Below are positions 1 through 64,000 of a stretch of DNA of 64,000 bases, in pieces. Under the pieces are notes generated by a model. That model worked only from the letters and a program-made list of their open reading frames with translations. It ran no database searches and was not told the DNA's origin. Every line of letters starts with the position of its first letter. Position 1 is the first letter of the stretch. The stretch is from Fistulifera solaris (Eukaryota > Bacillariophyta > Bacillariophyceae > Naviculales > Stauroneidaceae), in the NCBI GenBank assembly GCA_030295235.1, contig AP026138.1, forward strand, positions 496,001 through 560,000. The letters are read 5' to 3'. The position numbers and the translations under genes are program-made.

Positions 1-2
1 CG

Positions 3-710
3 ACGATACTCACACCCTCGGATTCGGCGGCCGACGACTTTTTCGGTGGGTCCGTGTCCATCCATGATGATATAATTGTCGTCGGTGCCCGAGGGAAAGA
101 TATGACTGTCACGGACTCCGGTGCAGTTTATGTATTTACGCGTGACGCGTTGAATGTATGGACCGAAGAAACCATGTTGACGGCCACGACGGAAAACCAC
201 GGATACGGTGTAGCTACCGCCACGGATGGTACAACGATTGTCGTGGGCGCCATTCGCGATGGTACGCTCGGTACCAACGCGGGCGCCGTCTACGTTTATT
301 CTCGCAACAATGGCGACTGGACCCTAAATGCCAAGCTGGTGGCCGGTGATGGAACAGCGGGCGATCAGTTTGGAATCGCTGTTGCCGTGGACGGCAATTT
401 GATTGTCGTGGGTGCCCATTTCGATGACGTCGCAGACTTATCCAATGTCGGGTCAGCCTACGTTTTTCGAAAAGTCAACGGTTTTTGGAGCGAAGAGCGA
501 AAGCTCACGGCTTGTGACCGAAGTCCCGGAGATGGTTATGGATTTTCGGTGGACGTGGACAGAGACCAAATTGTTGTGGGCTCTTTCGCAAGTGATATTA
601 TGCATCACTTTGGACGAGATGCGGGTGTAGGGTATGTATATAAATACGACCGTAAACGAAGGAGGCTTCGTTCACGAAGATGCCGGCGAAGGAATTCCGA
701 CGGTAACTAA
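3..710 (+). CDS. FG-GAP (integrin-alpha type) beta-propeller protein, 3' part only
   Basis: The gene starts left of the window; the frame is open from base 3. The translation shows three to four imperfect blades of about 55-60 residues with the pattern FG-x-S/A-V ... IVVGA ... GxVYVF/Y, for example DDFFGGSVSI followed by IIVVGA, then GAVYVF. This is the FG-GAP repeat of beta-propellers such as integrin alpha chains. In diatoms such proteins are usually secreted or surface-exposed and serve adhesion or carbohydrate binding; the role here is unknown. The last ~20 residues are Arg-rich and unlike a propeller. Dropping one base near 645-650 would give a neutral tail ending at 720 instead, so the annotated C-terminus is doubtful. 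The gene converges on the RING gene to its right. Confidence 0.8.
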   Translation, partial: TILTPSDSAADDFFGGSVSIHDDIIVVGARGKDMTVTDSGAVYVFTRDALNVWTEETMLTATTENHGYGVATATDGTTIVVGAIRDGTLGTNAGAVYVYSRNNGDWTLNAKLVAGDGTAGDQFGIAVAVDGNLIVVGAHFDDVADLSNVGSAYVFRKVNGFWSEERKLTACDRSPGDGYGFSVDVDRDQIVVGSFASDIMHHFGRDAGVGYVYKYDRKRRRLRSRRCRRRNSDGN

Positions 711-728
711 GCTGCTCTAAATTTAAAG

Positions 729-1823
729 CTATCTGTACATTTCATTCCATGTTCGAAGCCCACTAGAAACGCCTTCACTTCCGGCATGTGTTCGCTGCGT
801 CCGTAATCGCTCTTGCTCGTAAGCTGCATCGTCCGTCGGCAGCTCTCGCCGACAATAGGGACATGTATTGTGGGCTTTGAGCCACACCAACGCACAAGAC
901 TCGTGAAAAATATGCCCGCATTCGGGAAGACGTACAATCGTTTGCGACAACTGAAAATCATCGGTACAAATAACACATTCCTTCGCCTGTTTCTGAATTT
1001 TGAACTGACAGAGCAAGGGTGCCGAAGACTGACGGCACGCGTCCAAAAGTGCACGTGCATCCGCCTGCTTGATCATGACCACCGGAATTGTCAGATTTTC
1101 TCGTTCCGCCTCTTTCGTCGAATCTCGCATCACGTACGGCCACGGCTCCGCCAGATGGTTGCCGATAATGACAGCTTGGGCGCCAGTTTGCTGCGCGACC
1201 AGTGCCTTTCTGGCAAAACTCACACTATCTCCGCGTTCCATGTACAACACGGAAGGTTGTTGTCGAATAGCTTGCTGTGTATTGGCGGATAACTTGTTGC
1301 CTTTGGCAGTTTTCGGTTCAGCTATTGTTAAAGCAGCATTTTCGATACAACACGGCTGAGCGGATCCAAATTCACCAGGAATAGCTTCGCACCGTAACAC
1401 AACACGCTCCGAGTTTCGCAATTCAATCGTCGATGGATGCAAGAAAAGTGTATTTTCCAACACAATTCGCGGTAAGTGTTCCAAAGCTTTTCCCGCCGTG
1501 GCTCGCTGATTGGATGTAGGAGTTTGTTGTATGATTTCGCCTCGTAACATTTCCAAAGATTCCATCAACTCTTGCTGAGCTTGTTGTGTGTCGACTACAC
1601 TTTGTTGCACATGTCGCAACAAATGAGACAAATGCCGGGCATTTTGACGGACATCTTCGACGAGTTCTTCCGGTACGAGTGAATACGGACGGCTTTGTTG
1701 TTGAGTGGCTTGATGTGCCGGAGGACTCGTGAGAGTCGTGCCACAAACCGTGCAGATCGAAGGATGATCGTGGCAGACTTCTTGACAGGAGGGGCAGTAA
1801 ATGTTGCCGGCAGGGATCGTCAT
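729..1823 (-). CDS. PA-domain RING-H2 E3 ubiquitin ligase
   Basis: Predicted 364-residue protein. Near the N-terminus is a small zinc-ribbon-like cluster (Cys 10, 13, 17, 24, 27), then a Gln-rich coiled stretch. A protease-associated (PA)-like domain follows at about residues 190-270, with the hallmark GAQAVIIGN and a later IPVVMI. A RING-H2 finger lies at about 283-327 (CVIC ... CGHIFHESC ... CPYC), with all eight zinc ligands present. PA plus RING-H2 resembles the PA-TM-RING ligases, but I see no signal peptide or membrane helix when translation starts at 1823. An upstream in-frame Met at 2048 would add 75 residues of non-protein-like sequence, so the internal Met just before the zinc ribbon was chosen. 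It probably acts as a cytosolic E3 ligase; substrates are unknown. Confidence 0.85.
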   Translation of the reverse strand: MTIPAGNIYCPSCQEVCHDHPSICTVCGTTLTSPPAHQATQQQSRPYSLVPEELVEDVRQNARHLSHLLRHVQQSVVDTQQAQQELMESLEMLRGEIIQQTPTSNQRATAGKALEHLPRIVLENTLFLHPSTIELRNSERVVLRCEAIPGEFGSAQPCCIENAALTIAEPKTAKGNKLSANTQQAIRQQPSVLYMERGDSVSFARKALVAQQTGAQAVIIGNHLAEPWPYVMRDSTKEAERENLTIPVVMIKQADARALLDACRQSSAPLLCQFKIQKQAKECVICTDDFQLSQTIVRLPECGHIFHESCALVWLKAHNTCPYCRRELPTDDAAYEQERLRTQRTHAGSEGVSSGLRTWNEMYR

Positions 1824-2247
1824 GTGAATTGAGCAATAATGCACCACCAAATTGTAAAAGACTAATGCAACGATATTGCTATAATCTAATTGAATAATGG
1901 GATTGCGAGAAGAAAAGACGATGCGAGAACCACAACGAACAGTAGTATAGTCCTTCAGACCCACCGGCACTCGGCTATGTCTAGGGTCGGAACACAAAAA
2001 GTAACCGAGTACAAGTTCAAAGCGGCACTTTATGAAAGATGAGAGCATCTATTGACTATGAAAAAGTTGTTATTGACGATGTAAGCGTCTACGGATTGTA
2101 TGGCACTAAGTGACCGAAGCATCAATCTTCAACCAGTGTTATCCGGAGCGACATATGAAAAAAAGCACACGATGCCACATCAACATGCTAGCTCGCACAT
2201 CAAGATATAATTGAGTAACAAGCAGGTTATTTGGTTACATTATTAAT
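1824..2247. other. Intergenic spacer
   Basis: AT-rich sequence between the RING gene's start and the 3' end of the repeat-protein gene. It must hold the RING promoter and the 3' UTR of the neighbour. I see no further gene. Confidence 0.5.
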
Positions 2248-3777
2248 TCATAATTTTGTCATGGGTTTTGTTGGGTCGAGTGTTCGCCTTAAAATTTCTT
2301 TCCTTTGCTTCCCTTGCCACTTTTTCTTTCCTTTGCTGGAAGTCTCTTCTTCGTCGTCATGACCGTGGTCGTCGTGGTCACCGTGGCCGACACCAAGCTC
2401 GCGCTTTCCCTTTCCGCTCTTGCTTCCTTTGCTTCCCTTTCCTTTGCTGGAGGCCTCTTCTACTTCCTCTTCGTCATCGTGTCCATGGTCGCGATCATGT
2501 CCGTGGCCAAGTCCGAGCTCGCGATCTCCCTTTCCACCCTTTCCGGATTTCTTGCCGGCCTTGCCTTTGCTGGAAACTTCCTCTTCGTCGTCATGTCCAT
2601 GGCCAACACCGAGTTCACGCTTTCCCTTTCCGGACTTCTTGCCGGCCTTGCCTTTGCTAGAGGCTTCTTCTTCTTCATCGTCATGTCCATGATCTCCATG
2701 TCCAACACCGAGTTCGCGCTTGCCCTTTCCGGACTTCTTTCCGGCCTTGCCCTTGCTGGAAGCCTCTTCCTCGTCATCGTGTCCGTGGTCTCCATGGCCA
2801 ACACCGAGTTCGCGTTTGCCCTTTCCGGACTTCTTGCCGGCCTTGCCTTTGCTCGAAGCTTCTTCCTCGTCGTCATGACCGTGATCATCATGGTCGCCAT
2901 GTCCAACACCGAGTTCGCGTTTGCCCTTTCCGGACTTCTTTCCGGCCTTGCCCTTGCTGGAAGCCTCTTCCTCGTCATCGTGTCCGTGGTCACCGTGGCC
3001 GACACCAAGCTCGCGCTTTCCCTTTCCGCTCTTGCTTCCTTTGCTTCCCTTTCCTTTGCTGGAGGCCTCTTCTACTTCCTCTTCGTCATCGTGTCCATGG
3101 TCGCGATCATGTCCGTGGCCAAGTCCGAGCTCGCGATCTCCCTTTCCACCCTTTCCGGATTTCTTGCCGGCCTTGCCTTTGCTGGAAACTTCCTCTTCGT
3201 CGTCATGTCCATGGCCAACACCGAGTTCACGCTTTCCCTTTCCGGACTTCTTGCCGGCCTTGCCTTTGCTAGAGGCTTCTTCCTCATCGTCATGTCCATG
3301 ATCTCCATGTCCAACACCGAGTTCGCGCTTGCCCTTTCCGGACTTCTTTCCGGCCTTGCCCTTGCTGGAAGCCTCTTCCTCGTCATCGTGTCCGTGGTCT
3401 CCATGGCCAACACCGAGTTCGCGTTTGCCCTTTCCGGACTTCTTGCCGGCCTTGCCTTTGCTCGAAGCTTCTTCCTCGTCATCGTGTCCGTGGTCTCCAT
3501 GGCCAACACCGAGTTCGCGTTTGCCTTTTCCAGACTTCTTGCCGCCCTTGCCCTTGCTGGAAGCCTCTTCCTCGTCGTCATGATGTCCATGATTACGATC
3601 ATGTCCGTGACCGAGACCCAAACGTCGGAGACCGCCAGCGTTGATAAGGACGTTTGCGTCAGCCGACTCAACTTGAGAAGCGGACAATTCGGACTTTCCA
3701 ATTGCACGGATAGATCCGCCAACAATCGCGCACATGACAAGGGCAGCGGATGCGGTTTTAGCAGCAGTGTACTTCAT
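2248..3777 (-). CDS. Secreted Lys/Ser- and His/Asp-rich repeat protein with RXL sites (silaffin-like)
   Basis: The 509-residue product starts with a signal peptide (MKYTAAKTASAALVMCAIVG...). Thirteen tandem units of about 27-40 residues follow. Each unit begins RELG (RRLG in the first), then has a His/Asp/Glu block (GHGDHGHDDEEE), then a Lys/Ser/Gly block (SSKGKAGKKSGKGK). Known facts: diatom silaffins and cingulins are ER-targeted, rich in Lys and Ser, alternate basic and acidic segments, and are cut at RXL sites. The RXL-like tripeptide at every unit junction therefore suggests a precursor processed into a family of zwitterionic peptides, perhaps bound to silica or metal through the His clusters. 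This is inference. The C-terminal ~20 residues leave the repeat pattern: an A5 run (2321-2325) shifts the frame, and one base fewer would end the protein in repeat-like GKGSKGKKF. An intron lies directly before the start codon. Confidence 0.8.
   Translation of the reverse strand: MKYTAAKTASAALVMCAIVGGSIRAIGKSELSASQVESADANVLINAGGLRRLGLGHGHDRNHGHHDDEEEASSKGKGGKKSGKGKRELGVGHGDHGHDDEEEASSKGKAGKKSGKGKRELGVGHGDHGHDDEEEASSKGKAGKKSGKGKRELGVGHGDHGHDDEEEASSKGKAGKKSGKGKRELGVGHGHDDEEEVSSKGKAGKKSGKGGKGDRELGLGHGHDRDHGHDDEEEVEEASSKGKGSKGSKSGKGKRELGVGHGDHGHDDEEEASSKGKAGKKSGKGKRELGVGHGDHDDHGHDDEEEASSKGKAGKKSGKGKRELGVGHGDHGHDDEEEASSKGKAGKKSGKGKRELGVGHGDHGHDDEEEEASSKGKAGKKSGKGKRELGVGHGHDDEEEVSSKGKAGKKSGKGGKGDRELGLGHGHDRDHGHDDEEEVEEASSKGKGSKGSKSGKGKRELGVGHGDHDDHGHDDEEETSSKGKKKWQGKQRKEILRRTLDPTKPMTKL
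2386..3607. repeat. Two copies of a ~610-bp higher-order repeat inside the silaffin-like gene
   Basis: The tandem units are themselves arranged in a larger duplication. The stretch around 2391-2940 recurs 612 bp to the right with almost the same bases, including the rare unit variants (the EEEVEEASS type and the GKGGKGD type) in the same order. A 3-bp length difference appears near 2670 versus 3282, where one copy encodes EEEE and the other EEE. This is a recent segmental duplication of about six units within the gene. Confidence 0.85.
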
Positions 3778-3854
3778 CTAAACACACAAGAGGAATTATG
3801 TTAGATACCTATGAACACCACTCATCCGATGTTACCCCGTTATAGGATGCTTAC
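3778..3854 (-). other. Probable 5' UTR intron of the silaffin-like gene
   Basis: On the minus strand a consensus donor (AAG|GTAAGC) at 3854 and an acceptor (GTGTGTTTAG) ending at 3778 bound a 77-bp stretch that ends exactly at the ATG. Its size fits other introns in the window. Confidence 0.6.
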
Positions 3855-4406
3855 CTTGTTTTTGTTGTTATGAAAGACTTCGTTCAGAGTTTCGAAGAAA
3901 AGATTTTATGGCAGATGTTGACAAAGTTCAAAAGTTGGCTCGATAGAATGAATCGTTCAAGCATTGAGCTAAAGAAATTTTTGAATGCAATAAAATTTGT
4001 TCCTACCTAGCGTTGGATTCCAATTTTTACAGGCGTCTGTCGTGTTTTCACTAGTGTTCTCATTTTTAGTACTTTAGGCCTTAGTGTTCAGTACCGGTTC
4101 GTCAACCCGGTACAATAATTATGAGCCACTCCGTTCCACTAAATTTCATCCGTTAACAAGTGGCTCTGCGACATACGTAGAAACCGTACCAGAGCAAATT
4201 TTGTTAACAAGATCTGAAAAATTGGAAGCTGGGACCATCGCCAGGATCAAAACGCATTCTTCATCCCACGTTCGAATTTGTCCATCCGCGGGACAACAAA
4301 CTACAGCTATGTGCTTCAATGAAAACCTAGATGATCTTGACTGTACACTGATGGCAACGAACACCGTATATCGTATACCTGGTAGAGAAAAACGAGTATA
4401 CTATTA
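3855..4406. other. Intergenic spacer upstream of the silaffin-like gene
   Basis: Contains the promoter side of the repeat-protein gene and the 3' flank of the primase gene. An open frame at 4084-4410 on the plus strand has no recognisable features and ends four bases into the primase stop region; I do not count it as a gene. Confidence 0.4.
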
Positions 4407-5867
4407 TTAAAAGTCACCTGTGATAGCTGCTTTCTGTTCTGCTGCATCCCGCTGCTTCCGACGAATCTCTTTCATCAATGGATTCAGGAAAGAATTTTCA
4501 AACCCCTGAAAGTAATCCTTTAGACTTGTTTGCTTCCAATCCGCGGATGCGTCAAGCTTGATTAGCTCTTGTTCTAATTCAGGTAAGGTTGGCACGGTAA
4601 AGGGGTTGAACGAGTCCACATCTACAATGGGGACACAAACGCGCCCAGTCTTTGGGTGAACGCAGAATGGCGACTTCAGCAAGTGATTACGAGCTTTGGA
4701 TACATTGACATCCAGGCGAGGGTAGCCATGACGAAAAACCATTTCCACGGGCCAGTTCTCCAATCGATTTCGCTCTTTGGTTGACATATTTTTGGCGGCT
4801 TTGGCTACTCCTTTCTTGGCCGACAAGAAGGCTGACAGATGCTCTTTGATGGACTCCCACTTTTCCGCAGGGGTGGTGTTATTGAATTTAGATGATGTCC
4901 AGTGAGGGAGAAGTTTCTCGCGAACAGGTGCGGCGGCTTCAGGCAATTCATCTAAAAAGGCTTGACAATTCTCCGGTGTAGCCAAAAGACCGTGTCCGGT
5001 TGCCGGTAGAACTTGTTCAACAAACATGGGTTCCAACAGTTCATAGGCCCGAGCTAACATGGGATGGAGTGGATTGGCAAGTTGAACTTCCTTGTTATTC
5101 TCCGAGCCAAGATTAACCTTTTCACGATCACCAAAGTATCAAAATAAAGATTAGCAACAAAATTAGCAGCTTTTTGTATATTACAACACGACTTACCTCA
5201 AAATACCCCGCAATGGCATGTCGCGCTTCGTCCGTCAGAGATTTCGCTACTTCATCGCACACCCACGCGTGCACACCACGTCGTCCGGAGTAAAACCAAG
5301 CAATGTGTTCAAAGCCAAAATCTTCGCGCAATGCCTGATCCATGACTTTTACGGCCATGGGCATGAAGCCCCAGCAAACGCGACAAATCTGCGCTCCCGT
5401 GCAGCCGCACTTGCGGACGCCATCGTAATCGGTCAAATCGACATCAAAGACGAGTTCGCGCAGTTCGGGTTTCAGTTGCCCCGATTGCAACGTATCTTTT
5501 TCTTTCGGTGAATGCGAGAATACAGCGCCGATATCGATCTTTTGGGGCAGCGCTTGACAATGGCTTGTGCCAATTCTTCCTGGGTTGTGAAACTTTGGTA
5601 ACGAATGTAGATTTCCTCGTCGGGAACGGGTTCGATTGTGAACGAAAACTCGCGCTTGGAAAAGATCGAAGTGTTACTTCCGTAGCTGAGCCAGTCGTAC
5701 AACAAGGAAAACGGAAAGAGTCGAGAATAATACATTTTCAAGAGTTCCGGAGTGCATGTCGCCGCTTTCGAGGCGGGGGCCGGAGATACGACGGCCGCTT
5801 CGACCGAAGCCGTATTTGGTGCGTCCTCATCCTCGGCAAAGGATGTTTCTAATTCCATTTCGGTCAT
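4407..5867 (-). CDS. PRI1: DNA primase small (catalytic) subunit, two exons
   Basis: Synthesises the RNA primer for DNA polymerase alpha. Exon 1 runs from the ATG at 5867 to 5197, a 79-bp intron covers 5196-5118 (GAG|GTAAGT ... AAAAG), and exon 2 is 5117-4407; about 460 residues in all. Family landmarks: YYSRLFPFSLLYDWLSYG near the N-terminus; IDIGAVFSH; the metal-binding Asp pair in FDVDLTDYD; zinc ligands in CGCTGAQICRVC; and SGRRGVHAWVCDE. The reading frame breaks at a C4 run (plus-strand G at 5544-5547). Upstream and downstream translations both match the family, and one more base rejoins them. A sequencing error is more likely than a broken gene, since primase is essential. The next gene, on the same strand, is unrelated. 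Confidence 0.93.
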
Positions 5868-6548
5868 GATTCGTGAACGATAGAATTTTATTTTAACAAA
5901 AAGTAACAAGTGGAAACAGAGTAACCGCAACACTCTTCGGACTTGTCATTTTTGTGCGAAGAATGAAACTCTCGCGTGCATTTCGCACTTCGCACCGACT
6001 TTTTTCTCCACCGTGTAGCGCGGGAAAGCGCGTGCCGGCGCCGAATTCAAATTGCAGATAGCCAACGAAACGCGCGAAATGATTACTGTCAACTGGAATG
6101 TAGATTACCTTTTCATTCCCTGTCTCACGTGACTCCTCCTCGGGGTTGACACCCGCAGAAGGATGAATAGTTAGAAAGATGCCAACAACATTATAGTATC
6201 TTTTATCAACAATAAATAGACCCATCGTGCAGCATCGTACTAGTACAACCAAGTTAACGTTCATTACAAGCAGACCTGCATCATTTTTCGCAAAAATCCT
6301 GTCCTATCTCTATGAATTTGCAAGAACATCATTGGACTCCTTGTATGATAAAGGCCTCGGAATGCAAATAGTTCGTCCGCTTCACCCCTCAAATACGCTG
6401 AATCTGAATTTTATTATTGTAAATTGCATGACAAGGCACGACTTTAAATGAGAAACCTCGAATCCTTCAAGTTCATAGAAGATACACAAGAACGGCACAT
6501 CGCTGTAAAGTACTTTTGTAAACAAAACACAGAACGACTCGTGCGCCC
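5868..6548. other. Intergenic spacer
   Basis: Promoter side of the primase gene and 3' flank of the small two-exon gene. Several open frames up to 123 codons exist on both strands but show no domain or composition typical of a protein. Confidence 0.4.
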
Positions 6549-6947
6549 TTAGCGCTGGCCTTGTCTCATGAGATCCAAACGAAACATTCGCGACAGTGGA
6601 ATTCCCGTTTCCACGCAAAAGTTGACAATCTCCGAATAAGATTGAGCTCCACTTTGTTGAATCATCTGTCGACGGAAGTGTCAGAGGAAAAAGCATTCCG
6701 ATCGACAGCTCGTTCCAGTCGCACATACCTCTATCAAAACATCATCTTGTGAAAGCAGCGATGATTCCGATAATGGTGTCTCTACTTCCATGGCGTTATT
6801 TCTAGAGGCATCACGCCTTCGTTTGACAGCCGGATACTCGGCCATTTCGTCGTCCGAGACCGCCCGAGGAATGCCGATGCTCGACATCGGCGATACGTCC
6901 CTGCTCGCATTTTTGAACTGTCGGTTTATCATATCATTGCTGGACAT
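6549..6947 (-). CDS. Small two-exon protein of 111 residues, unknown function
   Basis: Exon 1 (6947-6729, 73 codons) starts MSSNDMINRQ and contains a basic KRRR patch that could be a nuclear signal. It ends at GAG|GTATGT. A 63-bp intron (6728-6666) ends in GTCGACAG. Exon 2 (6665-6549, 38 codons plus stop) reads SYSEIVNFCVETGIPLSRMF and ends LMRQGQR. Evidence that it is real: both splice sites are consensus, the phase is kept, and only the spliced frame ends neatly after a compact amphipathic segment. The first half looks disordered, with acidic and Ser-rich stretches. I do not recognise a family. A short nuclear regulatory peptide is possible, but this is a guess. Confidence 0.55.
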
Positions 6948-7613
6948 GCTATTATTGGTGCAAGAAGGTATATTGTAGCAGTTGAAGAAGAAGAGTGACA
7001 CGGATACGGCGGAATTTTTCGCAGAACTGCGCGGAAGATCGGAAAAACGCCGCCGATGCAAAAATTGGCGAAGTGACCGAAAACCGAACTCAAATTTCAG
7101 TACTGGGAGACACGGGAACGCACCTCTGCTTGGTACATTTTTCTACGGGGGCCTACGTGAGTGTACACTTTTTCCCGAACCTTCCTGTAGGTAACTACAC
7201 TCGCGGTGTGACGTACATGCCCGCGTTAAAGAAACGATGTCTTGCGTATTTACTATAGATCGAAGTGTTGTCCGTATTCGCCACGACTGGACTTCAGCCA
7301 TGAATCAAATTCTTTTGAGCGACAATGTTACCTCCAATTGGTTCGTTTAGCGAATTTACTTGAGCTCCATTTGTCGTTGTTACAATCCAACAGTCTTAGC
7401 ATCGTTTTGATTACACGACATTATACTTTACATCGAAGAGCTTTGCAAAACGTTGTCTTTTCTTAATTCACTATAGACCAAAGTGTGGATTCAAGGGAAC
7501 CGTGACTGCATTTCAGTCATGAGGCCGTTAGTCCGAGCCAGATTGTCAGCTCACCCACATTTTCCTTTTTCTACTGTCTTATAATACAAAAGGCTATAAC
7601 GTAGGTTTGAAAT
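6948..7613. other. Intergenic spacer with two copies of a short dyad repeat
   Basis: No convincing gene. A motif with a small inverted repeat (GACTG ... CAGTC) followed by ATGA occurs near 7281-7320 and, shortened, at 7499-7525. A similar copy lies at 35015-35056. Confidence 0.45.
7281..7320. repeat. Dispersed ~40-bp repeat, copy 1
   Basis: Begins CCACGACTGGACTTCAGCC, then ATGAATCAAATTCTTTTGAG. About four in five bases match 35015-35056 by eye. The centre can form a short hairpin. Its function is unknown. Confidence 0.5.
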
Positions 7614-8974
7614 CTATTGAGTGTCACTAGTCGACTCCTTCACTTTTTGTACAAAGGCAGCCAAGCGGCCCATTAAATCGTCAACGCCCTCCTTTTCCTT
7701 TGCGCTCATCCACAGCATACGTGAATGTGGCATCACTTCCTTCAACCTTTGTTCCAGTTCCTCTTTCGTAAACTTAACCCGTAAACCTTCTTCCCACTCT
7801 TCGCCACTCCCTTCTTCGTAGACATCCATTTTATTGACTACCACTACCTGTGGCATTCGAGCGAGTTGACCCGTTCCGTAGGCGACCATTTCGCGATTGA
7901 GCATTTCATAGTCCGCAACGGGGTCGTTGGAGGTGGCATCTACCAAGTGCAATATCACATGACAACGGTCGACGTGTCGTAGAAATGCGTGTCCCAGTCC
8001 GACACCTCGTGCGGCGCCTTCAATCAATCCGGGAACATCGCACAAGATCAGTCCCCTACTGCCGGGCGACGGCGGATTCCACACACCCAAATTGGGAACG
8101 ACCGTCGTGAACGGATAATTGGCAATCTTCGGTTGCGCCCGTGTGACGGCCGCCAGCAGTGTCGACTTTCCCGCGTTGGGGACTCCCACCAAGGCCACGT
8201 CGGCAATGAGTTCCAACGTCAATTCCAACACTTTACGTTCCCCTTTGGTGGGTGGATTGCGGGGTCGTAGGACACCTCTCGTGTTACCGGTCACTCCGGA
8301 ACCTTCTCCTCCGACTCCTCCCTGTGCTACCACCAATTCTTCCTGGGGTACGGTGAGACGACCCAACCATTGTTGTTCCCCATCTTCCAGCACTTCGTGT
8401 ACGACGGTCCCCAGAGGCACACGAATGACCGCATTCGTCCCCGACTTGCCACTCTGAAACGAATACGCCCCGTCGTGTCCCTTTTCGGCTCTCACAAACC
8501 GCCGCTGGAGACTCGCCAATGTATTCATGGAAGCATCCGCCAGAATCACCACGTGTCCTCCGCGTCCCCGTTCCCTCCATCCGGTGGTCCCTGTTGTCCT
8601 CCCTTGGTGCGTTTGTACGTACTCGCACCTTGTCCTCCACTCCCCGCTTGTACGGTCACCGTGGTTTGATCGAAAAGGAATATTCGTCTTCAGACGACGA
8701 CGTCGTACTATTGCGAATGTGACGATGGCCCAACGGTACATTGGGTGAAAAGTAGGTCGTTTCTTCTGGTTCGACGGATGTAAATATAAGAAGTGGATTG
8801 TGTTGATGGTGAATGGAAGGATGTGACAGCAGAGGCGACGTAGGAAGAAAAACTCGCGTGTGTCAAAGACAGGAACGTCCACAGAGAACAAAAATAAATA
8901 AATGTCGAAACATACTTTCGGCGCAATTTCCGACTTCTTCTGTCTTTAAATGCAAAAGATGACAAGGATGGCAT
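7614..8974 (-). CDS. obg: Obg/CgtA-type GTPase, probably plastid-targeted
   Basis: Obg GTPases assist large ribosomal subunit assembly. The Obg fold is seen in FDQTTVTVQAGSGGQGAS, GGQQGPPDGGNG and GRGGHVVILAD, with the Gly-rich GGVGGEGSG loop. The G domain follows with G1 GVPNAGKST, G3 DVPGLIEGA, G4 NKMD and G5 SAKE. It ends soon after the G domain, without a bacterial C-terminal OCT extension. From the Met at 8974 the N-terminus has a basic start (KLRRK) and a hydrophobic stretch (FIYFCSLWTFLSLTHA), like a signal peptide plus transit peptide for the complex plastid. Three single-base length faults break the frame: an A5 run at 8848-8852 (one too many), A4 at 8673-8676 and C4 at 8566-8569 (each one too few). 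Protein similarity continues across each. The gene is divergent from the Cdc48 gene. Confidence 0.85.
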
Positions 8975-9352
8975 TCTTGTATCAGAGGTGACATGAAAAG
9001 GGACGATCTTGTAGTCTTTTTCATTCAAATAATGCGTCGATGTTATGTCGGTTGATGTTTTATTCCTCGTTCCTTATTTTTCTGTTTATTGGCGTGCAGC
9101 GTGCAGGTTACCGGATCACAGACAGGCGAGTACTACTTTCTCCACTAAAGCGTCCCATCTACTTTAGAGGGTATAGATCACAATCGTTCCACGTGACATG
9201 AAAATCACTCCGACACGAACGTCTTTCGAGAAACGACTTCAACCACCATCAAAATCATCAACACAAATAATACCAACATCGGAAAACTCCGTCAATATTA
9301 TTTCGTGTCGTTCACTTCACTGTTTTGAAAAAAGCCGATCGCTGCAATCATC
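8975..9352. other. Divergent promoter region between Obg and Cdc48 genes
   Basis: A 378-bp spacer serving two genes that point away from each other. Both encode probable plastid-system proteins. I see no clear TATA box or named motif. Confidence 0.4.
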
Positions 9353-12157
<2,805 letters not shown>

Positions 12158-12786
12158 ACAGCAATAAGAACGACGATCAAACTATGTGTTACTTGGCTAA
12201 ATTCGTTTGTTGAGGGTGCCAGAGCTTCTTGGAAACTTTCGAAGTGTTTCGCAGAATTACCAATCGTTGTTTTTTTCCACGGAAACCTTGCAGTAGACTA
12301 TATTAGGATGTCGTGATCACTCACCGCCTGATGAGGTTCCTCGAGTTAAAGTTTCCGCACCTTACTCATACCCTGTTACAGCATTAACTTCAATAGCATC
12401 AAGTTGGTGAATACCGCGTCCTGTTGTCGAATACAGCGTCGAATTCTGATCTGGTAAGATCTTATTACAGAGACGTTGTAAATGCATGTTTTGATTTCGA
12501 TCGACTACTATAATTTTTATGACTACTTGCCATTTTCAACATCTTGTTCTTTTAGAAACCTCGCAACAAAGGATCAACCGTTGCAATGGTGACGTCGATG
12601 TCAGAAAATGGAGACGTCGACTACGAGGCAACCCCAAACTTATTGCAATGGCACATCGATCAAAACACCAATAAATTGTGTAAGCTAGGGACGACAGGAG
12701 AATGGGCATCATCAATTTTATGGCAAATGGTAAAAATGTAAGAATTGGTCCAGCTATGGGGCATTCGTTCTTTTAGTTTGTTAATT
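12158..12786. other. Intergenic region with a 51-codon open frame
   Basis: A frame at 12586-12741 (+) starts MVTSMSENGD and contains TPNLLQWHID. It is preceded by a good acceptor-like sequence (TTGTTCTTTTAG, ending 12555) and, further left, by a donor-like GTAAGATC near 12451. It could be the last exon of a small gene, but no upstream exon could be recognised, so I do not call a CDS. Confidence 0.25.
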
Positions 12787-13545
12787 TCATGGATTCAGTA
12801 ATTTCCGCTTGGAAACTTCCTTATTACCCATTGTTCGGCGCGACGGGATATCTCTTTGGATTAAGTGAGCTTCGATGGCATCCATTTCAGCCAGCTGACG
12901 CGCCTTATTCACCGCTCCAGCTGATGCCAAAGCATACATGGCCATGTCATTGTGTTCCAAAACCGACTTTTTTGCAAACTCTGATCTGCTCTCCTTGCTT
13001 AGGATGAAATGCTCTAGTCCTCTTGAGCTTATCTCGGAGAAATCGTCAAATGGGCCCACCCGTTTGGTCGCATCGGCGATGAGTATGGCTTCTTGGCGCA
13101 TGGCAATGAATTCTTCTTTTGAAAACCAAAGCGAGTTTTTATGCGATTGAGCAATATTTTCAACGAACTTTCCTTCTATTGATCCAAAAGAAACCGTTCG
13201 TTTTATTTGGTGAGCAGGGTCTCGGTGTCTGTCTCCACTGCGTAATTGTCCGTTTGACAAACAGCTGCGTGTGCGACACGGCAGACGTCGAGCAGGGGTA
13301 GGCTGAATCTTTTTGAGGTTCTCTCCTCGATTGGAGGCAATATATGCTTGCTGAAATCCATGTGGAATACGTGTACGTATAATAGGAGCGATAACATTCT
13401 TGGAGTAACTCTCTGTTGCCGATCGCCGAATGCTTTCCGTTCGTTTCAAAGTGCGCGTCCGGTCTTCAACGGTAGAATGGAGCAGTTTGTCGCCTTTGAT
13501 GCTTCCTTGAAGCGAACAAGGACAAGTGCTTTGCAACATTGTCAT
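12787..13545 (-). CDS. Conserved-looking diatom hypothetical protein
   Basis: About 250 residues from the Met at 13545; an upstream in-frame Met at 13635 would add 30 hydrophobic residues. After a basic, Ser/Arg-rich first half the sequence has TVSFGSIEG, then SLWFSKEEFIAMRQE, then SSRGLEHFILSKESR, and a helix-rich Ala/Gln C-terminus. The order VSF ... W(Y/F)sxxE ... RGLE is, from memory, one seen repeatedly in short diatom proteins of unknown function; I cannot name a family. No signal peptide or membrane helix is needed. It converges with the Cdc48 gene. Confidence 0.6.
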   Translation of the reverse strand: MTMLQSTCPCSLQGSIKGDKLLHSTVEDRTRTLKRTESIRRSATESYSKNVIAPIIRTRIPHGFQQAYIASNRGENLKKIQPTPARRLPCRTRSCLSNGQLRSGDRHRDPAHQIKRTVSFGSIEGKFVENIAQSHKNSLWFSKEEFIAMRQEAILIADATKRVGPFDDFSEISSRGLEHFILSKESRSEFAKKSVLEHNDMAMYALASAGAVNKARQLAEMDAIEAHLIQRDIPSRRTMGNKEVSKRKLLNP

Positions 13546-15753
13546 GTTTTTTGATGAAATCGAAGTGATATGTGCGATGATGATGATTCGAAGCACGGGT
13601 GTGAAGCTCCATACAAAATGGATTATCTGTTTCACTGTTACCGAAAAACCCGAGTTCGGGTTTTCATTATTGCCCTGGGGCTGTTCAAATTGTGAACTAA
13701 TAACTAATCACTAGTCACTAGTCACTAGAGACGCTTCGCTCCTGAAAATCCTTCATCCTTCCCCTGTTACTATGGATTTGGCAGAAATTGTGTATCAGCT
13801 GTGAGGCTGTGATGGACAGCTTGTTCTCTGGATATCCCTATGACCCTATGATCCTATGATAGTATGATAGTGTAAAATACATATAATGACTCAATCCTAA
13901 ATATTTATTCCTAACTTTCCTGAAATGCGGATGCTTTTTCGACATTTGACTGAATTTTCCACTGGGTTTTCTCTTTTGTCACAAATATCGTTTTTTCTTT
14001 CTTTCAGAAACTCCGATTTCTGAGTCATTGTACCACGGTTAGTAGTAAAGCGACAAGTGAAATGCATTTTATTGTCATCGGTCATCGACGTTTGACGTTT
14101 GGGCATATGGTCATTGGTCATTGGTCCAAGATACTTTTCAAGCTAGGGTATATACTGGATCTGCGTTCTTCTGGTTTTCCATGCGCCATTTGCCATTTTT
14201 TCAACGAAGGTGTGGAAAAAATGTTTCAAGTTACAAGTCCGTCTCATAGAGGCTCCTCTAGGACCTAGGAGGGCCAACGTGAATTTACACAATTTTTCCG
14301 CACCTTCCCAGGCGACTTTTGTTCTTGTGTTCTGCTGATCGTCGAGCGTCGAGCATCATGCATACTTTGCTGCTTCCTGGCAATACCAGTCATTTCCGAC
14401 ACCTGAATTATTTTTTTGCGTCCTAGCTTTTAGATTTGAACAGCTTCATTTGCTAAAGATTTTCACAACGCTGTTAACAGTTGGTCTTAGGCCAACGTCC
14501 AAGTTCAAGTTCAGCCGGGTACATAGTAGGCAGAATGGTCAGGAAAAGTCATACTGGAAGCAATCCTATCGATTCTTGAGAAGAAATCAACGTTCCATCC
14601 TCTTCCTCATCTGACTATGACAGCACACTGCTTTCTTGCCTCCTCTTGGTAAGCCCTTCTCACCTGTTTGACTCAATATTGGCAACAGCAAGCAGCTCGA
14701 TAGCAAAGACAGATTTTCTACTTTTATTTGTAGTACCTACATTGTCTTCACGCCCCCATATTACATGATTCGTAGTGTTTTTACATCTCTCCGACTTGGA
14801 GCTGATAAAATCAGTTTTACATCGGATTTTGTGTCCTCTAGGAGAACTTTGGCGCAGCCCAAAGAACGCATGATTGAATAAAAATTCATTTATGCTGCTC
14901 TCATTTGCCTGCCATCACCAAGATCTTTCAACATCAATGCAATTGTTTACTGTGAAATGAATAAGCCAAAAGGTTAGAATAAGATTAGTTTGCACATATG
15001 GCGGAGTCCACCTTCCATGAAACCGAGAGTCCTCAAAGGCAATTCTCTTCAACACCTTACGAGCTTGTTGTTTTGAGCTTACCATGCCACAGAGTAATGA
15101 GACCACATCACTTTCGTGTTCAACCTATTTCTATTATATTTATCTACTATTGTGCGAAAAAAGTGATGTAATCTGAGCTAAAATGATGATGTTTGATGAC
15201 TTTCATTACAACGTTGCCTACTTTTCTCGTGCTTTTGTGCGAAAAGAATTTGAATTTGGTGCTGAGTACCGTTTTCTTTATTCGTGAATAAATTGCAGTC
15301 ATGAGCTGAGATGTTAGTACTGAACCTGTGTACCATAGAATCGGTACGTGATTCGGAATGACGGTTACGGACGTTATTTTTGTTCCATGTTCGATTTCCC
15401 TCGTCACGTTCATTCAGTCTTATTTAGAGGAAAAATCTGGGTCCCAAAAATCGTCGGTACTGAAACGGTCGGTCAATTTTTCGTACTTTGACGCAGAAAG
15501 TACAAGCAATCCGGCACTGAAAGTTACTTAGGGAGCGTGAATGGATATTTCGCGCACTCCGTGCCAAAAGTGATCCGTTTCTCGCCTATCGTTTCCTAAT
15601 TTTCTCCTCCGTTGGTCGAAATACATCCGCCGTGCGCAAATGACAACGTCGTGAGAGTGTTTGTATTTTGCCCCTTCTATTCTTTCATTTCTTTGTGCGG
15701 TGAGTGGGCTCCGTGGTTGTAGAAAAAGAGATTGCTTGTTTTATCCTTTCAAC
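13546..15753. other. 2.2-kb gene-poor region with slippage-type micro-repeats
   Basis: No open frame here looks like a protein; the best (13897-14121, 15147-15413, minus strand) lack domains and codon bias. It holds short tandem duplications, for example repeated CACTAGT at 13713-13728, CCTATGA / TATGATAG variants at 13839-13872 and GGTCATT at 14107-14124. The right end holds the promoter of the GT90 gene. Confidence 0.4.
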
Positions 15754-17124
15754 ATGACGAAGAATCAATTATCACTCTCCGCTTTAATAACGATCCTTTG
15801 TGCCGGAGCAATCGATGCGGCGAATCAAGAATGGAAGAGGAACATTCCCGATCCTCCGATTGCTTCGATTCGAAAGAATCGCTTTCCTTCACCCGAAGAG
15901 CTTTTAAAAGTTTACATGTCCAACTGGTACGTTCCGCCGTGCGCGGGATTCTTCCGAGGACACGTTCATTACGAATATTACAACGATGATGATGAAAGTG
16001 AATGGCCTCGTTTGCGCGTCCAATCGACCGATCGAAATCGAACCATTTTGGAAATGTCGAGCCTCATTACACCCGACACGACCTTCTTTCTCGATACCGG
16101 AACGGTATTTGATTGTCTGTTGCCGGAACCGGAATCAAAATACAAGCATCGCGTGGAATTTCGTAAAAACATGAACATGTATTGCGTCGATGCGGCGACT
16201 TCGGTATTGACAACGATTCAACACGTCAATACCGAACAAAACTCCACGATTCCCACCATTGTACAGTTTGGGGATTTGAAGCATTCGCACATTTTTGGGA
16301 ATGTTACGATTCCTCACCTCAAAAAGTTTCGCTCGGCATCCCAGTCACCCGAGAGTCTCCGGCAGGTCGTCGAGGCGCAGTGTTACGGTGACGATCGTCC
16401 GGTGCTAGAAACCATCCATCAGTTGGATTACATGCAACCCATTGTTTGGAAATTAGCATCGCGTCGTCATTTTGGCAATCTCGAAAAGGTGCATCGGGAA
16501 GACACGGCGTGGGAACACAAGAAGGATATGGCGATTTGGCGCGGACAATTGACGGGATCGCGGGACGGTGGCTTTGATAAGGATTTACCCGCCGAAACCA
16601 ACTGTATGAGACTGAAACGCTGTCGGTTGGTCTACAAACACTCCAAGAGTCACCTCATTCATGCGCGCTTGACGTCGACACGGAAACGTCTGCCGGATGT
16701 CTTGAATGGAGTACCGTTGCTCGCGCCCGCGACGACGATTCGTCGATTGCTCGAATATAAAGGTATTATCATGTTGGAAGGAAATGATGTGGCGTCGGGC
16801 TTGAAATGGGCTTTATTGTCGCAATCGGTAGTTCTCATGCCGCCCCCGAAACATACCTCCTGGGCCATGGAGGAGCTTCTCGAACCATGGATTCACTACG
16901 TGCCCTTGAATGAGGATGCCACGGATGTGGAAGAAAAGATGCAGTGGGTGGTAGACAATGATGATATGGCACGAAGGATTGCCGAACGAGGATCGTTGTG
17001 GATGGAAGATTTAGTGTTTCATCCGGATGCTGCCGAAGAAGACCGATGGATTCAAGAAGAAATCATTCGGAGATATCGAAAGCACTTTGTACAGGGCATC
17101 GAGTTAACCAGTGCCGTCGAGTAA
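15754..17124 (+). CDS. GT90 / CAP10-like glycosyltransferase, secretory pathway
   Basis: 456 residues, single exon. The start at 15754 gives a signal peptide (MTKNQLSLSALITILCAGAI); an earlier in-frame start would bury it. The C-terminal half matches the CAP10/GT90 family, which includes protein O-glucosyl- and xylosyltransferases: AIWRGQLTGSRDGG, LLEYKGIIMLEGNDVASGLK, WALLSQSVVLMP, WIHYVPLNEDATDVEEK and AERGSLWMEDL. These correspond to the nucleotide-sugar-binding part of the family. The N-terminal half is more divergent but has Cys residues suited to the lumen. It should act in the ER or Golgi on glycoproteins or wall polysaccharide; donor and acceptor cannot be read from the sequence. The gene is unbroken. 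Confidence 0.88.
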   Translation: MTKNQLSLSALITILCAGAIDAANQEWKRNIPDPPIASIRKNRFPSPEELLKVYMSNWYVPPCAGFFRGHVHYEYYNDDDESEWPRLRVQSTDRNRTILEMSSLITPDTTFFLDTGTVFDCLLPEPESKYKHRVEFRKNMNMYCVDAATSVLTTIQHVNTEQNSTIPTIVQFGDLKHSHIFGNVTIPHLKKFRSASQSPESLRQVVEAQCYGDDRPVLETIHQLDYMQPIVWKLASRRHFGNLEKVHREDTAWEHKKDMAIWRGQLTGSRDGGFDKDLPAETNCMRLKRCRLVYKHSKSHLIHARLTSTRKRLPDVLNGVPLLAPATTIRRLLEYKGIIMLEGNDVASGLKWALLSQSVVLMPPPKHTSWAMEELLEPWIHYVPLNEDATDVEEKMQWVVDNDDMARRIAERGSLWMEDLVFHPDAAEEDRWIQEEIIRRYRKHFVQGIELTSAVE

Positions 17125-17536
17125 TCTACAAGTTACTCTATATCGACCTAATCTGCTATTCTTTTGCGATACAGTCATAAAACAAACCTACTTGAATATG
17201 AATACATTACATTCTTTATGAAAGCAGAATATAAAGTCAGTCTAAGATACAAGCTGTGTTATGCACTTTGTATTTAATGAAGAGTGTTGAGTGAAGACTT
17301 GGTCACCAATAACTTACTCGTGTCGACACGTGAGCCGAAGAAGCTTAATAAACCGCACCGACGCATGGCGGACAGCAAAACAAATAAACAGGACGGAGAG
17401 GGAGACCCGGAAAATCACGTACTCGAACACGAAAAAAAGGTCGGCAACCATGAGAAACATCAACTTGATTGTCGTTCCATTTTCACAAAGTGCTTTTATT
17501 ATATTGCTTTCTGGATCGAGTTGGCGGATACCTGTC
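17125..17536. other. Spacer between the GT90 and IspE genes
   Basis: Holds the 3' UTR of the GT90 gene and the promoter and leader of ispE. Open frames in the same frame as ispE extend upstream from 17291, but the signal peptide places the start at 17537. Confidence 0.4.
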
Positions 17537-18651
17537 ATGAGAATATCAGCTTTATCAATTTATTTCTTAATATCCCAGGTTGTAGCGGCCTTTACAGGTC
17601 CGCAACGCCACGTCTCGCACGTCGACCGACTCTTCTCCGCCGTTTCTCAGGAAACGGCAACGACCACCGCAAATCTTCACTCTCTGACGCTCTTTAGTCC
17701 TTGCAAAATCAATCTCTTTTTACGAATCATTCGTAAGCGACCGGATGGATACCATGATTTGGCGAGTCTTTTCCAAGCCATCGGATTCGGTGATACACTC
17801 GAGTTGTCTGTTTTGGGTGACGATGCTACCGAAGATGAGTTTACCTGCAATATGCCGGGTGTGCCGGTTGACTCGTCGAACTTGGTGTTGCGGGCCTTGG
17901 CTTTGATGCGAGAAAAGACACAAGTCGCGACCTATTTCAAGGCCAATTTGATCAAGCAAGTACCGGCGCAGGCGGGTTTGGGAGGAGGATCGGCAAATGC
18001 CGCTACGGCTTTGTGGGGCGCCAATCAACTCATGGGAGAGCCTGCTACATTAGAAGAGGTACGTTGATAGTGTCGAAATGCATGTGTTCGGTTGTGTCGC
18101 TCACAAAAGCAACGACGCAGATGGTGGAATGGTCCGGAGCCTTGGGCAGTGATATCACGTTTTTCTTGAGTCGGGGGACGGCTTACTGTACCGGGAGAGG
18201 AGAAGTCATGTCGTCCATTGACCCACCGTTGCCGTCCGGGACGCCCGTTTGTATTGTGAAACCCAATGTGGGACTCTCCACGCCGCAGGTATTTAAGGCC
18301 CTCGAATACGACAAATTGAGTACGGTGGATGCGGATCAGGTGTTACTGCCAACTTTCCTCAAAGGTATTGAAAAGGTACCGGATGAGATGTTTATCAATG
18401 ATTTGGAGTTTCCCGCTTTTAAGTGTTTGCCCGAGCTTAAGAAGCTGAAAGAAGAACTCTTGCAAGTGGAAGGATTTGAGCATGTAATGATGTCGGGCAG
18501 CGGCACGAGCATTTTCTGTTTAGGTGCACCCAAGGACAAAGTCGCTTTTGAAAACAAGTTTAAGAGTCGTGAAGATTTACAAGTCTTCTACTCGGAATTT
18601 ATCAGCAGATCAGAGGGACAGTGGTTCGAAGCTCCACGGTCTAGCACATAA
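17537..18651 (+). CDS. ispE: 4-diphosphocytidyl-2-C-methyl-D-erythritol kinase, plastid
   Basis: Phosphorylates CDP-methylerythritol in the plastid MEP pathway to isoprenoid precursors. Exon 1 is 17537-18058 (174 codons), the intron 18059-18120 (62 bp, GAG|GTACGT ... GACGCAG), and exon 2 18121-18651; 350 residues. GHMP-kinase motifs: PCKINLFLRIIRKRPDGYHD (substrate binding, Lys and Asp present), the ATP-binding PAQAGLGGGSANAA, and SGSGTSIFCLG near the end; GALGSDITFFL lies between. The start gives MRISALSIYFLISQVVAAF: a signal peptide ending in Ala-Ala-Phe, the signature for import into the stroma of a diatom plastid. The gene is intact, with no frame faults. Confidence 0.95.
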
Positions 18652-18714
18652 GAATAGCTATGAGCACTATGGAAATAAACTGTTCTTTAGTGGAGCTTAT
18701 GTTTGAGTTGTGAA

Positions 18715-21700
18715 TCACCGCAATACATTTACACTACGTTCGCCTAGGTTCGGCCGGAGAGTTTGGTTAGAGCTTCCTCCTTTCTTAATCGTATTGCGTT
18801 CCTGCGCAGCTGCTGCAAGGTCACGCCATTTTCGAGCTTGTACAGGGGTCTTCTGAAGTGGAGAAAGAGTTAGAAGGCCAGGAGTAGAGTGCACAGCCTG
18901 TTCGGTTGGTTTCACAGGAGCATTCTTTCGGAATGGGAGAGACGGCTGTTGCCATTTCAATATATTGGATGAATTGGTGCTAGCAATCGAGAAGCGGTTT
19001 TGCTTGATAGTTGAAACAGTGTCTCCAGTTGCAGATGACGCAACGCTTGCGCCCCCAGCGGACATACGATAGCTGGCGTACTGGCTGCCGAACCGTTTGC
19101 TACGATCTTGCCGGATGGTTGAGACTGTCTCGTCATCGACGGTTGATTCTTCAGAAAAATCTTGTTGGTAGTTTAACATGTTCTCAAAATCATCGGCATC
19201 ATCGTCGCTCAGACTCTCATCATCGTTGGAAGCCTCTATGTTCGCTTTGTGTGTCTTGAAAAGATCTCTCAGCGACTCTCCACCTGAAGAAACAACAGAG
19301 TAGTTATCCGCCAAAGGATTTGTGGTGAGGTTATCTCCGCTGTCAGACATAACTTCCAAGGAATGGTGACCTTCATGCCGGGTGGATGATGCCTTGGATG
19401 ATCCAGAGTTTGTTTCGGGCTTCTCATTTGATCCAACAAAGCTTCCGTTGATGAGAGTCGGAGAGCGTTCTGTATATTCACCGACTTGGACGGGTGGCTG
19501 GCGCCAAATACTACTGGCCGACTTATCCAGGATCTTCGACGAGTAGGACTGAGTGCTCTTGGTCTTGCTGGTCTTTTCTTCCATTTCCGCGATTCTGGCA
19601 GAGACAATGCTTCCCTTACTCCTCAACCCTAGCGCACGGGTCGTTTCGCTGATAGGGATCGCCTCAAAACTATTGTTTGAGACTCCTCCTGAAAATTTGG
19701 TCTTTGCCTCTTGGAAACGCAAAAGTGGAGAAGCGGTGGCGTGTGTAGAAGTCCGTCCGCTACGAAAAGGCGTGACACCGTTACCCAAGTCAGAATCATG
19801 CGCATATGCCCATCGCGATTGTAATGTTCGCTCTGGGATCTGGTGGCTCAAGTAAGCCACATGAGTAGATTCTTCGGGAATCGGAGCAATACTTTCGCGA
19901 ATCGATGAAATGCTGGGACGGTATGGTTCGAGACCGGTAGTGTCTGATAAGTCCGAAAGTTTGTGACGGATTGGTGGCAACTCAACGGATGATGGCTTCG
20001 GCATCGGTCCAGGTTCTACGTTCATGATGTCGGAAAAACGAACTCGCTTTTCACTTTGCTTCGAGGCAGCATCTGTCTCCGGATTTGAGACTTGACGGGA
20101 GGGATCGTCACTGGATCCCGTGACACAACAGAGAGCGTGCGGCCACGTGACCCCAGAGTGTTGATGGAGACGGCCCCATTCTCTGTCGGGTGCGGACGAA
20201 TTGCTTGGGCTTTACCAGTAACCTCTGTGCCATCAAGATAGCTCGGAGAGAATAGTAACGCAGCGTTGCCCAGCACTTGACTAGATAGCATGGGGATGCT
20301 CTCGACTGAAATGCAAGGACTAGGCTGTGTGCTGGACACTGGAACTCTTTCAGTAGAGCGCAAAACAGCACCGGGAGCTCGTACAACATCAGTCGTCAGC
20401 CCTTGCCTGATCGATTCCGCTTCACGGAGCTGAGCAAAGAAAGGGTAGGACTGTCGTAGCATATCGGCTGCAGTTGCACCTTTTGGTGCTCTCGTCATCG
20501 GTAACGGATCAGATTGTCTCTTCAGTTCTAATTGGAGATGATTCGCTTCGTCACCACCAGCCTCATTCAACATGACATTTTCCGCATTATTGAGTTCTGC
20601 AAGATTGCTCTCCTGCTTTGCTTCGGCATGGGAGGAAACCGAATTTTTCCAACCGGCAATTTGTAAAAGCGCAGGAAGTTGCAATGAGTCACGACCGATG
20701 AGAGAAGAACGACGCGACGTCTTCGAAGATGGACGAAGACTTGCTCGTCCCACAGAGGGCTCTGTCGTTGCTTTGTTCTTATCTTTCGCATAATGAGGAA
20801 GGGTACTTGGCTGAGCAGATCCTTCTGATTGCTTCGATAGTCTACGGTCATTTCCGTCAGGCAATTCAATACTTTCAGCATTTTTCCATGATTCACGGAC
20901 CATCTCCTTGGTCGTCGCTTGTGCAGTGCATACATTCTCAGATTCAACGGGTTGAAATGGTTCAGAAGGGACTGATGCTTCGTGAGAATTTTCTTTTGAA
21001 CTTGTCATGCTGATTTGAGTTTCTCCGCCGGTACGCAAAGGCACTGCTTCAGATGAAATGACAGTGTTTGACGTCTTTTGGCTGTCCAAGGAGTTCTTTT
21101 TGCAGCGGCAAAGTTGTACGCGCTGAGAGGCAAATTGACTGCATGAATGACGGTTCTGCGACTTCCCTGACTATCCATTGATTTCTTGGCTGGATTATCG
21201 TTCGCGCTTGAAATGGAAAAGTCAGACACTCTTGCAGCGGTTTCTTGACTTTTATAAGCTGTCGGAAGAGTTTGCTCCGTTCCTTGGCTCTCCATTGAAG
21301 CTCTTGTTACGGTGTACACGTGCGTTAGCTCCTCCTGCTCAATCTCGGATCCATTGTCAGTGAAAAGGCCGGTAGGCAAGGTTTTTGTTCGCTTCCGTAC
21401 AACTCGACGAGAGAATTCATATCGGAATAAAGACCAGACGAAACACGCGGACGATAGTCGTCATCCTCATCACGAGCGAAGAGAGCTGCGACGGGGCTGT
21501 TGAGCTCATCTACTGCGTCTTGTAGATGCATCTTCAGCAAAGCCGACGAGTCTGCCAGCAACGTGCTCTGTGTTAAATGGGTTGTTTCACTAGCTTCCGA
21601 CCGGCGTCCGTTACGAGAACTATCTTGCATACTTGAAGAGTCCGCATCATAAGAGGCACGAGACGATCCGATACTTTTCTTGAAACTCGTTTTGTCACCC

Positions 21701-22671
21701 GTAAACTTTTTTGCAAGCTTCTTGACCTCGGACTCATTCTTGGTTTGTTTCTCCTTGCTGTCTAAGCGGTACACCGAATGTAACCGTGCAACTGACTCCA
21801 TCTTGTTTCTTGCATGCAAGACATCATCGCTCTCCATGGATCCAGCGCTGCTATTCGTGCCCGCATTTGACTTTTCTAGCAAGACCGAATCATCCGTGTT
21901 GTTTCTGCGAATATCGTCAGAGGAATCGCCGCGGCTTTCTGGAGGAGACACAGTAGACGGGCCGTGGAATTGAAGATAAGGTTCCATGGACTTATCAATG
22001 TTGTGTTGACGTACGGCAGGGAAGTCGCTAAAGGCCGTGATCTTGGCATGTCGAGTGCTTGCACCAAAGTACTTTTCATTGACCGAAAGCCCCACGATCG
22101 GATCCAACTCGTCACCGGTTTCACTTAAACTGTCATTCAAAACTTGCTGATGATGTTTCTTCACGTTTTTACTGTAGGCAGGGTTTGATGCGCCAAGCGT
22201 CTGTGGGTTTTGAACGTGATTTATCACCTGCTCGGGATTGCAGCAGCCCATGGCCTCGATCTGCTTCTTTGCCTCGTGGCATTTGGCTGTCAAGCGACGC
22301 TTGTAGACCTTCCAGCGAGTAGAGCGAACTGGATGATGAGATGGACGGGGCTGTGCTTTTGAAGGCTGTTCGGGGAAGTAGAATCGATCGGGAGGATTCA
22401 GAACTTTGCCGGATTGACGTTTGCGCGCTGGAGTTTTCCCAACGACCTTGCTCGTTCGTCGAGTGCTGCTGACATAAATAGTTGGAGGTGCCACAACTTC
22501 TCCTGGTTTCAACCGATGACGAAACTGAGAAGGATTCGACACATCAGACACAGGTGATATTGGGTGAAATTGTTCGTTTTCGTCGTTGGACCACCCAGCC
22601 GGTGGCTTGATGTTCGGGGACCCAATCGCAGCTTCGCGCCGATCGACGGGCAGCGAGGCAGCTTGTCCCAT
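18715..22671 (-). CDS. Large disordered protein with N-myristoylation and PP1-docking motifs
   Basis: One continuous gene of about 1,318 residues, read as four frame segments joined at three one-base faults: T5 at 21382-21386, T5 at 21097-21101 and a spot between 20080 and 20105. In each case one extra base restores a single frame. It starts MGQAASLP, a consensus N-myristoylation site, suggesting membrane attachment. The rest is Ser/Thr/Asp/Glu-rich and disordered, with basic patches (KVYKRRLTAKCHEAKKQ). At about 20025-20050 it reads KRVRFSDIM, a good RVxF docking site for protein phosphatase 1, but only in the joined frame. No catalytic domain is seen. I infer a membrane-linked scaffold or regulator; no family is recognised. 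It converges with ispE. Confidence 0.65.
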
Positions 22672-23282
22672 GGATACGCTTTCCTTGTAATGGACACCTA
22701 TTCAGTTACAAACAGAACGAATGCTGGTGGTTTGCAATTTGCAATGCGCAATCGTTTTGTTTAGCGATGATTTTTTTTTGGAAAAATGTGTGACGAGTGA
22801 CGGCTTTCTTATTTGGCCGGTTCGCGGCACAGTCACTTCCCTAATAGAAAATTATATAGGTATACAAGTATGAATACAATTCAAAGTTTTCTGTCATAAT
22901 TAGTGTTTTTGTTATGCGCACCTTTGGAAAATACTTAAGCATTTATTTGTGACAGACGTTTTATATTTAAAAGTATACTTTCTTTTTTTTACCAGAGCCA
23001 GTGCGACATTCGAACCTCATTGCGCATTGCGCATCCACAAAATGGCGCCCCGACGACAGCAAGACGCCCCTATAGCTCTGCGGCGGCGCGGTTTCCCGCT
23101 CCAGCCTCCAGCATCCAGCAATCCATTCCTGCTACTGTATAGAGACGCCATTCTTCTCCTTGCCCTTATAATATCCTTTTGAACGCTGCGCTTCTTCGAA
23201 ACTTCATTCAAAAGGGAGCTATAGGCGATTGATAAAAGTTTCGAAGCGCCAGCACTGCAATTAGCGCGAACGGTCTTGCACA
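22672..23282. other. Divergent promoter region, disordered-protein gene and nucleoporin
   Basis: A 611-bp AT-rich spacer between two genes pointing away from each other. I see no RNA gene or repeat in it. Confidence 0.4.
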
Positions 23283-26200
23283 ATGACAGAAGAGAGCGAC
23301 TCTAGCAAGCCCCCGTCTCGCTGGGGTAACCTTGTTAGCTTGTTTAGCCCGGGAGCCTCTAAACAAAAAACTATTCCAGAATTATCGCGAAAGCCTTCGA
23401 CTGAGAACGGGGAACTGCGCCTTCATGGCACTGGTGAACCTACCCCGAAACGCCGACACATGAACCCCAAATACAACCTTCAACCGAGCCATTGGAATTC
23501 CCCGGCAGTGAATCAGAGCCTTATTCAGAGTAAAACGGAGGAAAGTGGTGGTTCAAAACCTTCTACGAGTCTCATTGCTCCTCGTGATTCTGCCGCAAAG
23601 AGTGAACAAAAACCCTTACCGTCATCCACACCGGGCCGTCGAATTGTGCGAGCAAGACATACTCCGAGTAGATTCCTTTCAGCAGATATCAAAATCAATA
23701 ACTCGGCTTTAATAGCGGGAGAGAGGAAGCTATGGAAGGATCTTTCCGAGAAAACCAGTTTTGCAAAACCCAGATCGGACGACGCGAAGCACGTAGGATT
23801 CGTACAAGGGCAAATTATGCCGGAAGCCAACCGTCTTTACAAGAAACGCGTGATGATCAAAAGGCCCCATCTCACGGAGCCCGATGAAAGCAAAGACGAA
23901 AGTGCATCTAGTCCAACATCTCCCAAGTCTAAACGAACACGTGTTTCATTCAATGCAGACGCTTTTTACGGCCGTGAAAGAGACGATCATTCTCGAGCGC
24001 CCAATGTTGATTATGGCAGTCGGAGTACCCACGAGTCAGATGGGAGATCATTCATCGAAACTGAGGTGCCATTGAAGTCCATTTCTACCTATCCCATTGT
24101 TCTTCGTGAATATAAAGGCTATCGAGATAACAGAGTTGCAGTGTATGGTGATCCGATGGATGATTACAAGGAGATCAAGAAAGCAGCTTCTGCTGCACCG
24201 AAACCAGTTGCCCCAGAAGACGAATCCCCGCCGTGGGAATGTAAGAAATGCAAACATATGAATCCAAACGACGAGTCGTTGTGTGTCAAATGCAAAGATC
24301 CCCGGTCGCATAAAACAGACGCTGAAGGCTGGGGAGATTTGTTCGCGGAACAAAAAGATAAGTGGAAATGTAGTGGTTGTTCCCTCTATAACAACAAGGA
24401 TGCCGTCAAATGTGTGGCATGCGAAGCAGAGAAACCGGGTGGATCCAGTTCCAGTGTCAATGGCGATGCTAGCAGTAGCACAAAGGCGACAGGCTTTGCC
24501 AGTGAGACTACCGCAAAAACATCAGGCCCCGTTGGCACGCCGTTTACCTTCGGCTCCGAGGGATCAAAAGTTACAGAGGCCAAGACCGCACCAGCTAAGT
24601 TTACCTTTGGCGCACCATCGACGGAAGCCACTACAGCATCAGGGTCGCAGCCCTTTGCTTTCGGAAACGTTTCGTCGGAGGCAGCAAATAAAACTCCATC
24701 AATTTCTTTTGGAAGTACTTCAGTACCAGCCAACGCTACTCCATCGAAGCCGCCGTCATTTTCATTCGGTAGCGCTCCCGCGTCATCTGAGACGTCATCA
24801 AAGACCCCGTCGTTTTCTTTTGGTAATGCTGCGGTTCCATCTGACTCTTCATCGAAGACCCCGTCGTTTTCATTCGGTCAGGCTGCCGCCCCATCTGAAG
24901 CTTCATCGAAGCCTCCGTCGTTCTCATTCGGTCAATCTGCTGCCCCATCCGAACCTCAATCGAAGTCTGAAGATGATGAAACGTCAACACCCCCTTTGGC
25001 TAATTTCGGTGGTACATCTACAACGACAGAATCTTTGGCAAAACCGTTTTCTTTCGGAGGCACTTCCGCTACGTCTGAAACTACGGAAAAATCAGTAAAG
25101 TTTGATGGCAGTTTAGACACCAAAGAGACGTCCAATAACATGCCGTTCGGCGCCAGCTCAATCAATGCGGACACCCCAGCAAAATCATTCACTTTCGGTA
25201 AGATTTCGTCCACATCAGACACTCCGGCAGATTCTCTCTCTTTTGGCGGTGCTGGTTACTCCGTCGCATCGGAATCTTCCCAGAAGCCTTCATTTTCGTT
25301 CAGTCCTGCAGCTCCATCGGCATTTTCAAGTATTCCTCCCAAGGATTCAAGTGATGAAAACAAGTTAGATTTGAATGAGAAAGAAAGCTTGAACGTAGTA
25401 GCCCCATCGCCGGCCCCTTTTGTATTTGGAAGTAGCCAAGCTGGTAACGCTCAGGCTGCCGATACAGCAAGCTTTGGACAGAATAGCACCTTGGTTGCCG
25501 CGCCACAGCTAACTCAGCAAGGAGATACCCAGCCTTTTAAGCTTGGCGCCGCAACAGAAGCCCAGGAAGACGGTGATTCCTCTAGAAAAAGACTAAACAA
25601 TCATTTGGCTTCAGTGGCGGCAACAATTCAACTTCGTTATCGGAAGATTCCAACGCATTTGGTTCGGCGGCACCGTCAATGTTTGGCCAAGATAAAGACA
25701 ACGCCTTATCAGGGAACGGGTCGTTTGCTGGCCCTGGCAATGCGAGTGAGACAAACTCATCAGGGTTTGTATTCGGTGCCAGCCAAACATCATTAACGTC
25801 GAATACAAAAGCCTTAGAGACTCCCGCTAGCTTTGGTCAGCCTTTTGGAACGTCATCTACGTTCAGTGGTGGTTTCGGAGCGACGTCTGTCCAAAGTGAT
25901 ACAAATACCGCTGTTGGTAACAACGTCCCTAATTTTGGGACGAGTGTATCTACCTCAAACGGCTTTGGGACATCTTCCAATTCATCAACATTTGGCAACG
26001 CTGCTCAAGCTCCAGCGACATTCGGAGCACCCGCACCACCTGCATTCGGAACGTCTACTCCGGCTTTCGGCGCGCCTACCGCATTTGGCGCAGCCCCAAC
26101 TCCCGCTTTTGGCAATCCTGCATCTGCACCTGCTAACACGGCCCCAATATTTGGTGCAGCTCCCACTCCATCATCTTCAGCACCAGCATTTGGAAATCCT

Positions 26201-26530
26201 ACTTTTGGTGCTCCGAATCCTTTTAATTCCACTGCGTCAAATCAAACGGCGTTCGGGATGAATCCTGCTCCAGCACCCGCGGCTCCGACTTTTGGCGGCT
26301 TCAATCCGGCTCCTGCCTTTGGTCAGACTGGACAAGCTCCCGGCTTTGGCGCACCAGCAGTTTCATCTTCTTTCGGACAACCTCCCCAACAGCAACCATC
26401 TTTTGGTGCCCCTCAGGGTTTTGGGGGACAAGCACCTTCGTTCGGTGCTGGTGCAGCCGATGGTGGTTTCAGCTTGGGATCAGGGGGTGCGGCTCCGAAA
26501 AGGAGAATCGTTCGAGCGCGTCGCAAATAA
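23283..26530 (+). CDS. FG nucleoporin with two RanBP2-type zinc fingers (Nup153/Nup1-like)
   Basis: About 1,082 residues. FG nucleoporins line the nuclear pore and bind transport receptors. Two RanBP2 zinc fingers lie near residues 317 and 360 (WECKKCKHMN ... LCVKCKD and WKCSGCSLYN ... KCVACEA); this finger binds Ran or RNA. From about residue 380 on there are dozens of FG repeats, first FSFG type, then Ala/Pro-rich FG. A basic motif RRIVRAR occurs near residue 118 and again at the very C-terminus (PKRRIVRARRK). Zinc fingers plus FG tail and basic ends recall the basket nucleoporins Nup153 and Nup1. The frame breaks at A5 25586-25590; one base more joins the two segments within the FG region. 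Confidence 0.88.
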
Positions 26531-26820
26531 GCAAGTATACAACATTAGTAGATACACTGTCACATCCTCTATTGTAGATTTTGAAAAGAAGTGATAATGA
26601 CATCACTGTGTCTTTCTTCAATCGATAAGGATCTTACAAGTTGAACTCAACTATGATTAAAATAATGGCCGGTGATAATAACTCGCTTTTTACTGCGTTA
26701 ACTGCAAGGATATTTCCTTGTAAACGCTACTTCTGTTGATTGAGTGCTATGGCAATTCATTCCAGAGAAGGAACTTACATGAGATGGTAGCTCTTCTTTT
26801 CCTAGATATCGCCATTGCTG

Positions 26821-27651
26821 TCATGAATTTGTAAAAGTCTTTGCGGAGACTCTTTGTGTTGAGTGCTTTCGACACTGGATGACTTTTTCTTTCGCAATCG
26901 CGCCGATCAGTCGAGCGGGAAAAAACCTACTCAACCCTGTTGATGTGTAATGTAATATCACCAGAGGAGACCGCTCTTCCCCTTGTGAGTGGATCGAGCT
27001 GTAGGAAGGAATCGTCTGGATGACACCATCGTCGTCAAAGCTATTTTCCGATCCATTGGACAGAAACTGACGACTGGTTCGTTGCCCCACTGGCAGAGTA
27101 CTTCGAGGAAGTCCGATAGTCTCGTTTGTGGTTGAGAAAGACCAAATACTTGAAAACATGGTGGTGGTTAGTCGAGCGGATTTCTTTATATGTGCTGCGC
27201 GAGGATCAAGAATTTTAATGAGATAATGATTGTCAATGCACCTTTTGCGTGCAAATAATGAAGCCGAAGCGCCAAGGCAAATGCCAAAATTACTGTAACG
27301 TAAAATGTAGGCGTGCCGCACTGTTTCTGGAATGGATCGTGTTTTCCGTTCCAAGATTGCTCTGTTCGGCTTTTGCACGGATAGTACATTTTGCGTAATA
27401 GTGACTGGATCGCTGAACACGACAGGAAGGTGAAGAACGTGTTCTTGTCGCTGAAACGAGAAAATAGTATCAAGATCCGTCATATTACACGTTGCGACAT
27501 GTAACGAGCAGTTGCTGTTTTTGCTCGTTTTTATAGCGCAAGAATAAGCGACGACGATGATGGTCGCAGCACCTCCGTCTCCGACTGTCAACACTTTCGA
27601 GCCTTTCTCATTTGATCGATTACCATTATTTGATCGAGAGGAAAGCGTCAA
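26821..27651 (-). CDS. Hypothetical protein
   Basis: Open frame of 276 codons with no domain I recognise. A likelier shorter start is the Met at 27159, preceded by ACCACCACC, giving 112 residues that start MFSSIWSFSTTNETIG and end in a basic tail. The longer form adds 164 residues with mixed hydrophobic content and no clear signal peptide. It lies convergent to the nucleoporin and divergent from the GOS28 gene. I am unsure of both the start and the reality of the upstream half. Confidence 0.35.
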   Translation of the reverse strand: MTLSSRSNNGNRSNEKGSKVLTVGDGGAATIIVVAYSCAIKTSKNSNCSLHVATCNMTDLDTIFSFQRQEHVLHLPVVFSDPVTITQNVLSVQKPNRAILERKTRSIPETVRHAYILRYSNFGICLGASASLFARKRCIDNHYLIKILDPRAAHIKKSARLTTTMFSSIWSFSTTNETIGLPRSTLPVGQRTSRQFLSNGSENSFDDDGVIQTIPSYSSIHSQGEERSPLVILHYTSTGLSRFFPARLIGAIAKEKVIQCRKHSTQRVSAKTFTNS

Positions 27652-27903
27652 ATCAGTCTTGATTTAATCATTGCTCAGAAAGATTGAAAGGCGCATTCGT
27701 TATTGCAAGCGTCATTGTCAACAACAATAGGACGTTCTTCTCCGTGACTCAAACACACACGGAGCAACACTTTGCCGTGGTTTCGAAGCAACGGCAAAAT
27801 TTCAAACACATCCAGTTCGGTACGTCCTCGCCGGACGGCTCCTCGAGATAATATCAAGTGGGAAGAAACTGCTGTAAGATACGGAAACGAAGAAGAGGGT
27901 GAC

Positions 27904-28701
27904 ATGTCGGGGAGTTTCGAGTCCGTCAAGCGTGAAGCCGTGCAATTAGAGCGTCAATTGGAGGACAAGATTGCTCGTTTTCAGCAGGTAAGAACGTATC
28001 GATTTTCCTCGCTACAGTCAACCCGGGTCGCAATCGTACTTAACCGTTTTCTGCTGTCCTTCTTTCTGTGACTCGTCCTCAAAGTTAACACAAAATGGAG
28101 CGCCGCGACACACAGCACCGATTTAGGAAATAGCTTGAGTCGAGCCGAGTTAGGACTCACGGAAAATTCTTCCGAAGCGATTGCTTCGTTACAGATAGAA
28201 ATTCCGCGTTTGTTCTCTCAATTGCACGATGTCATTCACGGCCGTCTCATTCCGGCCGGAACACTCCCGTCCCAACGAGCCGTCGGCAACCGCTATCGCG
28301 ACATTTTGCAGGATCTTCGGACCGATTACGATAAATCGTTGGCTGTGCTGCGACGCGCGAAAGAACGACACGAACTGTTGGCGGGTGCGGCGGCCTCGTC
28401 CTCGGACGATGGACGTGACCCCGGCATGGAGAGTTTGTTGCGGGAACGCAATCACATCAACAACTCCATGAATGCGGCAGCGTCGGTGATAGGTCAAGCC
28501 GAAAGTGTTCGACAAGATCTGCGCTGGCAAGGAAGATCCTTGCGTTCGGCGGGGACTTTGATTAACGCCATCACTACAAATATCCCTGGATTGAATGGTT
28601 TGGTGGAACAGATTCGACGACGACGATCTCGAGACGATCAAATTGTAGCAGGCGTGATCGCTTCATGTATTGTGTTTACCCTGTGGTACTTGTTTGGCTA
28701 A
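27904..28701 (+). CDS. GOS1: Golgi Qb-SNARE GOS28 (Golgi SNAP receptor complex member 1)
   Basis: A tail-anchored SNARE for transport within the Golgi. Exon 1 (27904-27987) encodes MSGSFESVKREAVQLERQLE, matching the conserved N-terminal helix of the family. An in-frame Met at 27772 could extend it by 44 residues. The intron is 27988-28084 (CAG|GTAAGA ... TCAAAG, 97 bp). Exon 2 carries the SNARE helix (RERNHINNSMNAAASVIGQA, centre residue Gln or Ser by alignment) and a C-terminal membrane anchor (IVAGVIASCIVFTLWYLFG). An A4 run at 28092-28095 seems one base short; with it corrected, exon 2 joins in phase. The lumenal tail is only one or two residues, as expected. Confidence 0.85.
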
Positions 28702-28865
28702 ACGAGAGCGTTTGTGAAACGAGGAACTCCAAGGCTTTGTTGCATCTGCATTGTTTTCCTCTTGTAATTGGTTATTAAATTCTTTAAACCTATGAAAACT
28801 CTAGTGTAAGTCACGAAATCCACGAAAAACTATCTTTCAACTCTACTTTGCATTAGGAAACTGCT

Positions 28866-29750
28866 CTAAGAAAAAGACTTTAGTTTCTTGGCGTGAAAAT
28901 CGATATGATCAGCAACGCATGCTGCGATGAAATAATACGAATGGTCCATTCCTTCGTGACGACGAATCGTAACAGTTTGACCAACGGACGTTGCAGTGGT
29001 TTCAAAATCGTCCAAACAAAGTTGATCTTTCAGAAACTCATCGTCCAAACCTTGATCGATCAATATGTCGTCGTACAACAACGACTTTTTCGCAAGTTGT
29101 TTCAACAATTCCGTCGCATCGTGCGCCAAGCCATCTTCCACCGACCCAAAATAGTTTTCGAAGGCCTTCTTGCCCCACGGACATGCCGTCGGATGACAAA
29201 TGGGTGCAAAAACCGAAACGCTCTTCCAATCGGTCTCACCCGAAAGCTTTGACTTAAAGGCTAACGTCAGAGCACCATGTCCTCCCATAGAATGTCCGGT
29301 AATCGACTTGAGCGCAGGGTTGATTCCGGGAAAGTTCTCGTTGATAACGACAGGCAACTCCTTCTGAATGTAGCTTTCCATTTGAAAGTGCGCTTTCCAT
29401 GGTTCTTGGGTCGCATTGATGTAAAAGCCCGCACCTTGACCAAGATCATACGCGTCATCGTTGGCGACGCCGTCCCCCCGCGGAGACGTATCGGGCAGCA
29501 CGAGCGCCAAATCGGCGGCATCCGCGTGCGGAAAGGCCCCGGCTTTTTGCGAGCAGTTTTGATCGTTGCAAGTCAAGCCACTCAAATAGTAGAGTGCTGG
29601 CGTCGTCGCCGACGATTCGTCGTACGAATGCGGCAAAAAAATGGCAAAGATCATGTCACACGCGGTGCTCCTCGACTGGTGTTGACAGCGGTGCAACATT
29701 CCCCCTTGGCGCGTCACGCGTGTGCTTGAAAGGATCTTGAAGGTTGACAT
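28866..29750 (-). CDS. S-formylglutathione hydrolase (esterase D family)
   Basis: 294 residues, single exon, intact. It hydrolyses S-formylglutathione to formate and glutathione, the second step of glutathione-dependent formaldehyde removal. Catalytic triad: Ser154 in GHSMGG, Asp232 in LIDQGLDDEFL and His270 in EGMDHSYYF. Other family blocks are FLPHSY, LYYLSGLTCNDQN, PDTSPRGDG and GQGAGFYINATQEPW. The length matches human and plant enzymes (about 280-290). No targeting signal is evident, so it is probably cytosolic. Confidence 0.95.
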   Translation of the reverse strand: MSTFKILSSTRVTRQGGMLHRCQHQSRSTACDMIFAIFLPHSYDESSATTPALYYLSGLTCNDQNCSQKAGAFPHADAADLALVLPDTSPRGDGVANDDAYDLGQGAGFYINATQEPWKAHFQMESYIQKELPVVINENFPGINPALKSITGHSMGGHGALTLAFKSKLSGETDWKSVSVFAPICHPTACPWGKKAFENYFGSVEDGLAHDATELLKQLAKKSLLYDDILIDQGLDDEFLKDQLCLDDFETTATSVGQTVTIRRHEGMDHSYYFIAACVADHIDFHAKKLKSFS

Positions 29751-30042
29751 ATTGAATGGAAAACAACACAGAATGATTTAAATTGCAAACAAGGCAGCAA
29801 TAAAAAAACTCGAATCGCCGCGCTCTTCGTCGCACCTTTATTATTGCGACTCCTCGATAAAAGCCGGTAAGACAACAATACCGTCATACCGGTAAAAAGG
29901 GACCTTATTAGACTTAGACTGAACCCAGACTTCACCTCGTTGGTATCGAATGAGAAATAAAGAGTAAACTCTGCAATGTATCGGAAGAAAGCCAATCGAT
30001 CACATTATGAACGAAATGATTGAGTGTAGACTTCATTAGAGA

Positions 30043-30651
30043 TTATTTATGTGCATTAAATGAAGAAGGATCGACCTTGTACCCTTTCTCCTCGATGGGC
30101 ATGTGCGAAAAATCTTCCAGTACTTGCGCCAGTAATTCGGTCGTTTTCTTATGATTATTCAAGCTTTTTCGTTCCTTGCTCGGTTCCGTTTCCAGGAGGC
30201 ATTGCTGACTAATTTGGCGAATCGGAATGCGCAGGCCTTGACTTTGGTCGAGCTGCTTCCGTTGACTACTGAATTGCCGTGCCGGAATAACAAGGGGAGA
30301 TACGGGAGCCGAACTTATTTTCTTGGGAAGCAAGGAAGTGTCGTACATGTCCCGTCGGCTGCTCTGTCGAACCGGCAGGCGGATGGCCTGTGCTCCGAGA
30401 GCCATCCTCTTATCCCAATCATTTTTCACAAACTTTTCGTCACGAGAACTCGTCAATGTGGGCATATTCTTTTGTTGTTTCGTTCGTGGTGTGGTGGTGC
30501 TCGACCACCGGTTGGTGGCTTTCGAATCGCGTTGGTCGAGCCGGGGCCGCTTGGCAAACGATTTGGCGTAGACAGGACTGCGTGCATTGTCGGAGACCAA
30601 TTGCACCCAATGGATGGCGGGTAGTATCTGATGCAAAGGTAAAATTGTCAT
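30043..30651 (-). CDS. Hypothetical basic protein of 202 residues
   Basis: Single frame starting MTILPLHQILPAIHWVQLVS. Ser/Arg/Gln-rich and mostly disordered, with a repeated short pattern: AIRLPVRQSSRRD, LVIPARQFSSQR and LRIPIRQISQQ, that is, I/L-x-P-x-RQ-x-S, spaced about 25-30 residues apart. These may be docking motifs. The C-terminal helix (KKTTELLAQVLEDFSHMPIE) could be amphipathic. I do not recognise a family. It is tandem with and upstream of the S-formylglutathione hydrolase gene on the same strand. Confidence 0.5.
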   Translation of the reverse strand: MTILPLHQILPAIHWVQLVSDNARSPVYAKSFAKRPRLDQRDSKATNRWSSTTTPRTKQQKNMPTLTSSRDEKFVKNDWDKRMALGAQAIRLPVRQSSRRDMYDTSLLPKKISSAPVSPLVIPARQFSSQRKQLDQSQGLRIPIRQISQQCLLETEPSKERKSLNNHKKTTELLAQVLEDFSHMPIEEKGYKVDPSSFNAHK

Positions 30652-31978
30652 TGTAAGAAAGATGGACTCGAAGTTGGCTAATGGGAAGAAATAGATGATT
30701 GTCGCGACGATAATGTGTTAGACGTTATCTCCAAAACGGAAGAGGCGAGAAGTCGCTTTTGCTTATGCATTATGCAACAACGCGACAACTCGCGGCTGTG
30801 CGCGCTGCCGCTGCCGCTGGAGTTTGAATTATTTCTCCGAGGTGAGAAAAAGAGAAAATGGTACAGTACACTGTAAACTACAGTGATGACAGGTGGCCCG
30901 GGACACTAAATGTTTATTTCTCCGAATCGAGAATACGTAGCACATAGTGGAATACTTTGTACTTTGTACTGTAGTCTACACCGTCAACCTAGAGCTAGAA
31001 AAAACAGAAAAAAAAAAAAAGGACCAAAGACAAAGACCAAAGAGAAGGACTAATAAAGACAAAAGATAGAAGATAGGTGACAGGTACAGTAAAAGCGAGC
31101 ATTCAAAATTCAAAAGCAAGAAGCAAGAAGCAAAAAAGAAGCAAGAAGGAAGGTAAAAGGAGAACGTAGCACGTATCACGTAAGCACGAGTAGCGAGTAG
31201 GTAGTAGGTCCTACTAGGGACCGAGCACCGAGCACCGAGGAAGACGGACGACGAATGCGAAGGGCGCTGAGCGTTTGAGTGCCGAGTGCCGAGCGCTGAC
31301 GCTTGACGCTGAATGAGCCAAAGAGTTTATTAAAACCGAAGGCCGAAGTGTTTCTGGCTTCTTGCTTCTTGGTTCTTGGCATCTCTAATCTCTAATCTCT
31401 ATACTTGGACGCTTGTTGTCTCTTAGATCGTGAACCGTGAATCGTAGAATCGTATAGAAAACTAGGTAGTAAATTACGTGCGTTAGACACCAAAAACTCT
31501 GACTTTGAACATGGAAATCTTGCGTACAGTACCTGGTATCACGTATCACTACTCACCACCCACCACTCACCACTGACACAGACAGCGGACACCGGACAAC
31601 ACCTTGGACAACGAACAAAATACACTTGTAACTTTTTCGTTTTTTGTTGCACGGGATGTGGGACCAGAGACTAGGGACTCAGAAATATCTAGCTAGTTAG
31701 CTAGACTCATGAGACTACAAACTATTTTGGTACCCAATTAGAGAAATCATGACAAACTAATGTTGTCAACAGTCTACCGTATGCGCATCACATATCACAT
31801 GACAATAACACGCCTTCAATCTACGGGTAAGTTTTCGACCTTCGTCCTCTCTTAATCTGGCAGCGAATAATTAGACTGCTAGGAATTCCTCGCACAAGTC
31901 TATCGAAGATTCCACTAGATATGGATTTAATGGATGCTCACTTACTGATAGATCGAAACCAATGTAGGGGTGTTAACT
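30652..31978. other. 1.3-kb low-complexity intergenic region
   Basis: No gene. Purine-rich and stuttered sequence: GCAAGAAGCAAGAAGC near 31120, GACCGAGCACCGAGCACCGAG near 31220, CACCACCCACCACTCACCACTG near 31555, and an A12 tract near 31007. These look like accumulated slippage duplications. Confidence 0.5.
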
Positions 31979-34785
31979 TTAAGCTAAGAGAGAAACCTTT
32001 CGGTTACGCACACTTTCTAGATGTTTGATCAGAGACTCACTTGTTTGTTCTAGCTTTGAATCGCTCCCTGACAAGCAGACTGCTTGGAGTGCTTCTAGAA
32101 GAATGTCAGCATCTGCGTGCACGCGCTCGAGCATTGTATCATTCTGCAACAGATTGTGTATCATGTCGATTGTCTTCGCTTGCTCAGCACTGTCCATAGC
32201 ACCCAAGCTCGCACATTGCGAATGGAAAAATTGATTAAAAAGTTCGCTCTCAGATACAAATAGCACAAAGACGGGTTTCATCCACGATTCCAAATTTGTG
32301 AGCTGATGCTGTAGACTGTGCTGAACAAACCTTCCCAGTGCAACCATGAGCAACTCCACCATATGTTCAGGGAGTAACCTAACGAGGGTAATGGAAGAGT
32401 CATCTCGAATTATATCCATCGAGAATGCAGCTAGGACAGACACCGCGGCACGAATCCAGAGAGCTTCGGAAGTATTGCACAATGCATCCCCAGGTTCCAT
32501 TAATTTGCTCAGTAAAGTGTGAAGGGTTGGCAACACTTTCTTTGATCCGCATTGCATCAAGCATGTCACTACATTCGCCAGAGCGCTATCCAAAGTTAGC
32601 AGCTTTTCTGATTTGACGACGTGGCCGGGATTGTTATCATCCCACCACTTCTCATTGCCGATCTCCAGCAAACCAGTCGAGTCTACTAAAAAGCAAATGT
32701 AAGACTGCATTCTAATCGTCCTTCGCGAACCATGTATCGACCAGACAATAAAAGCAGCAAAATCTGGACTCAGCAGTGGGCCATCACTCCTGTGAAGACT
32801 CCGTGCACATGAGTTTGCAAGACCTTTGATGATGAGTTCCGTCGGAGGACCAAGAGTGAGTATCAATGAAATAGCCAGGTGTTGCACAATGGGGGACATA
32901 GTTTCAAAAATAGAGTTTCCGCTAGGAGTGTGTGAGTCAACGAAAAGGGGTTCCACTGCCTGACGAATTGACTGTAAGAGAGTACTTCCTCCATTACCGC
33001 TTCGCTGTGCGATTTGCAGCAGGAAAGATAACACAGAAAAACTTTCCCTTTCAAAATCGCTCTTCCAGGCATTGAGATAGCGCGGAAGAACCTCGATTGT
33101 TTTCGACGTCTCGTTGGACCATGTCATATCGAAGTTCTCCGAACCATAGCTTTGTTCAATTAATGCGATTGCGAGAATAGCAGCCGCCCTTCCGACTTTT
33201 GACCTTGTGGTGTTTTCATCAAACATTTCCTTATCACTGAAGAAGGTAGTGTGAAAGAGTGTCCTTAGCTGATCAATGACCGCTCTACCTGAACCCCAAA
33301 GACTTTCCCCGTCTAAAAGAAGAATCGATAAAACTCGAATAGTGGGCGCCGAAATAATATCTTGAGACGACTCCGTGTTGTCTGTGCCGTTCAGTCGCAT
33401 CTTCAGCTGGGAATGAACATACTTGGTAACTTGTTCGATCGATGTAGATCCCTTGTGAAAGTCGCATACGCCACGAAGCGAAGTACACATGCACAAAACG
33501 GTGGAACATACTTCAAAGTTGGCGTCTTTTGCCTTACTATTGGGCGAGGCGTCATCGTAGAAAGGGAAGTGTTCGAGTATCAAGTTCAAAAGCTGACCGC
33601 ATTGTTTCTTGAATCGAGCTGCTTCCTCACCACCAGTAACCAAAGCAGAAGCAATCGACTTGCCATATGTTTTCCAAAATAGATTCATGCAGCGCAACAG
33701 TCGGTAAGCGATTAGGAGATCTTCCCACGACAATCGGTAGGCTTCTTCATTGAACATAAATCCTTTTGCGTCACTTCAACAAACTTGTCTCGAAGCTTGG
33801 ACACGAATTCCTTTGCAAAGTCCAGCGAGATTGTTTGATGGTGTGTGCTGCTCGCATCATCACTCATTGACCTCGAGGAATGGAGCAGATCACGAGAAAA
33901 ATTTACCGGACCGATTCTATGCTGCGCATTTGATTTGGAAATAAACAACGAATTGGTCGACATTGGTTGATGCTCAGAAGTCATGCGATACCGTTTGGGA
34001 ATCGAGAGAAAATCTTCATCCTCGTCGTCCTTGCCAGCGGCAGCCTCCAACAACAAAAGAAGAGCTTCCAAAATAACCGATTGCTGCCCATTTGCGGATT
34101 GCTGTGTTGTTTTTCCAGCATTTCGTTTTCGCTTCTTGGCTTTCGATTCACTCGTATCGCTGCTCTGTGATGTTCGTTGAGTAGTGACACGGTAGTCGAC
34201 AAGAATTCGAACAAAGGCCGGTAACAATTTGGTCGAAATGTACGGCCGCACCAAATGCGGGACGTATCGACTCAATAGCGCTACCGCATCCGCGCCATCA
34301 CGCCGCGTGGACTTGTCCAGACTGTTGAGTGTCGATGATACAAAGACGATGATGAACCCCGAGAGCGGAACTAAATCATTACTGTTTACTAACTGTAGCA
34401 GCAAATGCTTGAGCATGGCCAAACTGAGAGTCCTGACTTCATCTTCTTCATCCACCAGGCATTTGGAGCAAATGTTGACCCACAATGAGATATTTTGACG
34501 CACACTGGAATTCTCCTGAATGTGACTTAGAATGTCTCGCAAACCTTTCGCCGCCGAAATTCGTACCGCTCGAGCGGGATGCTGCAACTGAGTAGAGAGC
34601 TCGGAAATAGAGCGACCTCGGGACGAAATCAATGCATCGTCGTGCTTTTCTACTTGAACAGCTTGCTCTCGCAGTGACAGTGATGCCGCGCGGAAGCTTG
34701 TCTCGGTCAGATTCAGCTGTTTCGGCGCTCTTTTACCGACCTTTGCTTTGATTTTCTTGAAGTCTGGTGGTGGCTTTGGCGGCAT
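31979..34785 (-). CDS. IPI1: Pre-rRNA processing protein Ipi1 / TEX10 (Rix1 complex)
   Basis: Part of the Rix1 complex that matures the 60S ribosomal subunit. The N-terminus MPPKPPPDFKKIKAKVGKR, followed by TETSFRAASLSL, is the hallmark of the Ipi1/TEX10 family. HEAT-like helices follow (HPARAVRISAAKGLRDIL, VDEEDEVRTLSLAML). The start at 34785 is chosen because it opens directly onto the family N-terminus. The frame breaks at a T4 run (33764-33767); one base more links TQK to GFMFNEEAYRLSW. The joined protein has about 935 residues, close to human TEX10 (929). A basic KKRKRN patch in the middle is a likely nuclear signal. It is divergent from the DDX49 gene, another ribosome-assembly factor. 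Confidence 0.85.
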
Positions 34786-35384
34786 GGTACTGCTCTGTTT
34801 ACTTCGGTGATGAAAAGATTGAATGAATGAAAGGAAATGAAGCTGGGGCATTTCATTTTGGAAAAAAGAAAAGAAAGAGGCGGCGGAGAAAATAACGGAG
34901 GAATGGTTTACGAGAAGTGACGGGCAAAGGACAAACGTCGCAGTTTCGTGACTCATCCTACATAAATCAGTTATATTCCTGGGTTACTATCGCTAGTAGT
35001 GTATAGCAACTTTACCACGACTGCTTTTCAGTCATGAATCAAAATTCTTTCGAGACAAACTGGTTTCATTTTTGGAGTTTCAGTTGCGCTTCAGCTAAAT
35101 TACGTTCATATATTGAACCCTTGCTATCTACGTCGATAAACACTCATGCCGTCTAAGATTAAGAACACTTTTAGTTAAAAAGAGCGACTAATATCCATAT
35201 CTGTTATCCCTAACCCTTGGCGACATCACCTTCGCCGTCTGGCAGGCGTCCGCTACAACAAAAATAACGACCAACGAAAAGATAGAAACAACAAAACCAT
35301 TTCGCTCGATATTTCTTCGTAGTCTAGTGTCTCTAGACTCTTGCTGCTTTCTCGCCTGCAAATACAAATTGTAGAATACCAGCA
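34786..35384. other. Divergent promoter region of Ipi1 and DDX49 genes
   Basis: A 599-bp spacer between two ribosome-biogenesis genes pointing away from each other, so it may co-regulate them. It contains one copy of the dispersed dyad repeat at 35015-35056. Confidence 0.45.
35015..35056. repeat. Dispersed ~40-bp repeat, copy 2
   Basis: CCACGACTGCTTTTCAGTC followed by ATGAATCAAAATTCTTTCGAG; similar to 7281-7320. It contains a five-base inverted repeat GACTG/CAGTC. Confidence 0.5.
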
Positions 35385-37154
35385 ATGGCGACGTTGTTTG
35401 GAAAATCGACACGAAAGCGCGTGCGAACGGATGATGCGCTTCCTTCCGAGTCGGAAAACCCCCCCACGAGTAGCGCGGAAGACTCGTCTACAACACATGC
35501 TGTCGAAACGAAAAAGCCCCTTTCAACGTACGCCACATTCGAGGATTTAGGCCTCGCCGATCCATTGATCAAAACGTGTCGAGAATTAGGCTTTCGTAAA
35601 CCCACGCCAGTACAGCGCGTCGTCATCCCCTTCTTGTTGCAGCAACGACATTCCCATCTCATGGCGTTGGCGAGTACTGGCTCCGGAAAAACGGCAGCCT
35701 TCTGTCTACCCATTTTACAACATTTATCCGAAGATCCTTACGGAATATACACTGTCGTACTAACACCGACGCGTGAACTCGCCAAGCAGATTCATCAGCA
35801 AGTGGTCGCTCTCGGTAGTTCGTACCGCGTCCAATCCGCTTTGGTCGTCGGTGGATTGGATAGTGTACGACAGTCTTGCGAATTGGATCAGCGGCCGCAT
35901 TTCTGTGTCGCTACGCCGGGACGATTGGCGACCTTGTTGCGGGGTCCGCAGCCGCCCAAATTGGGACAAGTGCAATATCTGGTGTTGGATGAAGCCGATC
36001 GTTTGTTGACGCCCCACAGTGGCTTTGAGCGGGATGTCGCCGAGTTGTTACTCCATTGTACCTCCAACAAAACACGAAGGATGCCGTGTCAAACGCTTCT
36101 TTTTAGTGCCACCATGACGAAGAGTTTGGAGAGTTTACAGGACATTGCGGGGTCAGGATTGGGTCGGCTGCCTCTGGAAAAGTTTATGATTCAGGATCAC
36201 GCGGTAGAGAATGCCGATAGCGCGAAACTCAACCAGACGAACAAAAGTAGCAGCGAGGAAGATATCAACGACGAAAGCGGTGGAGAGTCATCTGGAAAGC
36301 AAATGAAGCACGAGTCAAACAGTGGCGAAGGCGACGACGAACCTGATGAAGGAGGAAAGACTATTCCAAAGATTCCTGAAGGATTGAGTCAGCAATATAT
36401 CTTCATGCCCTCCAGGGTGCGCGATGCTTACTTACTTGCCGCTGTACGCACGCTTATGGCGTACGGCGGAAGATCCCCCGATCAAGTAGTCGCTGAAGCA
36501 AAGAAACTCAAACGCGACAAACACAACAAATTCTCCAAACAAAGCAAGGACGAATATGATCACGAAAAGGAAGCAACGAAGGCACGATCTGCTATTATAT
36601 TTGTCTCAACTTGTGAGAGAGCCGCGCTTGTCTCCGGAATTCTTTCTCATGTCGGTGTTGAGAATGTTGCCTTGCATTCTCTTTTGTCTCAAAATCGTCG
36701 CCTTGCCTCACTGGGAAAGTTCAAGTCGCAGCAAGTTCGAGTGTTAGTGGCAACGGATGTTGCGTCACGGGGACTGGACATTCCGACTGTTGACTTGGTC
36801 ATCAACTCGGAACTTCCACGCAGTGCCTTTTGTTATGTGCACCGGGTGGGCCGCACCGCCCGAGCGGGTCGACGAGGAAAAGCCATTTCCCTGGTGGCCG
36901 AGTCCGAAGTAGCCCTCGTGCATGCCGCCGAACGCGTTTCGGGTCGAGCACTCGAAAAGTGTACCGACGTGACCGATGATATTGCGATTCAACTGCTGGG
37001 ATCTGTGACCAAAGCGGCGCGTTTGACGAAAATGAAACTCATGGAAATTGGCTTTGACGAGTTGGTGGAGAAATTCAAGGAGCGTAAAGCACGTGACGCG
37101 AAGGAGCGCGAGCGAATCGAGAAGGCACTGAAGAAAATGGGAAATAGAGGGTGA
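35385..37154 (+). CDS. DBP8: DEAD-box RNA helicase DDX49/Dbp8
   Basis: 589 residues, intact. A nucleolar RNA helicase of 40S subunit assembly. Motifs in order: Q motif GFRKPTPVQ (70-77), motif I ASTGSGKT (96-103), PTRELA (128-133), TPGR (177-180), DEAD (202-205), SAT (241-243), RGLDIPTVDLVI and HRVGRTARAGR (about 485). The stretch HLSEDPYGIYTVVLTPTREL is typical of DDX49 rather than of other DEAD proteins. Two additions: a 45-residue disordered N-terminus with a basic patch, and an acidic insert of about 60 residues (roughly 275-335) plus a Lys-rich insert between the two RecA lobes, absent from the human protein. The start at 35385 is the first Met of the frame. Confidence 0.95.
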   Translation: MATLFGKSTRKRVRTDDALPSESENPPTSSAEDSSTTHAVETKKPLSTYATFEDLGLADPLIKTCRELGFRKPTPVQRVVIPFLLQQRHSHLMALASTGSGKTAAFCLPILQHLSEDPYGIYTVVLTPTRELAKQIHQQVVALGSSYRVQSALVVGGLDSVRQSCELDQRPHFCVATPGRLATLLRGPQPPKLGQVQYLVLDEADRLLTPHSGFERDVAELLLHCTSNKTRRMPCQTLLFSATMTKSLESLQDIAGSGLGRLPLEKFMIQDHAVENADSAKLNQTNKSSSEEDINDESGGESSGKQMKHESNSGEGDDEPDEGGKTIPKIPEGLSQQYIFMPSRVRDAYLLAAVRTLMAYGGRSPDQVVAEAKKLKRDKHNKFSKQSKDEYDHEKEATKARSAIIFVSTCERAALVSGILSHVGVENVALHSLLSQNRRLASLGKFKSQQVRVLVATDVASRGLDIPTVDLVINSELPRSAFCYVHRVGRTARAGRRGKAISLVAESEVALVHAAERVSGRALEKCTDVTDDIAIQLLGSVTKAARLTKMKLMEIGFDELVEKFKERKARDAKERERIEKALKKMGNRG

Positions 37155-37200
37155 TAGTTAGCTAAATAAAAATTAGGTCGATTTAGTCTATAGAGATAGT

Positions 37201-39113
37201 CTACGGTGTCCACAATTTCTGGAACGTGCAAAGCATTTTGGTAGGCTCGAAAAACTGGTCCAGAATTTCTGAATTTCTGTATGATCAGAAATAACGTATT
37301 CAGAATATCTGGAACATGCCCCTTCTTTCGTTATGATCAAAACCTGGTTTCCAAAATTTCTGGTAAGCGCACATTCTTTCGTCATGATCCAAAACACCCT
37401 GTCCACAATTTTTGGGACGTGCACAGCATTTTGGTAGGATCGAAAAATTGGTCCAGAATTTCTGGACCACCATAGAATTTCTGTATGAGCAGCAATAACT
37501 TGTCCAGAATATCTGGAACATGCCCCTTCTTTCGTTATGATCAAAACCTGGTTTCCAGAATTTCTGGTAAGCGCACATTCTTTCGTCATGATCCAAAACA
37601 CCCTGTCCATTAATTTTTGGGACGTGCACAGCACTTTGGTAGGATCGAAAAACTGGTCCAGAATTTCTGGACCACCACAGAATTTCTGTATGAGCAGCAA
37701 TAACTTATCCAGAATATCTGGAACATGCCCTTTCTTTCGTTATGATCAAAACCAGGTTTCCAAAATTTCTGGAACGCGCACATTCTTTCGTCATGATCCA
37801 AATCACCGTGTCCACAATTTTTGGGACGTGCACAGCACTTTGGTAGGATCGAAAAATTGGTCCAGAATTTCTGGACCACCACAGAATTTCTGTATGAGCA
37901 GCAATAACTTATCCAGAATCTCTGGAACATGCCCTTTCTTTCGTTATGATCAAAACCTGGTTTCCAGAATTTCTGGTAAGCGCACATTCTTTCGTCATGA
38001 TCCAAAACACCCTGTCCACAATTTTTGGGACGTGCACAGCACTTTGGTAGGATCGAAAAAACTGGTCCAGAATTTCTGGACCACCACAGAATTTCTGTAT
38101 GAGCAGCAATAACTTATCCAGAATCTCTGGAACATGCCCCTTCTTTCGTTATGATCAAAACCTGGTTTCCAAAATTTCTGGTAAGCGCACATTCTTTCGT
38201 CATGATCCAAAACACCCTGTCCACAATTTTTGGGACGTGCACAGCACTTTGGTAGGATCGAAAAACTGGTCCAGAATTTCTGGACCACCACAGAATTTCT
38301 GTATGAGCAGCAATAACTTGTCCAGAATATCTGGAACATGCCCCTTCTTTCGTTATGATCAAAACCTGGTTTCCAAAATTTCTGGTAAGCGCACATTCTT
38401 TCGTCATGATCCAAAACACCCTGTCCACAATTTTTGGGACGTGCACAGCACTTTGGTAGGATCGAAAAAACTGGTCCAGAATTTCTGGACCACCACAGAA
38501 TTTCTGTATGAGCAGCAATAACTTATCCAGAATCTCTGGAACATGCCCTTTCTTTCGTTATGATCAAAACCTGGTTTCCAAAATTTCTGGTAAGCGCACA
38601 TTCTTTCGTCATGATCCAAATCACCGTGTCCATTAATTTTTGGGACGTGCACAGCACTTTGGTAGGATCGAAAAACTGGTCCAGAATTTCTGGACCACCA
38701 CAGAATTTCTGTATGAGCAGCAATAACTTATCCAGAATATCTGGAACATGCCCTTTCTTTCGTTATGATCAAAACCTGGTTTCCAAAATTTCTGGAACGC
38801 GCTCTTTCTTTCGTCATGATCCAAAACACCATGTCCACAATTTTTGGGACGTGCACAGCACTTTGGTAGGATCGAAAAAACTGGTCCAGAATTTCTGGAC
38901 CACCACAGAATTTCTGTATGAGCAGCAATAACTTATCCAGAATATCTGGAACATGCCCTTTCTTTCGTTATGATCAAAACCTGGTTTCCAAAATTTCTGG
39001 AACGCGCTCTTTCTTTCGTCATGATCCAAAACACCGTGTCCATGATTTCTGGAACATTCCCAGAATTTCTGGACCACCACAGAATTTCTGTATGATCAGA
39101 ATTTCTGGAACCG
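37201..39113. repeat. Satellite array: 204-205 bp higher-order repeat built of four ~51-bp monomers
   Basis: Marker GTCC(A) of the same phase occurs at 37208, 37401, 37605, 37810, 38014, 38219, 38423, 38628, 38833 and 39038, so about nine units of 204-205 bp, the first shorter and the last truncated. Neighbouring units are nearly identical. Each unit splits into four diverged ~51-bp monomers with the shared pattern TTTCTTTCGT-ATGATC-AAAA ... TCCAGAATTTCTGGA. Each monomer ends in a dyad centred on CCAGAA-T-TTCTGG; the best, GGTCCAGAATTTCTGGACC, has 9-base perfect arms. Length differences are mainly A5 versus A6 and CACAA versus CATTAA. Frames are open on both strands over several units, a consequence of the dyads and of a length divisible by three. 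The array starts about 50 bp after the DDX49 stop. Confidence 0.95.
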
Positions 39114-39300
39114 GTAGACCTATTATACTGTAGGTTCAAGGTTTTTGTCAAAATCCGGACAGATTTTTCTCATGAGTCACGAATGACTATCTTTTTGAAT
39201 CAATTTTGGCTCATTATGTTGTTGGCCATCAGCCATCAGTTTGCTCACTTTGAGGGTAATAGAACACACGCTTCTCTCTACGCTACGTTTTATTTTCGTC

Positions 39301-40011
39301 ATGCATCGTACCCGGCACCTCATCCCCTTGGCACTGTACGTTTCCTATGGCTGCGCATTCCAATTCACCCAGGTCGACCGACGATGGCATGTTTGGGAAC
39401 GTCGTGCCACTTCCGACTGGATCGATATCACAGAAGATGGAGGAGTGCTACTGAAAGAAAAGAGTCATCTCGCAGATGCGAGTTTATTCCGGGACGAAGA
39501 CGAGTTTCTATCACTGCAATACACTGGTACCATCGCTCCCTCGACTTGGACCGTCGATGAGACCATTCACTGTTGGCTGAACGAGCAACAAGGACTTTCT
39601 GACCTAGCCGATGCATTCCGAGAACACCAGATTGATGAGGAAAAGCTTCTCAGCGAAAATGTGTTCAATGAAGCGTTTGTGACCAACGAGTTGGGCGTGT
39701 CTGCCAAGATTAAGGCCAAGAAGTTGGTGATGGCGGCGAAACGATTAAGTACGGTCCGCCAAGAATTTGCCCCTGGGCTGGAATTTGATTCCAAACATTC
39801 ATTTGAAGTGCCCATTCGCGGCGCAAAACTGATTCAGGGAATGACCCGAGGACTAACTTATATGGTACAAGCCAAGGTAGCTCATGCTGAAATTTTGTGT
39901 CGTTCGGATTATGCCTACGGAGCCGAAGGTTACCGCAAAGCAAGCGGAGATGTATTGGTTCCGCCCTTTGCTTCTCTTTGCTTTGATGTCAAAATTGTGA
40001 GCTCCCATTAA
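39301..40011 (+). CDS. FKBP-type peptidyl-prolyl isomerase interrupted by a SAM domain, plastid-targeted
   Basis: 236 residues, intact. The start at 39301 gives MHRTRHLIPLALYVSYGCAF: a signal peptide ending Cys-Ala-Phe, the diatom plastid signature. Residues 45-80 are the first FKBP strands (DGGVLLK ... LSLQYTGTI) and 158-234 the rest (GLEFDSKHSFEV, GAKLIQGMTRGL, SDYAYGAEG, VPPFASLCFDVKI). Between them, at about 83-150, sits a sequence with the pattern of a SAM domain: W-T-V-D-E-x-x-x-WL, LADAFREHQIDEEKLL, LGVSAKIKAKKLVMAAKRL. By alignment with FKBP12 the pocket residues Tyr26, Phe36, Asp37, Tyr82 and Phe99 are kept (Tyr74, Phe162, Asp163, Tyr206, Phe228), but Trp59 is Met181. It is likely a foldase or scaffold in the plastid; the SAM domain may bind a partner. 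Confidence 0.8.
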   Translation: MHRTRHLIPLALYVSYGCAFQFTQVDRRWHVWERRATSDWIDITEDGGVLLKEKSHLADASLFRDEDEFLSLQYTGTIAPSTWTVDETIHCWLNEQQGLSDLADAFREHQIDEEKLLSENVFNEAFVTNELGVSAKIKAKKLVMAAKRLSTVRQEFAPGLEFDSKHSFEVPIRGAKLIQGMTRGLTYMVQAKVAHAEILCRSDYAYGAEGYRKASGDVLVPPFASLCFDVKIVSSH

Positions 40012-40484
40012 CATACATGAAGCCATCTCAAATTTCATCCGTACGACAGTGGCGATGATACTTCGAGGCTATGCTATTGTAGCTGATGCAGTCAATCATA
40101 AACAGGTTGCAATATGTAAATATTCATAGAATCTTTTTCAAGGCGGTGATAGGAGTTTTTGTACTATGAAAACGCAAGGTTAAGCGTCCTTGCTTTACAA
40201 TCCAAGACACCATAAACCTTAGTTCTTCCAAAAACTAGTATGGAGTCAGTCGTACCGTGACTAATTCCTCGTCCTTCCTAACCTTACTTCCAGGTGGAAC
40301 AAGTCGTGCGAATTGATGACTGAAAGCGCTCTTCAAAACTTCAACTTGCGGTGGATGATCTCATATCTCATCGCATCGCAGCAAAAACATCGGTTGTCGC
40401 GAAAGAGAAAAGGACACATTTGCGACCCAAAAATTGCCAAGAGCAGCGTCTTTTTAGACAGTATTACTACTTTAATCTCTTAAA
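40012..40484. other. Spacer upstream of the uroporphyrinogen decarboxylase gene
   Basis: 3' UTR of the FKBP gene and promoter of the UROD gene. Nothing else is recognisable. Confidence 0.4.
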
Positions 40485-41775
40485 ATGAAACTCTATACCG
40501 CCGCCACCATCCTTTCGCTGACTTTGGCCAGTTCTTCGGCCTTTACCGCCGCTCCTCCAGCACGCCCAGCGACGCGTTTGGCTTCGTCGGCACCGGCCAC
40601 CGCCACAGCGGCTGCAGCGGATGGGAAGAAAACGCAGGATCCGCTGTTGATTCGTGCGGCTCGCGGTGAAAAGGTGGAACGCACGCCCGTATGGATGATG
40701 CGACAAGCGGGACGCCACATTAAAGAGTATCGCGATCTCTGCAAAAAGTACCCGACATTCCGAGAACGATCGGAGATCCCCGAAGTTGCCGTGGAAGTGT
40801 CGCTGCAGCCCTGGAGAAACTATCAAACGGATGGTTGCATTCTATTTTCGGATATTTTGACTCCACTTCCGGGTATTGGATGCGAGTTCGTGATTGACGA
40901 GAAAGTCGGACCGATCATGACGCCCATTCGAAGTTACGACGAGGCCAAGAAGGTTCGTACAAAGTCTCTAAAGAGAAGCATAGTTACTGCAAACAACTCT
41001 CATACTTTTTACTTTCTTGACTTTCGCACAGATGCACAAGCTAGACCCCACCGTGTCGACACCATTTGTCGCCGAAGCGCTCCAAGCACTGCGCGAGGCC
41101 GTCGGACCCGAGACGGCCGTTTTGGGCTTTGTGGGTTGCCCGTACACTCTCGCGACGTATATTGTGGAAGGAAAGACTTCCAAGGAGTACTTGGAAATCA
41201 AGAAGATGGCCATGACCGAGCCCAAGCTCTTGCACACCATCTTGCAGACTTTGGCGGATAACATTGGTGATTATGCGTTATATCAAATTGAAAGCGGTGC
41301 TCAACTCATTCAAATCTTTGATTCGTGGGCGGGTCATTTGTCTCCTCGGGATTATGATGAGTTTGCGGCTCCGTATCAGAAGCAGATCTTGGATAAGATC
41401 AAGGCGAACTATCCTGACATTCCGACGGTTACTTATATCAAGCATTCGGGGGCTCTTGTAGAACGCATTGCTGGAACTGGCGTGGATGTGGTGTCTTTGG
41501 ATTGGACGGTTGATATGGCGGAAGGTCGGGATCGCGTGGCGGCTGGAAGAAAGGCGGCCGGTTTATCGGGTCGGGGTGGTGTGCAGGGCAACTTGGACCC
41601 CGCCGTTTTGTTGTGCGACAACCACGATGTCATCAAGGAGCGTACCCACGAAATTTTGAAGAAAGCCGGTCCCACCGGACATGTTATGAATCTTGGACAC
41701 GGAATTGAAGCCATTACACCGGAAGAGAACGCCCATTTCTTCATTGAAACCGTAAGAAACTACCGTCACGAGTAA
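40485..41775 (+). CDS. hemE: Uroporphyrinogen decarboxylase, plastid
   Basis: Decarboxylates uroporphyrinogen III to coproporphyrinogen III in haem and chlorophyll synthesis. Exon 1 is 40485-40952 (156 codons), the intron 40953-41031 (79 bp; unusual donor AAG|GTTCGT, acceptor TTTCGCACAG), and exon 2 41032-41775; 403 residues. The N-terminus [20 protein letters not shown] is a signal peptide ending Ser-Ala-Phe, then an Ala/Pro-rich transit peptide: stromal import. Family blocks: [17 protein letters not shown], the catalytic Asp in [40 protein letters not shown] and NLGHGI. The enzyme core is complete. Confidence 0.96.
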
Positions 41776-41891
41776 GTGCATTGCGGGATTGAGTAAAATA
41801 AAAATTTACATACAAGACCATGACATCTCTGCATGAAACCGTGAAATATGAAATATATGAAACGTCAAGAAAGAGCCCCAAGGAAAGCGGT

Positions 41892-43471
41892 CTACGTCAG
41901 TAACCGCTTTTCATTGTCCTCTCCCTTCACACCTTCCCCTGCGTCCTCGGCATGGTAATCCTCAGGCCACTTCTTCGTATTCTCCAGCGCATCTACGTAC
42001 TCTTCAGCCGTAGAATGTTTATGAAATCGTAATGTACGGAACCCAGGTGACACCGTTTCTGATGCAAATTGAAAAGCGTTGGCATTCCACTCCTTATCAG
42101 CGCCCTGCCGCAGTCGAATGCAGTGCCCCACATGACAAAATCCTTGGCTTCCCCTTTGACCTTGGTTTTCCATCCGTAATACTTGCAAATTAGGTTGCGA
42201 GTGCACCGCCATTCGAAAGTCCTGTAAACCGATCCGAGGTGCGCCGGTCAAGTACGCGCTAACGCGCTGGCTCATTCGTGTGTGCGAATACAAATACGAT
42301 ACCAGGAGAGCAAGCCCGGCGCCTGTTCCATGACCCGCAAACACAAAGTCGGAGAAAGGACTCTCCTCAGAGAGTTCATCCAATCGATGGAACAGTTTTG
42401 GTGTAAGTGGCTGTGCTAATTCAAAATACGCCTTGGCAACGGTCACTTTGTGATGGTCGTTGAGTGCGTAGGGTTGCCTTTTTAATCGAGTCGTTTCGGT
42501 CCGATGAAAAGCTACCAAAAATTGATTCTTCTGGCGTTCAATAATCAGAGCTTCCCCACCTTCCAATCCAAAGTATCCTTTTACCTCAATTAGATCCGGA
42601 CAAGCGTAGAGCAGCATTTCCACAACTGCTCTATGACAGTTGAGCAAAGACTTGCAGCTTTCCCGATCTCCCATGGCAAACGATTGCAGTTCCCTTCTCG
42701 GATAGCCTTGTAACGTCGAAAGGTCCATGGCGAGTTGTTGCGACCGATATGTTGCTAAGAAAGAAACGGTACGCGCTGCAACAAGGACGTCTTCTTGAGG
42801 CGGCAAAGTGAGTTGGAAAGAAGACGGATCCACCTCGCTCGTCCGAACGTCATCGTCCTCTGTTTTCAGCAATGACGTAGGACGTGGTTTTGTCAAGCTT
42901 GGAAGGAATAATGAATTGACGCTGTCAGCCTTTTTCGAATTCTTCTCTAACAATGAAGATTGCTTACTTGGCTCATTGTTGATTCCCAAATCCGTGGGAG
43001 AGTTTGTGATTGTGGATGCATCAACAGGGATCGCTTCTTTCACTTCTTTCCAGAGACGCTTGTTCTCGATCAATGAGCGACTCTTTCTGTGCTGAAGAAA
43101 CTTGACAATGTCCATCGATCCCCTTTCCATCTACCGATTTGGGAGAAACAGTATCGACCATAGGATGCTTCGTATCCTTTGTCTTCTTCCACGATGCCAG
43201 ATTTGTAGGCGATGTTTGTTTCGCTTCATTGTTGCTATTTGAAAATGAAAAAGGAGGATATCTATCGAGATCGCTTCCTGAAGGGGGAATCCGGCTCGCG
43301 CTCACGTGTTGCGTCCATGCGATCATCGTTCGGCGAATTCGGAACACGGTGATTCGTTGTTTGAGGGATGACACTGGGCTTCGAATCCGGCAATATGGGA
43401 GAAAAAGGATCAAAGTTTATCAGCGACTGGTTCCTATTGTGCTGAGTGGACCCTGCATTCGAATTCACCAT
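41892..43471 (-). CDS. Lipase class 3-like protein lacking the catalytic serine
   Basis: The main frame, from 43130, gives 412 residues with a lipase-3 fold pattern: FLVAFHRTETT (usual FRGT strand), SDFVFAGHGTGAGLALLVSY (nucleophile elbow), YLTGAPRIGL, and Cys/His-rich loops. In active lipases the elbow is GHSxG; here it is GHGTG, with Gly268 (codon 42329-42327, GGA) in place of the nucleophile, so it is probably catalytically dead or uses another chemistry. An earlier start at 43471 (MVNSNAGSTQHNRNQ) continues into this protein if the frame changes at G5 43283-43287 and again near 43125; the extension is disordered and Ser/Pro/Asn-rich. Alternatively an intron ends at TCGGTAG just before the Met at 43130. 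No signal peptide is seen. Confidence 0.65.
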
Positions 43472-43893
43472 TTTATTCGAAAAAGGAATGATACGGAAGC
43501 AAGCTTATGTTTAGGAAGTGATGATTGATTCACAGATTTTGAAATGAAAAAAGATGAGAAAAAATTGGAAACGTGCACATCTTTTTCAAACCCGTCGTTC
43601 AATCGTACACATTGCTTGTTCTTTTCCGGCTATTGTCGACGTTTTCGATAACGCTAAGTAGTGATAGCACATAAATTATTATAGTAACTCTTATCCGGTA
43701 TTAATGATATGGGGTAGAATGTTGTCTTAGCCTGATGACAAGATCGTACCGGGTTTCACAATGCCGTGACCGTTGCAAAAAAGGTGGAGCGGCAAAGGGC
43801 CAAGGCGACAAAAGACTGTCGTGTGCTTGGTCAACAACAGACTGAGAGTGCAAGCTAACAAGGCTTCGTTTTTTTATTTAATAAAAAGCAACA
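43472..43893. other. Divergent promoter region
   Basis: A 422-bp spacer between the lipase-like gene and the small membrane protein gene, which point away from each other. Nothing else seen. Confidence 0.4.
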
Positions 43894-44457
43894 ATGGATT
43901 CCCCAAGTTGGTTAGCAGAAGATACACAGGCCCCCTCAGCTTCCACGACAGGTGCGCCGGCACCTGCTGTCGCCGCTAGAGCCACGGCAACGACACTCGC
44001 AGCCACAGATGCATCGTCTACCGAAGACAAGAACGCAGCACTTCGTGCGAAAGTGATGAAGCGATTTGTCAACATGCTGGTTGCTTCCGTGTGCGCTGCC
44101 CGGTCGATTTTGCTGATCCTCACCATTCCGGATGGAATTTCTGAGTTCGTCATTGCTGTATATTCGGCCGTCCTTTGCGCATTCGTCTTTTTGTCGGAAA
44201 TGACAGAGCTAGCGTTCATGAAATGGATTTTGATGAATCATGGTTACCTTTACAGTCCCACTTGGCGCTTTATGTTTTACCTTTTACTGGCATCGATGCA
44301 GTGGTCGTTGGGTGGAATTTGGAGTTACGCGAACGGGGGTGCTCTCGTGTTTGTCGCATTCTGCAACGCTTATTGGCTGCTTAAGTATCCCAGTCTTCGA
44401 TCGAACAAAGGTTCGGCACGTCCCAAGCCGGCTGCCGCTGCCGATCCGGCTCTATAA
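43894..44457 (+). CDS. Four-helix membrane protein, possibly COPI-associated family
   Basis: 187 residues. The first ~55 are disordered and Ala/Thr-rich, so there is no signal peptide. Four hydrophobic segments follow: about 58-80 (FVNMLVASVCAARSILLILT), 84-106 (EFVIAVYSAVLCAFVFLSEM), 122-142 (TWRFMFYLLLASMQWSLGG) and 147-168 (GALVFVAFCNAYWLL). The tail is cytosolic and Ala/Pro/Lys-rich. Size, helix spacing and the R-G-...-F-Y-L-L-L-A-S-x-x-W pattern before the third helix recall COPI-associated and Tvp18-like Golgi proteins, but the match is by impression only. Intact, single exon. Confidence 0.6.
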   Translation: MDSPSWLAEDTQAPSASTTGAPAPAVAARATATTLAATDASSTEDKNAALRAKVMKRFVNMLVASVCAARSILLILTIPDGISEFVIAVYSAVLCAFVFLSEMTELAFMKWILMNHGYLYSPTWRFMFYLLLASMQWSLGGIWSYANGGALVFVAFCNAYWLLKYPSLRSNKGSARPKPAAAADPAL

Positions 44458-45116
44458 CCTCTCGCGTTGCTTGATTTCTTGGAGTCCTATAAAATCAAAT
44501 TAGGAATCGAATTACAAAAGTTGTTAGTTGTTTGAGTAAAGTCATCTTACTTTAGAATGGTCTGTTCATACGCCTATGTAATCAGTTACTGGAGGAGACA
44601 ACGAGTACTGGAAATAATCTTGTTCATTGCGCATACCGTATACGCGATCACGATGACGTGTTAATTTTACTAAAAATAAAAACAATCTAATTAACATATC
44701 ATCTACGCCAACAATAGAGGATCACATCAACGAAGCCTACAGACTGCTCGAGTTATTAATTGGTGGATGTATTCCTGATCCTTCTGGCAACCCTTTTTCT
44801 CTTGGTCAAATAAGAGAAAAACGGAGGAATAATGGTTACGGGACTGAAATCCGGTTAAGTCGTTGAGTATGTCGCCTACATATTATTGTATAGTAAAAGT
44901 AGTCATGAATGACGAATGACCTTACCGCGGTCTGTCATCCAACGGACGAGCGTCACTGGGCGAAAAAAGTCGCGCGTGGTAAAAAAGCAGACCGTTGACA
45001 AAAAGCAACAAGCCGCAAAAAAGGAGGTGCTTCGGTTGTATCATTGACGATAGATCCCTACTACGTACAACAGCGATCAATTATTTCAATAGTAGCCTTC
45101 ACATTATCGTCTCATT
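44458..45116. other. Spacer upstream of the Sec16 gene
   Basis: AT-rich; promoter of the Sec16 homologue. It contains a GTCATGAATGACGAATGACC stretch at 44902-44921, reminiscent of the dyad repeat but too short to assign. Confidence 0.4.
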
Positions 45117-48100
45117 ATGCAAGGCGATCGATATCCTGCAACACCCATGGCTTTGAAGCCACCGCAGTCTCCCGTGAGCGTCGACTCCTCGAGAGCCTCG
45201 GGGCCCACCGCTGGCTTCCATACGGCAAAACCTCGCTCGGCGAACCGTTTTAAGCTACCGCCGGGAAGAGGTGTGCCCACTACGAGTCGAAACACACCCT
45301 CTCCGTTGCCGGTTTCGCATGCTCCGAGTTCAATGAAACCACGATTCGCGACCCCTCAAACCTCGCACGTGATTTCGCGCAGCCGGAGCAATTCCATTAC
45401 CAGCACTTCTTCTTCGATAGGTGGCGGTTGGTCGAAGCAAATTGATTCAGCTTCCGGCAAAGTCTATTATTTTCATGCCGAAAAGGGTATTACTCAATGG
45501 GACGCACCGGTCGACGTTTCTCAACCGTTGCCAGCTGTCGTTGCCGTCGATTCTTTGGTGGAATCACATGGAACGCTGGTAGTACAACAACAGGAACCCG
45601 AAACGAGTTCGAACACTGTTGTTGAGATGCAAGGATGGCAACAGCTCACGGATCAGGCGTCTGGAAAGCCTTACTATTACAATGCTGCGACAGGCGAATC
45701 GCGATGGGAGAAGCCTGTACAACTCGACACATTAGAGAATGACAGGCAGCACATGGGTGAGCAGACATCAGGTATCATCGATCCGCCTACCACTTCTGTA
45801 GAAGTCAGTGAGCGAAGCGACATTGCTGAGTATCAACAGGATTTCGAAGTTCCTTCCGAAGGGATTCTACCAACGGAAGTAGAATGCGCGCAGCAAATCG
45901 CCATTCCTGAGGAGTCACATGGAACAGTCGTAGAGCAAAGTCAATCATTGGTACAATCTAATTCGGGCAGCGCTGATGAGATGCAAGGATGGCAACAGCT
46001 CACGGATGAAGCTTCTGGGCTGCCTTATTATTACAATGCCGTGACAGGCGAATCGCAATGGGAGAAGCCTTTGCAACTTGACATACCCGACAACGATACG
46101 ACATACCCCAATGAGCCAATTTCTGATGCCATGGATCAGCCTACCGCTGCTGCAGAAGTCAGTGAGCGAAGCGACGCTGCTGAGCTTTTGTCAACTGACA
46201 TGGAAGTAGAAACCTCACCGCAACTGATTACTTCCGAGTCACAGGGAACGATCGTCGAACAAAATGATACTTTGCCACAAAAAAGTTCGGACAGTGTCGA
46301 TGAGAAGCAAGGATGGCAACAGCTTACGGATAAAGCTTCTGGTAAGCTGTATTATTACAATGCCGCGACAGGCGAGTCGCAATGGGAGAAGCCTTTGCAA
46401 CTCGATAATTTGGAGAGTGAACAGCAACACGCCAATGAACCAACTTCTGATGTCTTGGACCAGCCTCAAACTGCTGTAGAGTTCGGTGAACGAAGCGAAA
46501 CCCCCGAGAATCAATATGACGTTCCGAATGATCTGAATAATAGTCCCGAGGACGCGCATCCAATGGCAATGCCTTCAACTGTGACGTTGGAGGATGAAGA
46601 TTTGGTAGCTAGGGGCACAAACGAGTTTACCGATGATCTTCCCAAAGGATGGCGAACTGCCACAGATCCTTCCGCGGGAACATATTATCTCAATGGAATG
46701 ACTGGAGAGACAAGCTGGGAATTTCCAAAGGCCGCGGAAAGTTCACGAGGCGAAGAACTTACTGACACACCGACGAATCCGGTTCTACCTGAGGGGTGGA
46801 CACAAATTGTGGATCCTACTTCCGGTAGTTGCTATTTTTACAACGAAGAGACAGGTGAAACTTCATGGGATTTTCCAGCGTCAGGGATCAGTAATGGTAT
46901 TATTTCACAAGAGAAAGATTCAATTGAAAATGACGTAATACATTTTGAAAACGATGATGTGAATTCTGTTCTTTCTGGCAGTCAAAAACCCCATACGCAA
47001 GACGACGATGGATTAGTCATAGAAGAGAAAGATGATACAGGCAGAGTTATTCCTCCTGGTTGGGCTAAAGTAGAGGACGAGACGACTTTGGAAACCTATT
47101 TCTACAACGAAATAACCGGCGAGACCGCGTGGACGTTACCTTCTGAAAATGTTCCTGTCAACGACGAGCTTCAAGCTGCTTTAGATTCCATCACAAACGA
47201 GACTTTAGATGAAGCTAGCGGACCGCTAGCTGATGGTTGGAGTAGAAAGATTGACCAATCGTCCGGCCAGGTATACTATTGTAATGATATTACTGGCGAA
47301 AGTTCTTGGAATGCGCCTCCTGTAGCTGCGATGACACTGGAAGGCGAAACCTGCGCCATGGATAATGACGAGCCTTCTACAGACGACCGAGTGGACACTG
47401 ATGCACACGACGTCCGCCTTTCCTCGGAGCATCAGAACATACAGGAAACCTCGGACACTATGAACGTTCAGGCATCGTCTACAGAAAAGGAAATAGCGGG
47501 TATCGCTACTTCCGTCATTGAGAGCACGCAACTGCCAATCCGGTATTGACGACCGACCACGAAACCCACAATTTTCATGATCCGTCATCTGATATTGATT
47601 GCTGGGAAAAGTTAAAAGATGAGTCGACGGGTAACCATTATTATTTAAACACAGCCACAGGGGAAGCTACATGGGATCCCCCCTGAGAGGATGAGCAAGA
47701 ACATGAGCGAAGGTGAAAGCGCTGGCAACTCTGAAAATGTCGAGATTGAACCTACACAAAAACCAGGAATAGACAATAGCCCCTCTTTGATGGAAAATGA
47801 AAGTTTTCCATTTGCACCACCTCTCACGCTTCAATCTTCGGAAATAACAACAAGCGCTCATCCTCTGCCAGCGGGCTGGGAGATGTTGATTGATCCGGGG
47901 TCTGGAGACTCCTATTACTATAATGAGGAACGAGGAGAAACATCATGGGAACTACCAATCGCTACGCGGGAAGAACTTACTTTTCCTGCAAATGAGACTT
48001 TGTTGAATTCGGGTAGTTTTGCCAAACCAGACTCAACTGAGCCAGAATGCAGTTTGTCGCTTGCTGCTGGTTGGGTATCAGTAGAGGATCCTTCATCGGG

Positions 48101-51100
48101 TGATGTTTACTTCTACAACAAGCAAACTGGAGAGACTTCGTGGGAACCACCAAGCGGGACAGAGAGGCCAGTGGTTACAGCGACCGGCGATGAAGCCTCT
48201 CAAACATCGTTTGATAAAAGGAGCCGTCTCACGTTCATGATTCATCTGGAGAGTTGCGTCTTAGTGGAGAAATGGAAGACCTCCCACACGGTCGTCGGAG
48301 CGATAGCCAAGTGCTTAACGAGCCTGAAATCGGTAGAGTTTATGATGGTGATGCTACTTATTCCACAGTTTCGGCTTCTTCGACGAAGAAAGAAACGTCC
48401 ACATCGCACCACATCGACTCGAGGCAGACAAATTCAATCTCAAGTGACAGACAGAAAGAAAAAGATGAAAGCAACGTCAAAAAGTATTACTCGAGGAAGA
48501 ACTCCAGCGTAATGCGAATGGCGTAGAATTTTCAACTCTGAATGAAGCCAGTAGCGAAGGTGTGGTGAACGACAGAAATCTATCTGTGGTTACTAAGACT
48601 GTTACATCCTCCAATACAGAGGTTGAGTTGAACAAAACTAGCCAATCACAAGTCATTTTGCCGCCATTACATGGTTGGGAACAAATTGTAGATGAGTCTT
48701 CTGGTAATGCTTATTTTTTAAACAAAAACACGGGCGAAACATCTTGGGAACTCCCCGTTGTGCTGACTTCGACAGATGGTTCAGTACAGCCGGGTCGTGA
48801 TCTTCGAAATCCATCTACAAGTGGCGATAGTCTACCTTCAGGATGGGAGAAGCTATTCGATACGACGTCTGGAAGACCTTATTATTACAATAGCGTGCAA
48901 AATACAACGTCCTGGGATCCTCCTTCCGACTCGAGTGATGACTGGATAAAGGTTGCTCATCCTACACCGTCCGAATCATCAGCTGAATCATTGAAGTCGG
49001 CCCGAGATAGTCATCTAGTGGGAAGACGCGGACCAGTCGCTTGTTTTGGATTTGGCGGCCGTGTGTGCGTCTCGAACAGTCCACCAGGCACGATCGCGGT
49101 TCATAGTGTGTCATCGTTATTGACATCGCACGTTATCATGGTTACTGAACGTACGAAGCGAGAAGCTGGTTTTTCAGGTCCCTTGATTGCGACAGAGAAT
49201 CAGAATGTAATGGCTTATTTCGAAAGAAAAGCTCAGAAACAGTCCGATTTGATATGGAACCTTTGTCTAATTGCCTCGCACTCTAGGGGGGTGCCTCCGT
49301 AGCGACGACAGGGTAAATGAATTGAACAGACCGGAGCCTGCTATAGTCGATCTTCTTTTAACTAATACGAACGAGAACGAAACCTCGGAGGCTGAAGTAC
49401 TTGTGGAAAAACAAATGGTCACAAATTTCAATGGTTTGGAAGAAATTCAGTTTCTTCTTTTGCAAGGGAAAAGAGAGGAAGCAATAGAATGCGCTTTGGC
49501 AAATGAACAATTTGCGCTTGCTTTTCTCGTGGCCAGCATGTGCAGTAGAGCGACATATTTTGAAGTTGCGAAAAGTTACACGGAGAGCGTTCTCTGCAAA
49601 GGCTCCCCCTTGCATACTGCTGCTGAGTTATTTTGTTCAGAGCTTCAGATCCCCGAATTGAGGATGGGCGTAAACCCGGCAATATGGAGTGATAACAATA
49701 TCAACTTGAAACATACATGGAAGAAACATCTCGCAGCAATTATCAGCAATCGAACTGCTGGATGGGATGATTTAGCTATAGCTCTCGGTGACCGTCTCAA
49801 AGAACTCGGTGAAGTCGTACCTGCCCATGTCTGTTACATGGTGTGCGGATGTTCTTTTTCACCCCCTGCCCGTAAGAATGCGAAATTCAGTCTATTGGGG
49901 TGCGAAGTCGACGTCGCTGAGTTGCTTCTCTTGACGAATGACTCTGTGGAGTCATTTTGCCGAGCTGAAGCGTATGAGTGGGCGAAACGACGTGGCAATA
50001 GAAATGCAGCTATTCAATGCATTCAAGGGTTCAAACTTCAATACGCACTCCTTTTAAGTGACCTAGGGCTTGTTGAAGAAGCCAAGATGTACATCGCGAG
50101 CATAAAGGAATGTCTTGATTTCAACGAAGCAATGGACTTGAAACGAGAAAGTTTGCACCCTTTAACAGTTTCCATTATGACAGCTGACCGCCCGGGAATT
50201 TTGCATCAAGTTCTTGAACTTGAATCTCGATACGCTGGAACGTCTGTTTATAATCTGAAAATCAGAGAGGGTTTTTACAGAGACAGTTTGTCGGTTACTC
50301 ACGATGCATCCCCCGAACCCGCAACAAGAAATTTGACAGTTGATGGACGCAAAAAGTAAATGATGAAACGAAGAAGCGTTTGTCGTCGCCGGCTATGCTT
50401 CGGAAGAATCTGCACGAGGAAGACGGAAGTCTCGATAAGGTTTCAACAAGTAAGGAAACTTTATCCAAGGTGCAACCTCCGCTACCATCTATAACCAACG
50501 CTACAACAAAGAAGACGTCAGACAAGTCGGCTAATGTCACCAAGAACGAAAAGTTTATACCTCCTACGCTCGCCACACCCGAACGAACGACTATTGATGA
50601 TAAGCCACATCTGTCAGATCACGCGGAGACTAGCAAGAGAAAGATTTCAAAGCCAGAACAGGCACCTCGATCAGCGCCACCCAACTTGCAGTCACCTAGT
50701 TTTGGTAAGCAGCTGTCCGTTCTCTCATTCGCTTAGTATTGTCTTTTAGGATATCGCGACTAACAATTCGTTTTCGGAAAGGTTTTATGAACAAAATAAA
50801 GGATCGCATCATAAAGTGGCAAAATCCCGACGCTCATATTGCTAATCCAGGAGAAGAAATGCAAGCTTATTATGACAAAGAAAGAAAAGTATGGGTCTTC
50901 CCGGGCGAAGATCCTGACGAAGTGGCGAAGCCTATAGGACCACCACCTTCAATGTCCACGCCGTCAGCAAATCAAGCTCCTCCGCCGCCAAGTAATGATC
51001 CACTTGCGGCGATGATGGCCCCACCGCAGCGTGCTCCGTCTGCTTTACGTGGACGGCCTCCTTTAACGCCGTCTCCTGCATCTCTACCACCATACACACC

Positions 51101-51203
51101 ACTCGCGGCTAGCGCCACATCGAATCAATCACCGCCGCAATTCATGGTTTTTAAACCCGTTACGAAACCTGTCATCGAAAACCAAGAAGACGAAAGCACG
51201 TAG
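45117..51203 (+). CDS. SEC16: Sec16 homologue with an N-terminal array of about 13 WW domains
   Basis: Sec16 organises COPII exit sites on the ER. About 2,000 residues. From 45420 to 48930 the protein carries about 13 WW domains of the form GW ... D..SG..YYYN..TGE..W..P, e.g. YYYNAATGESQWEKP, separated by acidic linkers; three consecutive ones (45620-46400) are near-identical. Next is the central conserved domain (GPVACFGFGGRVCV), then the Sec16 ACE1 alpha-solenoid at 49430-50140 (LLLQGKREEAIECALANEQF, HTWKKHLAAIISNRT). After a 77-bp intron (50705-50781, TTG|GTAAGC ... GGAAAG) comes the C-terminal conserved box (GEEMQAYYDKERKVWVFPGE) and a Pro-rich tail. Frame faults: about 47537, C6 47681-47686, A4 48216-48219, A5 48479-48483, G6 49286-49291 and A5 50351-50355; similarity continues across each. 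Fusing WW repeats to Sec16 is unusual. Confidence 0.88.
45420..48930 (+). repeat. WW-domain tandem repeats within the Sec16 gene
   Basis: About 13 copies of a 30-33 residue WW domain, 100-500 bp apart. Copies two to four share nearly the same DNA (GGATGGCAACAGCTCACGGA and the downstream GGCGAATCGCAATGGGAGAA), so they arose by recent duplication; the others are older and diverged. The two signature Trp residues and the Tyr pair are present in almost all; the ninth lies across a frame fault at 47681. Confidence 0.85.
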
Positions 51204-53006
51204 CCGCCCCGTAGTTAATGCAGAGCATTCGCATCGTTAGAGTAGCTTTTGCCGCTGCCTTTGGATTTAGCTGTTGCCTAAAATCAGACAGGCTAAGCGA
51301 GGCGACAATCGACAATGAACGAGTGTCCTTTCAAATGATGAGGCAGCCTTTTGGAATGGTCTGTAGTGCTTTGTCACGTGTATCGTGTATTCTTGTTCTT
51401 GTCTTCCTTCACCTTCACGTCAGCTTGTATCAACTACTGTATCAGCAAAGAGGAGTACTAAATACCAAGACGTGAATAAAATAACTCGCTCTTACTTCTC
51501 CCTTCTAAATCTAAGCCTGAAAAAAGCGTACAGCGTACGTCGAAAGTGAAGGGAACACGGAACAACAATGATGTCAAAGAAATTGTACCATAGGATGATA
51601 AGAATCTTATTGCTAATCGCAGGAATAGAGCGACCGGTGGCAAGGTGGAGACTTGGCATTTGGCAAATTTACATTGTGGGAATAAGAAATAGAAGGTCGA
51701 CAGAGTAGCCCGTCATACTGCGTCCGCTCCAATAATGTTCTTGGCCTTGGGACTTCTTACTTTTTACAACAGAGCACGCGAGATGGAACACAGACTTTTA
51801 TTGGTCTGGCGTCGTAACGTCTTGATCACGAGCTTACGAGCCCTCTAACCTAACGCCTAACGCATGGCAGTCGGCAGTCAAGAGTCAAGAGTCCGGAACA
51901 TCTATCTTTGATGTGTGATGTTTTCATTTTTCATAATGATTCAGAGAATCATCCTACATACAGAGTCTGCACTAAGATCCGGAGAGCTGGAGAGCAGAAA
52001 GTAGAGAAGTGCTAAGAAGCTATAATGTGCATGGTGCATGCTTTTCTACGATCTACGATCCCTTGACGACTCTTAAGTTCGTCGGCTTATCCTTCTAAAA
52101 TTTAGCCGCAAAACCGCAAACCAAACTGCTGTTGCATGTTGCGTTGATGCGATGCGATGATTTCATCGCGGTGGTCTATCCTTCGTACGGTTGGGACGTG
52201 GCACGTCTCATATTCAATACAGTACGACACAACTTCGTACTGTATGTCTATACAATCATGATGATCGCCCCTCGGGATTCGGGATCCTTGCTCGGGATAT
52301 AGCGATGTCAAACACGCATCTGGTAAAAGGACGTATTAGCTGTTATGGACGTACTTTTTACTATCATCATCACTTTGCCAGGTTTTCGGAGATTCTATTG
52401 TTCTTTAAGATGTACTGGGAAGTGGTTCTTTTGTTCGTCATCAGTATTCCTAATCAACAATAGTGAGTTATGACTCAATAAAGTTTTAATGACTGGAATT
52501 TAGTCCATAATGTTTCACGAATACATAGTCCGCATTCTCGTCGCTTGTGTCGCGTGTGATTTTTCAAGTAGCTAAATCATCCTAAAGATAACCAGTAAAT
52601 ACAGTAGTACAGTCGTGACTACCTGAAAAAGTACATTAATACTTATAGTAAAGTTTTAAAAATTGCCCATTTGACTTTTGGTCAACGGCGATTTTTCTTG
52701 CCCTCATGCTCTTCCTACTTCTTTGAAAGGATTAGAGAGTACAGTTCGCGCGTCAGAATGTACTCGGAAAATTCTTAAAGTTACTCCGGCGGTCACTCTC
52801 CCCCCTTCCCCTGCTTCCGCTTCCCTCCCATTCAAAAAAAAGTCCGTCGATAAAGTCAAAAATTGTTGTTACTCCGTAATTGCAACACCAGCAAAGCTCT
52901 CGACACTCTTACTTTATCGAGCTTTACCTCTTTGCACAACTTCCACGCTGTCTTGTTCACAACTTTAGCCAAAGCTATAAGGATTGAAACGACTTTGCGA
53001 TTGAAT
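51204..53006. other. 1.8-kb gene-poor region
   Basis: No convincing gene. The stretch 51835-52060 is made of stuttered short duplications (CTAACCTAACGCCTAACGC, GCAGTCGGCAGTCAAGAGTCAAGAGTC). The right end holds the promoter and leader of the HMG-box gene, with a C/T-rich patch near 52790-52830. Confidence 0.45.
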
Positions 53007-54048
53007 ATGGACAACAATTACACTTCTCTGTTTCCCGACGGTAATGCGATTGATGATGAAACGTACTTTAAAATGCAACAGCAGCGACAACAGCTTGCAG
53101 GCCTCCAGAATATTGGGGGCATGGATTACCCTTTGGTCAATTTCAGCAGCAGCAGACCAATAACGCATTTGTCGGCTCAAATATACTGTCTTCGAATCAC
53201 TTGGAACTTCCCCAGCTTCCTATGTTCTCAGGCGCCAGCGGCCAAGCTATGCAGAATATGCAATCCCAAATTGGCCACCGACAAATGAGCAACCCAAACT
53301 TCGCCGGCATAAACCAAAACTTATCGTCGGTTCTTCCGCAAGGACACAACTTCCTTGATTCGGGTGTCAACATGGGAAATTACTCGTCAAACATGATGCT
53401 TCAACAGCTATTGCTTCAGCAGGCCCAACAAGACAACTCCTTATTTCAATCATCCTACGGAGGAAGCGGATTCGGTAATGATGCCTTTAATGTGTCCTCC
53501 TTTTCACATCCCCAAGCCAGTGGCGATCAAATAAGTTTTCAACCTCAAGCTCACGAGCGTCCAATGGACATGCCTGCTTTCGATCAGCAACAATGTCAGC
53601 CCCTACTAGGCCTGATGACACTTCAATCGCTCGATGCTTCGGATTTCCCAGTGGAGAAGCGCCGTAAAACGACCAAAAACAAACGTGACAAGAACCGTCC
53701 CAAGCAGCCATTATCTGCTTATAATATCTTTTCAAAGACCAGCGAGCCAAGATGCTTTTGGAAATTAAGGGCGGTGAGGCCGAAACCCAAGAAGGAAACC
53801 CCGCGGGCGACGAATTGAAATCTGGACGGAAGCGCCTTCGCGAGGCTTCGACGGGAAAAATTGGTTTTGAAAAGATGGCGAAGACTATCGCTCGAAAGTG
53901 GAAGGAAATCGGAAAGGAAGAGCTGAAAACATATGAAGCTAGGGCCGCCGACGACCAGAAAAGATACAAAGCAGAGTTGGCTGTGTACTTAGAAAAGAAA
54001 CGCGAAGAGGCTTTAACTGACAGCGACCTAAAGGTGAAGAAAGAATGA
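53007..54048 (+). CDS. HMG-box protein with an insertion inside the box
   Basis: About 347 residues once two frame faults are joined (T3 at 53132-53134 and T4 at 53729-53732, each one base short). The N-terminal 200 residues are Gln/Asn/Met-rich and low complexity, as in transcription regulators. A basic stretch (VEKRRKTTKNKRDKNRPKQP) leads into an HMG box: PLSAYNIFFKDQRAKML (helix 1), then a ~35-residue charged insert (GGEAETQEGNPAGDELKSGR and on), then GKIGFEKMAKTIARKWKEIG and YEARAADDQKRYKAE (helices 2 and 3). HMG boxes bend DNA. The insert between helices 1 and 2 is not found in classical HMGB proteins. Probably a nuclear chromatin or transcription factor. Confidence 0.85.
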
Positions 54049-54392
54049 GGCCTTGTCAGCCCTCGTTGGTGTTGTTAGATTGTTGTGACTTCGTGGACAT
54101 TCAAGTGTAATTGCTATCGCATATTTGCATAACTTTTCTTTAGAAAAGATTACTCCGTATAACTTTATCTGTTTAACAAAGACGCGTACGATTATTATTT
54201 TTGAGGTTCGCATTTCGCATTGGTCAAAGTCACTTTCACCCGTCATTAGAGTTAAGGTTGTAGTGCAATTTCATTCAAAAACAGCGAAAAAATCTGAAAC
54301 CCGAAGGCTTGTCTTCTTCCGGCACTTTGCAGCGAAACTAGGAGTGCAATTACATCCAAAAGCCGATACTGGTTGAGGCTAGCAATGAACAA

Positions 54393-54481
54393 GCGGGAAG
54401 GGCAGAGTGGGCTCTGCCTCTGCCGGGGTTACAGTGGTTTCGGCCCGCCCCTAAGGCTCTGCATGCCTCTACTCTTCCCGG
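54393..54481. other. GC-rich imperfect inverted repeat, possible structured element
   Basis: A GC-rich island in AT-rich spacer. CGGGAAGGGCAGAG at its left pairs imperfectly with CTCTACTCTTCCCG at its right; the inside is rich in GGCTCTGC repeats and GGCCCGCCCC. It could be a small mobile-element remnant or a structured RNA; nothing decides this. Confidence 0.35.
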
Positions 54482-54848
54482 AGCCCGTTAACCAACCAAC
54501 CTAGTATAATCACAAATTTATTCGCATATAGGTAGCACTGTAATTAGACCAGCACACTTTCCAACACAACCTCGATGCAAAGCGAAAAGCCTGCCTTTTG
54601 TCGCAGTTCTTCACCATGTGGCAATTTTCTATTCTTCGTTTTCACGGGGACAATCTTTCTTTTCATTCTCTTTCTGACATCTGAGAAGACACCTGGCGGA
54701 ATGCTCCCTGGTTTTTGATAACAAGCGATAACTTCTTGTTAGGTTTTAAATACGTTTTGGTGATGCTCTAGAGCTTGCCTCCATCTAGTAAACGCTCAGC
54801 GCTCACTCACGACGACTCACGATTGATGTCAAGTGGAAGGACTTGTTA

Positions 54849-54878
54849 CCATTCGGGTCAAATGAGTTTCTGAGTACT
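54849..54878 (+). repeat. Left terminal inverted repeat of the mariner-like element
   Basis: Starts right after a TA; matches the reverse complement of 56850-56879 with one difference. Confidence 0.9.
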
Positions 54879-55280
54879 ATAAAATATATAGGACACGATT
54901 ACTATATACATAAGTGTGTTTCTACGACAGAAATCGTATACCGTTTGAAGCGACACCTTGCCTTTCCCACTGAACACATTTTTTCTTCACGACATTATCG
55001 CGCAAAAAATGCATCCGACCATGGCGACTTCGACGACGCAGCAGTGAAATCAATTCTAGGCGAGCTTGTGTTGTTTTGCACTATTCAAACAAGCGACGAA
55101 GGAGTGATAGATCGGTGCAAAACAACACAAGCAGAGCCCCGGAGTGCGAAGATATTTGGTCGGTTGTCGTGGCATTGTTTCGCCATGCCACTCCCGGTAT
55201 CTGGTGGCGATTATTGCCAGAAAACAATAAAAACGATGATATTTCCTACGCAACTTCAGTCGATTGGGAGAACACATGTC

Positions 55281-56745
55281 CGTTATTGATTTATGTCAAA
55301 ATTTTGGAGAAGAAAGTGGTTTTGGGAGTCGAAAAACTTTTTGTGATGAAAGAAGCTTGATACACTCGTGGACAAGATGGGACGAAAGAAAATTCATATT
55401 TCCATCTATCGTCCACCACACAGCAAGCAGGCTTTCTACTTTTGTGTTGGGCAACCTTTGTATTCTAAGGTCAAGGAATGTGCCCGTATGGTTGCTTCTG
55501 AGTTAGCTCCGGGACCTCCCGGGATGACCGATGACAAGCTCCGCAAAAATGCCGCCTTGCTTCAGACGTACTCCGCGAACACCAAATCGAGCATGTACGA
55601 CCAGCAAATGAACAAGAAAATCTGCACTTACTAGCTAACGCTGTTCTTGAACAAGAACAAGAACAAGAAATCTTTGCTGTGCCACTATCGAGAGAAGATG
55701 AGATCGAAAACGCCATCACATATGCACTGGCGCTTGCATTCGAAAGGGTTCCGCGCTACGTTCGTCAATCGGACGACAAAATCACCTTGGCGTTGTTGCA
55801 AGGCCCAAGAAGTCGAAAGATTTTGACGGAAGAGTCTTTATGAAAAGGGTTAGTAAAGAGAAAGAGTACAGCCGAGCAACACCAAGTTACAAGTTTCACG
55901 ACAGCATTTCGATCAACAACGAGATCAAGAACGGCTCTTGGAGAGCCCTTTACAATGATTTGAAAGACATCTGCGGTGATATGACAGTGGGCGAGTTTTT
56001 CGATGCACTTTCCGATTTCTATGAGCTTCAGCGACGAAGTGGCTGCAGTCCTGCAATTTCGCAACACAGTCACAAAGAGACCTTTAGACGAGGATGATCA
56101 GCTGTGTGACTTCGACATCAAAGAGCTTGAAGTTCGTTGCTATTACCCGGCAGGGCATAAAGTCGAGGTGGACATTTCCTGTGATTCTTCCTTCATGCTG
56201 AGCATTATGCACCAAGTCGGTCAAGCACTTCGAGAAAAATTTCACTGGGTGGACAAGAACGAGAAAATTTATCTGGTGATGGATAACGCAGGAGGACACG
56301 GAACACAGCTAGCCAAAGAAGAATACAGACGAAAATTGAGAGCGAATACAACGTTGAGATTGTCTGGCAAGTTCCTCGGTCGCCCGAAACAAACATGCTT
56401 GATCTCGGAGTCTGGATGAGCATTCAAAACAAGGTCGAAAAGGTTCATCACGGAAAACGACCCGATTGCGATGCGCTTGCAAGATCAATTGAAGAGGCAT
56501 GGGAGCACCATCTTTCACCTCAAGCATTTCTAAACGTGTGGAAGCGATTGCGGCGTGTTTTGAAATTGATTGTGGACGACAAAGGCGGCAACAATCTGGT
56601 CGAGTCGGAACGAGGCAAACTCTTCAGAGACCCAACGATTGACGATTTGCTGAACGCCCACAACGACACAAACGACGAAGATCAAGAGAACAACAGCGAA
56701 AATGAGAATGACGAAGCAAGCGGCGAAGAGAATGACAACGAGTAA
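55281..56745 (+). pseudogene. Mariner-like transposase, frame interrupted
   Basis: The coding signal runs through several frame segments. Catalytic region: IYLVMDNAGGHGT holds the second Asp, and SPETNMLDLGVW the third, 39 residues apart once one base is allowed at an A4 run near 56333. That is DD39D, the spacing and the N-x-LDLG wording of plant mariner-like transposases. An acidic C-terminus (NENDEASGEENDNE) ends at 56745. Other breaks are near 55607 (A3), 55832 (T3) and 56025. The start is uncertain; a Met at 55377 or further left is possible. Given similar faults in essential genes here, some breaks may be assembly errors, so the element might be more intact than it seems. Confidence 0.75.
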
Positions 56746-56849
56746 CAATCAAATGAATGGTTTGAAGAGCTTTATTTAATCTTGCTGCGATCGGCATTTC
56801 ATGGTTTTCTACGTGCTTTTACGTGACGGCAAAGAGTATAGACCTAAAG

Positions 56850-56879
56850 AGTACTTAGAAACTCATTTGACCCGAATGG
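56850..56879 (-). repeat. Right terminal inverted repeat of the mariner-like element
   Basis: Followed directly by TA at 56880-56881. Pairs with 54849-54878. Confidence 0.9.
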
Positions 56880-56881
56880 TA

Positions 56882-57289
56882 AATTTTCGGCGACTACAAG
56901 ATTTGAAAGGGGCGATCTATACATTCATTGCCAAAAGTTTTGAGTTGATTAGAAGGATCTAATCCCATACTGACGTTGTCGAGTATCTCTTCGAATGTAC
57001 ATTTCTGAACTTGTACTTTCACTTAGGTGGAAACAGTGATACTTAGCCTAAGAAATAACTCTTACGAGTAATTTACCGTTAAGGGAACCGTTTACTCGCA
57101 CGGATTCTTCTCTAAAAATGGACGCGCAAACTTTTAGCGGTTTTACATCGGTTCGACATAACCGTCACAATTTCTCTTCAACAGGAAAAAGGTTAAAAGC
57201 CGTTTCGCTAAAACGAAAAGGAAGTTAAAAGCCGTTGTATTCAAATCGAAAAGTGACATTCCACCTCACCGCCCAACCTAACTGCTATC
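56882..57289. other. Promoter region of the silicon transporter gene
   Basis: AT-rich. Near 57170-57240 the phrase AAAGCCGTT and its surroundings repeat (GGTTAAAAGCCGTTTCGC and AGTTAAAAGCCGTTGTAT, about 38 bp apart), possible paired regulatory sites. Confidence 0.4.
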
Positions 57290-58787
57290 ATGTCAGCAAC
57301 TCCAGATTCCTTTCAAGTCGAGCCGGCGAAGTTTGATGAGGGCAACACTTCTCCCTCGTCGGGCATCATTACTGACGAAGAAGCACCCGAACAGCGAGGT
57401 TCGATGACAATGCAGCTTCACAAGAGAACTTGAAAAATGGACATCACACATTTGCCACTTTGTTCAAGTACTCATATTCGCTGGTGCTATTACTCTTCTC
57501 GATCGTCGCCGTTACCGCCACTATTTTCACAGATCAGACGAAAATGGCAGCAGACGTCAACGCAGCCGTTGCTTTCATTCTTCTTTGGGTTCTTACGCTT
57601 TGGCTGGCCGTCATGGAAGGAGGACAAGGCTGTCTCGTTGGGTTGCAGCCTGTGGACAAGACGCTCACGAAAGTCGCACCTGAAAGCGTTGAAGGTGACG
57701 AAATTGGCTCACGAAGGAAACAACTTGGAACGCTTTATCGTCGGTAGGCAGTTCCTTGTTGTGCTTGTCATCTTGTCATCAACATGTGTGGATCGGCATT
57801 GAAAGGCTCCAGCGTTCTTAACATGCCCGACTTTATGGTGGAGATTTTCATCAACTCGGGCGTCGCCTTGATTTTGATGACGACCATTCTTGGACAATTG
57901 ACCGCACAAGTGAACGCCGCCGACTGCATGCTCGACTTCATTAACAACTACATTATGTTGATCACAACGCACGTTTTCTCTTTTCATCGAAATGTCCGGT
58001 TTGCTCCATTCGGTCTACCTTGTTCAGATAATTTTTGCCAAGATCACCGGCAAGTCCTCAGATTCCCAGCCAGAACGCACCATCTCGCAAGCTATCTTCT
58101 TCTGGCTACGAATTATGTTCTCAGTGGCCGTCTTGTCCTTCTCCTTGGCAGTCACCTTAGTTGCGCTCTTCGACGGCAAGACTACAATGTACAGCGGTGT
58201 CCCAGAGCCTGTGTCAGTAACCCTTCTATTCGCTTTGATGGCGTTTTGTTGGTATGATGGAAGGTATGCAAATCGCTCTCTTCGCCGTCATCAACCTGCC
58301 CAAGGACGAGCTACAGAAACATCCTCAAGCAGCCAAGGTATGCGAGTTGGTCTTTTCTAGATCACATTTACAAGCTTTCTTGATCGGTCGTCAGATCTGT
58401 GTCACGTGTTGCATGTTCATCCTTGCCCGGCGTCGCCACCTGCAGCGTCGAGGGCGAGTTGACGATTTTCGGTGTCAGTGCGGGCATTCAAAATTTCTTC
58501 AATACGGGTCTTCTGGGTGCTATCATCACAACCATCATTGGATCTTTAGCTTGGCGCATCATTGCCTCGGCTTTCCCGGTGGCCTTTTGTCCAACCCGCT
58601 CATCTATTTGATCATTCGTCTGTGCTTGTTTCTCGAGGCGTCGGGTGTTTGCTCGGCGGCATGGGTCGTCGCACGGGTGCACCGCAAGGTGGCTCGTTTT
58701 GAACCGGATGTCGAGTATCTTGGTACCCCGGAATCGAGAGAATCGAGCAAACAAATCGCCGACGATCTTGAGTTGCAGGAAAACTAG
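57290..58787 (+). CDS. SIT: Silicon transporter (SIT), ten-helix silicic acid carrier
   Basis: Takes up silicic acid with sodium across the plasma membrane. SIT signatures are present in both halves: EGGQGC and IVGRQFLVV in the first, EGMQIALF and LIGRQICV in the second, and the conserved CMLDFINNY between. It starts MSATPDSFQVEPAKFDEG, a cytosolic N-terminus, and ends with a charged tail (QIADDLELQEN). About 500 residues with about ten hydrophobic helices. The frame is broken near 57400, 57680-57690, 57773, 57979-57990, 58243-58246, 58426-58430 and 58582-58585, in both directions, yet all motifs are intact and no in-frame stop appears once joined. I judge it a real gene with sequence errors; recent loss cannot be excluded. 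The mariner element ends 410 bp upstream. Confidence 0.88.
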
Positions 58788-59891
58788 AATGCTACGTAGC
58801 TGAATGTCAATAGTGACGAATGGTCAACTCGATCGAAATAAATGTAACATTGATGATTCAAGGCACTAATAATATCAAAACAATCATAAAAAATAGGTGT
58901 TCTAGTTTGTTGTTTGGTTTAGATTTTACGGTACGTTGGTTGACGCACGCGTCGGTCATGTTCGTGCAAATAATTCAGCGTCCAGTCTAAGATGGATGAT
59001 GCGATCGATCCATTTCATCTAAATTTTCATCTTTTGACAGAGTTGTCTTACAGACGATTTTTGCGCACGATTTTTTAGAAAACAAAGTGCGATTGTGAAT
59101 CTAGGGATAGTACTGTATTGCATTCAAATCTAGAAGAAGCGCCGATCCTCGTACCTAGTCGAGTACCGGTGCGCATGATGGAACATGCGCACGCCGTCGA
59201 ATAACCTACGTCACTCATGGGCTTACGTCAAGCCGATACAATTGAGAGCACAGTGTCACACCATCTGGTACTGAATGTCTATCTAAATGATCACTGAAAA
59301 TTTTCTTGGAACTTCGATCTCCACACTTCCTTTCTGTGCGATAGTCATTGGACACGAACAGCATCGATACACGAAAGTACGTTAGCTATTTTAGAGTACT
59401 CTTGACTGGAATTTGGCTACTCGTATCTCGTATCCTTCGGATTTGGGTGGCCGGCTCGCTCCATTTTCCGATGCATTGTTTCTGCCATTTGAGCGCGTGT
59501 CCAACCTCCTCCTCTATCAAATCCTCCGACCTTGGTGGGAGATTCTTTTTCAAGCGTCCACTCCGATGAATGAATAATTCATCCCACATGACGGGAAGTA
59601 TTGGTGGAGAGAAGCCAAAAGCAAAACGTCTACAAGAGAGAGCATTAGTTACTCCGTATTTTTTTTTTATTATTTGAAAGCAAACGGACGTCTTTACACA
59701 TTACGTCTCTCAAGTGCTGCTCATTATTACTCATTGCAGTAACAAGAAGAGCACCGTCGCCTTTCAACGCAAGCTAAAAAGCATCCTACACAAACAATCA
59801 CCAATCCATACGGCATTGGCACCTCCAAAGGCTTTCGATTGAAAAAGAAGACAACACACATTCGATTATTACCCGCGCCGCACATCGTAGT
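58788..59891. other. 1.1-kb intergenic region
   Basis: 3' flank of the silicon transporter and promoter of the first MORN gene. Open frames up to 75 codons look random. No repeat or RNA gene recognised. Confidence 0.4.
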
Positions 59892-61121
59892 ATGTCTACA
59901 GTTGATCTCTCGCCGCCGGCTGTGTCTCCCAAGGTATCTGCGTACATACAACACTTGGCCGACAAGAAATCATCACCCACCTTGCGATCTTCGTACACAC
60001 AATCCGCTTTAGAACGACGCCGCCGTCGGGCTGCTCGGTTGCGTCATCAGCGAGCCGAGGATCCTCCTGCATCATCGTCGGGTCCCTTTGACGAACCGAG
60101 TTACGTTTCCTCTTCTTCCGAAAGTAGCGAAACAAATTCTCCCAAAGCCAGCCAACAGAATCATCATCTTTACGTTCCGCCACTTTCTCATCCCATGGAT
60201 CATCAATCGGTGGTATCGGCGCTCTCGGAAGATCATCTGGCGTCTTATCCGATGCCCGTGACATCGGAAGTGGCGGCGGCGTGGGTGTCACAGACGACAA
60301 CCATCCCCGCCATTCCGGAAGAAAATACGTTGCTGCAGGCCGATTACTTGTCCAGCAACAACTTTATTGATGCCTTGATTGCCGAAAGTTCGCAACGATG
60401 GAAATCGGTGCGAGAAGAAGTGGTAGGAAATACGACGACGGGCAAGTTGCTCCGACAAAAAAGTGACGAGACGGCCATGACGCACAATCTCTTTTCGTCT
60501 TTGACATTGAATGAACAAGAACCGAATTTGTTTCAGCAGCAGCAAGCCGAACTAGAGAACTTTCGAAACAGTCTGCTGCAAGGAAATTCTCCGTGCTCGG
60601 ACATACTGGATACTACCGCCGAACAGATTGATCACATTCCGGTCGAGCATGTCGAAGTCCCTTCGGCCGAAGCGCAAGCGCCCGCCGATGATTTGACGGT
60701 TTGGTCCGGATGGACCCAGCATCCGGTGCGTCGACCGCAGACGCCGTTCGAAGACTTCCCTCCCGTCCAAGGTCGTCGTCCCGATATTGATGAAGCATCG
60801 GAATGCGCCATACCGACCAATCGTCGTGTGCGAGATCTGCCGCTCACCATGACGGCGGCGAATGGGACGGTCCGCAAGGCTCTGTATTCGGGGTCCTTGA
60901 CCGAACGGGGTCAAGTGACGGGTGTCGGCGTGTTGAAATTCCCTGAAACCGGAGATCTGTATTGTGGTGAAATTGTGGATGGAAAGATGCACGGTCAGGG
61001 AACGTACACATTCGCATCGTCCAAGAAACGCAAGGCGGGCAGGGTGTTAAAAGGCCAGTTCGATCACAATGTGTACGTTGGTTGGGTAGTGCACCACGAA
61101 GCTGATATCAGTGAAATATAG
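59892..61121 (+). CDS. Protein with C-terminal MORN repeats (first of a tandem pair)
   Basis: 409 residues, intact. The first 330 residues are disordered, rich in Ser, Pro and acidic residues, with a basic stretch (ALERRRRRAARLRHQR). At the end are about three MORN-like units: GVGVLKFPETGDLYCGEIVD, GKMHGQGTYTFAS and a third reading GRVLKGQFDHNVYVG. MORN repeats bind membranes or act as scaffolds. It is the left member of two adjacent same-strand genes with the same plan (disordered N-terminus, MORN C-terminus). No enzymatic domain is present. Confidence 0.75.
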   Translation: MSTVDLSPPAVSPKVSAYIQHLADKKSSPTLRSSYTQSALERRRRRAARLRHQRAEDPPASSSGPFDEPSYVSSSSESSETNSPKASQQNHHLYVPPLSHPMDHQSVVSALSEDHLASYPMPVTSEVAAAWVSQTTTIPAIPEENTLLQADYLSSNNFIDALIAESSQRWKSVREEVVGNTTTGKLLRQKSDETAMTHNLFSSLTLNEQEPNLFQQQQAELENFRNSLLQGNSPCSDILDTTAEQIDHIPVEHVEVPSAEAQAPADDLTVWSGWTQHPVRRPQTPFEDFPPVQGRRPDIDEASECAIPTNRRVRDLPLTMTAANGTVRKALYSGSLTERGQVTGVGVLKFPETGDLYCGEIVDGKMHGQGTYTFASSKKRKAGRVLKGQFDHNVYVGWVVHHEADISEI

Positions 61122-61521
61122 GATACATTGTATAAGTTTAGTGACGAATGTTTAGTTTAAGAAAACATCCTGCGTTGTTGGTTAGATCATTGGGTTAGAT
61201 AGGTCTAGGTGACTAGAACCTTAGCTTGACTACTGTAGTAGGATAGGAAATACTACAAGTACGGGGTAGGATAGGAATGGGGATGTAATCGTACGTCGTG
61301 CGACCGGGAAGTCGTAGTAAATGAGGTTTTTCTAAAAATTTCGCTGGTATAGTGTATAAAGTGTGGCTTGGGTGCGCGAGCCGAGCGTGCCGATGCCAAT
61401 CTAATTCGCCATGTGATCGCCAACTATCATCGGCATGACAAAACCAGAACACGAAAAAGAGAAATATGAACCATTCTATTGATACTGTAGTGAAGTCCGA
61501 TTCGAAAGACTAGCAAGAGAA
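61122..61521. other. Spacer between the two MORN genes
   Basis: 400 bp, nothing recognisable besides expected 3' flank and promoter. Confidence 0.4.
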
Positions 61522-64000
61522 ATGAATGGAAACTACTTTTTCGACGAGAATTCGTCGACAGGATCGGCTGATCCTCCTTTGCCACTTGAATCGCCTACCA
61601 ACACATCGGTCGTGAATGAGGTAGAATCGGCGCCATCATTCTATCAACAAATGCAAAATGAAATACAGCTTCTGCGCAACAAAGTTGATAAACAACTGTC
61701 GGATATGGTTCTTTCTAGTACGCTTGAACTAAAGACGCTGACCGATCAAATGAAGATAATGAAGGAAAAGGATTCAGGTACTCCGACTCGACAATCTTCG
61801 CCTTTACGTCAAACTGTGCACCCGAACTCGCCAGGATCTTTACGAGATCTAGCAAGTCCGAGAAATCGACTTCCACAGTCAGTGTGCCATAAGTCTCACT
61901 CCAATGCGCTATCCGTCACATCGTCTGCGTCATCTCGTCTACGAGAAGATTTTTCTCGTGATATTACGGAGCCAACCACGAATTTATCCCGTCATGCTTC
62001 TCGTCAACAACGTCGTCGAGCTCAGTTTGAATCGCGTTCAACATCGTCGTCGACTTCATCGCGTCTGAACGAAGTAGTCTCTCATGATATCACCGAGCCA
62101 GTCGCGAATTTGACCCGCTATGCCAACCGTCGACAACGTGAAATGTTGCACGTACAAACGAGCGAACCAAGGACAGCAGTATCCTCCATGTCAGGTTCAG
62201 ACTCTTCTCCCATTTGTAAGGAAATAGTAATATCTTCGCGGAATAAGCCACCAGCTTTGCAGAGTCTGGCCAGTTCTCCGACTGAAAGGGTGTCGCACTC
62301 GCAAACGACCGCTTGGGACAAATTAATGAAGAGGAGAATGAAGATGAGAGTCTTGTTGAGCAGAGCGATCCAATGGAGTATCAAGAGATTCATGAAGTAA
62401 CACGGAAACAACAAAAAGGGCCCAAAAGGAAAAACAAAGAGCCGCTTTCCCAACCACCGAATGAAACATACCCATCGACGAGACGAGGGGCGGCTTACGA
62501 TAAATATCGGACTCTCAACAAGGAGACTCTTCTTCGTCCTTGGAGACAGAAAAAGAATAACCAACGCGATAATAGAAATGGCGGACAAGACGATGACATT
62601 GAGCCGGTGTCGCACATACAAAAGGACCATCACCAGAATACCAATTACGGACTACCCTTGGTTCAAATGGTGTCATCTGATGACGTATCCAATCCGCTTC
62701 CAGAAGAAACCCATGATCCGTCTCGTTCTTTGTCTCCAATTTATGACAAAGCACGAATTTCAGAGCAGTATATAGTTCCACCCGACAGTTCCAAAGAGCT
62801 CGACCAAAACGCAAATCTTGATAGTGGTCCGCTGTCTCCTGGTGAAAAGGTCTATCGCCAACACGAAAACACAACAGAGAGCGGACTAGGGGCACATTGG
62901 AGTTTATTCAGCATGGGAAAACGAAAATCGGAACCTTCGTTGGTGAATTATGAAGAAGAACTGGATCAATCGAAGGATGGGAGTCCGATCGGGTCAAAGG
63001 ATCAACGGTTGACTTCTCCAACATCACAGGCGAGACAAGAGTCCTCATCACCGTCCATCATCAAGAGGAACTCGCCAGAGCCGACCATGATGAATGAGAC
63101 TGCTCCACGACACAGTCTTTCTCCAAGTCAAAGCCCTGTAAGAAAAGATGCATCACCGTGGCAATCAGCTATACATGAGAGGGTATCAGCACCGATGCAA
63201 ACTCTGTTATGTGGAACAGGCTCGCTACCAATTTCTTCAGCGAATCAACTAGTAGTTTCACCCCGACAAACAATGGCATACCAGCTGCCGAGACAAGCTG
63301 CTGTAAGCAACAACTATTCCGAACCAGGGAGACAACTCAATGATCCACCCGATGCAAAGGTTTACGACCATGTGCTGCCTTCGACACAGTATGACCCGCC
63401 ACCCACTTCCATCAAAGGAGCAACCAAACGTTGCCGAACGCCAACCTGCTGCGCGCTGCCATGGCAACGTCCGAACAATGTGCTATAACCATATATCCTT
63501 CTACTGGTACGTATCATGACGCCATTGTTTTGAAAACATACAATGAAGAGAAGAAAGAAGAGGAATCGACTCTTGCGTTTCGATCCAAGGGTGAAAGGAG
63601 GGTTCGATTGGAGCAAGTGGAAACCAAAACAGTGCAGGATCCGTATGGTGACTATGGTGTGTACACGGGGCTACTTCTGAAAGGTCTGCCTTATGGACAA
63701 GGTACGATGGCGTACGCCGATGGACGTACCTATGTAGGTGAATGGAAGAGTGGTCGATGGCACGGCCAGGGGAAAACCACATTTAGTAACGGTGACGTTT
63801 ATATTGGCCAATACTATATGGATAAACGACACGGTTTTGGTCGTTATGAGTGGGTCGACGGTCGCATTTATGACGGTGAATTTAGAAATGATCAAAGGGA
63901 AGGAAAAGGAACATATAGTTTTCCAGATTCGTCGGTGTATTCCGGAGATTTCCACAAGGGATTGCGACATGGACAAGGGTGTTACAAATTTGCGGACTCG
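61522..64000 (+). CDS. MORN-repeat protein, 3' end beyond the window
   Basis: At least 826 residues, cut by the right edge. A short coiled coil near the start (FYQQMQNEIQLLRNKVDKQL), then a long disordered Ser/Pro/Gln-rich region holding a twofold internal repeat (SSRLREDFSRDITEP and SSRLNEVVSHDITEP, each followed by a basic RQQRRR or RRQRE). From about 63650 come MORN repeats: YVGEWKSGRWHGQGKTTF, YIGQYYMDKRHGFGRYEW, YDGEFRNDQREGKGTYSF and YSGDFHKGLRHGQGCYKF. The frame breaks at T2 62313-62314 and near 63422, each one base short. The MORN array here is regular and much stronger than in the gene before it. Possibly a membrane-skeleton scaffold. Confidence 0.75.

Follow-up and report, generated by a model that had tools for sequence, protein, structure and literature searches.

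Gene organization of the locus

The window analysed here comprises 64,000 nucleotides of Fistulifera solaris (contig C23, positions 496001–560000), a species whose genome is described as 42 pairs of homoeologous chromosomes, overall homology being 75% (PMC5935921). The homoeologous contig is C24; the pairing of contigs, with aligned blocks of these two that are 71–92% identical, fits an allodiploid diatom. The first-pass annotation had taken the host to be a diatom, which agrees with 23 silicon-transporter matches in the genome, counted as pieces and not as genes; the control search for this family returned a below-cut-off match in one bacterium.

The forward-strand interval 45117..51203 encodes one Sec16-like protein of ~1,990 amino acids when read through six frame breaks. 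Thirteen WW domains are followed by a weakly matching mid-region, a Sec23-binding/ACE1 domain and a proline-rich tail (Table 1). The start codon is an ATG at 45117, with an upstream in-frame stop at 45093, and a short intron lies directly before the C-terminal exon. Frame shifts are located near 47520, 47680, 48216, 48477, 49288 and 50356. The C24 homoeolog contains three breaks, in places that differ from these, and at every one of the nine breaks the opposite homoeolog keeps an open frame. A single Sec16 locus was found in each subgenome, with no further ones in the genome.

It could be argued that two adjacent genes, or decayed copies, have been mistaken for one Sec16. The breaks are indeed frequent (six in the window copy, ~1.0 per kb, and three in the homoeolog, ~0.5 per kb) when set against the other ORFs of C23 and C24, with 0.44 and 0.24 per kb (a count biased low because it begins with long ORFs), and against the long exon of Sec31, which is without breaks in both copies. 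The same ORF-based count applied to Sec16, however, gives 1 frame change per 1,639 residues, or 0.20 per kb, and breaks are also seen in the Sec24 copies and in the window's silicon-transporter gene. Moreover, domain order is identical on the two contigs, dN/dS for ACE1 is 0.22, and in the C24 copy WW12, WW13, the mid-region and ACE1 all fall within a single open frame of 794 amino acids. The first Met after WW13 in that copy is just upstream of ACE1, beyond the mid-region core, and neither copy has an in-frame Met between WW13 and this core. A split into two genes at 48930–49020 is therefore unlikely; the two-gene model was rejected on these grounds, in favour of the single gene originally proposed. 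A pseudogene was also judged unlikely, given the constraint on the sequence and the frame breaks in other genes. We consider any such artefact very improbable, and the breaks look like assembly indels.

Table 1. Features of the window Sec16 gene (positions within the window)
Feature	Position	Strand	Evidence
Conserved basic N-terminus, ~101 aa	45117..45419	+	K+R 13, D+E 2; homoeologs 97.1% identical; dN/dS 0.066
WW1	45423..45509	+	Profile match, C23:541423-541509
WW2	45633..45716	+	Profile match
WW3	45987..46070	+	Profile match
WW4	46308..46394	+	Profile match
WW5	46638..46727	+	Profile match
WW6	46785..46877	+	Profile match
WW7	47052..47141	+	Profile match
WW8	47226..47318	+	Profile match
WW9	47603..47683	+	Profile match; short open stretch flanked by two frame breaks
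WW10	47865..47957	+	Profile match
WW11	48060..48152	+	Profile match
WW12	48670..48756	+	Profile match
WW13	48832..48924	+	Profile match; best-modelled fold part, pLDDT blocks 72, 84, 67
Sec16 mid-region (CCD), divergent, borders approximate	49021..49432	+	PF12932 19.4 bits, cut-off 23; dN/dS 0.248
Sec23-binding/ACE1, TPR_Sec16 (PF12931)	~49445..50119	+	118.2 bits, cut-off 22
Inferred intron	50705..50781	+	GT..AG, same site in homoeolog, from sequence and frames
C-terminal box (..MQAYYDKERKVWVFPGEDPDEVA)	50782..50927	+	Homoeologs 97.9% identical
Proline-rich tail, PPP + PPPP + LPPY; stop codon 51201-51203	50928..51200	+	Homoeologs 94.5% identical; dN/dS 0.155

Core domains of Sec16

The identity of the protein, as first annotated, is borne out by the ACE1 domain, which scores 118 bits (cut-off 22) in the window copy and 113.8 bits in the homoeolog. 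The mid-region match is under its cut-off but correctly positioned ahead of ACE1; the homoeolog has no reported match, and the six-frame search with the mid-region model returned none. The best PDB sequence match is yeast SEC16 (3mzk_B), but with E = 0.16, and a PDB search with a profile of the Sec16 pair gave nothing up to 0.1. The predicted ACE1 fold, with pLDDT of 44.9, was too poor for a fold search. The C-terminal box presumably resembles that of other Sec16 proteins. A PPLP motif in the linker following ACE1 is found in the window copy and is absent from the homoeolog. The tail bears PPP motifs, as does Sec16 elsewhere (PMC7594496).

No WD40 family was matched in the five window pieces scanned; PQQ_2, which is a propeller family, is hit by the WW repeats with 32.5 bits, as a cross-match. 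With no WD40 propeller in these pieces and a separate Sec31 elsewhere in the genome, the window protein is Sec16 and not Sec31. Relatives of ACE1, the C-terminal exon or Sec31 were absent from viral and prokaryotic contig collections, where absence says nothing.

The WW array

A profile search identified 13 WW domains above the Pfam cut-off on the forward strand between 45423 and 48924, and 13 likewise on C24, matching the approximate number given in the first-pass annotation. The comparison for WW domains upstream of Sec16 covered the second subgenome, where these 13 are present. The array had been correctly placed at the N-terminus, although its length was put at 1,250 residues and the N-terminus and array together occupy the first ~1,295, some two thirds of the protein. 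By open frame of the window copy, hmmscan reports eight WW domains in the first piece (279.8 bits for the whole piece) and two each in the second and third. WW9, whose short frame is enclosed by two breaks, was outside the pieces scanned. Glyco_hyd_101C (51.1 bits), PQQ_2 and WW_USP8 (26.7 bits) also exceed their respective cut-offs in the first piece and are taken as cross-matches of the WW repeats.

The two Sec16 arrays account for 26 of the 79 WW matches listed genome-wide, and the next largest same-strand cluster has three. WW2, WW3 and WW4 are near-copies (84–87% pairwise identity), and the linkers between the domains are acidic. Identity between homoeologs is 88.5% in the WW domains against 65.6% in the linkers, a gap that rotation of the domain mask reproduced in 2 of 1194 cases, and dN/dS is 0.37 (0.242–0.550) against 0.71 (0.548–0.913), with intervals that just touch. 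The array is present in both subgenomes, and its WW domains are under greater constraint than its linkers.

A WW domain is marked by two Trp some 20–23 residues from each other, a Tyr-aromatic pair in strand 2 and a Pro behind the second Trp. The binding Tyr28 and the second Trp, Trp39, are kept in all 26 Sec16 domains; the counting pattern itself demands this Trp, and the resulting count equals that of the HMM. In group-I domains, which bind PPxY, a His follows Asn in strand 2, and group-II/III domains have an aromatic residue at position 30. The group-I His is present in 0/26 Sec16 domains, and position 30 is aromatic in 19/26 (9/13 and 10/13 per copy). Because the His is absent and the neighbouring pocket position is mostly aromatic, the domains appear to be Prp40/FBP11-like and should prefer polyproline over PPxY, a group call drawn from two residues and these general rules. 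Recognition of polyproline by group II/III WW domains has been described (PMC1557994). PDB matches of the WW profile include Itchy, NEDD4L and Pin1 besides Prp40. A fold model of WW12-13 matches WW tandems in the PDB; for WW12-13 with the mid-region, mean pLDDT is 39.5, and only the WW parts are better.

Sec31 and Sec24

One Sec31 was found per subgenome, with yeast SEC31 as the closest PDB sequence. Its linker carries one WW domain (51.6 bits in one homoeolog, 50.7 in the other), with Ala at position 30 in both copies and the group-I His in 0/2. Neither linker contains PPP, PPLP or [LP]PxY, proline content is 9.5–9.9%, and the WN pair is absent, unlike in the yeast active fragment. Among the domains compared (12 of 20 fetched loci gave a domain by pattern, 18 domains in total), the nearest to the Sec31 WW are Sec16 WW6, WW5 and WW10 (scores 112, 109 and 108), with an acidic membrane-type protein almost equal at 106; given this near-equal score and the 12 contributing loci, no origin is claimed for the Sec31 domain.

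Sec24 is proline-rich at both ends. Proline-rich N-termini of Sec24 occur in other organisms. The C-terminal extension past the usual end has 221 amino acids, of which 90 are Pro (41%), with 14 polyproline runs. Known Sec24 chains can be aligned to about 'DFVHNP', and the proline-rich tail begins beyond this point. The last exon by itself has no match in the PDB or Pfam; joined to the preceding exon, it matches the Sec24 end, for which the best PDB match, 9ya0, itself terminates in a short Pro/Ala-rich stretch. The first-pass annotation had named Sec31 and the Sec16 C-terminus as proline-rich ligands of the array. The Sec16 C-terminus is indeed proline-rich and is kept between homoeologs; Sec31, with no PPP in its linker and a WW of its own, is not supported as a ligand. 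The proline-rich partner is Sec24 in the first place, with the Sec16 tail second. Sec23 has its gelsolin domain, and PPP motifs may therefore still be read in the customary way.

Possible role of the WW array in coat assembly

On the strength of these domain features, we regard it as evenly poised whether Sec16 is here an ER-exit-site scaffold in which WW domains of scaffold and outer coat read polyproline of the inner coat. Sec16 would then act as a receptor with many binding sites for polyproline tails on Sec23/Sec24, gathering the inner coat at exit sites, and the single Sec31 WW would dock the outer coat onto those same tails. The proline-rich tail of Sec16 might be a competitor for the WW domains or a ligand of the Sec23 gelsolin pocket. 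The polarity would be opposite to that of yeast, where the inner coat reads proline motifs of outer coat and scaffold. More tentatively, COPII may have been rewired in this diatom lineage, with the ligand on Sec24, WW readers on Sec31 and Sec16, and a 13-valent array replacing the disordered proline-based assembly region of yeast and animals.

Other ligands for the array were considered. It seems unlikely that it works mainly in cis or from one Sec16 to another, binding its own tail for autoinhibition or head-to-tail self-association. The tail is conserved (Table 1) with its PPP, PPPP and LPPY motifs retained, and a cis WW-proline interaction is seen in PRPF40A, the authors proposing the same for most tandem-WW proteins (PMC11079029). 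However, some three tail motifs are a poor match for thirteen readers; the sole LPxY-type motif fits group-I WW domains, yet none of the 26 has the group-I His; the PPLP after ACE1 is lost in the homoeolog; and Sec16 PPP motifs are described generally, with no mention of WW arrays in the sections concerned (PMC7594496).

A role for Sec16 as a hub, the array recruiting non-coat proteins such as tethers, cytoskeleton, RNA-processing or plastid-membrane factors, we hold to be rather unlikely. It would suit the promiscuity of single WW domains (PMC11079029), and in yeast Smy2, a GYF protein, ties proline reading to COPII genetics, with Sec23/Sec24 bound by its non-GYF part (PMC2239301). No non-coat client of this kind came to light in this genome, outside any systematic search, and the complementary traits of Sec31 and Sec24 argue for the coat itself. 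Binding to a proline-rich Sec31, the ligand originally put forward, is barely credible. The yeast Sec31 linker is rich in proline and has PPP motifs (PMC7594496), but both homoeologs here lack these and the other motifs, have a linker WW of their own and represent the only Sec31 found in each subgenome. This ligand was ruled out in this genome by the PPP-free linker.

COPII is an essential and ancient coat, and the diatom ER also encloses the plastid. If recognition of inner-coat polyproline by WW domains were confirmed, an essential coat would have naturally switched its multivalent interaction code. Multivalency would be indispensable for assembly and its chemistry replaceable, with folded WW domains taking over weak contacts, and ligand and reader swapped between coat layers. 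Thirteen folded modules also offer a countable, mutable set for valency tests at ER exit sites.

Comparison with known systems

The protein belongs to a known kind, the Sec16 scaffold; what is new is the 13-WW N-terminus together with matching differences in Sec31 and Sec24, which suggests that other contacts may hold this coat together than in yeast and animals. Yeast Sec16p, animal Sec16A/B and plant MAG5 share with it ACE1 and a proline-rich C-terminus after the C-terminal box; their mid-region is matched weakly in the diatom protein. Their N-terminus is disordered and without WW domains, whereas the diatom protein has 13 instead; no WW-bearing Sec16 was found in the literature searched.

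In yeast, COPII assembly is described as involving several weak contacts, including disordered proline-rich regions that bind Sec23, and Sec31 PPP motifs bind Sec23 (PMC7594496). The yeast/human Sec31-Sec23 interface has in common with the diatom proteins a multivalent, weak recognition of proline joining scaffold, outer and inner coat, but in the diatom the proline runs are on Sec24, the WW domains on Sec31 and Sec16, and the Sec31 linker is without PPP. The yeast PPP contact is reported to be one of three modes and non-essential (PMC7594496).

The YYYN-type WW domains of the array are shared with the Prp40/PRPF40A, FBP21 and TCERG1 group, which lacks the group-I His. The WW domains of PRPF40A recognise PPLP/PPPP and also, in cis, a segment rich in proline (PMC11079029). 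Polyproline ligands, and possibly a proline segment in cis, would be common to it and the diatom Sec16. Yeast Prp40 (PMC1557994) and PRPF40A (PMC11079029) have two WW domains and act in splicing, in contrast to 13 on a coat scaffold. Yeast Smy2 is likewise a COPII-pathway protein with a proline-reading domain, but there the single GYF domain belongs to a protein distinct from the scaffold and is not the part that binds Sec23/24 (PMC2239301).

Domain content of the Sec16 gene

Three-frame translation places the WW domains, the Sec16 mid-region and ACE1, in that order, upstream of the proline-rich end. A six-frame WW search returned 13 matches above the Pfam cut-off in the window, which is C23:496001–560000, and 13 in L009, the Sec16 copy on the homoeologous contig C24, bearing out the first-pass annotation of about 13 WW domains in the Sec16 protein. 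The two copies account for 26 of at least 79 WW matches in the genome scanned (51.7 Mb, 61 contigs), and the largest same-strand cluster outside Sec16, among the matches listed genome-wide, has three. In the window copy ACE1, with 118.2 bits, exceeds its cut-off of 22, and the mid-region model, with 19.4 bits, stays below its cut-off of 23; the six-frame search gave no match to the mid-region model. Glyco_hyd_101C, PQQ_2 and WW_USP8 also exceeded their own cut-offs in hmmscan over the WW repeats and are taken as cross-matches on them. WW2–WW4 are mutually alike (84–87%). Tandem Repeats Finder reported no array across 44000–52500, so the WW string is a domain array and not a recent DNA satellite. 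A short GT..AG intron, placed from frames and sequence, appears to lie upstream of the C-terminal exon at the same position in both copies.

Features of the Sec16 gene and of other loci, with Nei-Gojobori dN/dS (own script, window copy versus homoeolog)
Feature	Sequence	Position	dN/dS	Remarks
N-terminus	window	45117–45419	0.07 (0.066)	upstream of array; 97.1% identity, second only to C-terminal box
WW domains	window	45423–48924	0.37 (95% 0.24–0.55)
Linkers	window		0.71 (0.55–0.91)	interval just touches that of WW
Mid-region	window	core at 49045	0.25
ACE1	window		0.22
Post-ACE1 linker	window		0.43
C-terminal box	window		0.05
Proline-rich tail	window	end at 51200	0.16
Sec16 ORF	L009	4590–6971		794 aa, stop-free
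Sec31 WW domain	L015	4945–5037		also in L016 (contigs C1 and C2); 51.6 and 50.7 bits in the two copies
Sec24 extension	L028	~1–600 (minus)		GMQPPP-like units
Sec24 extension	L029	~6500–7250		GMQPPP-like units
Single-WW protein	L008 (C27; partner C29)	1021–2472 (minus)
205-bp satellite	window	37271–39042		8.7 copies, 96% alike
96/192-bp tandem repeat	window	2537–3582		10.6 copies by the shorter unit
Silicon transporter	window	57448–58844		several frames with stops
Silicon transporter	C24	548954–550270		one stop

Repeats also lie elsewhere in the window. The C24 counterpart is devoid of the 205-bp satellite, the alignment skipping from window position 37185 to 39128 over about 9 bases of C24. 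In the region of the 96/192-bp tandem repeat, either strand can be read through long open frames.

Continuity of the WW array and Sec16

The reading of array and Sec16 as one gene is upheld by the C24 copy, whose 13 WW domains align one-to-one with those of the window and whose single stop-free ORF holds WW12, WW13, the mid-region and ACE1. Within this ORF WW13 ends at residue 181, the mid-region core lies at 221 and ACE1 starts at 355; the next Met after WW13 is residue 344, between the core and ACE1 and just before the latter. The window copy has no in-frame ATG after WW13 until 49138, which falls within the mid-region. Sec16 as a gene of its own would therefore need a start codon within or downstream of its mid-region, or else an additional exon that has escaped notice. 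Upstream of the first ATG on C24 (L009:1295) 50 codons are open, with no further Met.

The frame changes at six places in the window copy and at three different places in the C24 copy, and at each break the opposite copy is open. A background was counted in ORFs of at least 250 aa from the window and its C24 counterpart, minus Sec16 and a repeat region, giving 11 changes in 8,356 aligned residues (0.44 per kb) and 5 in 6,942 (0.24 per kb). The direct Sec16 count, about 1.0 and 0.5 per kb, is above this background, whereas the ORF-based count used for the other genes gives 1 in 1,639 residues (0.20 per kb), so the comparison is a rough one. Similar breaks occur in both Sec24 copies and in the silicon-transporter gene of the window; Sec31, by contrast, is open for 987–989 codons in both copies. 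We take the Sec16 breaks, without proof, to be mostly assembly indels.

Constraint between homoeologs

Identity between the homoeologs is 88.5% in the WW domains versus 65.6% in the linkers, a gap as large as which arose only twice when the domain mask was rotated through 1194 positions. Eighteen of the 20 indels in the array alignment fall in linkers; seven of the 20 are at frame breaks, where codons were omitted in reading, and 12 of the remaining 13 are in linkers. Single-domain dN/dS values are scattered, with WW6 and WW10 above 1 from few changes, and conservation is lowest in WW8 (73%) and WW12 (70%). The array is strongly acidic (D+E 222, K+R 66, per 1197 aa) and the N-terminus basic (K+R 13, D+E 2, per 101 aa).

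Predicted ligands of the WW domains

A marker His in a WW domain denotes PPxY binding, and an aromatic residue at position 30 polyproline binding. The second Trp and the ligand-contacting Tyr are present in 26/26 Sec16 WW domains, by a counting pattern that presupposes the second Trp and agrees in number with the HMM. The marker His occurs in none of the 26, and position 30 is aromatic in 19. By these rules, and under the WW group scheme set out in PMC1557994, the residues point to polyproline ligands. PDB matches of the WW profile are mixed (Itchy, NEDD4L, Prp40, Pin1 and PRPF40A among the 60 listed of 68 sequences, E ≤1e-5). In a predicted structure of WW12–13 with the mid-region, confidence is confined to the WW parts, which resemble the WW tandems of YAP1, ITCH, KIBRA and PRPF40A.

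Among the domains compared, the nearest to Sec16 WW10 (68%) is the one WW domain of the L008 protein, which is very acidic and has an apparent C-terminal membrane segment.

Sec31, Sec24 and Sec23

Sec31 is the sole other protein found in the genome with PF12931, one per subgenome (top PDB match yeast SEC31, 2.5e-31). Its linker, from ACE1 to a C-terminal helical region placed by eye, contains a WW domain in both copies. The first-pass annotation had proposed a proline-rich Sec31 as ligand, which the linker contradicts: proline is 9.5–9.9% and PPP is absent in both copies, and Gln is abundant (25/191 and 25/189 aa).

Polyproline is found instead in Sec24 (top PDB match Sec24A, 9e-149), in which trunk, sandwich, helical, zinc and gelsolin domains were detected. 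The measured pieces of its N-terminus are proline-rich (29% of 72 aa on C18, 32% of 91 aa on C17), and an extension with recurring units follows the point at which Sec24 normally ends; read through one frame break on C18, it comprises 221 aa with 90 prolines (41%) and 14 polyproline runs. The last exon by itself has no Pfam or PDB match. Joined to the preceding exon, with the inferred intron removed, it aligns with known Sec24 chain ends up to about 'DFVHNP' (Sec24D, 4e-19; best PDB 9ya0, 1.7e-26, its own end slightly Pro/Ala-rich), past which the proline tail stays in frame for ~52 aa (C17) and ~65 aa (C18) to the first break. Over a 640-base stretch that includes the tail, the two copies share 90% identity. 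Sec23 was recognised from its main exon by a match to Sec23A (3.9e-160), with the gelsolin domain in the following exon.

A possible rewiring of the coat

Both subgenomes encode a Sec16 with constrained WW domains, a Sec31 with a linker WW domain and no PPP, and a Sec24 with polyproline. The Sec24 polyproline would be bound by the WW domains of Sec16 and by that of Sec31, and such multivalent contacts would join scaffold, outer coat and inner coat; the conserved Sec16 tail may act as a competitor or serve Sec23. Condensate behaviour is reported for Sec16 and exit-site proteins. A rewired coat is the bold reading of these data.

No WW-bearing Sec16 appeared in the open-access literature on Sec16, WW domain and COPII together, where the single match concerned Golgi ubiquitin-mediated degradation. 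Judged by titles, none of the open-access matches for Sec16 and diatoms was about diatom Sec16; judged by titles and abstract beginnings, none among the matches listed described a WW domain in Sec31. Such a protein was also absent from the matches listed for WW domains together with ER exit sites or Sec24, and from those listed for COPII in Phaeodactylum and others. Unremarked database entries with this architecture may exist. A comparative COPII study confines strong Sec16 conservation to the central domain (PMC4419792).

In yeast, according to PMC7594496, Sec31 has a linker rich in proline, whose PPP motifs contact the Sec23 gelsolin domain; this contact is not essential and is one of three modes. 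The same paper reports that the Las17 proline-rich region can substitute for that of Sec31, which makes it plausible that the coat would tolerate exchange of such elements. Where the yeast linker has PPP motifs, the linker in this genome has a WW domain and no PPP.
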